From positions 1 to 40,443 of the IMG/VR virus record IMGVR_UViG_3300025840_000076: a stretch of 40,443 bases of DNA; one strand, written 5' to 3'. The DNA comes from a virus. The notes under the pieces were generated by a model that worked only from the letters and a program-made list of their open reading frames with translations, did not search any database and was not told the origin of the DNA. Made by a program: the position numbers and the translations under genes. Numbering within the stretch: position 1 is the stretch's first letter; each line of letters starts with the position of its first letter. This document shows, piece after piece, positions 1 to 40,443 of the stretch.

Positions 1-115
1 GGCCAGACACGTGCTGAGTGGGAACGCCCATCTCGGCTCCCCACTTTGCGGCGTGCTTAGAGCCAATGCGGGCCTCGTTGGCCCCAGTCCTCATGTGTTC
101 AGGTGAATGTGGCAT
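1..115 (-). CDS. Hypothetical protein, truncated by the left window edge
   Basis: An open frame starts at an ATG at 113-115, two bases after the stop of the preceding gene, and runs without a stop to the window edge (38 residues visible). The visible part begins MPHSPEHM and is polar with several His and Ala residues. I recognise no family. Position and direction make it the next gene of the minus-strand run of small, polar proteins. Too little is visible to assign a function. Confidence 0.5.
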   Translation of the reverse strand, partial: MPHSPEHMRTGANEARIGSKHAAKWGAEMGVPTQHVSG

Positions 116-117
116 AA

Positions 118-609
118 CTATCTCCAACTAGGTACAAGACGCTTCAGCATTGACTGCCTCTGTACGTCTATCTGTTCTTGCTGGGGGCGGTCTAACCCTC
201 GGGGGATACCCCGGGGGCCAGCCTTTCCATCATTTGTTAGTCTAATCGGCTCAGCACCGGGAGGTGCGAACTTCTGCCCTACAGCCTGAAGTTCTAAGCC
301 AGTCATGGGGTTGAACTCCTCAGGCCACAGGTAGTCACCGGGGTTGACTCGCTCTCCCTTATGGACACCACGGCTGTATGAGCGGTGGTTCTGCCGCTTG
401 ACGGCGCTAAGCAACTTATCCTGCCGTCTATTGCTATCCATAGTCCCCAGATATCCATCGGGATATTGGGTATCAGGCGTAGCGCCGAAGGCGGCGAGGC
501 GCTGATCTTTAGCATCACGGAAGACCGGAGCGGGGCCGAGGACGGGCATCGTCTCTCCCCCGGCTGGGTCATACCCCCCGGCCCAGTTGCTAAAGGTCTG
601 CTGGTTCAT
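118..609 (-). CDS. Hypothetical polar protein (163 aa)
   Basis: The 163-residue protein is rich in Gly, Pro, Arg and Gln and has no predicted membrane segment or signal peptide. Its N-terminus is MNQQTFSNWAGGYDP, and the C-terminal third contains a PRGIPRGLDRPQQEQ stretch that looks disordered. The ATG overlaps the stop of the gene before it (606-608), which suggests translational coupling. I do not recognise a family. It belongs to a group of small proline- and arginine-rich genes at the end of the replication transcript. They could be virion-associated or head-assembly accessory proteins if the head genes follow, but nothing here proves that. Confidence 0.7.
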   Translation of the reverse strand: MNQQTFSNWAGGYDPAGGETMPVLGPAPVFRDAKDQRLAAFGATPDTQYPDGYLGTMDSNRRQDKLLSAVKRQNHRSYSRGVHKGERVNPGDYLWPEEFNPMTGLELQAVGQKFAPPGAEPIRLTNDGKAGPRGIPRGLDRPQQEQIDVQRQSMLKRLVPSWR

Positions 610-950
610 TCCGTTTCACGAAATCCTGACAGTATCTGCTCCATAAAAGGGGTACCAATAGCGTTGCCGGGGACGGGTGCCGGTGCGTTATTGCGCCCAA
701 ACTCGCCTCTTTGTAGTCCCGGTTGGGGCTTACTCGGAGGCAAGTTATTCTTAGTGGAAAGATTACTCCTCTCCTTTTTGGTATATCTATTGCTTTTTTG
801 CTCGTAGTCAGGGAGCATACCTTTATCGCCGTAGTCTGCGAGTGCTTCGTTGTCTTCGGGGTTGTCTAGGTTGAACAGGCTGTCTAGTTGCCGTCCCATT
901 AGGTCTGAGCCTTTAGACCACTGTTGCCCTAAAGCATCCTTTGCGGCCAT
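606..950 (-). CDS. Hypothetical polar protein (114 aa)
   Basis: The 114-residue protein has a helical-looking, acidic N-terminal half (MAAKDALGQQW, then LDSLFNLDNPEDNEALADYG) and a Lys/Asn/Pro-rich second half likely to be unstructured. A GGAAGG ribosome binding site lies eight bases before the ATG. The end overlaps the start of the next gene. No recognisable domain. It is co-directional with its neighbours and shares their polar composition, so it probably belongs to the same functional group. Confidence 0.65.
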   Translation of the reverse strand: MAAKDALGQQWSKGSDLMGRQLDSLFNLDNPEDNEALADYGDKGMLPDYEQKSNRYTKKERSNLSTKNNLPPSKPQPGLQRGEFGRNNAPAPVPGNAIGTPFMEQILSGFRETE

Positions 951-955
951 ATCAG

Positions 956-1120
956 TTACCTTCCGTTTGCTGTGCTAGTGGCCTGTGTGAAAGCCATGAG
1001 AGAGCCACCACGGCCCCCACCAATCGTAGAAATAGGGCGAGGACCCTCAGCAGCCTGTGCAGCACGCTCTTGCCTCTCTCGTTCGGCTATATATCGGTTG
1101 GGTGGGCGTTGGATGATCAC
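956..1120 (-). CDS. Small hypothetical protein (54 aa, GTG start)
   Basis: This ORF begins at a GTG at 1118-1120 that overlaps the TGA of the preceding 45-codon ORF, and ends in TAA at 956-958, six bases before the next ATG. Translation gives VIIQRPPNRYIAERERQ followed by an Ala-rich stretch and a Gly-rich tail (STIGGGRGGSL). A purine-rich GGGGAAGGA lies upstream of the GTG. It fills an otherwise unexplained gap between two packed genes, which is the main support. No family is recognised. Confidence 0.5.
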   Translation of the reverse strand: MIIQRPPNRYIAERERQERAAQAAEGPRPISTIGGGRGGSLMAFTQATSTANGR

Positions 1121-1254
1121 CAGTCCCAATCCTTCCCCTTTGAGAACTTCTCAAAGTCGTCCGAGTCGTACAGATCCCGGTATTTACTAGGTACTTTGCT
1201 GAGCAGTTCGTCCTCCTCAAGAGGCTCCTGCTCGGTTTTTGGGGTGTTATTCAT
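1117..1254 (-). CDS. Small acidic hypothetical protein (45 aa)
   Basis: The ORF starts at ATG 1252-1254 with AAGG a few bases upstream, and ends in TGA at 1117-1119. The product begins MNNTPKTEQEPLEEDELLSK, contains KYRDLYDSDDFEKF and ends in KDWDW, so it is strongly acidic with an aromatic tail. It sits directly after the 81-residue gene ending at 1260 and overlaps the following GTG-started ORF. No family is recognised. Acidic 45-residue proteins of this kind are common phage accessory products, but no role can be assigned. Confidence 0.55.
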   Translation of the reverse strand: MNNTPKTEQEPLEEDELLSKVPSKYRDLYDSDDFEKFSKGKDWDW

Positions 1255-1259
1255 AGACC

Positions 1260-1505
1260 TTAGTAGCGCTTATCACGCCGTATCAGATAGTCACTCACCT
1301 GTGATATGGGGCTACTACCGCCAGTATCACGCATCAGCGCATCCATGGCGTCGAGTTCCTCTAGCCGAGCAACCTGCTCAGGACTGAGGGTTGGACCCTG
1401 TTGCCTGACGGGACGAAGTTCGTTGGGAGCAGAACCCGGGGGCCTTGCTGGCACCCGGCGTTCATCACGAGAACGATCTGGATAGGACTTGCCGGGACTA
1501 GCCAT
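1260..1505 (-). CDS. Small hypothetical protein (81 aa)
   Basis: The protein has a basic Arg/Pro-rich N-terminal half (MASPGKSYPDRSRDERR) and a second half that could form helices (SPEQVARLEELDAMDALMRD). A GGGAG ribosome binding site lies seven bases before the ATG, and the start overlaps the TGA of the upstream gene as TGATG. There is no known domain. The disordered-basic plus helical layout would suit a small nucleic-acid or capsid-associated protein, but this is only a guess. Confidence 0.65.
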   Translation of the reverse strand: MASPGKSYPDRSRDERRVPARPPGSAPNELRPVRQQGPTLSPEQVARLEELDAMDALMRDTGGSSPISQVSDYLIRRDKRY

Positions 1506-2572
1506 CAGGATGCTCCCTTATCGCGCTTAGCAATACGCTTTTCCGCACGCTGAGAGTGCTGCTCCTGCGTTAGATTCTCGGTTCGACCGCCCTGTGTTAC
1601 CCGTACGGTATTTGTCATCTCGGTTTGCTTACTGCTCCACGGCTGTCGCCCGCCGCCTTCTGGGCGGATGACATTGCGTGCTCGGTGATAATTACTGGGC
1701 CGCATGAGGTCCCTAACAGCGCTAGAGATCCTGTCGGGCAGGACTTCGGCCTTGACAGCAGTCTCTAGTTCCTCGGGATTCATACCGCTAAACTCGCCCC
1801 TAGAGCCGGGGCTGGTGTCAACACGATCACCGATTCCTCGGGAAAGACCACCGGGAGTAGAAATGGTCTGGTGCTGTTGAATCACGTCCAGCAGATCAGG
1901 GCGACCCTGCTGTCCCCATTTAGTCATGTCACGGCTCGGCACATTTCCACCAGAGTAAACTGGGGCGGATTTGTCAGCACGATGGGTATACCCCACACCG
2001 CGTTTGATTTCCTTGGTATCGGGGTCTCTAAACTTGACGGGACCGGGGGGCACGACGGGGCTGTCACTACTGAGTCCAGTGATCCTGCCGTGTGTGCTGA
2101 CCTCGGAACTAGCGCCAACTAACGCCGCAGTAGCCTCCAACTGGCGAACGTGCTCTGCCATGTTGGCGTGGCCCCGGGTACGGGGTGGCGTACCAATGCG
2201 TAAGCCTTCGGAAGTAGTTGTTGGGGGAGGTAAGGGACTCCTACCAAGCGGATTGTTACCGACGGGGTTCGCAGGCAGAGATAAGACCTCGGCGTCCTTA
2301 GTCTGTGCTGACGTTTGCTTAGCCTTTTCGATACCGGCCCTACGCCCCGTGCGAGGCATTGACGGATATGGATTAGCCAGCGCCTCAGGCTCTTCCATGG
2401 AGGCGTACTTAGCCTCTAACCGCTGTCGAACCGTGGTGGGCTGAAACTCCGCAGGGGCCGTCTGCATACGGGAGGCAATGCCTGCGGCCTTAGCGGTCTT
2501 AGCCTTAGTCTCCTTGGCTTTGGCGGCACTCTCCGCTTTTTGCTCAGCCGTTCTTGGGGGTTTCTTTGCCAT
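1505..2572 (-). CDS. Large disordered hypothetical protein (355 aa)
   Basis: This protein is dominated by low-order sequence. It has an Ala/Lys-rich N-terminus (MAKKPPRTAEQKAESAAKAK), then Pro/Thr/Gly/Arg-rich segments, and a very basic C-terminus (RAEKRIAKRDKGAS). No transmembrane segment or catalytic motif is visible. I chose the ATG at 2570-2572 because GAGG lies six bases upstream; the ATG four codons earlier lacks a site. The start overlaps the preceding 49-residue ORF by 29 bases. Long, basic, disordered phage proteins are often internal head, scaffold-like or DNA-binding proteins, but none of this is demonstrated here. Confidence 0.7.
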   Translation of the reverse strand: MAKKPPRTAEQKAESAAKAKETKAKTAKAAGIASRMQTAPAEFQPTTVRQRLEAKYASMEEPEALANPYPSMPRTGRRAGIEKAKQTSAQTKDAEVLSLPANPVGNNPLGRSPLPPPTTTSEGLRIGTPPRTRGHANMAEHVRQLEATAALVGASSEVSTHGRITGLSSDSPVVPPGPVKFRDPDTKEIKRGVGYTHRADKSAPVYSGGNVPSRDMTKWGQQGRPDLLDVIQQHQTISTPGGLSRGIGDRVDTSPGSRGEFSGMNPEELETAVKAEVLPDRISSAVRDLMRPSNYHRARNVIRPEGGGRQPWSSKQTEMTNTVRVTQGGRTENLTQEQHSQRAEKRIAKRDKGAS

Positions 2573-2693
2573 GGACAACCTCATTCATGGGACGAACTCT
2601 TACGGGTCCTTCGCCAGTAACGGGGTCGATAGCCGAGGGAATCTCTCGCCCACTCGGAAGCCGAAACACGTTCTTGTACCTCTTGTTTTCCAT
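2544..2693 (-). CDS. Small hypothetical protein (49 aa)
   Basis: An ATG at 2691-2693 opens a 49-codon frame ending in TGA at 2544-2546. The product, MENKRYKNVFRLPSGREIPS followed by AIDPVTGEGPVRVRPMNEV, reads like a compact beta-hairpin polypeptide with balanced charge. It fills the gap between the SpoVS-like gene and the 355-residue gene. There is no clear ribosome binding site and the overlap with the next gene is longer than usual, so this is less secure than its neighbours. No family is recognised. Confidence 0.45.
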   Translation of the reverse strand: MENKRYKNVFRLPSGREIPSAIDPVTGEGPVRVRPMNEVVHGKETPKNG

Positions 2694-2714
2694 AGCGCTA
2701 TGGTAACACAAAGG

Positions 2715-2990
2715 TCAGCGTGCGACCGGTTTCCACGTCATAGACGAGATAGTTTCGCCTGAATCGCCTTGAATGTCATCGAATCCGATGATGAAGGTCA
2801 GGTCGATACCACGAGGGGCGACGAAGCCTCTAGCGATAGCGCACGCCTTGGAGGCTTGATTCACTGCTGACGCACCGATGGCCCGCATTTTAGGGGCCTG
2901 ACCGGCGACGATAGCACGGGCCAGAATTGACCCAACAGATGACGGATTACTAGACCCGGACACCTTGATAACGTCTTCTTGCTCTGCCAT
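2715..2990 (-). CDS. SpoVS-family protein (stage V sporulation protein S-like)
   Basis: The 91-residue protein matches the SpoVS family along almost its whole length. It has an N-terminal IKVSGSSNPSSVGSILARAI strand-helix, a central RAIGASAVNQASKACAIARG segment and a C-terminal APRGIDLTFIIGF strand. SpoVS proteins have an Alba-like fold and are regulatory in sporulating bacteria, where nucleic-acid binding has been proposed. Length is typical of the family (about 86-90 residues). An AGAGG site precedes the ATG. Its place just after the recombination nucleases suggests a DNA- or RNA-binding accessory role, which is inference. Phage copies are unlikely to relate to sporulation as such. Confidence 0.85.
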   Translation of the reverse strand: MAEQEDVIKVSGSSNPSSVGSILARAIVAGQAPKMRAIGASAVNQASKACAIARGFVAPRGIDLTFIIGFDDIQGDSGETISSMTWKPVAR

Positions 2991-3033
2991 GGGTTACCTC
3001 TTTCTAAACCGTTGTGTACCCTATGGCAGTATA

Positions 3034-3402
3034 TTAGTTGTACCCAGCCTCCTTGAGGAGGGCAGAAAGGTCCTCTAAGCGAAGAATCGCATAGGTATCT
3101 CCGAGGTTCTTTTCACCCACTCCGGGGCGTTTTACTACCAGAACTGGGAGAGCGTTCCCCCCGACTGCTTCCTGCTGTGCCTGCGATACTGTGTCATCGA
3201 GCCATCCAGAGAGTTCAAACTTCCGCTGGTTCTTACACTGAATAATCGCTTGACGATTAGCACTGCGGATACCGTTGATATCACCACTGTCATAAGAACC
3301 AGAGGTAGCAGGACGGTAAGCCTTCTTGAACCCACGGGGACGAAGATACTTGACAACGAGTGTCTCAAACGACGTTCCTTTCGCTTTGTGCTTATTACCC
3401 AT
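3034..3402 (-). CDS. Mrr/Hjc-like PD-(D/E)XK nuclease (putative Holliday junction resolvase)
   Basis: The 122-residue protein looks like a small restriction-endonuclease-fold nuclease of the Hjc/Mrr type. It starts MGNKHKAKGTSFETLVVKYL, giving the conserved Gly-x2-Phe-Glu helix. SGSYDSGDINGI supplies the acidic metal ligand and IIQCKNQ supplies the (E/Q)xK motif, with Gln in place of Glu as in many Mrr-type proteins. The region SQAQQEAVGGNALPVLVVKRPG matches the later helix-strand of the fold. It would cut branched or mismatched DNA during recombination or packaging. A GGAG site seven bases upstream supports this start. A second nuclease of the same broad superfamily lies at 4505-4828. Confidence 0.7.
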   Translation of the reverse strand: MGNKHKAKGTSFETLVVKYLRPRGFKKAYRPATSGSYDSGDINGIRSANRQAIIQCKNQRKFELSGWLDDTVSQAQQEAVGGNALPVLVVKRPGVGEKNLGDTYAILRLEDLSALLKEAGYN

Positions 3403-3631
3403 CGTCCCGCTCCATCATCAGGTGAGTGATCCAGATGAACCCCTCCATCATGGTGATCAGGTCATGCAACTGGTCGGTGTCCAGTTCCTTCCATGACCCA
3501 CCGTAGTCCTTGTCAACACCGGGGATCATCTGTGCGAGGCTGTACCGCTCCTCCTTAGTCAGGCCGAGATCCTCCTTGAGAGCCATAGCCTTGCGGTAAC
3601 GGCGCTCACGTGCGTCAGTCTTGATCATCAT
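3395..3631 (-). CDS. Hypothetical helical protein (78 aa)
   Basis: The small, charged, mostly helical protein starts MMIKTDARERRYRKAMALKE and ends in a hydrophobic amphipathic helix (LHDLITMMEGFIWITHLMME). The ATG at 3629-3631 overlaps the stop of the Cas4-like nuclease as ATGA, and GGAG lies six bases upstream, so I prefer it over the ATG four codons earlier. No family is recognised. Sandwiched between two nucleases and coupled to both by overlaps, it may be an accessory factor of that recombination set. Confidence 0.65.
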   Translation of the reverse strand: MMIKTDARERRYRKAMALKEDLGLTKEERYSLAQMIPGVDKDYGGSWKELDTDQLHDLITMMEGFIWITHLMMERDDG

Positions 3632-4512
3632 TCGTTGCTCCAACAGTGTGACTTGTAACTACAGAAACGACACGCCGCACACGACTTGTGCGTGGCGAAG
3701 TCGGGACGGATGGGCACCAAGTTGTCATCGAGAGCGTCGATGACCTGCTTAGCCCCCTCCAGCATCGGCTCGACCAACTCAGGCTCAAAGTTCAGTTGGA
3801 ACTCTTTGACATCCTGAGACGGCTTCCATTCGTAGATAACGACAGCCTTATGGATACCAAGGCTGTGCATATACAGGTTGACCTGACGGCGGTGGGTGGT
3901 GAGGGGGCGCTTGATCCGCTTCCACAACTCATCCAGCGATAGGTCACCGCTGTCATAGCCCTCGTACAACTTCGGAGCATCCCAGCGGATAGTGCCGAGG
4001 CCGACGGACTTGATCTCAATGACCGCCTTGCCGTCGGCGTCTTCCCAGATGCCGTCAGCGTGCCCAATGATACGGTGGCGAGGGTCTTCGATAGGCACCT
4101 CGGCGTAGCGGATATCCTCAGTCAGGCACGTGGGGCACCGCTCAGGGGATGTGTCCTCCCACTTGTGCGAGCAGATCGAGCACTTCCAGTTGCCGACGAG
4201 GCCCCCTGCCTTCCACATCCACCTCTGCCACTTGTCGTGGATGTTGTGGCCCTCGGCAAAGATGTTCATGCTCTTGAGGTTGAAGGACCTGCTGTCACTC
4301 TCGTCTACACCAGTGATCTTGTAGTACGAGGAGCGTACGCACCAGTTGTCCTTCGACATCTCGCTGGGGTGCAGGTGTACCGTGTCACGCTTGGCGTTGC
4401 GCTCGGCCTGCTCGATAGCCAGTGCGGCTTCGATCCTCGGGAGCAGGCGCTGGTTGCTCTTAGCGCTGAACTGCTCCTTGTAGTTCTTCATGTACCACGG
4501 CTGGTCAGTCAT
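3628..4512 (-). CDS. Cas4/RecB-like PD-(D/E)XK exonuclease with Fe-S-type Cys cluster
   Basis: This protein of about 294 residues has the RecB/Cas4 nuclease core: IIGHADGIWED supplies the acidic ligand and VIEIKSVG supplies the ExK motif. QVNLYMHSLGI follows, matching the Q-x3-Y helix. The C-terminus CAACRFCSYKSHCW, together with an upstream WCVRSSYY Cys, resembles the four-cysteine iron-sulphur cluster of Cas4/AddB-type nucleases. A zinc-ribbon-like insert (CSIC, then CPTC about 14 residues on) sits before the catalytic core. It probably trims DNA ends for recombination with the RecA and SSB encoded nearby. The second of two adjacent ATGs (4510-4512) has better spacing to GGAG. Confidence 0.8.
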   Translation of the reverse strand: MTDQPWYMKNYKEQFSAKSNQRLLPRIEAALAIEQAERNAKRDTVHLHPSEMSKDNWCVRSSYYKITGVDESDSRSFNLKSMNIFAEGHNIHDKWQRWMWKAGGLVGNWKCSICSHKWEDTSPERCPTCLTEDIRYAEVPIEDPRHRIIGHADGIWEDADGKAVIEIKSVGLGTIRWDAPKLYEGYDSGDLSLDELWKRIKRPLTTHRRQVNLYMHSLGIHKAVVIYEWKPSQDVKEFQLNFEPELVEPMLEGAKQVIDALDDNLVPIRPDFATHKSCAACRFCSYKSHCWSNE

Positions 4513-4828
4513 CATCTACTCCACATATGTCCAAAAAGTCGTCCTCTGGCAACACTACGTAACGGTGACCTGCCAAGTCAATCTGTAGCAGTGGGATGCG
4601 TCCCTCTAAGCGAGCACGCTTGACAAGATCACGCATATCAACGGCCTTGATGCTGTACGACTTAGCGTCGGGGTCCATCTTGAGTTTGTTCTCAATCATG
4701 AACTCCTCGGTGCGGACATCCGCTTTGCGGACCCACCCTGCTCCCGACATGACGTTACGAGAGCCGCTGTATGCCTTAGCCGTGCGCTCTTCTTGCTTCT
4801 TAGACCGCTTCTGCGACTCACTCCTCAT
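4505..4828 (-). CDS. Small resolvase-like nuclease (putative Holliday junction resolvase)
   Basis: The protein of about 107 residues has a basic N-terminus (SQKRSKKQEERTAKAYSG), a GSRNVMSGAGWVRKADVRTE segment and EEFMIENKLKMDP, in which the acidic residue and the ExK motif fit a PD-(D/E)XK site. RIPLLQIDLAGHRYVVL is the following core strand. Phage proteins of this layout are usually annotated as Holliday junction resolvase or endonuclease. Start choice is uncertain: an ATG at 4826-4828 overlaps the previous stop and is preferred, while another ATG lies five codons earlier. The neighbours (RecA upstream, Cas4-like nuclease downstream) support a recombination role. Confidence 0.65.
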   Translation of the reverse strand: MRSESQKRSKKQEERTAKAYSGSRNVMSGAGWVRKADVRTEEFMIENKLKMDPDAKSYSIKAVDMRDLVKRARLEGRIPLLQIDLAGHRYVVLPEDDFLDICGVDDD

Positions 4829-5090
4829 CTTTGTACAGGGCATACATGAGGTCGTCGAGCATTTCCGAGTGGTCCTCCATCAACTCTTTCTGCTCATCAA
4901 GCGTGTTCATGATGGCAGTCAAAAGTGACTTGATCATCTCCAGTTCGTGGACGTGCTTGATAGTAATCTTGGATACTTCCAACAGCCCCTCATCCTCACG
5001 GTCATACGGCCTCTTCAGGGCCTTTGACCACGGGTCATTCTTGGGCTTGCGGTAGTTATCCCATTGCGAGGGGTGCTCATACCTGCTCAA
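4818..5090 (-). CDS. Coiled-coil hypothetical protein (90 aa, TTG start)
   Basis: The frame is open well upstream of 5090, but that part lies within recA. A TTG at 5088-5090, six bases after a GGAGG, is the best start and overlaps the recA stop by 14 bases. The product begins LSRYEHPSQWDNYRKPKNDP and then forms a long helix (VHELEMIKSLLTAIMNTLDE, QKELMEDHSEMLDDLMYAL) that is probably a coiled coil. No family is recognised. Coupling to recA and the resolvase-like gene suggests an oligomeric accessory protein of recombination or replication. Confidence 0.65.
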   Translation of the reverse strand: MSRYEHPSQWDNYRKPKNDPWSKALKRPYDREDEGLLEVSKITIKHVHELEMIKSLLTAIMNTLDEQKELMEDHSEMLDDLMYALYKDEE

Positions 5091-6129
5091 GTACTTCCTC
5101 CCCTGTCGGATCTCCCAGCACAGCCGTGGTCGCCGCATCACGGAGGCGAGCCTGCAAGCCAAGGTCCTGACGAACCATGTCATACAGTTCCTCCTTCTTG
5201 CTAGCGATGCGCTCACCCTCAAACTTGTAGCGGCCCTCAAACAACTCCAGAGCCAGCGCCACGTTGACGATGTCCTTTACCGTATCAAACTCGCCCTTAC
5301 GGAATCCGTAGGTATCGGCAAAGTAGAAGTCAGCCTGAGCGATCTGCTGGGGGCGGTAGGTCTTGTTCTTCATGACCCGCATCTTGATGGTCTGACCCAC
5401 CCGAGTGTCCAACTTCGACCCCTCTGATATCCACTCATCACGCCTCACCTCGACACGGGTGAAGTAGTAATAGTTCTTGGCCTTACCACCGGGGGTGGTG
5501 CGGGGGTCGCCGTACATAACACCGATCTTGTCTCGCCACTGGTTGATGGCGATCAGGGTGCAGGAACGGTCCTCGTCAGTCATGGAACGACGCTGTGCCT
5601 TGGCGCACTTCTTGAAGAAGCGGCTGAGGATCTGCGCCCCAGTAGCCACGGAAGCCTCGTCCATAGACTTGTTGACCTCGGTCTCCGTAACGAGAGCAGG
5701 AAGAGAGTCGATGACCACGCAGTCAACCGCACGGTTCTCGACGGCCTTCAGCACCAGTTCCAGTGCCGACTCCATCTCGTTGGTCTCGACGACCCACAGA
5801 CGGTCGAGGTCTACGCCAAACGATGCGGCGTAGTCGGGGACGTACTCCTCAGCGGCTACCCAGAGGGCTAGCCATTCGGGGTCTCGCTGCTGGTTCGCCG
5901 CAATAGTGCGATACGCAATAGCAGTCTTTCCCGAAGACTCTTCTCCGACGATTTCGTTCCACTGATTTGCGGCCCATCCTCCTCCGAGAGCGAGGTCGTA
6001 GGCGAGGACACCAGTGGAGACATGGGGAACCTCCGCTTTCGCGGCACTCCCTTTGATAAGGATTTCTTCGCCAAGTTTCTTGTTGATCTCATCTGCTATC
6101 TCATCTAATGACTTGTATCTGTCTTTCAC
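5077..6129 (-). CDS. recA: RecA-family recombinase
   Basis: The 350-residue protein is a RecA/UvsX-type strand-exchange ATPase. HVSTGVLAYDLALGGGW leads into the Walker A motif GEESSGKT, then the Walker B strand VDCVVIDSLPALV and the L2-adjacent TTPGGKAKNYYYF segment. A GTG at 6127-6129 preceded by AGAAGGAATAGC is the likely start. The longer frame to 6390 is read inside the zinc-ribbon gene and has no homologous content. The protein would coat single-stranded DNA and drive recombination-dependent replication or repair with the nearby SSB and nucleases. Its C-terminus is acidic, as is common for RecA. Confidence 0.93.
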   Translation of the reverse strand: MKDRYKSLDEIADEINKKLGEEILIKGSAAKAEVPHVSTGVLAYDLALGGGWAANQWNEIVGEESSGKTAIAYRTIAANQQRDPEWLALWVAAEEYVPDYAASFGVDLDRLWVVETNEMESALELVLKAVENRAVDCVVIDSLPALVTETEVNKSMDEASVATGAQILSRFFKKCAKAQRRSMTDEDRSCTLIAINQWRDKIGVMYGDPRTTPGGKAKNYYYFTRVEVRRDEWISEGSKLDTRVGQTIKMRVMKNKTYRPQQIAQADFYFADTYGFRKGEFDTVKDIVNVALALELFEGRYKFEGERIASKKEELYDMVRQDLGLQARLRDAATTAVLGDPTGEEVLEQV

Positions 6130-6139
6130 GCTATTCCTT

Positions 6140-6586
6140 CTATGCCCAGTTTGACTCCATCCCTTGCGAGAAGGTGCCGTTGTACCCACACTCAAAGCAG
6201 TGTGGGCGAGGCTGTTGCCCATTGACCCGAGCCGAGCCAGCGGCTCGACCGGAGTAGGCAGTGTAGCCGGTGGTGCTACCGCAGTCGGGACATGCCATGT
6301 TGCCCTCCATGCGGTGCGCCTCTCCACCACGCCACAGGCGCATGGCCTCACCCATGCTGACCTCGGCGTTGGGGTCTCGGTTGGGATCAAGCGTCTGCTG
6401 ACGCTCTCCCTGATTCAGCGGCACGCCAGACATATCGGGCTGGACAGCCTGCTGTACTTGCTGTACCTGCTGTGGTTGGACCGTCTGCTGTACGGGCTGA
6501 GGTGCCCGCTGTGCTGGGACCGTTAGCCCATACTGAGGCTGTTGGGTTCCCAACTTGTTGGCCCACCAAGAAGCATTATTGCTCAC
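6140..6586 (-). CDS. Gln/Pro-rich protein with C-terminal zinc ribbon
   Basis: The N-terminal half is strongly Gln/Pro/Val-rich (VQQTVQPQQVQQVQQAVQP) and probably disordered. The C-terminal half carries two CxxC pairs, ACPDCGS and HCFECGYNG, separated by about 28 residues, a classic zinc ribbon. GTG 6584-6586 is preferred because GGGAGG lies six bases upstream; the ATG two codons earlier abuts that site with no spacing. The gene is coupled to recA (GTG 11 bases downstream). It may bind DNA or a replication protein. The Gln-rich arm and zinc ribbon suggest a recruiting adaptor, which is inference. Confidence 0.75.
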   Translation of the reverse strand: MSNNASWWANKLGTQQPQYGLTVPAQRAPQPVQQTVQPQQVQQVQQAVQPDMSGVPLNQGERQQTLDPNRDPNAEVSMGEAMRLWRGGEAHRMEGNMACPDCGSTTGYTAYSGRAAGSARVNGQQPRPHCFECGYNGTFSQGMESNWA

Positions 6587-7025
6587 CGTCATCCTCCCAT
6601 AATGACTCTAGGTTCTTCAGCATGTCAAGATTCTCAGGGCTGAGTAGGTCCTCGGTAGAGAGCAGGATGTCGGGAATCTCGGGGACCTCCTTGAGTTCGA
6701 TGACCCCGGCATCCAGCAACTGGCCCATGACAGCGACCGCAAACGACGTAAGGCGGTCGAGGTAGACCACCCCGTCGGTAGCCGCCAGCCGCTTCTCAGG
6801 GTCCATGTACTGGGTCATCCACCAAGCGCTGTTGGCGATGATCTCCCCGGCCTGACCCTGCTGTAAGGTCAGCCACAACTTGAGAGTGTCACGAATCTCA
6901 GCCTCGGCTGACTCATCGGATGGGGCAACGAACCCGCCCTGCTCCTCCGCAATCTCGTGCCCGTCAATGGGCGACAACTTCAAATAGAAATTGCGTTGGA
7001 ATTGGCGTCTTTCTTGCTCGTCCAT
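6576..7025 (-). CDS. Hypothetical protein downstream of DNA polymerase (149 aa)
   Basis: The acidic, mainly helical protein starts MDEQERRQFQRNFYLKLSP, has the central helices LKLWLTLQQGQAGEIIANSA and LTSFAVAVMGQLLDAGVIEL, and ends in an acidic LESLWEDDGEQ tail. No known domain. The start lies one base after the polymerase stop codon, so the two are probably translated together. An acidic C-terminal tip resembles partner-binding tails of replication proteins, but that is only a resemblance. Confidence 0.75.
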   Translation of the reverse strand: MDEQERRQFQRNFYLKLSPIDGHEIAEEQGGFVAPSDESAEAEIRDTLKLWLTLQQGQAGEIIANSAWWMTQYMDPEKRLAATDGVVYLDRLTSFAVAVMGQLLDAGVIELKEVPEIPDILLSTEDLLSPENLDMLKNLESLWEDDGEQ

Positions 7026-7026
7026 A

Positions 7027-9120
7027 TCAGCCTTTCGCCTCTGACCATGACTGTGCGTGATGCGCTTCTACTTCCAAAGAAACGCCCATGATTACCTTAC
7101 CATTCCCCATTGCCTGCTCTAGTGCAGGTTCCCACTTAGGGATCTCTTCGATGGGGACGGATACCACTAATTCGTCGTGTACCTGTACGAGCATCCGGCA
7201 CTTCGGATAGTCAAGAGTCCGGTGAACCCGAACCATGGCTTCCTTACAGATTTCGGAGGCCGTACCCTGAATGATGGCGTTGATCGCCTGCCTCTCAGAG
7301 CGAGCCTTAGAAGCAAAGTCGTCAGAGTTCAGGTCGGGCACACGACGACGGCGACCCTTCATAGTCTCCACGTATCCGATACGCCGAGCCTTAGCGATAG
7401 TGCGGGTCTTCCATTCCGTCAGTTGGGCGTAGCCCGAGTTGTAGTTCTCGACGACCTGCTTCGCATCCTCCATGGAAAGTTTGCCCCCAGTAGCCTCAAC
7501 CAGCCGCTTAGGACCGCCCCCATACCCCATAAGGAAGTTGGGGACCTTGCCATAGATGTTGCGCTCTTCGCTGTCGATCTCTTCCGGGGGCTTGCCAAGG
7601 ATGACGCTGGCCGTACCGGCGTGTACGTCGATGTTCTCTGCGAAGATGTGGAGCAGTTTGGGGTCCTGCGAGTACATCGCCATGATCCGCATCTCGATCT
7701 GGCTGTAGTCAGCCACGATCAGGCTGTTGTTCTCCTCTGCCACGAACAGGCTCCGCACCCTGCCATCCCGGGGGATGTTCTGGAGGTTGGGGTCGCTCGC
7801 AGAAAGACGGGAGGTAACCGTGCGGTGGAGGTGGAACTGTGGGTGCAGTCGGCCCTTGTGGAGCAGGGGGAGCAAGCCGTCAACGTATGTTGACTTCATC
7901 TTCTTGAGTTCGGCGTACTCCATGAGCATGTCCACCACGGGGTGCTGTCCCTGTAGCGACTTCAGAGAGTCCTCGTCCACGCTGGGCTTGCCACTGCTGG
8001 TCGTCTTCTTCGGCTTCAGCCCCAGCCCTCCCTCACGCTTCTTGTCGAAGAGTAAGTGGGACTTGTGGACGTTGGAGTCTGGGTTGAATCCCACGGGGGC
8101 GTACTGAGAGATGTCGGCCACCTTGTTGTTCAGATCAAGGTCGAGCGACTTGCCCAGCCGGGTCAACTCCCGCTTGTTGACCTGAATACCGTTCATCTCC
8201 ATCTGTGCGAGCACTGATAGCACGTCGATATCAAGGTGAAGCACGTCCATAAGCGTCGGTACTGCGGCGATCTTCCGATACAGGCGGGTGTAAACCAGCC
8301 ACGCCCAGCGGGCGTCGTAGTGGACATACCGGCACGCCCTGCTGAACGGCTCGGTGGTGATGGTCTTACCGATCTTGCCGTCCCTGTGGTACGGGTCGAA
8401 CTTGAAGACCTTGTCGAGGATAGAGACCAACCGGTAACTCGGCAGGTTCTCATCGACGATGTGCATGAGCACCTGCGTGTCGATGTACCTACCCTTAGGC
8501 AGTTCTCCCCCGTAGTACTTCGCCACGGACTTACAGTCGAACTTGATGTTCTGGTTGACCTTGACGATGTCCTCGCTCATGAACAGCGGCTCCAGAGCAG
8601 AGAAGACAGTCTCCTGCGTCATCTGCTCGGGGGGATCGGTGAACGTAGCGGGGATGTAGTACTTAGCCCTCGCCATGCTCTCCTTACCGCTGGAGAGGAC
8701 CGCCCGATAACCGGGGGGCGGAATGGTCGAGCCGTCACCACGTTGCTCTGGGACCAGCACCTCGCCGTTGGGGTGGCCCATGGGGATAGCCCACGACTGA
8801 CCCTTGGTGGCGATGCCGATCCAGAAGACCTCGTTGCGGAGAGTGTCGAGGGCTACGTTGCCACGCCACTTGTCCTCAATGGCCTGTCGGGACCGCTGGA
8901 CGACAGTGGGGTGCGTGGACTTCAGGCTGTCTGACTTGGACTTCCACTCTGCTTCGACGAGGTCCATGACCTCTGCGTGGCGTTCGATGTTGCCACGGGT
9001 CTCTACGTCGAAGGAGAAGATGCCCTCTGCCTGTACGGCCCTGACAATCTCGGGAAGTTGTTCAGGAGAGAGAACGGCGGGGGCACTTGGCCCCCGCCGT
9101 CCCGTCACAGGGGATGACAT
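7027..9120 (-). CDS. polA: Family A DNA polymerase with 3'-5' exonuclease domain
   Basis: The 697-residue replicative polymerase is of the Pol I family. The N-terminal proofreading exonuclease shows ExoI FSFDVET, ExoII NQNIKFDCKSV and an ExoIII-like YVHYDARWAW. The polymerase domain has SRLSASDPNLQNIPR, motif A VADYSQIEMRI, the O-helix region YGKVPNFLMGYGGG and motif C VQVHDELVV. There is no 5'-nuclease domain. The residue equivalent to E. coli Phe762 is Phe. The exonuclease domain is long, with an insertion after ExoI (roughly residues 45-115). It acts with the SSB, primase and helicase genes upstream in the same transcript. Confidence 0.96.
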   Translation of the reverse strand: MSSPVTGRRGPSAPAVLSPEQLPEIVRAVQAEGIFSFDVETRGNIERHAEVMDLVEAEWKSKSDSLKSTHPTVVQRSRQAIEDKWRGNVALDTLRNEVFWIGIATKGQSWAIPMGHPNGEVLVPEQRGDGSTIPPPGYRAVLSSGKESMARAKYYIPATFTDPPEQMTQETVFSALEPLFMSEDIVKVNQNIKFDCKSVAKYYGGELPKGRYIDTQVLMHIVDENLPSYRLVSILDKVFKFDPYHRDGKIGKTITTEPFSRACRYVHYDARWAWLVYTRLYRKIAAVPTLMDVLHLDIDVLSVLAQMEMNGIQVNKRELTRLGKSLDLDLNNKVADISQYAPVGFNPDSNVHKSHLLFDKKREGGLGLKPKKTTSSGKPSVDEDSLKSLQGQHPVVDMLMEYAELKKMKSTYVDGLLPLLHKGRLHPQFHLHRTVTSRLSASDPNLQNIPRDGRVRSLFVAEENNSLIVADYSQIEMRIMAMYSQDPKLLHIFAENIDVHAGTASVILGKPPEEIDSEERNIYGKVPNFLMGYGGGPKRLVEATGGKLSMEDAKQVVENYNSGYAQLTEWKTRTIAKARRIGYVETMKGRRRRVPDLNSDDFASKARSERQAINAIIQGTASEICKEAMVRVHRTLDYPKCRMLVQVHDELVVSVPIEEIPKWEPALEQAMGNGKVIMGVSLEVEAHHAQSWSEAKG

Positions 9121-9129
9121 GGAGTGTGG

Positions 9130-9792
9130 TCACTCCATCTCTTCGGCGGCAATGCCGACGAGAGTCTCCCGGTTGGGGATGGGCACGATGCTGGCATCGT
9201 ACGCCTGCTTCTTGATCTGCTCCAGACCATCCTCGGTCAGGGGGGTGATGTTCCACTCCTCCTCCAGATCCCGGTCACGCACCATCTGGTGGTTGGTCTG
9301 CGAGGTCGGTCCCTTACCGGAGCGGCTGATCGCCCAGTAGTGCTTCGGGAGTGGTCCCTGACGGGGGTCCTGATGGAAGTTCTTGAGGCTGTCGATGACC
9401 CGAGGGCCAACCTCATAGGACTTGATCGTGGTGTCGCCGTCCTCGCTCAGCAGAGCGACGTTGAAGGCGAAGCGGGCAGACGGCCTGTGACCTGCGTCAC
9501 ACAGCGGGCAACCCTTGGGGTGCATGTCAGCGATGCACGTGAAGGACTTCTGGCCCTGCCGCTCGATCCAGTGCTGGCGGTACGAGGTGTACGGCTCGTC
9601 CTCCAAGAACTTGATGATGACAGGCTTGTCGTCAATCTTCAGGCGCTGGGCGTAGGGGGAGTCAGCCTGCTTGGTCTGCTCCACGTTGCCCCATCCCCGC
9701 TTGATGACCCTACGGGCCTCGGTGCGGTCGATGTCGGGGGCGGTAGCAATGCTCCCACCCGTGTCTTCGGTATCGTCGTCAAAACGTCCCAT
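9130..9792 (-). CDS. Single-stranded DNA binding protein (T4 gp32-like)
   Basis: The 220-residue protein has the layout of phage gp32-type SSBs. An acidic N-terminus precedes RRVIKRGWGNVEQTK. The core includes PVIIKFLEDEPYTSYRQHWI and a zinc-binding-like GCPLCDAGHRPSARFAFNVA segment. YEVGPRVIDSLKNFH follows, as in OB-fold SSBs of this class. A Glu/Met-rich acidic end (AAEEME) fits the usual partner-binding tail. It would protect template strands and work with the polymerase directly downstream (9 bases away). Zinc ligands beyond the CxxC and nearby His are not certain. Confidence 0.8.
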   Translation of the reverse strand: MGRFDDDTEDTGGSIATAPDIDRTEARRVIKRGWGNVEQTKQADSPYAQRLKIDDKPVIIKFLEDEPYTSYRQHWIERQGQKSFTCIADMHPKGCPLCDAGHRPSARFAFNVALLSEDGDTTIKSYEVGPRVIDSLKNFHQDPRQGPLPKHYWAISRSGKGPTSQTNHQMVRDRDLEEEWNITPLTEDGLEQIKKQAYDASIVPIPNRETLVGIAAEEME

Positions 9793-9807
9793 GGCTCTAA
9801 CTCTTTC

Positions 9808-10272
9808 TCATGTCGTTGGGTAATTGTCGGCAATGTGCTTTCGGAAACCCTTCCAGTCAGGACTGTCGGGGTCGTCGATAGCATATGCCATCGCCGCCTC
9901 TACGAGAAACACGATCTGTGCCTCGCTGTAGAGACGCCGTCCCTTCACCGCCTTACCCGGAATCTGTTCCGACTTCGGCGCTGGGGTGCGGAATGATGCT
10001 GGAGGAATCCAGCCTTTCGCTTCCCACGAGCGAATGGTGACAGGCTTGCGGTTCAGTGCGGATGCCAAGGCACCCACCGTGTAGAACCGGCGAGCCATAC
10101 CGTTCACCAGATACTCATAGGAACGGAGGGAGTTTAGCCACTCATGTGTGGCGCTGTCAACGCCCCCTCCACGATTTCTTGGTGCGACGTTACCGGGGTA
10201 ATCGGGGCCGTCGTCGTCCTGCTCACGCTTGCTGGTGAGTGCGTTGAAGTAATCCAAAGGGTCTGTGCTCAT
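9808..10272 (-). CDS. MerR-like helix-turn-helix DNA-binding protein
   Basis: The protein of about 154 residues has a central winged-helix region of MerR type: RRFYTVGALASALNRKPVTI, then RSWEAKGWIPPASFR and GRRLYSEAQIVFLVEAAMAY. The tail (PDWKGFRKHIADNYPTT) is common in phage helix-turn-helix proteins. The ATG at 10270-10272 overlaps the upstream stop as ATGA and has AAGG upstream; the longer frame to 10311 is not needed. It could be a transcriptional regulator of phage or host genes, or an excisionase-like factor, but there is no integrase in view. It is the only clear DNA-binding regulator in the window. Confidence 0.75.
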   Translation of the reverse strand: MSTDPLDYFNALTSKREQDDDGPDYPGNVAPRNRGGGVDSATHEWLNSLRSYEYLVNGMARRFYTVGALASALNRKPVTIRSWEAKGWIPPASFRTPAPKSEQIPGKAVKGRRLYSEAQIVFLVEAAMAYAIDDPDSPDWKGFRKHIADNYPTT

Positions 10273-10469
10273 CCAGCAACCTTCGTACTCTGATGCCAAC
10301 TCTGATACCAATCCGAGTACTCACTCAGACCAGCCATGACACCACGAATCCATTCAGCGGCGAGCACGATCTCGTCGGGGTCGCTGATGTCCCACTGTGC
10401 CCAGATGCCACAGTTCTTGGACTTGAGCCAAGAGATAATGATGTTGAGGTCATCCTCATAGACAGCCAT
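10269..10469 (-). CDS. Small hypothetical protein (66 aa)
   Basis: The 66-residue protein is rich in Trp and Ile (NIIISWLKSKNCGIWAQWD, then YSDWYQSWHQS). AAGGAG lies eight bases before the ATG. No family is recognised. It is soluble-looking despite the many aromatic residues, and is coupled by ATGA to the MerR-like gene. It may be a small protein partner of that regulator, but nothing in the sequence proves it. Confidence 0.65.
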   Translation of the reverse strand: MAVYEDDLNIIISWLKSKNCGIWAQWDISDPDEIVLAAEWIRGVMAGLSEYSDWYQSWHQSTKVAG

Positions 10470-10490
10470 TTGTGCTACTCCTTGTGTTGT

Positions 10491-10643
10491 TCAGAGACTA
10501 TTGAAGTAATTATCCCGCTGTTTGCACGCGCTTTTGTAGGTAAGACCGTAGAAGTAGTAGATCACTTTACCTTTTACTACCATGATCTCCCACTTGAATG
10601 GGCGAATCTTTCGGACTACTTGGTCTTCTTTTGGTTGAGCCAT
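10491..10643 (-). CDS. Very small hypothetical protein (50 aa)
   Basis: An ATG at 10641-10643 opens a 50-codon frame ending in TGA at 10491-10493. The product starts MAQPKEDQVVRKIRPFKWEI and continues MVVKGKVIYYFYGLTYKSAC. It is basic with alternating hydrophobic/aromatic residues that suggest a small beta-sheet. It overlaps the upstream 48-residue ORF in another frame by 28 bases, and GGGACTGAAAGA precedes the start. An internal ATG with GGGAG could give a 30-residue form. No family is recognised. Confidence 0.5.
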   Translation of the reverse strand: MAQPKEDQVVRKIRPFKWEIMVVKGKVIYYFYGLTYKSACKQRDNYFNSL

Positions 10644-10762
10644 TCTTTCAGTCCCTTGACGGAGATGGTTTCAATCCCGGCCTGCTCGTGTACGTCAACG
10701 AGATGTCCGAGAACTGTGTAGACCTGCTGGGGGCTGGCATCTTTGGGGATAGCAATTGCCAT
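10616..10762 (-). CDS. Very small hypothetical protein (48 aa)
   Basis: A 48-codon ORF from ATG 10760-10762 to TAG 10616-10618 follows a GGAAGGA-type site. The product is MAIAIPKDASPQQVYTVLGH followed by LVDVHEQAGIETISVKGLKE and WLNQKKTK, a compact alpha/beta sequence with sensible composition. It lies in the longest stretch lacking annotated genes (10470-10815) and accounts for most of it. No family is recognised. Confidence 0.55.
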   Translation of the reverse strand: MAIAIPKDASPQQVYTVLGHLVDVHEQAGIETISVKGLKEWLNQKKTK

Positions 10763-10815
10763 GACTTGTGTCCTTCCGTCTTAGGGGGGTGTGGAGAGAC
10801 GAACTTAGCACACCC

Positions 10816-11235
10816 TCAGTAGTCGTAAGTTGCTTCCTCGACCGGTTTCATGAAGGCGTAAGAAACTGGTGCCTCTTTGTAAAGGTTCTGGACCTCATCC
10901 TCGATGCCAGCCTCGTCCCGGTGGTCGTAGACGTAGGCCATGAGGGCATCCTCGTTCAGGACCCTGATCTCGTCGCTGACCTTCTCCCAGATTCCTCGCT
11001 CCTTAGCCCACTCCTCAGCGGCCTCGATGTTGAGGGACTTGTTGCCCTGTCGCCTCTGCTTCTGGAGCATGAAGGGGCCGATCTGGAGCCACTTGTGGCC
11101 CTTGTCGTCCTCCTCGCCCTCGGCATCCACGGCCTCAGATAGTTGCTTCTTGTACTCAGCCACGATCTTGTTGAGGGCCTCCACGTGGCGCAGGTGGCTC
11201 ATGTACTCCTCGGTAATGCGCTCTAGTTCGCTCAT
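10816..11235 (-). CDS. Hypothetical protein with N-terminal coiled coil (139 aa)
   Basis: The protein begins with a long amphipathic helix (MSELERITEEYMSHLRHVEA, then LNKIVAEYKKQLSEAVDAEG), followed by a beta-like WLQIGPFMLQKQRRQGNKSL region and a helix with KERGIWEKVSDEIRVLNEDA. The acidic end contains PVEEATYDY. The ATG overlaps the SNF2-like helicase stop as ATGA, so the two are translationally coupled. No family is recognised; it could be a partner of the helicase. Confidence 0.75.
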   Translation of the reverse strand: MSELERITEEYMSHLRHVEALNKIVAEYKKQLSEAVDAEGEEDDKGHKWLQIGPFMLQKQRRQGNKSLNIEAAEEWAKERGIWEKVSDEIRVLNEDALMAYVYDHRDEAGIEDEVQNLYKEAPVSYAFMKPVEEATYDY

Positions 11236-12770
11236 AGGGAGGAGTCTCGCAGAAAACCACTGAGCGTGTCAAGAGTCAATTCCATACTTCCTTCTTTGTT
11301 GAGGTGCTTGCCGTCGATGAACGCCTCGTTGACCGAGCGCTTCATCTGGAGCATGTCGTACTGACGCTCTTCGATGCTCCCCTGCATGACGAAGGTGGCG
11401 ATAGTTACGTGGGGGAACTCAGACGACAGGCGGATGATGCGGGCCTCCCGCTGTTCCAACTTACCGCTAGACCACGGCAGGTCGTAGGAGATGAGGTAGT
11501 TCGCCATAGGTAGGTCCACGCCGTAGCCACCAGCATCCGACGACAGGAACAGTCGACACTTGGGATCGTCAGCAAACCGCTGCTTCGATGCGTCCCGCTC
11601 CTCGGCAGACATGCCTCCCATAAACAGAACGCTGTCCGTTATGGAGGTCATAGCGTGCTGTATCAGGCGCAGGTTTTCTTTGAAGAACGAAAACAACACG
11701 ACCTTGTTGTTGTTGTCCTGATCGAGTACCTCGGTGATGTACTCCACGACCGCATCCAACTTGGGGGTCTTTGTTACGCCTTCCAGCCATCCCCGATGAA
11801 CGATGTCGTATGCGTACTCACTGCCCTTCGGCGTATTGGGGTCCTTGAAATCGGTGGCGGACTTGCGTACCAGAAGATGGTTGTCGCAAAGCATCCGAAG
11901 CACGGTAAGGCGAGACATAATCTGCCCCTGTGTCTCATCCCCGTCTCCTCCGTTGTAGTGCGCCCATAGGTTGAAGCCCCCCTTACCCTTACCCATAGCC
12001 TCCGATATCTTCGCTAATAGGTCATTGGCGATGCGTCTGTAAGCCGCCGCGCCGCCGGCGTCGAAGGTGACCGGGACAGTCTGGTGGATGATATCCGGCA
12101 ACTGATCCTTGATATCGTCCCGGGTCTTGCGGACCATGCACTCCTGCATCGTCTTGTGCATCTTGTCGAGGTTGCGATATCGGGTGGGTTTGCCCCAGTT
12201 ATCACGCACGATAAATGTCCGGTCAAACATCTTGAAGTCCCCGAGCACGTCTTTGTCCACGAACTCCATGATGCTGAAGAGTTCCTCGGGGCGGTTCTCG
12301 ATGGGCTGACCTGTCAGGGCATAGCGATATGGCACCGTCTTCCCGACCTTCTTGAGCAGGCGGGAGCGCTTGGCTGACCGGTTCTTGATCATCGTGCTCT
12401 CGTCGATAACCACGGCTTGGATGGTGCCTATGCGGTCCACGTCGTTAGCCAACGTCTCAGCATTGACAATGACGTACCTGCTGTTGATGGACATACGCCA
12501 CTGAACGTCACGCTTGTTCTTGGGGCCGTCGATCACGGTGGCTTTAGCGTCAGTGAACTTGCTGATCTCTCTTAGCCACTGGAACTTGAGGGAGGCGGGG
12601 ACAACAACAAGACAGCGGTCCACCTCGCCCTCGCTATGGAGTTGCTCGATGGCCCCCAGCGTGGTGGGAGTCTTGCCAGCACCCATGACCATACCCAGCA
12701 ACATCTGGCCCCTGTCGACCATGCGCTCTACGGCTTCCTGCTGGTACGGCCACAGGGTGCCCCTAAACAT
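11232..12770 (-). CDS. SNF2-family DEAD/DEAH-type helicase/translocase
   Basis: The 512-residue superfamily 2 ATPase is of the Swi2/Snf2 type. Motif I is MGAGKTPTTLGAIEQL (GxGKT), motif II is VVIDESTMIKN (DEST) and motif III ALTGQPIENRPEELFSI. The second RecA lobe shows KVVLFSFFKENLRLI, FLSSDAGGYGVDLPMANYLI (motif V) and SGKLEQREARIIRLS (motif VI). It would use ATP to translocate on double-stranded DNA, for example to remodel forks or remove proteins. The start overlaps the end of the primase gene, placing it within the replication set. It lacks accessory domains beyond the core. Confidence 0.9.
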   Translation of the reverse strand: MFRGTLWPYQQEAVERMVDRGQMLLGMVMGAGKTPTTLGAIEQLHSEGEVDRCLVVVPASLKFQWLREISKFTDAKATVIDGPKNKRDVQWRMSINSRYVIVNAETLANDVDRIGTIQAVVIDESTMIKNRSAKRSRLLKKVGKTVPYRYALTGQPIENRPEELFSIMEFVDKDVLGDFKMFDRTFIVRDNWGKPTRYRNLDKMHKTMQECMVRKTRDDIKDQLPDIIHQTVPVTFDAGGAAAYRRIANDLLAKISEAMGKGKGGFNLWAHYNGGDGDETQGQIMSRLTVLRMLCDNHLLVRKSATDFKDPNTPKGSEYAYDIVHRGWLEGVTKTPKLDAVVEYITEVLDQDNNNKVVLFSFFKENLRLIQHAMTSITDSVLFMGGMSAEERDASKQRFADDPKCRLFLSSDAGGYGVDLPMANYLISYDLPWSSGKLEQREARIIRLSSEFPHVTIATFVMQGSIEERQYDMLQMKRSVNEAFIDGKHLNKEGSMELTLDTLSGFLRDSSL

Positions 12771-13671
12771 ATACGGCGGTTACCTGTCGTATGCCGTGGA
12801 GGATCGTGTGGTCCGACATGGCCCCAAGGTCCTTGTCGTCGGTCTCGTACTTCCAGTACTTAGTCCCGTTACGGAGAGAGGGGAGACGGTCACGGAGACG
12901 CTTAGTCTCCATGCGGCCAGTGGGGTCGTTGTCGAGCGCAATGATCAAACCGTCAAAGCGGTCAGTCAGCAGCCGGATCTGCTGCTCCGAAACATTGGCC
13001 CCGAAAGAGGCGACAGCGGAGATATCAGGCTTCCCATACACGCTATGGAAACGCACCACGTCCAGAGGCGACTCCAGAAGCAACGCGGTCTCCGCGTGGG
13101 CACGCTCGATACCGAACAGAGTGTCGCCCTTATGCACGCCCTCCGGGTGGTTACGGACCCAACCGGTCTTCTTCAACTGCCATCCCCACAACTCTCCGAC
13201 GGGGGACACGATGGGGATAACCACACTCTTGTTAGTGGTATCCCATCGGATACCGTAACGGGCAGTCACTTCCTCATCGAGCCTGCGGAGTTCACGCATA
13301 CGGATCGGCAGGGGGCGGAACTTGCTGTACTGGCCCCAGTCGATGGGGGTGTAAGTCTGCCTGACCTCCTGCTCGCTCTCCGTCAGTCGCTGAAGACCGG
13401 AGGTGATGAGGTGCGACTGGATGCTCCACAGAGCGGACGGGTCGTTAGTCAGTTCGCTGATGAGCATGGACAGGTTGCCCCGGCCACCACAGGAGAAGCA
13501 GAACCACAGACCAGTATCGCAGTTGAGATACCACGAGTAGCGAGTGCTCTCTCGCCCCTTGATCCGGTGGTGTACGGGACACCGCCCGTTGATCTCGTCG
13601 CTCTGAATCTTGTTGATCTCAACACCGAGGCCCGAAAGAACCTCAACGAGGTCACTGCTCCTGTTGCTCAC
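12763..13671 (-). CDS. DnaG-like DNA primase (CHC2 zinc finger and Toprim)
   Basis: The protein of about 302 residues has an N-terminal zinc-binding domain (GRCPVHHRI, then WFCFSCGGRGNL, the Cys-His-Cys-Cys set) and a C-terminal Toprim domain. ALLLESPLDVVRF carries the conserved Glu, and LIIALDNDPTGRMETKRLRD carries the DxD-type motif. It would make RNA primers for the polymerase. A GTG at 13669-13671 preceded by GGAGAAAGCAC is a better start than the ATG six codons earlier. It has no helicase domain; that function is supplied by the DnaB-like gene upstream. Confidence 0.88.
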   Translation of the reverse strand: MSNRSSDLVEVLSGLGVEINKIQSDEINGRCPVHHRIKGRESTRYSWYLNCDTGLWFCFSCGGRGNLSMLISELTNDPSALWSIQSHLITSGLQRLTESEQEVRQTYTPIDWGQYSKFRPLPIRMRELRRLDEEVTARYGIRWDTTNKSVVIPIVSPVGELWGWQLKKTGWVRNHPEGVHKGDTLFGIERAHAETALLLESPLDVVRFHSVYGKPDISAVASFGANVSEQQIRLLTDRFDGLIIALDNDPTGRMETKRLRDRLPSLRNGTKYWKYETDDKDLGAMSDHTILHGIRQVTAVYV

Positions 13672-13912
13672 GTGCTTTCTCCAACACACTGCTAGTGATG
13701 AACTCAGTCAGAGCCGCTCGCCTTACGAGTTCAGCGTTACTGCCCTCAATGACTGCGATCTCGTTATCGTCCTCGTCTACCACAAAGATGCGATCATCCG
13801 TTGCCTCTGCCAGTTCCTCTCTCAACTTGCGGATGTACTGAGCGGCCTCCCTGAGCAGGTGAATCTCGGGGGTGCTGATGGCGCACCACTCCAGCCGATC
13901 CACGATGTCCAT
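13652..13912 (-). CDS. Hypothetical protein between helicase and primase (86 aa)
   Basis: From the ATG at 13910-13912, one base after the helicase stop, the product reads MDIVDRLEWCAISTPEIHLL, then a helix REAAQYIRKLREELAEATDD and a beta-like RIFVVDEDDNEIAVIEGSN. An earlier in-frame start at 13960 lies inside the helicase gene and adds only a basic shadow stretch. The first half (DIVDRLEW ... EAAQYIRKLREE) resembles a short motif seen in many small phage proteins of unknown function. No activity can be assigned. Confidence 0.75.
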   Translation of the reverse strand: MDIVDRLEWCAISTPEIHLLREAAQYIRKLREELAEATDDRIFVVDEDDNEIAVIEGSNAELVRRAALTEFITSSVLEKAREQQEQ

Positions 13913-13913
13913 G

Positions 13914-15164
13914 TCAGTCGAATGATGGGTCGATTTCGTCAACTTCGTACACCTCCTCAAACTCCATGGTCTGCCAGTCCCACTTGACGTGGACTTCTGC
14001 GTGGCCCGCTGTACGAGCCTCTACCACCCGGATAATGGCTTGGTCGTCGAGGTCTGGGTTGCGCTCAACACCCAGTACCAAGTCAGAGTCCTGCACAAAA
14101 GATGATGTGTAGCCAATTGAGTCCGCCGTGATCGCTCGGGTGCGTTTGTTGTTGAGTTTCCAAGATAGCACCTGCGACGTTCCGACGATAGGAATATCAA
14201 ACCGCTGAGCGAGTCGCTTCGTACCCCGGGTGATGTTGGTCAGAGCCTGCGGACTGCCCTTTGGCTCCCCGTGCTCGTCGTCCATGAGGTACATGCCGTC
14301 GATGTACACAGCGTCGGGCTGGTACTCCTGAATCTTGGCGGCAATGGCGCTGACCGTGGTCAGGCTACTGCTGTCCTCAGACATGATGAACGGTTGCATG
14401 TTCTTGCTGAGAACCATGGACTTGCGGATGCGCTCCATCTCAGCCTCAGACAACTGGCCGCTGAGGATGCGGTCATAGGGGACCTTGGCGTTGAGTGCGT
14501 CGTAACGTGACTCCTGCTCGGCTACGGACATCTCAAAGGAGATGAACATGGGGCGCAGGCCGTGTCGGTGGCAGGCGTTAGCCATGATCAACTCAAACAG
14601 CGACTTGCCTCGCTTCGGCTCGCCCACCATGACGACGAACTGCTGGGGGCGAAGTCCGTGGGTAATGCGGTCCAGCCCAGAGAAGCCAGTAGGGATACCA
14701 CGCAGTGCGTTAGGGGTATCACGCATTTCCTTGTAGCGCTCAAAGCGGGCTTCCCAGTTCTCGATGATGTTGAAGTCTCGGAGCCGTGCCGTATCAGCGC
14801 TGGCTGACTGGAGACCCTTGGACAGGATCGCCATGGCCTCGGACACGTCGTCCTTGTCGAGTGGCCCCATAGCATCCGACACCGCCGCAATGACGGTGCG
14901 AGAGCGGTACGCATTGAGCAGTTCGTCGAAGAGGCCGCTGAACGTCTCAGCACCCGTGTCCTCGATGTCAATGTCACCGTAGGCGACGTGGAAGGCTCGC
15001 TCGGAGGGGACGGCCCCGTGCTGGTTGTTGTAATCCAGCACCCACTGGTACACCTTCTCCCACTCGTTGGCGAAGTAGACCGGCTTGATGCCGGAGCGAA
15101 CAGCCTCGTGTAGCGACTGCTCCTCAATGATCTTGCTGATTACGAGGTGCTCAATAGATGCCAT
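13914..15164 (-). CDS. DnaB-like replicative helicase
   Basis: The 416-residue RecF/DnaB-type hexameric helicase has GIPTGFSGLDRITHGLRPQQ leading into the Walker A-like VGEPKRGKSLFELIMANAC, then PMFISFEMS (the following strand with catalytic Glu) and PDAVYIDGMYLMDD (Walker B). GTSQVLSWKLNNKRTRAITA matches motif H3, and QDSDLVLGVERNPD the late core region. The N-terminal domain is helical (EHLVISKIIEEQSLHEAV). It unwinds the fork ahead of the polymerase and is presumably loaded by the DnaC-like ATPase at 15606-16172. Its start overlaps the upstream stop as TGATG. Confidence 0.92.
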   Translation of the reverse strand: MASIEHLVISKIIEEQSLHEAVRSGIKPVYFANEWEKVYQWVLDYNNQHGAVPSERAFHVAYGDIDIEDTGAETFSGLFDELLNAYRSRTVIAAVSDAMGPLDKDDVSEAMAILSKGLQSASADTARLRDFNIIENWEARFERYKEMRDTPNALRGIPTGFSGLDRITHGLRPQQFVVMVGEPKRGKSLFELIMANACHRHGLRPMFISFEMSVAEQESRYDALNAKVPYDRILSGQLSEAEMERIRKSMVLSKNMQPFIMSEDSSSLTTVSAIAAKIQEYQPDAVYIDGMYLMDDEHGEPKGSPQALTNITRGTKRLAQRFDIPIVGTSQVLSWKLNNKRTRAITADSIGYTSSFVQDSDLVLGVERNPDLDDQAIIRVVEARTAGHAEVHVKWDWQTMEFEEVYEVDEIDPSFD

Positions 15165-15616
15165 CAGATACCAAATGTCCCATCGGGTCTGGTGACCGTA
15201 GCACGCATACCCAGCATGGCGGCGTCATCCTCGTACGGCGTGAACAAAGTGTGTACGTCACGGTTGTACTTAAAGTCGTCCCGCAGATCGTTGAGGTCGT
15301 TGTAGGCGTAGACCGTGACGGAGATGCCCTTGCGTGCCAGCCAGTGAGTGGCGGCATCTGCGAGTTCATCCTCCATGTAGGTGTACACCTCGACTCCGAG
15401 GTTGAGGTGGTTCACCATGTGGTGGAGAGACTTGAGTGGCATCTCGTTGATCTTCCACTTCCGCACCTCTGCCCTGACCCACTCTTCTTCTGTTACCTCT
15501 TTCTCACGCTGGAAGAACCGGCGCTTCACAGGCTCCTCCATGCGAGTGATAATGAGGTCCTCAAACCAGCAAGCGATGTGCTTGTGTGTGGTGGGGGCGA
15601 TGTCGTTACCTTCCAC
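15164..15616 (-). CDS. Hypothetical protein, possible HAD-like fold (150 aa)
   Basis: The protein lies between the helicase loader and helicase and overlaps both. Its second half, LGVEVYTYMEDELADAATHW, LARKGISVTVYAYNDLNDLR and a final LFTPYEDDAAMLGMRATV, recalls the middle and late parts of HAD-type hydrolase domains (Lys followed by an acidic loop). No N-terminal DxD catalytic motif is visible. It could therefore be a degenerate, non-catalytic HAD-like protein, or simply unrelated. The conserved placement in the loader-helicase block suggests a replication-related role. Confidence 0.7.
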   Translation of the reverse strand: MEGNDIAPTTHKHIACWFEDLIITRMEEPVKRRFFQREKEVTEEEWVRAEVRKWKINEMPLKSLHHMVNHLNLGVEVYTYMEDELADAATHWLARKGISVTVYAYNDLNDLRDDFKYNRDVHTLFTPYEDDAAMLGMRATVTRPDGTFGI

Positions 15617-16172
15617 GGGCTACCTCAAGATCGAAGTCAGCCAGAGGGTTAGCCAGACGGCTCCCGTAGCGGTTCTTGATGTCCTGTAGCGACAGGCGTG
15701 ACGTGATGATCGTCGCCTTCTGCTTGTCGTAGCGCTTGCGGATGAGGCTTCCCAGTTCGTGGCTGGCAAACTCGGTCAGACGTTCTTCTCCTAACCCGTC
15801 AATGACCACCACGTCGAACACACCCTTGACATACTTGACCACGTGAGGGGACGAGTACATCTCAGGGAGCAGGCCATCGTTGTCGAATGAGTCCTTGATC
15901 ATCTCGATGTAGTCATCGGCCTCAACCCAGCGCCCCGACACTTTGTGGTTCTTGATGACCTTCGTCAGGGTGCGGGCGGCGATGAGCGACTTACCAGAAC
16001 CCGATGGCCCCTGTAGGAACAGGTTGGTGTCGGGGCCGATGTCGATGGCATCCCAGTCAGCCATGTTCTCACGGATACGTTTGGGGATGTGGAGATGGAA
16101 CAAGCGCTCCTCCGTCGAGCGGTTGCGCCACCACGCTTCGCTCTTCCATTCCAGAGGCGTTGAGTAATTCAC
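15606..16172 (-). CDS. DnaC/IstB-like AAA+ ATPase, putative helicase loader
   Basis: The 188-residue ATPase has Walker A in NLFLQGPSGSGKSLIAARTL and Walker B in FDVVVIDGLGEERLT, followed by ELGSLIRKRYDKQKATIITS (sensor 1 region) and an Arg-rich segment IKNRYGSRLANPL that fits sensor or Arg-finger positions. Members of the DnaC/DnaI/IstB group load the replicative helicase onto DNA. The gene precedes the DnaB-like helicase by one gene. It starts at a GTG (16170-16172) that overlaps the previous stop as GTGA, with AGGAAG upstream. Confidence 0.87.
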   Translation of the reverse strand: MNYSTPLEWKSEAWWRNRSTEERLFHLHIPKRIRENMADWDAIDIGPDTNLFLQGPSGSGKSLIAARTLTKVIKNHKVSGRWVEADDYIEMIKDSFDNDGLLPEMYSSPHVVKYVKGVFDVVVIDGLGEERLTEFASHELGSLIRKRYDKQKATIITSRLSLQDIKNRYGSRLANPLADFDLEVARGR

Positions 16173-16882
16173 CAGTCTTCCTGCCTTTTCTTGACGGTCT
16201 CTGATGCGACGGCTAACTGCACGGTGGGCTTACGGGAGGCGAGCATCTTAGGTGAACGCTTCTTCGTAGTCAAGACCTTGGGGAGCATCACCCTTCCGAG
16301 GTCTCGGTGGAGGGCATCCACGTCGTGCTCTTCACCAAGGTTCCACAAGATCAGCCCTTCCAGAGCGCTGAGACGGGTATAGAACTCTCTGGAATCGCCT
16401 CGCAGGATCTCTGCGACCACGGTGGGGTACCTGAATAGGGCCTCGTCACAGGTCAACAGAACAGCCTTACGGACCTCTCTGGAATCCTCAAAGAGGTCGT
16501 CGTTATTGGGCATACCATCCACCAGCCACTGCAATACGTTGTCGTTGGCACGCATCTCTACGCCCTCCACCAGCGTGGCCTGTACGTCATTGGTACAGAA
16601 CAGCGGGGCAGGATAAGCGGTCTGCCCCTCGGGGGACTGGAAGAACTTGTCGATAGTCGCCTTGATACTCTCTGCGGAGAAGCCCTGCTTCAGCCTGCGG
16701 GAGAACAGTATGTTGAGTCTGACTTTGTCGTCCTCGTCACACCTCTGGCTCATTCGCATGTCCTTGTGGTAGGCGAAGTAGTTCGTCAGTTCTCGTACGG
16801 GGCGGCTGACGTAACGGGGTGTCGAAACGCTCATTTCCCAATCTTTCTCGGGGACATCTGGGTCGGCTCCGAATGTAGGCAT
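16169..16882 (-). CDS. Hypothetical protein upstream of helicase loader (237 aa)
   Basis: The best start is ATG 16880-16882, directly after AAGGAGAGAG. A longer frame to 16951 runs through two stem-loops and is probably untranslated leader. The product starts MPTFGADPDVPEKDWEMSVS and continues with helical regions (VRELTNYFAYHKDMRMSQRC, LNILFSRRLKQGFSAESIKA). The C-terminus is basic (KKRSPKMLASRKPTVQLAV). No family is recognised. It is the first gene after a predicted promoter and precedes the helicase loader, so it may take part in replication initiation; that is inference from position. Confidence 0.75.
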   Translation of the reverse strand: MPTFGADPDVPEKDWEMSVSTPRYVSRPVRELTNYFAYHKDMRMSQRCDEDDKVRLNILFSRRLKQGFSAESIKATIDKFFQSPEGQTAYPAPLFCTNDVQATLVEGVEMRANDNVLQWLVDGMPNNDDLFEDSREVRKAVLLTCDEALFRYPTVVAEILRGDSREFYTRLSALEGLILWNLGEEHDVDALHRDLGRVMLPKVLTTKKRSPKMLASRKPTVQLAVASETVKKRQEDW

Positions 16883-16893
16883 CTCTCTCCTTA

Positions 16894-16929
16894 GACGAGA
16901 CAAGCGGCCCCCGAAGAGGCCGCTCGTCC
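16894..16929 (-). promoter_or_regulatory. Stem-loop in the 5' leader of the 16169-16882 gene
   Basis: A perfect 7-bp stem (AGCGGCC at 16903-16909 pairing with GGCCGCT at 16918-16924) has an eight-base loop, and GACGAG and CTCGTC segments outside it can extend the structure. A second weaker hairpin (CACC/GGTG arms, roughly 16944-16956) precedes it in transcription order. No T-run follows, so it is not a standard terminator. It lies between a predicted promoter and a strong ribosome binding site, and could be an attenuator, a processing site or a protein-binding leader. Confidence 0.5.
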
Positions 16930-16964
16930 CATACCTGAGGAGACACCCCAAGAGGTGCCCCCGC

Positions 16965-16994
16965 AGGGTATCACCGGTACTAGCGGTCTGTCAA
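16965..16994 (-). promoter_or_regulatory. Predicted promoter for the replication genes
   Basis: Reading the minus strand, TTGACA (16989-16994) is followed after 18 bases by TACCCT (16965-16970), preceded by TGA so that it has an extended -10-like TGn. It straddles the stop codon of the upstream gene. The layout matches the two other promoter candidates at 17843-17872 and 25440-25470. The -10 hexamer is imperfect, so this is the weakest of the three. Confidence 0.45.
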
Positions 16995-17812
16995 CGACCC
17001 TCGATAACTCGGGTCACCCAGATACGAGCCTCGTGCAACTTGAGACGAGCCATGGCAGTATCGGGGGTCTCAGGGGCGTGGTCGAAGAAGGACGCAATGA
17101 CGGAATCCAACCCAGCCAAAAGACCCGACTCAATGACCGAATCCAACTCAGCAGAAGGCTCCTTGGGGGGTGCCGGTTCTTCTGCGACGGGAAGCACCGC
17201 AGGTGCCTCTTCCGTAGCAGGAGCATCGTCCTCAGGGAACAGTTCCGCAATGATGCCAGCCTTCGTCTTGGCCTCGCACCCCATGCGCTCCCCGTACCTC
17301 TTCACGACGTAAGCCGTGGCGGTCTCCAACTCCTCACGGGTGTAGGAGTAATCGTCTTCCTCTTCCTCAACCACAGGGGCAGGAATCTCGACCTCGGGAA
17401 TGTTCTCAGAGACACTGATGGGGGCAAGACCGTTGCTCAACTCAAGCACCTTGGCATCGGGTTCGGTGTCGAACACGAAGTTGATGAGATCCTCCTCCTC
17501 GTCGTTCCAGAGGAATAGGACGTTGCCATCGAGGGCCTTCATCAGGCTGGCGTTGGGATTGCGGACTTTCTGAACGATGCCGTGGTCGGCCTCACGGAAG
17601 TCGCTGTGGACCTTCTGCTCATCGGTGTAGAACAGCACGAAGTCGATGTTGTGGTCGAGAATGTAGTCGTACACGGCTCCGAGGGACTCGGGCACGGGGG
17701 AACCGGACCACGCAACAGCAATGGTGTCGCCGTCGGTCAGGGCATCTCGGAGCGCCTCCGTTACTGCCTCTTCTGAACACGGGCCGGTGCCCATGATGAT
17801 GTGGGTAGCCAT
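16991..17812 (-). CDS. Hypothetical protein, first gene of the replication region (273 aa)
   Basis: The N-terminal part (MATHIIMGTGPCSEEAVTEA, DGDTIAVAWSGSPVPESLGA, HNIDFVLFYTDEQKVH) has alternating strands and helices of a Rossmann-like alpha/beta domain. It is followed by an acidic, Pro-rich linker (VVEEEEDDYSYTREELETAT; PVAEEPAPPKEPSAE) and C-terminal helices (MARLKLHEARIWVTRVIEGR). No catalytic motif is identifiable. A predicted promoter with a palindrome lies just upstream and a GGAG site precedes the ATG. It may be an early host-interaction or regulatory protein, but no family is recognised. Confidence 0.8.
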   Translation of the reverse strand: MATHIIMGTGPCSEEAVTEALRDALTDGDTIAVAWSGSPVPESLGAVYDYILDHNIDFVLFYTDEQKVHSDFREADHGIVQKVRNPNASLMKALDGNVLFLWNDEEEDLINFVFDTEPDAKVLELSNGLAPISVSENIPEVEIPAPVVEEEEDDYSYTREELETATAYVVKRYGERMGCEAKTKAGIIAELFPEDDAPATEEAPAVLPVAEEPAPPKEPSAELDSVIESGLLAGLDSVIASFFDHAPETPDTAMARLKLHEARIWVTRVIEGR

Positions 17813-17842
17813 CTTCTCTCCTCTGGCTCGTTGGGAGGAGGA

Positions 17843-17872
17843 ACTGTACCAGCCTAGTTACTAGGGCGTCAA
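17843..17872 (-). promoter_or_regulatory. Predicted promoter with palindromic operator candidate
   Basis: On the minus strand, TTGACG (17867-17872) is followed after 18 bases by TACAGT (17843-17848), with TGG immediately before the -10 hexamer. The spacer contains a perfect dyad, CCTAGT-A-ACTAGG (17853-17865), sitting where a repressor would block RNA polymerase. The stop codon of the tail gene lies inside the dyad. The element lies between the baseplate genes and the replication genes, which is where a change of transcript would be expected. The layout matches the lysis promoter at 25440-25470. Confidence 0.6.
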
Positions 17873-19801
17873 GTACGTGTCGATGGCATCCATGCCGGGG
17901 ATGGCATCGAAGGCCGTGAAGTCGTAGTACTCCGACACCGTGACCGGCAGAGACTGCCTGAAGTACGAATCCAGCAGGGAGCGAGTACGGCGATAGTCCT
18001 CAGAGTAGACCGAGATTGACTCGTAGGCGTTGCCGTTATTGCTACCTTCGCTGGACCAGCGGTAATCGCTGGTGCTATTACCGGCAGGGTCGAGAATCCA
18101 GCCACCACGTGTGAACGATCCGTCGAAGTACTCTCCCAGACGATTCCTCTCAGCCAGCAGGTACTTCAACTGATACGCCGATATGGCGCTCATATCGACA
18201 AGGAATTCGATAAAAGCAATTGTCCATTCCCCGTCGAGATTACTGGCGGCTATTGCCTCAGCGGCAGGCGAGTCTCCAGCGCGAGTAACTCCGTCAGACC
18301 ATCCAACGATGTTCCCAGACTCATCGACAAGGCGAACCCACTTCAAACCGCTCGTACCAATGGTGCTGTGTACTGAGAAGGCCACGCTGTCGGCCTCTTT
18401 CACCGGAATCGGGCAATCAATGTGGAACATGACGTGAGTCACACCAACGGATGCCCCGGAACTATTAGGAGTGTAATCAGCACCCACAACGCCATAGGTC
18501 GTGTAGGCGCTGTAGTTGGTGGCAGCAAAGTCGTTGCCATGTACAGCGAAGGCAGTAGACCCCCCGTCGTCATACGCAACGATGTAATCCCCAACCCCAA
18601 CTGGGATGCCCTCAAATGTCGTGGCCGAAGCAGCGGTCCAGTACATCCCCGGAACGTAAGACTCATCACTGCCCTTGGACGGGTACGTGGCGGAGTTCCC
18701 AGCAACGTACGTCGTGGGATCATATGACCCTCGGTTATAGCGGGGCCGTACGGCCTCGACCTCATGAGCGGGGCGGTGCGTCACCAACCCCGTAGCATCC
18801 AGCGGATCGGTGATGTAGTTGACCCGTTGAGCGTAGAACTTGATCTCGCGGTTCAGTTGGTCAACCTCGATCTCGGAACCAGAGAAAGCACGCCCATAGT
18901 TGGCAACGCCGTCTACGGTGCCCTTACCACGCCGTAGGTAACCGATATCATCGAGTATGGCCCGAAGCCGCTCAGTGTTGATGATGTTGGATGAAAAGCC
19001 CAAACCGACAGTGTTTGCCACGGCATCAAGCGTTTCGCTGTTGGCCTCTGCCGGGTCCTTAGAGATCATCAGGTAGTCAATAATGGTGCGAACCCGATCC
19101 ATCTCAAATCCGAATATGGCTAAGAAACGGTATAGGGGGCCAACCTTGTTGCCCACCGGTAGCCCACCAAGTTCGGTGATGGCGAACTCCGATGTGGGAT
19201 CGATGTAGTCACCAATACGGGTGTCTGCTTCTCGGTAGTACTGCGGAACCCTACGCCACAGAAGAGCAGTAGATCCGTAGTTGTAAGGCACTAGTACTTC
19301 GACCGAGGCAACAGGCTCGTAGTACGGATCAGCCGTTGTCGATTCGTATTTGATGAACAACGTGTAATAAGCCCAGCGCCCACCTTCCAAGCCGGTGTGC
19401 TCGTAAGCAAAGTCCGTGGACGATTCGGCAAGAACATCTCCAGAAGAAACAGTTGCGGGGGGTCCAGCGGAAGAGTAGACCAGAATCACGCTAGTAGCGA
19501 TGGGAATAGAACCCAGTTCTTCACTAGGCAGGTTTGCTCCCCAATCCACGCTGACCACGCCGTAAGCAACAGCCGTGGCCTCAAGGAAACTCTCAACAAA
19601 CTCGTTAGGGGGAATCTGATAGTTGTCAGAGCGGAGAGCCGTGTCAATGTCTCTGGAACCTGCGTCGTCGTCGACAACCCATGTACCAGCAGAGGCCGCA
19701 TTGCCAGCGGACGCCGCCGTGTTGAAGACATCGATGTCATAGCGTGCGTAAGAACCCCGGTCAATACCGGTCTTGCGAAGAGTAAACGATACCCGTGCCA
19801 T
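17861..19801 (-). CDS. Tail protein I-like baseplate protein with C-terminal binding-type domain
   Basis: The 646-residue protein has three parts. The N-terminal section is beta-rich (about residues 1-195). A middle section, LLWRRVPQYYREAD through LYRFLAIFGFEMDRVRTIID and YLRRGKGTVDGVANYGRAFS (about 195-310), matches the P2 gpI-type tail protein that links the baseplate wedge to fibres. The C-terminal half (about 400-600) is beta-rich with Gly/Ser/Tyr and could be a carbohydrate-binding-like sandwich. The gene follows the J-like gene by a stop/start overlap, as I follows J in P2. It is much longer than P2 gpI, so it probably carries a fibre or sugar-binding part itself. Confidence 0.75.
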   Translation of the reverse strand: MARVSFTLRKTGIDRGSYARYDIDVFNTAASAGNAASAGTWVVDDDAGSRDIDTALRSDNYQIPPNEFVESFLEATAVAYGVVSVDWGANLPSEELGSIPIATSVILVYSSAGPPATVSSGDVLAESSTDFAYEHTGLEGGRWAYYTLFIKYESTTADPYYEPVASVEVLVPYNYGSTALLWRRVPQYYREADTRIGDYIDPTSEFAITELGGLPVGNKVGPLYRFLAIFGFEMDRVRTIIDYLMISKDPAEANSETLDAVANTVGLGFSSNIINTERLRAILDDIGYLRRGKGTVDGVANYGRAFSGSEIEVDQLNREIKFYAQRVNYITDPLDATGLVTHRPAHEVEAVRPRYNRGSYDPTTYVAGNSATYPSKGSDESYVPGMYWTAASATTFEGIPVGVGDYIVAYDDGGSTAFAVHGNDFAATNYSAYTTYGVVGADYTPNSSGASVGVTHVMFHIDCPIPVKEADSVAFSVHSTIGTSGLKWVRLVDESGNIVGWSDGVTRAGDSPAAEAIAASNLDGEWTIAFIEFLVDMSAISAYQLKYLLAERNRLGEYFDGSFTRGGWILDPAGNSTSDYRWSSEGSNNGNAYESISVYSEDYRRTRSLLDSYFRQSLPVTVSEYYDFTAFDAIPGMDAIDTYLTP

Positions 19802-21279
19802 CAGGTACTGGTGATCCCGCCAGCGACGGTAACGACCACCGTTCCTTTCTTAGGAAGACTTAGCGGGTCAACAGTGATGGAGGTTTCCACCGCAGAGCCA
19901 TCATTATCAAAGAGGCTGATAACGGCGTAATCCACACCGAACACGTTCTGGATAGAGCGATAGAACTGGCCCAGCGACATCGTTTGACCAAACGACACAG
20001 CATCGAAGCCGAAGAGCGCATCAATGGCATCTTCGATATCTCGCTTGGCGTACAGCGCTACCACGTTGTCAGACAAATACGCAGTGACGGTGAGATTGAT
20101 GGGGGTCCACGTAATGCTGGTGGCGCTGACCACGTCAACCCCAAGAAGTGCGCGAGGCTGAATCAGTGAGACAACAGCCGACTGCGTGTCGGCACTGACG
20201 GTCTGAGAAGTGTCACCCGTCGTCAGGTAGTCGCCTGCCCTGTTCACCTGTGGATACACCGTCACGCTGGCGTTACCGGCAGAAGCGCCACCAGCGGGAT
20301 TGGGAGTGTACTCAACAGCGGCCTTCGATATGCCGTCGATACCAAGAGCGAGGTTGATAAAGTCGTTAGCGGTAACTGCGCGGTTCTGGGCCGAGGTCAG
20401 AGATGGGATGGAGTTTTTGAGAGAAGTAATCGGCTCCTCGTCGACACCGCCAGTAAATGCGGAAGAGGAAGCGATAACCAGACTGGCGGGGGTTGAATCT
20501 CGGAAAGCCGTAACACTATTGGCAGGCAGGTTTCCGGCAACCCCACTGGAGTAAGCGTAAATAGCCGTGATGACGGCCCCGGTTGGGGGAATGAACCCGC
20601 GAACCTCGGTACCAAAGACAATCTCGGTAGCACCCGTAGCCGTGGTGCGGACTGAGAACACCCGATCTCCCGCAACTGCATTAGAAAGGCGATCCACTCG
20701 CCGGTAGGCGGTCGGGGTGATCCCGTCCTCATACACGGTGATAACCAACGAACTGCGGACCACGTTGGCGTTGCTCAGGGTGTACCTCTGAGAACTCCTA
20801 CCAGAGGAGGAGTTAGTGAGCGTCTCCGCAGGGGAGTTCACGATGAAACCCTCTGCGAGGTTGACTACAGCAGTAGCACCAGCGGCGATAGTCGCCCCGT
20901 CAAGGCTGTATGCCTGATAGGTGGCGTTATCACTACGGGCGATAAAGCGAGTGTATTTAGGAAGCGTGATATCAGTAGCACCGTTGTTAGTCAGCGATAC
21001 CGTTCCCTGAGCGCTCGTACGGCCATTAGGAACGTAATCAAACAGGTTTGCAAAGGCCAGTACAGACTCACGCTGAGTAGCAGTAGGAAGTACAGATTCT
21101 CCAGCAGCGCGGTCCACGTAGTAGTGGAGAACGTCCCCCATGCTTGCCCAGAGATCAACAAGAACCATTCCAAAGTCTGAGGGATTGCGGTCAGTCCACT
21201 CGGGGGCGATACGGGCAGCGCGGGCTAACAAATCAGCCTTGATGGTGCTGTAATCGCGGCTGGAGTAATCAAATGCCAT
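19801..21279 (-). CDS. Baseplate J-like wedge protein (T4 gp6 / P2 gpJ family)
   Basis: The 492-residue protein starts MAFDYSSRDYSTIKADLLAR and then has the typical GMVLVDLWASMGDVLHYYVD helix and AFANLFDYVPNGRTSAQGTV segment. The core includes GDRVFSVRTTATGATEIVFG and a long AVTANDFINLALGIDGISKA stretch, all hallmarks of Baseplate_J. The C-terminus has KRDIEDAIDALFGFDAVSFG. It forms the wedge ring with the gp25-like protein encoded just before it. Start and stop overlap the neighbours, in the order gp25, J, I. Confidence 0.93.
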   Translation of the reverse strand: MAFDYSSRDYSTIKADLLARAARIAPEWTDRNPSDFGMVLVDLWASMGDVLHYYVDRAAGESVLPTATQRESVLAFANLFDYVPNGRTSAQGTVSLTNNGATDITLPKYTRFIARSDNATYQAYSLDGATIAAGATAVVNLAEGFIVNSPAETLTNSSSGRSSQRYTLSNANVVRSSLVITVYEDGITPTAYRRVDRLSNAVAGDRVFSVRTTATGATEIVFGTEVRGFIPPTGAVITAIYAYSSGVAGNLPANSVTAFRDSTPASLVIASSSAFTGGVDEEPITSLKNSIPSLTSAQNRAVTANDFINLALGIDGISKAAVEYTPNPAGGASAGNASVTVYPQVNRAGDYLTTGDTSQTVSADTQSAVVSLIQPRALLGVDVVSATSITWTPINLTVTAYLSDNVVALYAKRDIEDAIDALFGFDAVSFGQTMSLGQFYRSIQNVFGVDYAVISLFDNDGSAVETSITVDPLSLPKKGTVVVTVAGGITST

Positions 21280-21665
21280 TAGAGCGGACTCTCTTCCGTC
21301 AAGGTGTTAGTAATGGTAAAAGAAAACGTCTGTGCTGGGCTTAGTGGCAACGAATAGTAAACGTAGATGTCCGCAGTGCTTTCGTCTATTTGATTCTGCT
21401 TGATACGGATGTCGTGGATGGTAACTCCAGACACACGATCGCGCAGTTCCATCATAGCATCCATCTTGAAGTCGGCTTCTACCAATTCGTCTATTGGTTC
21501 AAACAGGAGCGAATAAAGACCAGCACCATAGTTAGGTAGACCAAACCGCTCTGAGGGGGCGGTGGTCAGCACATCAATGATCTTTTGCCGAGCAACAGTG
21601 TCGGGGTCAGTGGTCGCAGCCACGCGCCCGCCCGTAAACCTAAATGGTACGGCTATGTTCTTCAT
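21279..21665 (-). CDS. gp25-like baseplate wedge protein
   Basis: The 128-residue protein has the GPW/gp25 layout: DPDTVARQKIIDVLTTAPSE, then RFGLPNYGAGLYSLLFEP with the conserved Arg-x-x-x-Pro-x-Tyr-Gly segment, and a helix EADFKMDAMMELRDRVSGVT. The C-terminal strands (IRIKQNQIDESTADIYVYYS) complete the fold. It would interact with the sheath and the J-like wedge. In this phage it follows the lysis block and leads the second group of baseplate genes. Confidence 0.9.
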   Translation of the reverse strand: MKNIAVPFRFTGGRVAATTDPDTVARQKIIDVLTTAPSERFGLPNYGAGLYSLLFEPIDELVEADFKMDAMMELRDRVSGVTIHDIRIKQNQIDESTADIYVYYSLPLSPAQTFSFTITNTLTEESPL

Positions 21666-21673
21666 CTGTTACC

Positions 21674-22645
21674 TCAGCCAAACATAGCGGCGAAGGTCTT
21701 GGGGCCGACTACGCCGTCAACCGTAAGACCATTAGCCTTCTGCCACTCCTTGACACGACGCTCGGTGGCGGGGCCGAACCAACCGTCCGGCGTAGCGCCG
21801 ACCTTGGACTGGACCTGCTTGACGTGCTCACCACGGCTACCCCTCTGCATGTTGCCGGGGAACTCAGCCTTAGTACCGATCTTGGTGGACGCAACCGGCT
21901 CGGGGGCAGGCTCAGCGGGCTTACAAGTGCAGTTCTTAGCGTGCTTATCAGAGCCGGGACCCCAGATGCCATCGACATGGAGGTCGTGCTCAGCCTGATA
22001 CGCCTTGACAGCGGCCTCGGTCTTGCGACCGTAATCACCGTCCACGGGATCAGCACCGACAAGTTCCTGCACCTTCTTGACAGCCGCACCCTTAGACCCG
22101 ACCTGAAGCCATGGCTTCTTTCCGGGGGGAGCGGAGGGGGTCTTCTTAGCGGGAGCCGGAGCAACGGCCTTAGGCGGTTCACCCAGAAGACGCTTCATCG
22201 TGTCGATGTAGTACTGAGGGTCGTCTGCCTTGTCATTGCTGACCTCGACATGGACCCAGTCTCCTCCGGGCGCACCGGAGAAGGCAGGCTTGCTGTACAC
22301 CTGCCAGTCAGCCCGGTCACACTTCCAACCACGACCGTGGGGCGCAGGGTAGTAATCGAAGATCGCCTCAACGAAGAGAGCGTCCGCATTAGCGGCAAGG
22401 AAGTCCATCATCTTACAGGCGGCTTCATAGTTGCCGGGGCCACGATACGGTGCGCCTCGCCAACTAAGGTCCCCCGCCCTGCCCGTCGCATGAACGGAGT
22501 AAGACGACTTCCCCCTCTTCTTACGTACGCCGAAGGTCCCGTTATTCCACAGGCCAAAGTGGGCTTCTAAGAGATCGATAAAGGTCTCAAAGCCCGCTCG
22601 CTTGCCTCCGGCAATAACGTCAAATCCGGTGTACGGACGGCCCAT
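21674..22645 (-). CDS. Endolysin: M15-type peptidase with two peptidoglycan-binding repeats
   Basis: The 323-residue protein has an N-terminal M15-like zinc peptidase. SYSVHATGRAGDLSWRG supplies the His-x6-Asp ligands and GGDWVHVEVS the final His, so it probably cuts peptide bridges of peptidoglycan. A Pro/Ala-rich linker (about residues 173-195) leads to two PG_binding_1 repeats: VGSKGAAVKKVQELVGADPV with AAVKAYQAEHDLHVDGIWG, and RGSRGEHVKQVQSKVGATPD with RRVKEWQKANGLTVDGVVG. There is no signal peptide, so release depends on the holin gene two bases upstream. Confidence 0.88.
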   Translation of the reverse strand: MGRPYTGFDVIAGGKRAGFETFIDLLEAHFGLWNNGTFGVRKKRGKSSYSVHATGRAGDLSWRGAPYRGPGNYEAACKMMDFLAANADALFVEAIFDYYPAPHGRGWKCDRADWQVYSKPAFSGAPGGDWVHVEVSNDKADDPQYYIDTMKRLLGEPPKAVAPAPAKKTPSAPPGKKPWLQVGSKGAAVKKVQELVGADPVDGDYGRKTEAAVKAYQAEHDLHVDGIWGPGSDKHAKNCTCKPAEPAPEPVASTKIGTKAEFPGNMQRGSRGEHVKQVQSKVGATPDGWFGPATERRVKEWQKANGLTVDGVVGPKTFAAMFG

Positions 22646-22647
22646 GA

Positions 22648-22869
22648 TCAGCCCAGACGGACAGCCGAAGCCGACTTGTCGCCAACCTTGCTGGCGGCGA
22701 ACGACTTCACAAACGAGAGGACACCGGCAGCGACAGCGGCCTTGACAGCGTCAGCAATGTTCACCGACAGGATGTCCAGCGCATCGGTGCCCACGAGGGC
22801 AACGAACGTCTGAGCAACGGTCGAAACCGCACGCTCGGCAGCATCCTTGAGGAACTTGGGATCAAACAT
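22648..22869 (-). CDS. Holin, phage r1t type
   Basis: The 73-residue protein matches the r1t holin layout: FLKDAAERAVSTVAQTFVAL (first helix), then AADAVKAAV-type middle (NIADAVKAAVAAGVLSFVKS, second helix) and a Lys/Ser-rich end with GDKSASAVRLG. It would form membrane lesions that release the endolysin. GGAGG lies seven bases before the ATG, and a hairpin at 22887-22907 just upstream could modulate translation. The endolysin gene starts immediately after it, as usual in actinophage lysis cassettes. Confidence 0.88.
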   Translation of the reverse strand: MFDPKFLKDAAERAVSTVAQTFVALVGTDALDILSVNIADAVKAAVAAGVLSFVKSFAASKVGDKSASAVRLG

Positions 22870-22886
22870 ATGAATACCTCCGATAG

Positions 22887-22907
22887 GGGTTATTACGGGT
22901 ATAACCC
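22887..22907 (-). promoter_or_regulatory. Hairpin upstream of the holin ribosome binding site
   Basis: A perfect 7-bp inverted repeat (GGGTTAT / ATAACCC, seven-base loop) lies in the only untranslated gap of the lysis block, a few bases upstream of the holin GGAGG. It has no T-run in the transcribed direction, so it is more likely a translational or RNA-stability element than a terminator. This could tune the timing of lysis. Confidence 0.4.
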
Positions 22908-22926
22908 TAGCACAGATAGGTGGGGG

Positions 22927-23187
22927 TTACTGGGTTTCCTTCTTGATGCGAGCACCAAGAAAAGCCTCGTCAATCTCCTCTTTCGTAAGGGTTCCGTCCA
23001 TACTGGCACGGGCCAGTCTCTCAGCAACCTGAGCAACGGCCACGAACCCAGCCAGAAGAGCGGCCTTGTGCATAGCGATGTCGCCAATAATGGCGGCACC
23101 AGAAATAATGCTCAGGGCAGACGCGGTGAACGTGGCGAACATACGGATAGCCACGTCCTTGATCATGCTTGCGGTCTTTTTAGTCAT
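22927..23187 (-). CDS. Small membrane protein of the lysis block (86 aa)
   Basis: The protein starts MTKKTASMIKDVAIRMFATF if the ATG at 23185-23187 is used (AAGG nine bases upstream); two further ATGs lie three and two codons earlier. It has two hydrophobic stretches, AIRMFATFTASALSIISGAA and AALLAGFVAVAQVAERLARA, then a charged C-terminus with DGTLTKEEIDEAFLG that resembles a phage EF-hand-like tail. It is encoded just before the r1t holin, so it may be a second holin, antiholin or holin-associated protein. The family is not certain. Confidence 0.65.
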   Translation of the reverse strand: MTKKTASMIKDVAIRMFATFTASALSIISGAAIIGDIAMHKAALLAGFVAVAQVAERLARASMDGTLTKEEIDEAFLGARIKKETQ

Positions 23188-23356
23188 CTCCATCATCCTT
23201 CATGAGTATAAACCCTGCGAGGTGGGCGACGAGGGAGATAACGCTAATCCAAAGGGCATATTTCAGAACGTCCCCGGACAGGGTGATTAGCACTAAACCG
23301 GTTCCCGAGACGGTCCAGATCAGGGCGTGGCCCTCTCTAAATAAACGCTTGAACAT
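23180..23356 (-). CDS. Very small two-helix membrane protein (58 aa), possible holin partner
   Basis: An ATG at 23354-23356 overlaps the stop of the Thr-rich gene as TGATG and opens a 58-codon frame ending in TAA at 23180-23182. The product MFKRLFREGHALIWTVSGTG continues LVLITLSGDVLKYALWISVI, then SLVAHLAGFILMKDDGDD. It has two predicted membrane helices and an acidic tail. It overlaps the next membrane protein gene by several bases. Size, topology and place suggest a holin-like protein or spanin-like accessory; no sequence family is recognised. Confidence 0.6.
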   Translation of the reverse strand: MFKRLFREGHALIWTVSGTGLVLITLSGDVLKYALWISVISLVAHLAGFILMKDDGDD

Positions 23357-24792
23357 CAGCGTCTCCTCCTGCCACCGCCAGAGGCGGGGGCGGCTATGGA
23401 CGCCGAAATGGTGGCCGTTACGGCAATTACTACCCTTCGATCCTCGACACTGATCTTAGAACCGGAAGGTATGTAGTTATCGAAAGTCCCAGAGAATACG
23501 TTGACTTCTGCCTCAAACTCTTCTTTGACCTCGTCTGGAGCGGCAGATAGGGCCCCGCTGATGACCTCTAAGGTCTCTTCGTCAAGGCTCTCAAACTCTT
23601 CGTTGTTGACCAGATCCTGAACCGCATCTACGGTTATTTCGCCATCTGTACTGAGTATTTCAGCCACGGATTCGGCAAGTTCTTGATTGCTTACCCTAGC
23701 AATCATAGCCGATGTCTTCTCTTCTTGTGCCGAGAGGGGGGCCGGATTAGTCGTAGTTGTGGCGGGTGCTGAAGAGGTGGTTGTCGGCACCGTCGTAGTA
23801 GTGGCGAGCAACGTGGTCGTAGTAGTCGTCGGGGGGAGGGTAGAGGTAGTCGGACTCAATGTCGTAGTAGTTGCGAGAGTGGTCGTGCTCGCGGGGACGG
23901 AGGTTGTCGTAGTCGGTGGTGTTGACGTGGTTGATGGCGGCGGCAACGTGGTCGTCGTCGTTGTCGTGGTTGTAGTGGACGTTGAACTCGTCGTAGAAGT
24001 TGTTGAAGAGGTCGTCGTTACGGGAGGAGTCGTCACTACCGGCTGAGGAGGGGGCTGGGACACCGCTGGCTGAGGCGGGGGCACGTAAAACGTGGTGGAT
24101 GTCGTGGACGGGGCAGGAGCGAGAGACGACGTAGGGGCGACCGTCGTCGTCGTAGACGGTAATACCGTCGTAGTGGTCGTCGTAGGCGGTGCAGTAGTCG
24201 TTGTGGTGGGCGGTACCGTCGTCGTAGACGTAGATGTCGTCGTCGGTACGGACGTAGTAGTGGACGTGGTCGTCGTGGGAGGCACCGTCGTTGTCGTCGT
24301 GACAACCGTCGTTGTCGTCGTTGTCGTTGTGGACGATGTGGTGGTTGTCGTGGAAGTGCTTGTAGTCGGCCATTCCGTACTCAATTCATAGTTCTGAATG
24401 ATTAATTCGTAGGTACCGTCGCCCCATTCGGGCTTGTTGCCGAGACCTAATTGGCTACAACAATAGCCCGCCAGAATGGTGTAGGTGTCCGGTTGTAACT
24501 CTTGGACAATCTTTGACGAAACGCACTGGTCAGTGGCGTTGTGGTTACCGTCATCGTTCTGCGCTACCAATGTCCCTGCTGAGTTGTACAGCCACAGATA
24601 CGGGTCAGCAGTCACGCTCCCACATGGTTCATTGGAGTTCCCATATATGTATACGGTCTCTGTCTGTGTGACTGTGAACTCCCACTCAGACTCTTGAGTG
24701 ACGGTATATGAGGCCGCTTGAGCGGTCGACGGCATGATCAAGGAAAATACCCATATCAATGCTGGTAAATAGGTAATCCTGAAACGCCGCAT
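23356..24792 (-). CDS. Secreted Thr-rich surface protein with PPC-like domain
   Basis: This unusual 478-residue protein has a signal peptide (residues 1-26, ending STAQA). A beta-sandwich region like bacterial pre-peptidase C-terminal (PPC) domains follows, with DPYLWLYNSAGTLVAQNDDG and LQPDTYTILAGYCC. Then come about 220 residues of Thr/Ser/Pro/Val repeats. A helical acidic domain (SAQEEKTSAMIARVSNQELA, residues about 355-440) leads to a hydrophobic stretch VVIAVTATISASIAAP and a final GGGRRRR. The layout suggests an exported, cell-surface or wall-associated protein. Such Thr-Val-Pro linkers are common in secreted proteins of Acidimicrobiia, which suggests acquisition from a host. Its job in infection is unknown. 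Confidence 0.75.
   Translation of the reverse strand: MRRFRITYLPALIWVFSLIMPSTAQAASYTVTQESEWEFTVTQTETVYIYGNSNEPCGSVTADPYLWLYNSAGTLVAQNDDGNHNATDQCVSSKIVQELQPDTYTILAGYCCSQLGLGNKPEWGDGTYELIIQNYELSTEWPTTSTSTTTTTSSTTTTTTTTVVTTTTTVPPTTTTSTTTSVPTTTSTSTTTVPPTTTTTAPPTTTTTTVLPSTTTTVAPTSSLAPAPSTTSTTFYVPPPQPAVSQPPPQPVVTTPPVTTTSSTTSTTSSTSTTTTTTTTTTLPPPSTTSTPPTTTTSVPASTTTLATTTTLSPTTSTLPPTTTTTTLLATTTTVPTTTSSAPATTTTNPAPLSAQEEKTSAMIARVSNQELAESVAEILSTDGEITVDAVQDLVNNEEFESLDEETLEVISGALSAAPDEVKEEFEAEVNVFSGTFDNYIPSGSKISVEDRRVVIAVTATISASIAAPASGGGRRRR
23740..24370 (-). repeat. Low-complexity Thr-codon-rich DNA tract
   Basis: The DNA encoding the Thr-rich linker is a long run of near-repeats of ACG/ACC/ACT codons, reading as GTC/GTA/GTT triplets on the plus strand. 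It produces long open frames in several other frames (His/Asp-rich and Val-rich) that are shadows. Such tracts are prone to slippage, so length variation between related phages is likely. Confidence 0.7.
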
Positions 24793-24823
24793 ACGGCCTC
24801 CTCAGGAGACCATTATACGATAT

Positions 24824-25405
24824 TTAGGGGAACCAAGGAGTCCAACCAGAGTTCTCCCACAAAGCAAGTGACGCTGTTAGGGAGATTCTTGGGGCATACA
24901 ACTCATCGCAATGGTCAAGGATGTCATGAGTCTGGAGCCAGCCTCCCGGCCAGTACTGCGTCGGCTTACACCAGAACTGGTTGATCTGTGTCAGCCCGTT
25001 GCTTCCGCCCATCGGGTCATCGGGGTTGTGCTGATCGGGCCTGCAACGTGATTCACGGAAGATCACATAGGACAGTTTCGGCAGTTCCTCTTCGGGCCAT
25101 CCGATCTCACGGGCAAGAGGCATCCACTCATCGCACCGCCAATCGGGTGCTGATTCCCGATACGGGGCTGGCGCACGAACCGTATCACGAAGATACGGTT
25201 CGCGCCTCTCATCTGCCCACACCGGCTCGGGGCGGATGCTGTAGATCTGGACAGAGCGCACAGGTTCTGGTGGTGGGTTAGCGGGGAGTTCCCAGTTGTG
25301 GGGAGGAATGAACTCCTCAGGAACTCCCACGCTGGCCCCCGTCTGGGGCAGTGAAAGGGTGACAGCGGCAGTAGCCGCAAGGATAAGGGAAAGAAGACGG
25401 CGCAT
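24824..25405 (-). CDS. Exported lytic transglycosylase-like (SLT/lysozyme-fold) protein
   Basis: The 193-residue protein has a signal peptide (MRRLLSLILAATAAVTLSLP, cut near TGASVG) and a Pro-rich stalk. A C-terminal lysozyme-like domain then starts WRCDEWMPLAREIGWPEEEL. FRESRCRPDQHNPDDPMGGS followed by NGLTQINQFW supplies the catalytic Glu and the GLxQI motif of SLT domains. The end, LALWENSGWTPWFP, matches the family tail. It would act outside the cytoplasmic membrane on peptidoglycan. It is the first gene of the lysis block and has an AGGAGG site and a predicted promoter just upstream. Confidence 0.83.
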   Translation of the reverse strand: MRRLLSLILAATAAVTLSLPQTGASVGVPEEFIPPHNWELPANPPPEPVRSVQIYSIRPEPVWADERREPYLRDTVRAPAPYRESAPDWRCDEWMPLAREIGWPEEELPKLSYVIFRESRCRPDQHNPDDPMGGSNGLTQINQFWCKPTQYWPGGWLQTHDILDHCDELYAPRISLTASLALWENSGWTPWFP

Positions 25406-25439
25406 TGGGATACCTCCTCGCTCATGTCTCCGAGCGTCC

Positions 25440-25470
25440 AGTATACCACTATGTTACGAAACGATGTCAA
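25440..25470 (-). promoter_or_regulatory. Predicted promoter of the lysis/surface block
   Basis: On the minus strand, a consensus TTGACA (25465-25470) is followed after 19 bases by TATACT (25440-25445), with TGG directly before it as an extended -10. The element lies entirely in the 72-base gap between the spike/fibre gene and the exported transglycosylase. It is the best sigma-70-like match I see in the window and would give the lysis block expression separate from the tail genes. Confidence 0.65.
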
Positions 25471-25477
25471 GCACCCC

Positions 25478-27388
25478 TTAGTGAGCCTTAATTTGGAAGT
25501 TCACCGCCAAGTGAGCGTTCGTCACGTCCACGCTCGTACCAGAACCGGTGTTACCAGAGTTACCGGCGTGATTAGTGACACCGCCGCTAATGGTGATGGC
25601 CGGGTCTGTGTAGCCCGAGTTGAACGCCGGAATATTGACAGTGTGACTATGGTTACTAATAGTAAGGAACTGGCCTTCAATATCCCCACCGTTGCCGAAG
25701 CGGTACGCTCCGCTGCCCACTTCATACAGATAGTTAGTTCCGTCCGAGTGAGTCGACGTAGTGGTACTAGGCGGATCAACGGAGTGTCTGTGCTGACTTT
25801 GGTTTGCTGTAAAGTTGTCAGCGTGACCGTGGTTGATTGAGTGGTTGTGCGCTGGGAGATTTGCTGTAGCAAGGCTGACCGAGTTCGACCCTCCCAATAC
25901 CCCAAGAGTGGTAACACCAGAACCCTCTAAAGTCCTGTTAGTCATATTGGGGAGAGTAAGCGTTGTTCCAGACTTCCAAGAAGCAGGGGACACTTCCCAC
26001 AACGATGGATACAAACTGGCTGCTGATGCAACAGAACTACCATCAAGCATCAACCAGCCCGTGTCAGCGGTGGTACGAATAGTCGCTGAAACAGTACCGG
26101 CAGGAACTAGTAGGTTCTGTATAGCAGCGGCTAATGACTCTGCTGCCGAGGGTGCTCCTGCTGAGGACTCTATCCTACGAATGTCGTACAGCCCTCGTAG
26201 AGCGGCTTTAACGCTATTGGTGTACGTATCCTTTGTTTGGAACACGTACTTATAGAGGGGGCGCATCTCCACAATAGGCAGATCGGTAAGGTCTAGCGAA
26301 TTCCAGTCAACGGCCTCAGCGTCACCGATGTTGAGGTACTGGTCTTGGCCCATGATCGCCAGAACTGGGTCGTTGAGGTTATTCGTAGCAACGATCCATG
26401 CAATACCAAACTTATTGGTATCGATCTCAGTGAGGTAACTCAGATCACCAATTGAGTTGTAGTAGGGGCGGTTAGGACCAGACTTAAAGGGGAAGTTCGT
26501 GGCGGTGTTCTTTACCCACCCGTAACTCTCCTTGTAGAACACCGGGATCTCAGCGGGGGCCTCTAGGAATTGCTCCCACGTATTCGCTGTCGGCGTAGCG
26601 GAGTTGATGATGTCTACCTGAAGATCCTCGTCAAAGAACGTACCAACGGGGTTGCCATTGCCGTACATGCCCCAATAGCAGTCGCCGTCTAGCGACCCGT
26701 CGCCATCAATAATGAACTTGGTCGGGTCCAGATCAAACCCGTTAGCAATAGCGGCACCCCGCGTCCGGTGCAGGTACTCGTGGGTCTGCCAGTCAAGGAC
26801 AATGCCATGGCGCTCGTCAGCAAAGAACTCGGCCTTCTGGGTAGTGGCGTTCCAGTAAACGTACGCGGTTGGGCAGTCCTCGTCCCAGACAAAGTAAGAG
26901 GTGCGGTACTGTAGCGCCCCGTCAGGATCGAAGTAGATGTAGTACAGGTCCGTGGAGTCGGGTACCGTGACTGTCTCTAACTCGGTTTTGTCGTATTTAG
27001 TGCCCTTACACCACACGGTGTAGGAGTCGCCTACCGGCTGTATCGAAAAGGTACGAGTGCTGTCATTAAATGAAACTGCACTATCAGTACGCTCTTGGTG
27101 CCCCATCGGCTCACCTGTGGCGGCGGGAACTCCTGCGGCACCGCCCCCACCAGCGCCGAGGGCTGTCAACCAGAGAAACTGTGTTCGATCATGGGACACA
27201 GCAATGAATGTCGAGGTGCCCTCTGCTGGGACGTTCCACACACCGCCACTCTCGGTCAACCCAGTATTCGGGATGTAGACGACGCTCTCGGCCCCCAACA
27301 GCGTGGGTACACGGACCTGAGCAAACCCAGTCGTCGGGTCCGACCAGTGGACTATCGCTCGGTGTAGTTCAAAGTCAGGAGTACTCAT
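25478..27388 (-). CDS. Baseplate spike / tail fibre fusion (OB fold plus collar domain)
   Basis: The 636-residue protein begins with a spike-type OB domain (residues about 1-80: FELHRAIVHWSDPTTGFAQV, GVWNVPAEGTSTFIAVS). A fibre middle follows with TDLYYIYFDPDGALQYRTS and ADERHGIVLDWQTHEYLHRT, a pattern found in phage tail fibres. The C-terminus is a phage collar domain: DTGWLMLDGSSVASAASLYP, LTLPNMTNRTLEGSG and the His-rich LPAHNHSINHGH (about residues 440-530). It follows the hub gene with a 14-base overlap, the position of gpV/gp5-type spikes. Joining the spike to a receptor-binding type tip is unusual. No PAAR tip gene is visible nearby. Confidence 0.8.
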   Translation of the reverse strand: MSTPDFELHRAIVHWSDPTTGFAQVRVPTLLGAESVVYIPNTGLTESGGVWNVPAEGTSTFIAVSHDRTQFLWLTALGAGGGGAAGVPAATGEPMGHQERTDSAVSFNDSTRTFSIQPVGDSYTVWCKGTKYDKTELETVTVPDSTDLYYIYFDPDGALQYRTSYFVWDEDCPTAYVYWNATTQKAEFFADERHGIVLDWQTHEYLHRTRGAAIANGFDLDPTKFIIDGDGSLDGDCYWGMYGNGNPVGTFFDEDLQVDIINSATPTANTWEQFLEAPAEIPVFYKESYGWVKNTATNFPFKSGPNRPYYNSIGDLSYLTEIDTNKFGIAWIVATNNLNDPVLAIMGQDQYLNIGDAEAVDWNSLDLTDLPIVEMRPLYKYVFQTKDTYTNSVKAALRGLYDIRRIESSAGAPSAAESLAAAIQNLLVPAGTVSATIRTTADTGWLMLDGSSVASAASLYPSLWEVSPASWKSGTTLTLPNMTNRTLEGSGVTTLGVLGGSNSVSLATANLPAHNHSINHGHADNFTANQSQHRHSVDPPSTTTSTHSDGTNYLYEVGSGAYRFGNGGDIEGQFLTISNHSHTVNIPAFNSGYTDPAITISGGVTNHAGNSGNTGSGTSVDVTNAHLAVNFQIKAH

Positions 27389-28535
27389 TGACTGCCTTGC
27401 TCTCCGCTAACCAACCACTCTTGTTTGAGTACACCGTCTTGGGGGGCGTACGGAACGACTCAGTATTCGTGAACTTCAACTCCGAGTTGAAGTTCTTAGC
27501 CAACTCTAACTCGGTATGAAAGGCGCTGGTATGGACGGTGTGCTTCACGCTTCGCACATACCAGAATCCGTCAAAGTCAGCGTTGTAGTTGTCCACGCTG
27601 ACGATACCACCGGGGACACACCCAGCGACCCCTAGCACACGAGCCGTCGCATAGTAGTCGTACTTTTCCTTTGATACTGCCGAGATGCGGCGAGCGGCCT
27701 CTTCAAAGTTGTCCACGTACTCAGCGACTCTGTTCGGAAACCGAGGAACACCGTTATTGGTGGGGGCAACTGTTCTGGAGTTCACGTCGAACATACCGTT
27801 ATCAGGGTTCACCACGGTAACGATGCTCTCCTTGTACTCGCCATCGATATGGCGCTTAGAGAACGACCCATCAAACTCCAGAATCTGACCGGGCGCGGGG
27901 CTGATGCTGTTGTTCGTTTTCTTCCGCATGGTGCTCAGCACGTGATATGAGGTCCTACGACTCAGCGCCTTATGCGGGTCATAGATATGCATGTGCGTAC
28001 CATGAACATTCACGCTGTACCCAAGCAACTGTGCGTACCTCGATATGAACTGCCAGTCAGACTCGTTGGTCTGAAGGAGCGACTCGTGGATTGCCGGGTC
28101 GGCAGCAACGTCAAGACTAAAACCGTATTTCTGACACAGTTCCCTAGCGATATCGCTGAGGCGGTAGTTGGCCCACACCTTGCTGGTTGCGCCACGCATG
28201 ATGTACGACACTCCTAGACATACGATCTTCGCCTCTTGGAACGGGCTGTTGTTCATCAACCCAAACTCGGTGCGGGAGGCGGGGCGGACATCCTCAACAT
28301 AGCCGTGGAACTCCTGATAGAAGTTGCCGCCTGTGTGGATCTTGGCATAAACGGGCTTGTTGTAGTAGTCCGTGATCGCACGAGGGGGAATACCTGCGAT
28401 ATCAAACACGAGAAGATCGTGCTGGTTTTCCGCTAGATGCAGATCTACTTTATTGATAGACGAATAATCCACTGCGACATTGGCAATGGTTATCTCTAAA
28501 TCAGGCGATAGTCCGTAAGGACTCTTCTGAATCAT
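27375..28535 (-). CDS. Baseplate hub protein (gpD / T4 gp27-like)
   Basis: The 386-residue protein has the late-control-D/gp27 layout: LHLAENQHDLLVFDIAGIPP in the first barrel, then SDIARELCQKYGFSLDV, and QTNESDWQFISRYAQLLGYS with the conserved Gln-x-x-Glu-Ser-Asp-x-x-Phe segment. YVDNFEEAARRISAVSKEKY and GGIVSVDNYNADFDGFWYVR complete the second barrel. It would form the trimeric hub that adapts the six-fold tail tube to the three-fold spike encoded next. The order LysM, hub, spike is typical of contractile injection systems. Confidence 0.88.
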   Translation of the reverse strand: MIQKSPYGLSPDLEITIANVAVDYSSINKVDLHLAENQHDLLVFDIAGIPPRAITDYYNKPVYAKIHTGGNFYQEFHGYVEDVRPASRTEFGLMNNSPFQEAKIVCLGVSYIMRGATSKVWANYRLSDIARELCQKYGFSLDVAADPAIHESLLQTNESDWQFISRYAQLLGYSVNVHGTHMHIYDPHKALSRRTSYHVLSTMRKKTNNSISPAPGQILEFDGSFSKRHIDGEYKESIVTVVNPDNGMFDVNSRTVAPTNNGVPRFPNRVAEYVDNFEEAARRISAVSKEKYDYYATARVLGVAGCVPGGIVSVDNYNADFDGFWYVRSVKHTVHTSAFHTELELAKNFNSELKFTNTESFRTPPKTVYSNKSGWLAESKAVNEYS

Positions 28536-28774
28536 AACGGAATCCTAAGTACCGTCCCAACTTCGATATCTAACGGAAACTTGATCTGCGGATTCATGTC
28601 CGCTAATTCCCAGAAGCGCTCAGTAGTGCCGAGAATTCTGGCAGATATGGATTCAAAGGTGTCACCTTCACGCACGGTATACAGCGTGTAGTTAGGGGCA
28701 TTTAGGTCACCACGAACGGCTTCCTGCCCGGAGTCGGTGAGTTGATAACGAGAAACTGCGCTGTAAATAGCCAT
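28532..28774 (-). CDS. LysM-domain tail protein (gp53/gpX-like)
   Basis: The 80-residue protein ends in a LysM domain: YTVREGDTFESISARILGTT, then RFWELADMNPQIKFPLDIEV and GTVLRIPL. In myophages and contractile injection systems a short LysM protein helps to join the tail tube initiator to the hub. It starts nine bases after the CIS-tube-like gene and overlaps the hub gene start as ATGA-type coupling. The N-terminal 28 residues are polar and probably bind neighbouring baseplate proteins. Confidence 0.85.
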   Translation of the reverse strand: MAIYSAVSRYQLTDSGQEAVRGDLNAPNYTLYTVREGDTFESISARILGTTERFWELADMNPQIKFPLDIEVGTVLRIPL

Positions 28775-28783
28775 AATGAATCC

Positions 28784-30688
28784 TTAGAGAGCCAATGGTC
28801 CGCTTGAACCACCGCCATCGCCGCCGCCAGTGTTAGTACTGCCGTTATCCCCCGGAGGAAGTGGGTCATCTGGGCTGGGCCAACCGTCAAACCGCATAGT
28901 CTTAATCAGCCGGAAGTTAGTGCCCTTATAGTTGGGGACTAAATAATCCTCGACAGTTTTGCGCTCGGTAAGCCCATCGATACTCACCGTCACCGTGAGG
29001 CGAAAGCGAACAGCAAAGTAGAAGAGGTCGTTATTGGGGTGCGCCCCCTCGTCATCCTCTGACGGGCCGGTGGACTTATCAGTTTGTCCACTGCCAGAAA
29101 TACCACCACGTTGCTTGTCGCTAGTGCAGGCCCAGTCAGCCATTCTCCGCCACTCTTCACCGTTTGTAGCCTCAATAATGCCGTCTTCTCTAACGTGGTC
29201 TGCACCAATGTTGAGGTGGAATAATTTGGTTACTGTGCGGAATTCTCGGTCATTTCCGTCACTGTCCGGCAGAACTTCGTAAGCGCTAACGCCAATGGAA
29301 GTGGTAGTAGAGGATGAAAGTGCATCAAATAGATCTTCGCAAACTCCGCGAACATTACCCGGTAATGGGTTGGCGTTTTCCAGAAGCGCTGGAGTGGGGG
29401 CGGCGGATACCGCTCCTCGTAACCTAGCAAACAACGTAGAGTTTGCGTCTTTGAACGTATCGGTATACCTGTAACCGGTCACCGACCCAGACACCCCAAC
29501 CGAGACGTTGCGCCCGTTCTCTTCCATAAGGGCTAACAAACGGCGATGTTGCTGCTCGCCGTCGAATAGCACCTTGACGAAGAAGTCAAGGTCCTCAAGG
29601 TTCCTGTTAGAGATAGAGGTAACGCCAATGTCTTTAGAGACGAAGCGATCCATCGACACTTCGTTGTCATTCCAGTTCCGATCCCTATCGCCGTTGTCTC
29701 CAGCGGTACCCCCCTCACCAGAGGTGACCACCATTCTGATACTGGTCAGGTCGTCAGTCAGCGCCTGACCATACGCCGCCAACTCATCTCTAGTGGGCTG
29801 TTCTGGCTCAAGTTCTTCCAGAGCGCGTAGGGCATACGTGAAGTATGTGTCTTGCTTGGCGAATCCGATGTACTTGGCCTCAAACAGCACCTGCACAGAG
29901 CACTGCATGGGAACCATGGACGCAGTGAACTTAGAGAACATGATGTTGATGTCCTTGACCAGCCCCTCAACTATGTACAGCGAGGAAAAGACAACCCGAA
30001 CGGGGAGCGGCAGGAGGAAGGCACTGTTACCCAAGTTGTACTGCATCAGGTCTTCAATGCTCGTGGTAAACGCCCCCATGTCGTAATCCTCGGCGCTTTC
30101 CGAATCCTCAGCCAATTGTTGGTTATACGCGGCAATGGCTGACTGCTGGAGGTACTCGGCCATGGACTCGTTCACGCCCACACCAATAACCTTGAACAAT
30201 GCGCTTAGGTCGTGCAACACGCCGATATTGCTGGGGCTGGAGTTCTCCCACGGGTTATTGGGATCGATCTCATCCGTGCGCTTCCAGTTGTTGATCTCCA
30301 TACTCCGGTCGAAGAAGAGATCGAAGGAGAACGTCACGTTGCCGAACATCGGCTGTGCGTACTGGGCTGGGTCCTGCTGTAAGAAGTTCAGAACCTGCGT
30401 GTTCTGTTGAACAGACTGCACGATCTGCGAGGGGTTGAACTGGAACTGGCACTTGTTGATGGGGAAGTTCTCACGGTTATCACCGAAGGCAACAGACCTG
30501 ATATACCCCCGCTTGAGGATATGGACCTTTTCGCCATCCATAATGCGGACGGCACGGTCGGGATATATAAAGTTATCGTTATCTGATCCGCTAACCGCAT
30601 AGCCAGCGCGGGTAGAACGGGTGGAACGGAGGTTCTCACCAGAGGAGGACTTGGATAGACCGAACCACTGGTTAGTACGGTAAGACAT
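28784..30688 (-). CDS. CIS-tube-like baseplate/tail tube initiator protein (634 aa)
   Basis: The region INKCQFQFNPSQIVQSVQQN followed by GNVTFSFDLFFDRS (about residues 75-130) and GLVKDINIMFSKFTASMVPM with QCSVQVLFEAKYIG (about 245-280) matches the tube-like domain of contractile injection systems. At 634 residues it is far longer than simple CIS tube proteins. The second half (about 300-600) includes a beta-rich part ending in a Gly-rich tail (GGGDGGGSSG). It lies between the tape measure and the LysM/hub genes, which suits a protein that starts tube polymerisation on the baseplate. The extra C-terminal half is of unknown role. Confidence 0.75.
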   Translation of the reverse strand: MSYRTNQWFGLSKSSSGENLRSTRSTRAGYAVSGSDNDNFIYPDRAVRIMDGEKVHILKRGYIRSVAFGDNRENFPINKCQFQFNPSQIVQSVQQNTQVLNFLQQDPAQYAQPMFGNVTFSFDLFFDRSMEINNWKRTDEIDPNNPWENSSPSNIGVLHDLSALFKVIGVGVNESMAEYLQQSAIAAYNQQLAEDSESAEDYDMGAFTTSIEDLMQYNLGNSAFLLPLPVRVVFSSLYIVEGLVKDINIMFSKFTASMVPMQCSVQVLFEAKYIGFAKQDTYFTYALRALEELEPEQPTRDELAAYGQALTDDLTSIRMVVTSGEGGTAGDNGDRDRNWNDNEVSMDRFVSKDIGVTSISNRNLEDLDFFVKVLFDGEQQHRRLLALMEENGRNVSVGVSGSVTGYRYTDTFKDANSTLFARLRGAVSAAPTPALLENANPLPGNVRGVCEDLFDALSSSTTTSIGVSAYEVLPDSDGNDREFRTVTKLFHLNIGADHVREDGIIEATNGEEWRRMADWACTSDKQRGGISGSGQTDKSTGPSEDDEGAHPNNDLFYFAVRFRLTVTVSIDGLTERKTVEDYLVPNYKGTNFRLIKTMRFDGWPSPDDPLPPGDNGSTNTGGGDGGGSSGPLAL

Positions 30689-33456
30689 CAGGCAGTCCTC
30701 AGATCAAGCATGTCGACTTCTTCCTTTATCATCTTGCTGACTGTGTGGGCGATATTACGCAGATCAGGCGTTGCGGGGGCACCATTGAAGTTGATGACGG
30801 GGGCCACGTTGATGGTAGGCGACGATGTGATGTGCGTAGTCGTAGAACGTGACTGCTGTCCGTTAGTACCGCCCCCACGGCTGGGGGCATACGAAGCGTC
30901 GATCATTGGGTCGCCGCTGTACAGTCCGGCATCCTTGACGATTCGGAGCGCCTCGTCGACATTGGTATTGTAGGTATTCGATTCGCCCTTATATGCGCCC
31001 CAGTCGTGCAGCGAGCCGCCACGAGCCTGATACAGCGAGAACGCAGCACGCATATTGGTAGCAGGATCGTACAGATCCTCGTTCTTAGAGATACCAAACT
31101 GCCGCAAACGATTAACGCCCATCTGACCGAGCATGTTGATCTGCATCAGGCCGTAGGAATCGTCTTGGGTTGCGCGGTTGGGGTTGTAAGCGCCAGTGCG
31201 CCACCCACTCTCACGCTTAGCAATAGCCACAACGGCTGCGAGATCATCTCCACGGAAACCAGCGTTGTAGGCATACCGGGCAACTTCTTCACCGGTAAGT
31301 TGCCTGTTGTTCATGGGGGCCGTGGTGCGGCTTTCCCCAGATGAAGCCCCAGAGGGGCCACTGGCATACATTCCGGTGTTGCCAGCCGCCAACATGCGCG
31401 TGAGACCCATTGCCCGGTGAGCCTCCAGCATTTCGGAAATAGATCTGCCAGTTACCCCGATCATGGTCGATCCAGAGGCTATAACAGACCCTGAGTGCCC
31501 CTCAGCAGCGTGACCTTCAATAGCGGTACCCGAATCAGCGCCAGAAGAAGCGCCGTCGGTACCCCAAGGCGCTCCCTGCCCCTCATACTTTGCTCGGGAG
31601 TTGGGGAGATCCGAAGGCTGAACGTGCCACGGCTCGTTATTGACACCAGCAAAGTGCTTGAGGCCGAACTGTCCGGCGTTGGCGTTCATCCACTCAAGGT
31701 CACCAACCATGTCCACAGCGAGGCCGATTTCGTGCATGGACCTACCGGGAGGGGCGGCTGGAGCGCCGCTGACGTGCTTCCAATACTTGCCATCCCAGAA
31801 GATGTCGGTCTTCTCAGTGGTGGGCTGATAGCGGCTACGGAACATCTGCTCCTGCGACTGGGGGGAGCGGTAGCCCCCACCGATACCGACGTTGGGGTTA
31901 GCCCGCATCATCCGCAACAAGCGGTCACGGAAACGTGGCTTGATCTTCTGGAAGTCGGGCTTAGTCTTAAGTTCTGATAGGGATATGCGGTTGCCCCCAT
32001 ACCCGTACGGAACCATGGTGGTGTCGTCGTTTGCTGAACTGGTGGTGTTTTGCTGCGCAGAGGGAGTTCCCATACCCTCCGCTTCTGGGTTGGGGGGATC
32101 GCCTAAAGCGCCCAACAACCCACCTGTAATCATCATCGGAACGCCGAAAGCGGCACCACCGGGAACTAGTGATAACGCCCCACCAGCCGCGAGTAATGGG
32201 GTACTTAGAGAGGCGGCAGCACGCTGGAAGGGGCGAGTGCTGGTACGTGCCCCGATAATCCCGCTGAGTCTGTCCTCAAGACTGCCTAATGCCTCGATGA
32301 GTTTCTGGTTGCTCTTTTCCAGAGAGGCCATGTTGTCAATCTGGCGACGCATGAAGTTCTCTTCACGAGCACCCTGTACACGAGTAGTCTCTTCCTGCTG
32401 GGTGGCGAGGTTGTCCTCAATACCCATCATCTGCCGCTGACGGGGGTCAGAGGGGTCGTAGAAGCCCTTACCGCCCTTCTCTCTAAACTGAATCTGCTGT
32501 TGAGCGTACTGAAGGATGGCGGTCTGTGCTTCATCGCCAAGGCCCATGTCAGCCATGCGGGCACGAGTCACCGAGCCGGGAAGCAAAGCGCTACGAGCAA
32601 TAGCAGGATTATCCAAACCGAGTTGACGGACCAAGTTCTGACGGGTCTCTAGGGGGTCCCTCATGCCCCCACCGATGTTGTAGGCGTTAACTCCCGCCAT
32701 AAACAACATTCGGTTAGCCACCTCAGGATTCATGAGTTGCTGTTGTTCGGTGAGGATGTCCTGAGTGCTACGGCTGAAGCCGGACGAGACTCGGAGGGCC
32801 TCGATAGACCGGGCTAGATTGGCATTAGCAGTTACACCTGTCGCAGCCTGAAACTGCATCATGGCGTTTACGCCGTTCTCTCCCAGACGGTAATTCGTCA
32901 AGGGGCGGCGCATGTTCTCCATGACCTGCATCTGCGACATGCCGGTCATTTGCTGCGTTAGAACATTCAGCCTGTCAGCAGAGGTTGCGTAACTGATACC
33001 CCTATCAATACGGGCATCCATATTCTGCACGAGGGGTCTAAGCGTTTCACCGATGGCCTTTGCGATGGCTGCGGCACCTGCTGCTCGGCCAGCACCGCCA
33101 CCGGCTCGGTTCAGGAAACCACCTGCGGCACCGCCCCCACCACCGGCATCCCCGGCTTCCTGTACAGGCGCTGCCGCCGGAGTGATCTTGGAAAACCCTC
33201 GCTCAACCGCGTTGCCACCACCGCCGCCTTTACCGGCCATGATCCCCTGAACATTGCCAGCGGCCTTAGCGAGTTTCTCCATCTCCTCGCGCCACTGCTT
33301 AGTTAGGTCTTTGGCATCCTTGAGATGCTGCTTAAGTTTGCCTAACTGGTCAGTGTCGATGCGAAGACCGGCGCGTACCTCAGAGCGCAGGCGGCTATGG
33401 TTGCCGCCAATAACCTGTTCTCCAACCCGTGCTTCGGGCCCTTTAGGAGTGTCCAT
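30688..33456 (-). CDS. Tape measure protein with M15 peptidase and SLT transglycosylase domains
   Basis: The 922-residue protein begins with a coiled coil (LGKLKQHLKDAKDLTKQWRE), then Gly/Ala-rich and helical repeats, with a hydrophobic section near residues 415-450 (GVPMMITGGLLGALG). Around residues 480-610 lies an M15-type peptidase (GIGGGYRSPQSQEQM, SMHEIGLAVDMVGD, EPWHVQP). Around 728-835 lies an SLT domain (VVAIAKRESGWRTGAYNPN, DSYGLMQINMLG). It fixes tail length and probably opens the wall during DNA injection by cutting both peptide and glycan. The start has GGAGG upstream and lies just after the frameshifted chaperone. Confidence 0.9.
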   Translation of the reverse strand: MDTPKGPEARVGEQVIGGNHSRLRSEVRAGLRIDTDQLGKLKQHLKDAKDLTKQWREEMEKLAKAAGNVQGIMAGKGGGGGNAVERGFSKITPAAAPVQEAGDAGGGGGAAGGFLNRAGGGAGRAAGAAAIAKAIGETLRPLVQNMDARIDRGISYATSADRLNVLTQQMTGMSQMQVMENMRRPLTNYRLGENGVNAMMQFQAATGVTANANLARSIEALRVSSGFSRSTQDILTEQQQLMNPEVANRMLFMAGVNAYNIGGGMRDPLETRQNLVRQLGLDNPAIARSALLPGSVTRARMADMGLGDEAQTAILQYAQQQIQFREKGGKGFYDPSDPRQRQMMGIEDNLATQQEETTRVQGAREENFMRRQIDNMASLEKSNQKLIEALGSLEDRLSGIIGARTSTRPFQRAAASLSTPLLAAGGALSLVPGGAAFGVPMMITGGLLGALGDPPNPEAEGMGTPSAQQNTTSSANDDTTMVPYGYGGNRISLSELKTKPDFQKIKPRFRDRLLRMMRANPNVGIGGGYRSPQSQEQMFRSRYQPTTEKTDIFWDGKYWKHVSGAPAAPPGRSMHEIGLAVDMVGDLEWMNANAGQFGLKHFAGVNNEPWHVQPSDLPNSRAKYEGQGAPWGTDGASSGADSGTAIEGHAAEGHSGSVIASGSTMIGVTGRSISEMLEAHRAMGLTRMLAAGNTGMYASGPSGASSGESRTTAPMNNRQLTGEEVARYAYNAGFRGDDLAAVVAIAKRESGWRTGAYNPNRATQDDSYGLMQINMLGQMGVNRLRQFGISKNEDLYDPATNMRAAFSLYQARGGSLHDWGAYKGESNTYNTNVDEALRIVKDAGLYSGDPMIDASYAPSRGGGTNGQQSRSTTTHITSSPTINVAPVINFNGAPATPDLRNIAHTVSKMIKEEVDMLDLRTA

Positions 33457-33467
33457 GCACGCCTCCG

Positions 33468-33611
33468 CTACTGATTACGCCACTTCGCCATACGATACCA
33501 GAAATCGCGTTGGCGAACGGTCATTGATTTGATGTCGTGTAGACCAAACCCTTTGTATGCGGTGGCTATTGTTTCGTATTCCCAGTATAAAAGTTTCAGA
33601 CTAACTGAGTA
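33468..33611 (-). CDS. Frameshift extension of the tail assembly chaperone
   Basis: This 47-codon stretch continues the chaperone in the +1 frame and ends in TAA at 33468-33470, just before the tape measure ribosome binding site. It begins YSVSLKLLYWEYETIATAYK and ends MTVRQRDFWYRMAKWRNQ, with the aromatic/Arg pattern seen at the end of many chaperone extensions. In-frame ATG 33716 lies deep in the first gene and has no good ribosome binding site, so independent initiation is less likely. Joined at CTT (33613-33615) it would make a 310-residue fusion. Confidence 0.7.
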   Translation of the reverse strand, partial: YSVSLKLLYWEYETIATAYKGFGLHDIKSMTVRQRDFWYRMAKWRNQ

Positions 33612-34401
33612 AAAGGGAGACCCAGTCGAGCAGAATTGGCATATCTTCGCCGCAACTTGCACACTGAGTATCCACCTCCCCCATCTTCGGCCCGATCTCA
33701 ACAGAGAGAAGGGCATTGATCAACTTCTTACGGTCAGCCAAGTTCAACGAACGTGCCCACTGAACCGGGTTTTCGGGGGCCTGCCCCTCCGGCCACACTG
33801 AGCACCTCGCCAGCATCATGGTATTGAGTTCGGCATCCGTCTTGGCATCTTTCTGGGCGGCAACCGTGTCCTCACCATTAGGCAAACGCAGAACGATGTT
33901 TCCCTTAGAAGTTTCGACCTTAATACCGTCTCGGAGATCAAAATCGGGGTACGTAATTGGGAAATCCTTATCGAGTTCCAACTCAACATCGTTGATGATC
34001 CCACAATGCGGGCAGGCGATCTTGATCATTCTGGTGTCGCCGTAGGTAGCCCGAACAATCTGGAGATACAGGTAATCCCTATCTCCCAGAATCAACTTGT
34101 CCACAATCTTTGTGGAGTTGTTGACCTGAATACCGCCGACTCGGAGGAGTGCTCGACTGAGCAGGGCGCTCATGTACTCAGAGTACATAAGTCCCTTCTT
34201 GTTCTCAATCGAAGCAAGGTACTCCTCGTCTTCGCCATTGAGTTCTCGGATCTCGGCCTCAGTATGCCAAACGCCCCCCTCATCGTTTGACTCATACAAA
34301 CCTCGCATAAGTTCGACGACGGTGTTGGGGGCGTCCGACATGGTAGGAACCGGGTCAGAGATGGCCTCGTTGATACGTGCGGCTTCAGCCTGCTCGCTCA
34401 T
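33601..34401 (-). CDS. Tail assembly chaperone, short form (T4 gp26-like baseplate/chaperone family)
   Basis: The 266-residue protein has an acidic N-terminus, then LMYSEYMSALLSRALLRVGG, LILGDRDYLYLQIVRATYGD and two CxxC pairs (IACPHCGII; CASCGEDM) that probably bind zinc. This pattern resembles T4-type baseplate/chaperone proteins such as gp26 in SPO1-like and related myophages. It lies between tube and tape measure genes, the usual place for chaperones that coat the tape measure. The end, WVSLLLS, overlaps a +1 frame extension. A ribosome binding site AGGAG precedes the ATG. Confidence 0.78.
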   Translation of the reverse strand: MSEQAEAARINEAISDPVPTMSDAPNTVVELMRGLYESNDEGGVWHTEAEIRELNGEDEEYLASIENKKGLMYSEYMSALLSRALLRVGGIQVNNSTKIVDKLILGDRDYLYLQIVRATYGDTRMIKIACPHCGIINDVELELDKDFPITYPDFDLRDGIKVETSKGNIVLRLPNGEDTVAAQKDAKTDAELNTMMLARCSVWPEGQAPENPVQWARSLNLADRKKLINALLSVEIGPKMGEVDTQCASCGEDMPILLDWVSLLLS

Positions 34402-34431
34402 GTTGTACTCCTAATTGTGTGGATAAATATG

Positions 34432-35061
34432 TTACGAAATGTTGCTGACCGAGGACAGGTCAACCGTGCCGTCCGCCGAGGAGGCCCACTGCACAGCGAA
34501 TCCCTCGTGGTTCAGCACGATCTGCTGAATCAGGATCGAAGAGTCACCAGCATTGAGGTCTCCCATCGAGAACGAAGCGGGCCAGCAGTTGAACAACTTG
34601 TAGCCTAACTTAATCGCACCAGCGGGGGTGGGATCGCTCTCGGAACGCCCCGGCTGGGCGTAAGAACCCGCCGACACCGGATGGTCGTGGACGGTGACGA
34701 CAACGTCGCACCGGTAGTCGTTGCTGCCCGACTGCGAACCCTCGTCATCGAGGCCACCCTGCGCCCACGAGTGCATGAACTGCTGCCACTTGTAGAGGGC
34801 ATCCTGATCGGCAAAGACACCCTTGGTAAGGGTGACGGGGCCGTAGTCAGACTGTCCAACCATCTTATGCGGATGGGTGTTCATGCCGCCCTCGCGGTAG
34901 GCAATCATCTCATTCTGGACAGTCAGACCAGAGACCACCGAGAACCCCAACTTGGGGAGGCTTGCGCCGATGAGGTCATTGAGGCGGGAACCCGACTCAG
35001 GCTGGATAATGACCTGAAACTTAAAGTTCCTAAGCGGGTCGGTTGCTGCTGCTCGTGCCAT
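34432..35061 (-). CDS. Tail tube protein (T4 gp19-like)
   Basis: The 209-residue protein opens with DPLRNFKFQVIIQPESGSRL and LGFSVVSGLTVQNEMIAYRE, the beta-strand pattern of gp19-type tube subunits. VTLTKGVFADQDALYKWQQF and CDVVVTVHDHP follow, and the C-terminal AGDSSILIQQIVLNHEGFAV strand is typical of the family. It forms the inner tube through which DNA passes. It follows the sheath gene, as in most contractile-tailed phages, with AAGGAG nine bases upstream. Confidence 0.92.
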   Translation of the reverse strand: MARAAATDPLRNFKFQVIIQPESGSRLNDLIGASLPKLGFSVVSGLTVQNEMIAYREGGMNTHPHKMVGQSDYGPVTLTKGVFADQDALYKWQQFMHSWAQGGLDDEGSQSGSNDYRCDVVVTVHDHPVSAGSYAQPGRSESDPTPAGAIKLGYKLFNCWPASFSMGDLNAGDSSILIQQIVLNHEGFAVQWASSADGTVDLSSVSNIS

Positions 35062-35082
35062 GGGATATTACTCCTTGGATTA

Positions 35083-36648
35083 TCAGAGAGACTCGACGGC
35101 GTTGTTGCCGCCAGTCCACTGGCTGAGGTTGATAACAATGAACTCGGCGGGGTACTGAAGCGCCACACCGACCTCGACGTTCACGATGCCCTGATCGATA
35201 GTCGTCGTGGTGTTGTTGGTGGAATCGCAGACCACGAAGAAAGCCTGCGAAGCGTTGGTCCCAACCAGACCGCCGGAGCGGTAGAACTCCGAGAGGAAGC
35301 CGGAAACAACGACGTTGATACGCGCCCACAGGTTCGCATCGTTAGGCTCAAAGACAGCGAAGTCAGTCAACTGCTTGAGCGAGTACTTCAGGTAGTTCAG
35401 GGTACGGCGCACCGGGATGAACTTGTCCGAGGTAGCCCGGGCCAGCGTACGAGCACCGTAAACCACGACGCCCGCTCCCGGCACAGCCTTGAACGAGTTG
35501 ACGTACGGGTTACCGTCGTACAGCGTCCCGATATCGGTATCAGACAGCGGAACGGCGAGACCAAGAGCGCCACGGATATCAGCGTTGTATCCAGCGGGGG
35601 CCTTAGCGACGGAGCGCTGAACCTCAGTGCGGACCATCAAACCGGCGATAGCGCCACCCGGGTAGGTGGTGCGGATCGCGGCAGGACCAGTCTTAGCCGG
35701 ATCAACCATCTTGAGGGCCGGGGCGTAGTGGGCGGCGTAGCCACCGTTCGACAGACCCGAGAAGTTCGACGCAACCGTCTGAAGATCGCTCAGCGTCTCC
35801 GAGGTCTTGTCGGGGTCGATGATGACGAACGAGTCACCACGGGCCACAGCCTTGTTGATGATCGGAGTAAGCGCCGTGGTCGAGGTCTGACCAACAGCGT
35901 TCATGATCAGGTTGCCCGGAAGCGGGTCAACCTTGTCAGCGGCACCAGCGAAGTCCTGCGGTCCGACGACTCCCTCAGTACCGCCCGAGAAGGTGGCGAC
36001 ATTGTCAACCTCGGTAATCCACGCGAGGCTGGCATCGGGAGAGGTCGTCGAGACGCCGCTGACCGTGATGTACTTGCTGTAGGTGTTGACGACCGTAGCG
36101 ACGTAGCGGTTGCCGTCGGGATCAAGGGTGACCTCAGGCCAACGCTCAACTTCCACACCACCGAGATTCACGACAACGGTGAAGGTACCGTGGGCCGAGG
36201 CGGTGGTGTCAACCAGACCGGCAGCAATGGTGACCGTAAGGCTGTTGCCCCACGTACCGTTGCTGATAGCCTCGGCATCGAAGAGAGCGGCAGAAGCCGA
36301 TCCCGAGCCGTTCGGGTAGTAAGGAACGTCCAGCGACGCAGCCGCATCGGGGGTCACCGAGTCAGCGGTGCCACCCTCGCTGTCGTAGGTTCCAACAACT
36401 CGGACCACATGGCAGGCACGCCCACCATTGGCGAAGAAGTGGTAGACGGCGTAGCCGAGGTCGTAGGCGTTCTTGAGATCACCGTACGTGCGCTTGTAGG
36501 TAGCCCAATCGGTAACGAGGGTCGCAGTCTCGGGGCCGCGCTCCGCAGCGCCGAAGAACACAGCCGAGGTGCCTCCAGCGACGGAGGGGGTCAGGCTGGC
36601 GAGGGTGCCCTCATTGACGTAGACACCGGGAGTTGAGTAGGTAGGCAT
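35083..36648 (-). CDS. Tail sheath protein
   Basis: The 521-residue protein starts MPTYSTPGVYVNEGTLASLT, the conserved Thr-Pro-Gly-Val-Tyr N-terminal arm of sheath proteins, and then AVFFGAAERGPETATLVTDW. The C-terminal region TLNYLKYSLKQLTDFAVFEP and AVALQYPAEFIVINLSQW-type end (GVALQYPAEFIVINLSQWTG) match the arm that interlocks subunits. The central domains are Gly/Val/Thr-rich and exposed. It contracts to drive the tube into the cell. GGAGG lies seven bases before the ATG. This gene establishes the myovirus-type tail. Confidence 0.95.
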   Translation of the reverse strand: MPTYSTPGVYVNEGTLASLTPSVAGGTSAVFFGAAERGPETATLVTDWATYKRTYGDLKNAYDLGYAVYHFFANGGRACHVVRVVGTYDSEGGTADSVTPDAAASLDVPYYPNGSGSASAALFDAEAISNGTWGNSLTVTIAAGLVDTTASAHGTFTVVVNLGGVEVERWPEVTLDPDGNRYVATVVNTYSKYITVSGVSTTSPDASLAWITEVDNVATFSGGTEGVVGPQDFAGAADKVDPLPGNLIMNAVGQTSTTALTPIINKAVARGDSFVIIDPDKTSETLSDLQTVASNFSGLSNGGYAAHYAPALKMVDPAKTGPAAIRTTYPGGAIAGLMVRTEVQRSVAKAPAGYNADIRGALGLAVPLSDTDIGTLYDGNPYVNSFKAVPGAGVVVYGARTLARATSDKFIPVRRTLNYLKYSLKQLTDFAVFEPNDANLWARINVVVSGFLSEFYRSGGLVGTNASQAFFVVCDSTNNTTTTIDQGIVNVEVGVALQYPAEFIVINLSQWTGGNNAVESL

Positions 36649-37371
36649 TTAGAAATCCTCCGAGAAAGAAGTCGATAAAACGTCAGAAACCGAGTAGTTG
36701 TCACCTAGTGAGCCATTTACCGAGAGGACCCGCTTGACAGACACCAAGTCTGATTGCGGAATCTCTGCATTGATTTGTACTGTTACGACCTTGCGGAATA
36801 TACGCTTTTTATAGCCAGATTCTTGATCTAGCAAATCTGCTGACCGCCAGTCTAGTATATCGCAGCGCCTAATGGTGCCGTCTTCGGGGATTTCAATGAA
36901 ACCCCGTCGAAATGGGAAAACGTAACGGAGCAGGGCAGCGGTCAATTCCCTGTCATGGCGCTGGCTCCGACAATAAGTGCTGACCTGATACATGAGGTTG
37001 ACGGGCACTAATTGGTCTGTGTAAAGGTACGTCTCGTCCCCGCTCCAATACTCCTGCATGTCACTAGCGTTCATTTCAGAAGGAAAGTAGGTCAGGCTAG
37101 ACGAGTCGTTAGAGGAGTAAAGAGGGGGCGCGGAAGCACCAGCGACGTTGGTGTAGTAGTACCTGCGCTCAGATTCTTGACGATCCCGGGCATATGCGAT
37201 ATCGAGTAATTCGATAGTCGCAAAGGGGTAGTGCTTCTCAGTCTCCGCTTCGGGGTACCGGAAGAAAACCTGAAGGGGGCGCTGCATATCCCTATCATCG
37301 GATACATACAGAGTGGCGAGTCGCTGTTTAAGCGCTGCGTCCTCAGCAAGGGTAAAGCCGGGATTAGGCAA
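36649..37371 (-). CDS. Putative tail terminator / tail completion protein (240 aa)
   Basis: The 240-residue protein has VFFRYPEAETEKHYPFATIE with LLDIAYARDRQESERRYYY (about residues 30-65), then LVPVNLMYQVSTYCRSQRHD (about 120-140) and GFIEIPEDGTIRRCDILDWR. This strand-helix order is typical of tail terminators that cap the tube and sheath. It lies between the gp10-like head-completion gene and the sheath, as expected. It has no close named family that I can recognise, so the role is inferred from layout and place. Confidence 0.65.
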   Translation of the reverse strand: MPNPGFTLAEDAALKQRLATLYVSDDRDMQRPLQVFFRYPEAETEKHYPFATIELLDIAYARDRQESERRYYYTNVAGASAPPLYSSNDSSSLTYFPSEMNASDMQEYWSGDETYLYTDQLVPVNLMYQVSTYCRSQRHDRELTAALLRYVFPFRRGFIEIPEDGTIRRCDILDWRSADLLDQESGYKKRIFRKVVTVQINAEIPQSDLVSVKRVLSVNGSLGDNYSVSDVLSTSFSEDF

Positions 37372-37765
37372 TCGGCACCTCCACAGCGATCCTCGTGCTC
37401 AACTCCTTGGCTATATCTCGGGCCTTATTAGCGGCAGTTGCGCGGATAAGCGGAGACGGAGGCTGCTCAGGGGTGCCGAACTCCAGCGCCAGCACTTCAT
37501 CTTCTTGCGCTCCCGAATAGTAGAAACGAATGTCACCGGCATCAGCCTCAACTGCCAAACCGCTAGCGTAAACGCTCCAATCAGAATCAGATAACGCCTC
37601 ATCTTGGAACTCTGCGGTGGCTTCGACCATCAGATCGTCGATGTGGTCCATGAGCACGTCGATAAAGGTGTCCGAGAACTCATCAGAGGCAGAGATGGTA
37701 GAGAACTCTCCCGATATAAACGGCTTACTAGAACCAAAGGATGCAGCAGGTTGAGAAGCCGCCAT
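37364..37765 (-). CDS. HK97 gp10-like neck / tail completion protein
   Basis: The 133-residue protein has an acidic helix (FSDTFIDVLMDHIDDLMVEA), a middle strand section (GLAVEADAGDIRFYYSGAQE) and VLALEFGTPEQPPSPLIRAT near the C-terminus, which matches the Glu-Phe-Gly ... Pro-x-x-Pro-hydrophobic-Arg pattern of HK97 gp10-type proteins. These connect the head to the tail or complete the neck. It overlaps the following tail-terminator-like gene by eight bases. ACGGAGGAAAGCC precedes the ATG. Confidence 0.72.
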   Translation of the reverse strand: MAASQPAASFGSSKPFISGEFSTISASDEFSDTFIDVLMDHIDDLMVEATAEFQDEALSDSDWSVYASGLAVEADAGDIRFYYSGAQEDEVLALEFGTPEQPPSPLIRATAANKARDIAKELSTRIAVEVPIA

Positions 37766-37806
37766 GGCTTTCCTCCGTGGTTCTAGGCGTTTTGAAGCGG
37801 TAACAC

Positions 37807-37828
37807 GTAGCCAACGCGCATCGGCTAC
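37807..37828 (-). other. Stem-loop in the gap between neck genes
   Basis: The 78-base gap between the 174-residue gene and the gp10-like gene contains an inverted repeat (GTAGCC / GGCTAC, 37807-37812 and 37823-37828) with a ten-base loop. There is no T-run, so it is not a standard terminator, and no convincing promoter. It could be an RNA processing or stability element. Confidence 0.35.
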
Positions 37829-37843
37829 ATCCCCATGCTACAC

Positions 37844-38368
37844 CTAACTAGGAAACGATGTAGGCCAAGGAAGGCTTGAAGTACGAGGATTTCGGGGGCC
37901 GTTGTCGAACAGGAACTCCTGATCCAAGAAGATCTCGTACGCCTGAACCACGAGGATCGCTTCCGTAGGGATACGGCCCCTAGCCCGATAGTCGCTTACC
38001 TTGTAATACCTACCGTCGTACTCCAGCACATCATTGAGGTGAGCGTTATATTCGTCAGCACCTTCCAGACCGCAAGAAACGGCGTCCTTGTAGAGGATCG
38101 TCGTACGCAGATTCTGCGTGGGCTGACGACCGTCCTCAATAGCACGGTACGTGTCTTCTACCTCTTCGATGTAGATAGTCGGAATCGTGATAGCGGGCTT
38201 GTAGTTACGACCACCCGACCCGGGGACGCCCTCGTCGTACACGTCGTCGTAAACGCTATACCCGCCCTGAAGGGGCTGGAACTGGTACCAGATAACGGTT
38301 TCCCCGGCTTCGCGGTTACGCCTGCGAACGTGCTTGTTGATCAGGCTCAGTTCTCGGCGGGGGTCCAT
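37844..38368 (-). CDS. Putative neck / head-tail connector protein (174 aa)
   Basis: The 174-residue protein starts MDPRRELSLINKHVRRRNRE, a basic helix, and then has GETVIWYQFQPLQGGYSVYD and TTILYKDAVSCGLEGADEYN. The beta-rich LEYDGRYYKVSDYRARGRIP segment follows, and the acidic helix EAILVVQAYEIFLDQEFLF ends the core. This resembles small head-tail joining proteins of siphophages and myophages. The ATG overlaps the stop of the upstream gene. No named family is certain; the role is inferred from position in the neck gene group. Confidence 0.6.
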   Translation of the reverse strand: MDPRRELSLINKHVRRRNREAGETVIWYQFQPLQGGYSVYDDVYDEGVPGSGGRNYKPAITIPTIYIEEVEDTYRAIEDGRQPTQNLRTTILYKDAVSCGLEGADEYNAHLNDVLEYDGRYYKVSDYRARGRIPTEAILVVQAYEIFLDQEFLFDNGPRNPRTSSLPWPTSFPS

Positions 38369-39159
38369 CAGTAGTACCCAGTCGACAGGTACCCGGTCGG
38401 CGGCTCACCGTCAACGTAAACCTCTTCACGGATATCGTCCGGCAACTCCTCGATATCAATAACACCGTCATCGATCTCGGGGTAAATACGTTCGATGGGG
38501 CCGTAATCGCCAACCTCACGAGGCTTGTAGAGCGGCACCAAACGGTTGGTGGTGCGGCTGACGCGGCGGAGGTTGACGACCTCCAGACGCTCCAGCCCGA
38601 TGTTGAGGGCCTGAGCGCGGCGGTTGTACTCGTTGGTCCAGTAATCGAGCAGGCTGGACACCATGCGGTAACGCTGAGATGACTGAATATGGACGGACTC
38701 GGATGTAATTACATCGATGTCGCGGCTGTACTCAGAAAGCAGCCCCCACAACGCCTGAACGAGGGTATGAATACCTATGACATCCGCAACGGCGGGGGCC
38801 ATGTTCGCCAACGGCACCTTGAGATTGTGCGTGTTGAGATTGATAGCCATATCGGCGTAGAAATCCAGATCCGACGGCAGCAGCCATTCGTAGTAGTAGC
38901 CGTCCACCATAAGCGTGGCGTTGTTCGGCAAAGCACTACCAAGCCGTATCAAACCGTTACGGTCATCCAGCGTGTACGCAACTGACGCGGACGTTGATCC
39001 ACCTTGCGGGGTGTAGGCCACCCAGAGTGTGTCAGCCTCCACGTTGGGCTTACCCAAATCATAGGTAATGCCCATGGGGACGAACGTCTGCTGGAACGGC
39101 TTCTTGAAGTCTCGCAGATAGTTGCGGGCAATAGTAACGATCTCAGCCTTAGTAGCCAT
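38368..39159 (-). CDS. Putative head-tail adaptor / neck protein (263 aa)
   Basis: The 263-residue protein starts MATKAEIVTIARNYLRDFKK, as in many phage connector proteins with an N-terminal helix. A beta-rich section (VEADTLWVAYTPQGGSTSAS) and helices LSEYSRDIDVITSESVHIQS with SSLLDYWTNEYNRRAQALNI follow. The C-terminus is acidic (DDGVIDIEELPDDIREEVYV). It lies between the fibre gene and the smaller neck protein, consistent with a ring protein at the portal exit. No family name can be given with confidence. Confidence 0.6.
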   Translation of the reverse strand: MATKAEIVTIARNYLRDFKKPFQQTFVPMGITYDLGKPNVEADTLWVAYTPQGGSTSASVAYTLDDRNGLIRLGSALPNNATLMVDGYYYEWLLPSDLDFYADMAINLNTHNLKVPLANMAPAVADVIGIHTLVQALWGLLSEYSRDIDVITSESVHIQSSQRYRMVSSLLDYWTNEYNRRAQALNIGLERLEVVNLRRVSRTTNRLVPLYKPREVGDYGPIERIYPEIDDGVIDIEELPDDIREEVYVDGEPPTGYLSTGYY

Positions 39160-40443
39160 CAGGCATCCCTAGTGAAGTACAAGGTCACCGTCAGGGGGCC
39201 GCTATCTCCTGTGTCTGCCGAATCGATATCAATTGTGATCAGTGCGTCATCTGCGATGGCCGGGTCTGATATGACAGCCGCCGCAGCAGCCGAGGTAGAA
39301 CTGGACTCTCCAGCATCGATAGTCAACGGAGTGCTGAGGATACTGCTACCGGACTCGTTGATATCGATACTGATAGCCGACGTTGCGTTGCTGCCAGAGT
39401 TCAAGCCAGCACGGACCTCAGTGAGTAACGCCCCATATGGCATACGGAACACCGCCGCCCCAACCTGACTAGCAGGGAGCGATCCCGACCCCACCAGTTC
39501 CAGAGTCACAGTCTCCTCAAGAGCCTCGTCAAGAAGTGAAGTACCGCCCACCGTGTCGGCCTCCACACCATGCGCGGATCGGATAATCCAGCGGACATAC
39601 GTAGATGCGGGGACGTTACTAAATGACTGGGTAGAACCGGTCTCAGTTGTAGAACCAACACTAGGAGTGCTGGTGGTAGTGGCTGACTGGCTGCTGGTCG
39701 TAGTTGGGCTAGGAGCACCAACACTCACCGTATGGCTGTGCGCCCCAGCAGGGTCGGTATTACCATACTCGATGCTTCTAGCACCAAAACCACTATTAGT
39801 ACCAGCGTTACTGCCTGACTTGAACTGCTGAACATCTTGATACCTATGCTGGTGGTTTGGTGCAGTATCTGCCGTACCAGTATGACTATGGTTGATGGAG
39901 TGGGTGTGTGAAAGCGTGTGGGTATGGTTGTTCAGCCCGTGGCTGTGAGCAGGCAGATTATCGATATCCAGAGTCGTAGTGTCGCTACCTATTGGGGTAC
40001 CGACCAAGTTGATATCCGTAGTGCCTTTGAGGCTCTTCCCGTTCAGGTTAGGAACATTGAACGACGAGCCAGAACCACCGTGGGTGTAGCCGTACGCGGC
40101 GAACAGGGCTGGGTAATCAGTAGTCAGCAGGCTCTGTCCGTTGGCCTCAATGAAGCCTGATGGGAGCGACCCCTTAGAGGGCCACGCTACGACGGCACCG
40201 ATAGGCAGATGGGGACCGATGTTACGGGCCAACTCATACCACTCACCGTAGATACCCTTGACGTAGACACCCGATGCCGTACCGCTGGGGGCAACCTTGC
40301 GGTAGAACAACCGCCCCGCATCTGCCACAGCAGAAATGCTGACCTCAGACTCAGGGGCCGAACTGCTCTGATCGAAGATCGCTGAACTCTGGAACGTACG
40401 CTTGTCGGCAATACGTGACGTGGTGATGACCTGCGTCCCCTGC
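39159..40443 (-). CDS. Collar-domain tail fibre protein, N-terminus beyond the window
   Basis: The frame stays open from the stop at 39159 to the right edge, so the gene continues upstream; a GTG at 40326-40328 is internal, not the start. The visible 428 residues contain a collar domain (IGAVVAWPSKGSLPSGFIEA, SFNVPNLNGKSLKG) and a long His-rich section (LPAHSHGLNNHTH, LSHTHSINHSH). It then has a beta-rich C-terminal domain with LLDEALEETVTLELVGSGSL and TSAISIDINESGSSILST. It probably forms a trimeric receptor-binding fibre with metal ions held by HxH motifs. It is related in style to the C-terminus of the 25478-27388 protein. Confidence 0.85.
   Translation of the reverse strand, partial: QGTQVITTSRIADKRTFQSSAIFDQSSSAPESEVSISAVADAGRLFYRKVAPSGTASGVYVKGIYGEWYELARNIGPHLPIGAVVAWPSKGSLPSGFIEANGQSLLTTDYPALFAAYGYTHGGSGSSFNVPNLNGKSLKGTTDINLVGTPIGSDTTTLDIDNLPAHSHGLNNHTHTLSHTHSINHSHTGTADTAPNHQHRYQDVQQFKSGSNAGTNSGFGARSIEYGNTDPAGAHSHTVSVGAPSPTTTSSQSATTTSTPSVGSTTETGSTQSFSNVPASTYVRWIIRSAHGVEADTVGGTSLLDEALEETVTLELVGSGSLPASQVGAAVFRMPYGALLTEVRAGLNSGSNATSAISIDINESGSSILSTPLTIDAGESSSTSAAAAAVISDPAIADDALITIDIDSADTGDSGPLTVTLYFTRDA

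Follow-up and report, generated by a model that had tools for sequence, protein, structure and literature searches.

Known chaperone frameshifts and +1 recoding signals

In phage lambda, the G/GT tail assembly chaperone, encoded just ahead of the tape measure gene, is produced through a -1 frameshift (Xu, Hendrix and Duda 2004, reviewed in PMC5009743). Chaperone shifts in the +1 direction have been predicted for HSTV-2 (PMC5009743) and, at TTT-CGC, for the HF1 group of haloviruses according to the available part of PMC7230728, which reports no upstream helix for that shift. The +1 direction is in the minority among chaperone shifts, as the initial annotation of the locus studied here had stated, yet it had been predicted earlier in these two cases. 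In bacteria and phages, only a small number of +1 programmed frameshifts have been recognized, and no general motif for them has been described (PMC10885494). A stable hairpin directly upstream of CUUUGA stimulates +1 shifting in an E. coli 70S system, with about 60% of the effect of a Shine-Dalgarno (SD) sequence (PMC6321510). A hairpin upstream of a CUU site is also stimulatory for +1 shifting in yeast, where a 5' pulling force is among the proposed mechanisms (PMC3639245), and the bypassing of T4 gene 60 uses structures formed behind the ribosome (PMC11194080).

Here, we describe a tail assembly chaperone of an uncultivated phage, encoded on a 40.4-kb IMG/VR virus fragment, the whole of which is termed the window. 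Judged from sequence comparison, the best explanation of the locus is very probably that two forms of the chaperone are made through a +1 slip, with an upstream hairpin probably helping.

Locus organization and the predicted slip site

The features of the locus are as follows:

35083-36648, minus strand: tail sheath protein (PF17482, phrog_23)
34432-35061, minus strand: tail tube protein (PF06841, 83.8 bits)
33601-34401, minus strand: short form of the putative tail assembly chaperone, T4 gp26-like, 266 aa, with two CxxC motifs (PF12322, phrog_150, gene position)
33612-33615, minus strand: predicted slip site CTT/T, with the P-site codon at 33615-33613, the skipped base at 33612 and the A-site TTA at 33612-33610 (CTT invariant in 39/39 nonredundant relatives; YTT/Y in 144/144 distinct junctions)
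33468-33611, minus strand: +1-frame extension of 47 codons plus stop, the predicted C-terminal domain of the long form (open, homologous in relatives)
30688-33456, minus strand: tape measure protein, 922 aa, with VanY and SLT-type domains (domain match, gene order)

The 266-aa open reading frame scored 38.1 bits against the PF12322 profile, above the curated cut-off of 24.5, which places it in the T4 gp26 family; it also matches phrog_150 (baseplate hub). Its gene follows those for the sheath and tail tube and directly precedes that for the tape measure, an order shared by its relatives, and family and gene order together suggest a chaperone role. The VanY-like peptidase and SLT/lysozyme-like domains of the tape measure protein are of the peptidoglycan-cleaving kind. 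Replication genes occupy 5077-15164 on the same strand and encode a RecA/UvsX-like protein, a family A DNA polymerase, and SNF2-type and DnaB-like helicases. Named relatives are Streptomyces myophages at ~30% identity, and other related loci lie on Saccharothrix, Streptomyces, Actinomadura and Nonomuraea contigs; the phage of the window likely has an actinobacterial host. Searched at the DNA level against phage records, the locus gave no match, and Rfam and tRNA scans of the window found nothing.

The 3' end of the chaperone frame (34401-33601, minus strand) reads GTC TCC CTT TTA CTC AGT TAG, with TCCCTTTTA located at 33618-33610. The +1 frame is open through the overlap and stops at 33468; if CTT is read and T33612 skipped, TAC TCA GTT AGT... 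would follow, adding 47 residues and yielding a fusion of 310 aa. The chaperone end at 33601 and the 47-codon extension to 33468, both already recognized in the initial annotation, were confirmed from the frames on the minus strand. The extension also adjoins the tape measure gene as described there, since the ATG of the latter, at 33456, is 11 nt past the extension stop.

Conservation of the slip site and the extension

In a first set of 19 relatives (62-100% identity), CTT TTA and the +1 extension were kept in 19/19, with an extension of the type ...YWEYE...SM.VRQRDFWYRM.KWR. A wider search brought the sample to 70 distinct junctions, a Streptomyces-phage-type profile contributed 57 more and two further queries supplied others, which made 144 distinct junctions when pooled. 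YTT followed by T or C was present at the homologous place in every one of them (CTT_TTA in 54, CTT_CTA in 21, TTT_C in 66, TTT_T in 2 and TTT CTT ATA in one, L071), and the +1 extension was present in all except L179, where it is ended by the contig. The proposal of a +1 slip at CTT-T is thus supported: in the comparison of relatives that the initial annotation had suggested for the site at 33610-33618, a YTT/Y slip site was kept throughout, and none of the 144 junctions retained both frames without it. Conserved +1-frame coding and a conserved slip site, both seen by comparison, together strongly support the predicted shift.

The extensions of the CTT and TTT clades are homologous (98.5%), and the two site types can therefore be regarded as variants of one signal. 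The A-site codon is TTA or CTA in the CTT clade and, for example, CGC or CAG in TTT-clade relatives. Within the TTT clades, as few as 4-6 codons can separate the last +1-frame stop from the 0-frame stop that follows, and TTT is, as reasoned from the sequence, the only one of these codons that would re-pair well in +1. Additionally, TTT was retained in 5/5 genome-contig loci where it makes up 5-16% of Phe codons. Codon choice was examined in 39 CTT-clade chaperones with <85% mutual identity; only 3 of the 91 testable columns exceeded 95% codon identity, namely GAG and GTG (codons -25 and -24) and CTT (codon -4).

In GenBank records, the extension is either annotated as an ORF of its own or left out. 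Gp135 of KX925554 (BRock) and gene 91 of OR725497 (LuckySocke), both listed as separate short genes, are actually the +1-frame extension, and because their starts are placed inside or after the conserved part, this annotation is probably wrong.

A conserved RNA helix upstream of the slip codon

An upstream RNA helix, which the initial annotation had missed, probably acts as a stimulator. Its arms are as follows:

33664-33679, minus strand: 5' arm, GGAGGUGG, with ACUCAG in its 3' half, holding the invariant GAG GTG codons (alignment, covariation)
33611-33625, minus strand: 3' arm, CUGGGU.C.UCCCUUUU, containing the slip codon, with the upper stem at 33625-33620, -10 to -5 of the P-site codon (alignment, covariation)

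The RNAalifold consensus for the 39 CTT-clade sequences pairs GGRGAGGUG..ACYCA(G) with CUGGGU.UCNCUUYU and explains why the GAG, GTG and CTT codons are invariant. The 5' arm lies ~50 nt upstream of the arm with the slip codon, and the upper stem joins columns 31-36 with 75-80, corresponding to 33669-33664 with 33625-33620. Across the 14 helix pairs and 39 sequences, 92.9% of cells were paired, compared with 40-60% for slid partners, and 23 cells had changed on both sides, all in the upper stem. The covariation score of 0.234 (shuffled mean 0.184) was reached in 0/500 shuffles; because this control ignores the relatedness of the sequences, a held-out test and a tree-based pair test were added. 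In the held-out set of 14 sequences, which were fetched later and are <85% identical to all others, 99.0% of cells were paired against 36-56% for slid partners. Pair 36-75 joins two third-codon positions (CAG/CAA with GAC/GAT) and is therefore synonymous. It was G-C in 19 sequences, A-U in 14, G-U in 6 and A x C in none (Fisher p 3e-6), and on a tree from which the helix region had been left out, the A-U state must have changed at least nine times. It is not formed in a further clade of 12 sequences, where the codon is CAC or CTY. Covariation at pair 31-80 (A-U to G-C, 13 cells) comes mainly from one clade and carries less weight.

The window sequence itself folds into the helix, and the single-sequence stability of this region was not above that of shuffles (z +0.70), so the evidence for the helix is comparative. 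When only the mRNA upstream of -4 was folded, pairing at -10 to -5 in the CTT clade was 0.86 (median percentile 0.96), the mean for the same gene being 0.45. In a soil clade whose site is TTT CAG, a hairpin of unrelated sequence gave 0.88 (percentile 0.95). Values in the other TTT clades, the TTT_C relatives outside the soil clade, were weaker, at 0.58-0.68, so the hairpin is not universal. In the soil contigs (L145-L181), the strong hairpin AGGUCCCC...GGGGACCU stands upstream of CTG TTT CAG and ends 1 nt before the slip codon. A downstream stimulatory structure was found neither in the CTT clade (z +0.5) nor in the TTT clades. Direct SD action of GAGGTG on the slipping ribosome was also considered and rejected, as 57 nt is too far.

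Proposed mechanism

In the mechanism that we propose, most ribosomes would terminate at 33601 and yield the short form. Some ribosomes, with CUU in the P site, would slip forward by one base, the peptidyl-tRNA re-pairing on UUU, and would read the +1 frame to 33468 to produce a long form whose C-terminal domain has 47 residues. The hairpin would refold behind the ribosome, probably aiding the slip, and a further pause may come from the rare A-site codon. In prfB, which encodes RF2, the SD duplex lies around -10 to -5 from the P-site codon. The upper stem (ACUCAG/CUGGGU) would close at these same positions, replacing the SD:anti-SD duplex; the conserved stem closes directly upstream of the E-site codon, as expected of a refolding-hairpin stimulator. 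Given that the shift is real, we consider it rather likely that the helix is its natural stimulator. Once CUU occupies the P site, the ribosome encloses the lower stem as well as the slip codon, so the conservation of GAG GTG needs another reason. By analogy with lambda G/GT, we infer that the short form may coat the tape measure and that the long form may recruit tube subunits.

Alternative explanations

It is possible, although less probable, that the +1 shift is real and that the helix has some other task, such as protecting the mRNA or keeping an SD-like sequence from serving internal initiation, with the rare A-site codon as the stimulator. The lower stem indeed pairs the SD-like GAGGTG, and the TTT clades appear to shift despite weaker upstream pairing. 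However, the position of the upper stem matches that of the prfB SD duplex, and it is here that every two-sided change falls. The initial annotation had likewise suggested that a rare TTA slows decoding. Its rarity is borne out, as TTA is the fifth-rarest sense codon in the window genes (4.3 per 1000 codons), and CTA is rare as well; among the 26 main window genes that were examined, there is a single CTT TTA. The role of TTA is nevertheless uncertain, since its last two bases double as the start of a Tyr codon (TAY) conserved in the +1 frame, which confounds the conservation of YTA, and relatives use A-site codons such as CGC and CAG. A stimulatory helix remains our preferred reading.

Far less likely is a separate small protein translated from an internal start with no frameshift, for which one candidate start was identified:

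33660-33662, minus strand: GTG in the +1 frame (nearest clade only)

GTG 33662 stands behind the SD-like GAGGTG, which is invariant in the CTT clade; in the nearest clade, the in-frame GTG is 11 nt beyond GGAGGT, and GenBank lists distinct short ORFs in BRock and LuckySocke. However, in 33 of the 70 distinct junctions, the frame of the conserved extension offers no ATG, GTG or TTG ahead of it, and ordinary internal initiation is thereby excluded for those junctions; the remainder have a possible start. The available interval in the TTT clades can be as small as 4-6 codons, the annotated BRock starts fall within the conserved domain, and GAGGTG is accounted for by its pairing with the slip region.

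A -2 shift is more improbable still. It leads to the same frame as +1, and the initial annotation had kept both in view. Shifts of -2 are known in phage Mu. At the TTT_C and CTT_CTA sites of the relatives, however, the P-site tRNA does not re-pair at -2 but does so well in +1 (UUU to UUC, CUU to UUU or UUC). Of the two directions, +1 is therefore favoured, and the predicted junction product in the window should read VSL-YSV. Finally, sequencing or assembly error or a decaying gene, in favour of which nothing was found, has almost no credibility because the frame relation is identical in all 144 distinct junctions, which come from independent assemblies and isolates.

The wider gp26 family and significance

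Extensions in the +1 frame also follow gp26-family genes in Streptococcus phage GXN1 (TTT CGT), Bacillus SP-15 (TTT TTT C), Listeria LIS04 (TTT TTT A) and a huge phage (TTT CTA). In Xanthomonas phage XacN1 (L120, 2778) and the huge phage LR756511 (L118, 2769), a -1-frame extension lies near poly-T Phe codons; as other family members use +1, the direction appears to switch within the family. Alishewanella phage Slickus01 (L008, 4682) has an open +1 extension after its gp26-like gene, with no obvious YTT/Y near the end. Any homology of these distant extensions to those of the actinophage-like set was weak, with P values of 0.001-0.005 for LIS04, GXN1 and T4 gp51 against 0.014 for the best control. 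The extensions of SP-15, Slickus, XacN1, both huge phages and HF2 were not distinguishable from controls, and homology with the HF1 group was accordingly not detected. For T4 genes 26 and 51 (L111), gp51 looks like a gp26-like N part joined to an extension-like C-terminus, as if the long form had become a gene of its own. A 2022 paper on the T4-like chaperone, cited in PMC12846349, proposes, to judge by its title, a mechanism other than frameshifting. We regard as evenly balanced the broader reading that a natural +1 shift, with a refolding hairpin replacing the prfB SD duplex, is conserved in a large, mostly actinobacterial group of contractile-tailed phages, and that within the gp26-like chaperone family XacN1 and one huge phage have changed to -1, while in T4 the long form has turned into a distinct gene (gp51).

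These findings describe a deeply conserved and largely unannotated +1 frameshift family that includes cultured Streptomyces phages. Its RNA element occupies a position at which engineered hairpins are effective. If the proposal is true, the locus would offer a natural model for a structure behind the ribosome that pushes it forward, many chaperone gene annotations would be corrected, and switches among +1, -1 and separate-gene arrangements could be traced within one protein family.

Comparison with known systems

Like lambda G/GT, the locus would encode a short and a frameshift-extended form directly before the tape measure gene, and the features of a G/GT-type arrangement were found: a gene between tail tube and tape measure and a conserved overlapping frame that lacks its own start in nearly half of the 70 junctions (33/70). 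Unlike lambda, where the shift is -1, the window has a predicted +1 shift, a gp26-like N domain and a CTT/TTT site. The HF1 group and HSTV-2 share the +1 direction and the gene position, and TTT CGC of HF1 is the site of TTT-clade relatives; those viruses, however, are archaeal, and their N protein, compared by reading, lacks the gp26-like CxxC motifs. T4 gp26 and gp51 share the gp26 family, and the C-terminus of gp51 weakly resembles the extension (P=0.005), whereas T4 gp26 has no open +1 extension.

The initial annotation had equated the slip with that of prfB. The CUU to UUU slip at CUU_U is indeed shared, as are a slow A-site step and a duplex just upstream of the P-site codon. In contrast to prfB, the A site holds a sense codon (TTA/CTA) rather than UGA, a cis hairpin takes the place of SD:anti-SD, and the system is not autoregulatory as far as known. 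An SD ~3 nt upstream of CUU is absent, the sequence there being GGGTCTCC, and the SD-like GAGGTG lies 57 nt upstream. With the slip codon shared but the stop codon and nearby SD lacking, the site would work like prfB without being of the prfB type itself. The stable stem directly upstream of a CUU site resembles the hairpins of PMC3639245 and PMC6321510, which were engineered, whereas the helix here is natural and covarying. No earlier description of a conserved upstream helix for a chaperone gene was found in the literature examined. Chaperone recoding itself is known; the present case is distinguished by its gp26-like N protein, by slip sites of the form CTT_YTA or TTT_C, and by an upstream helix that is conserved.
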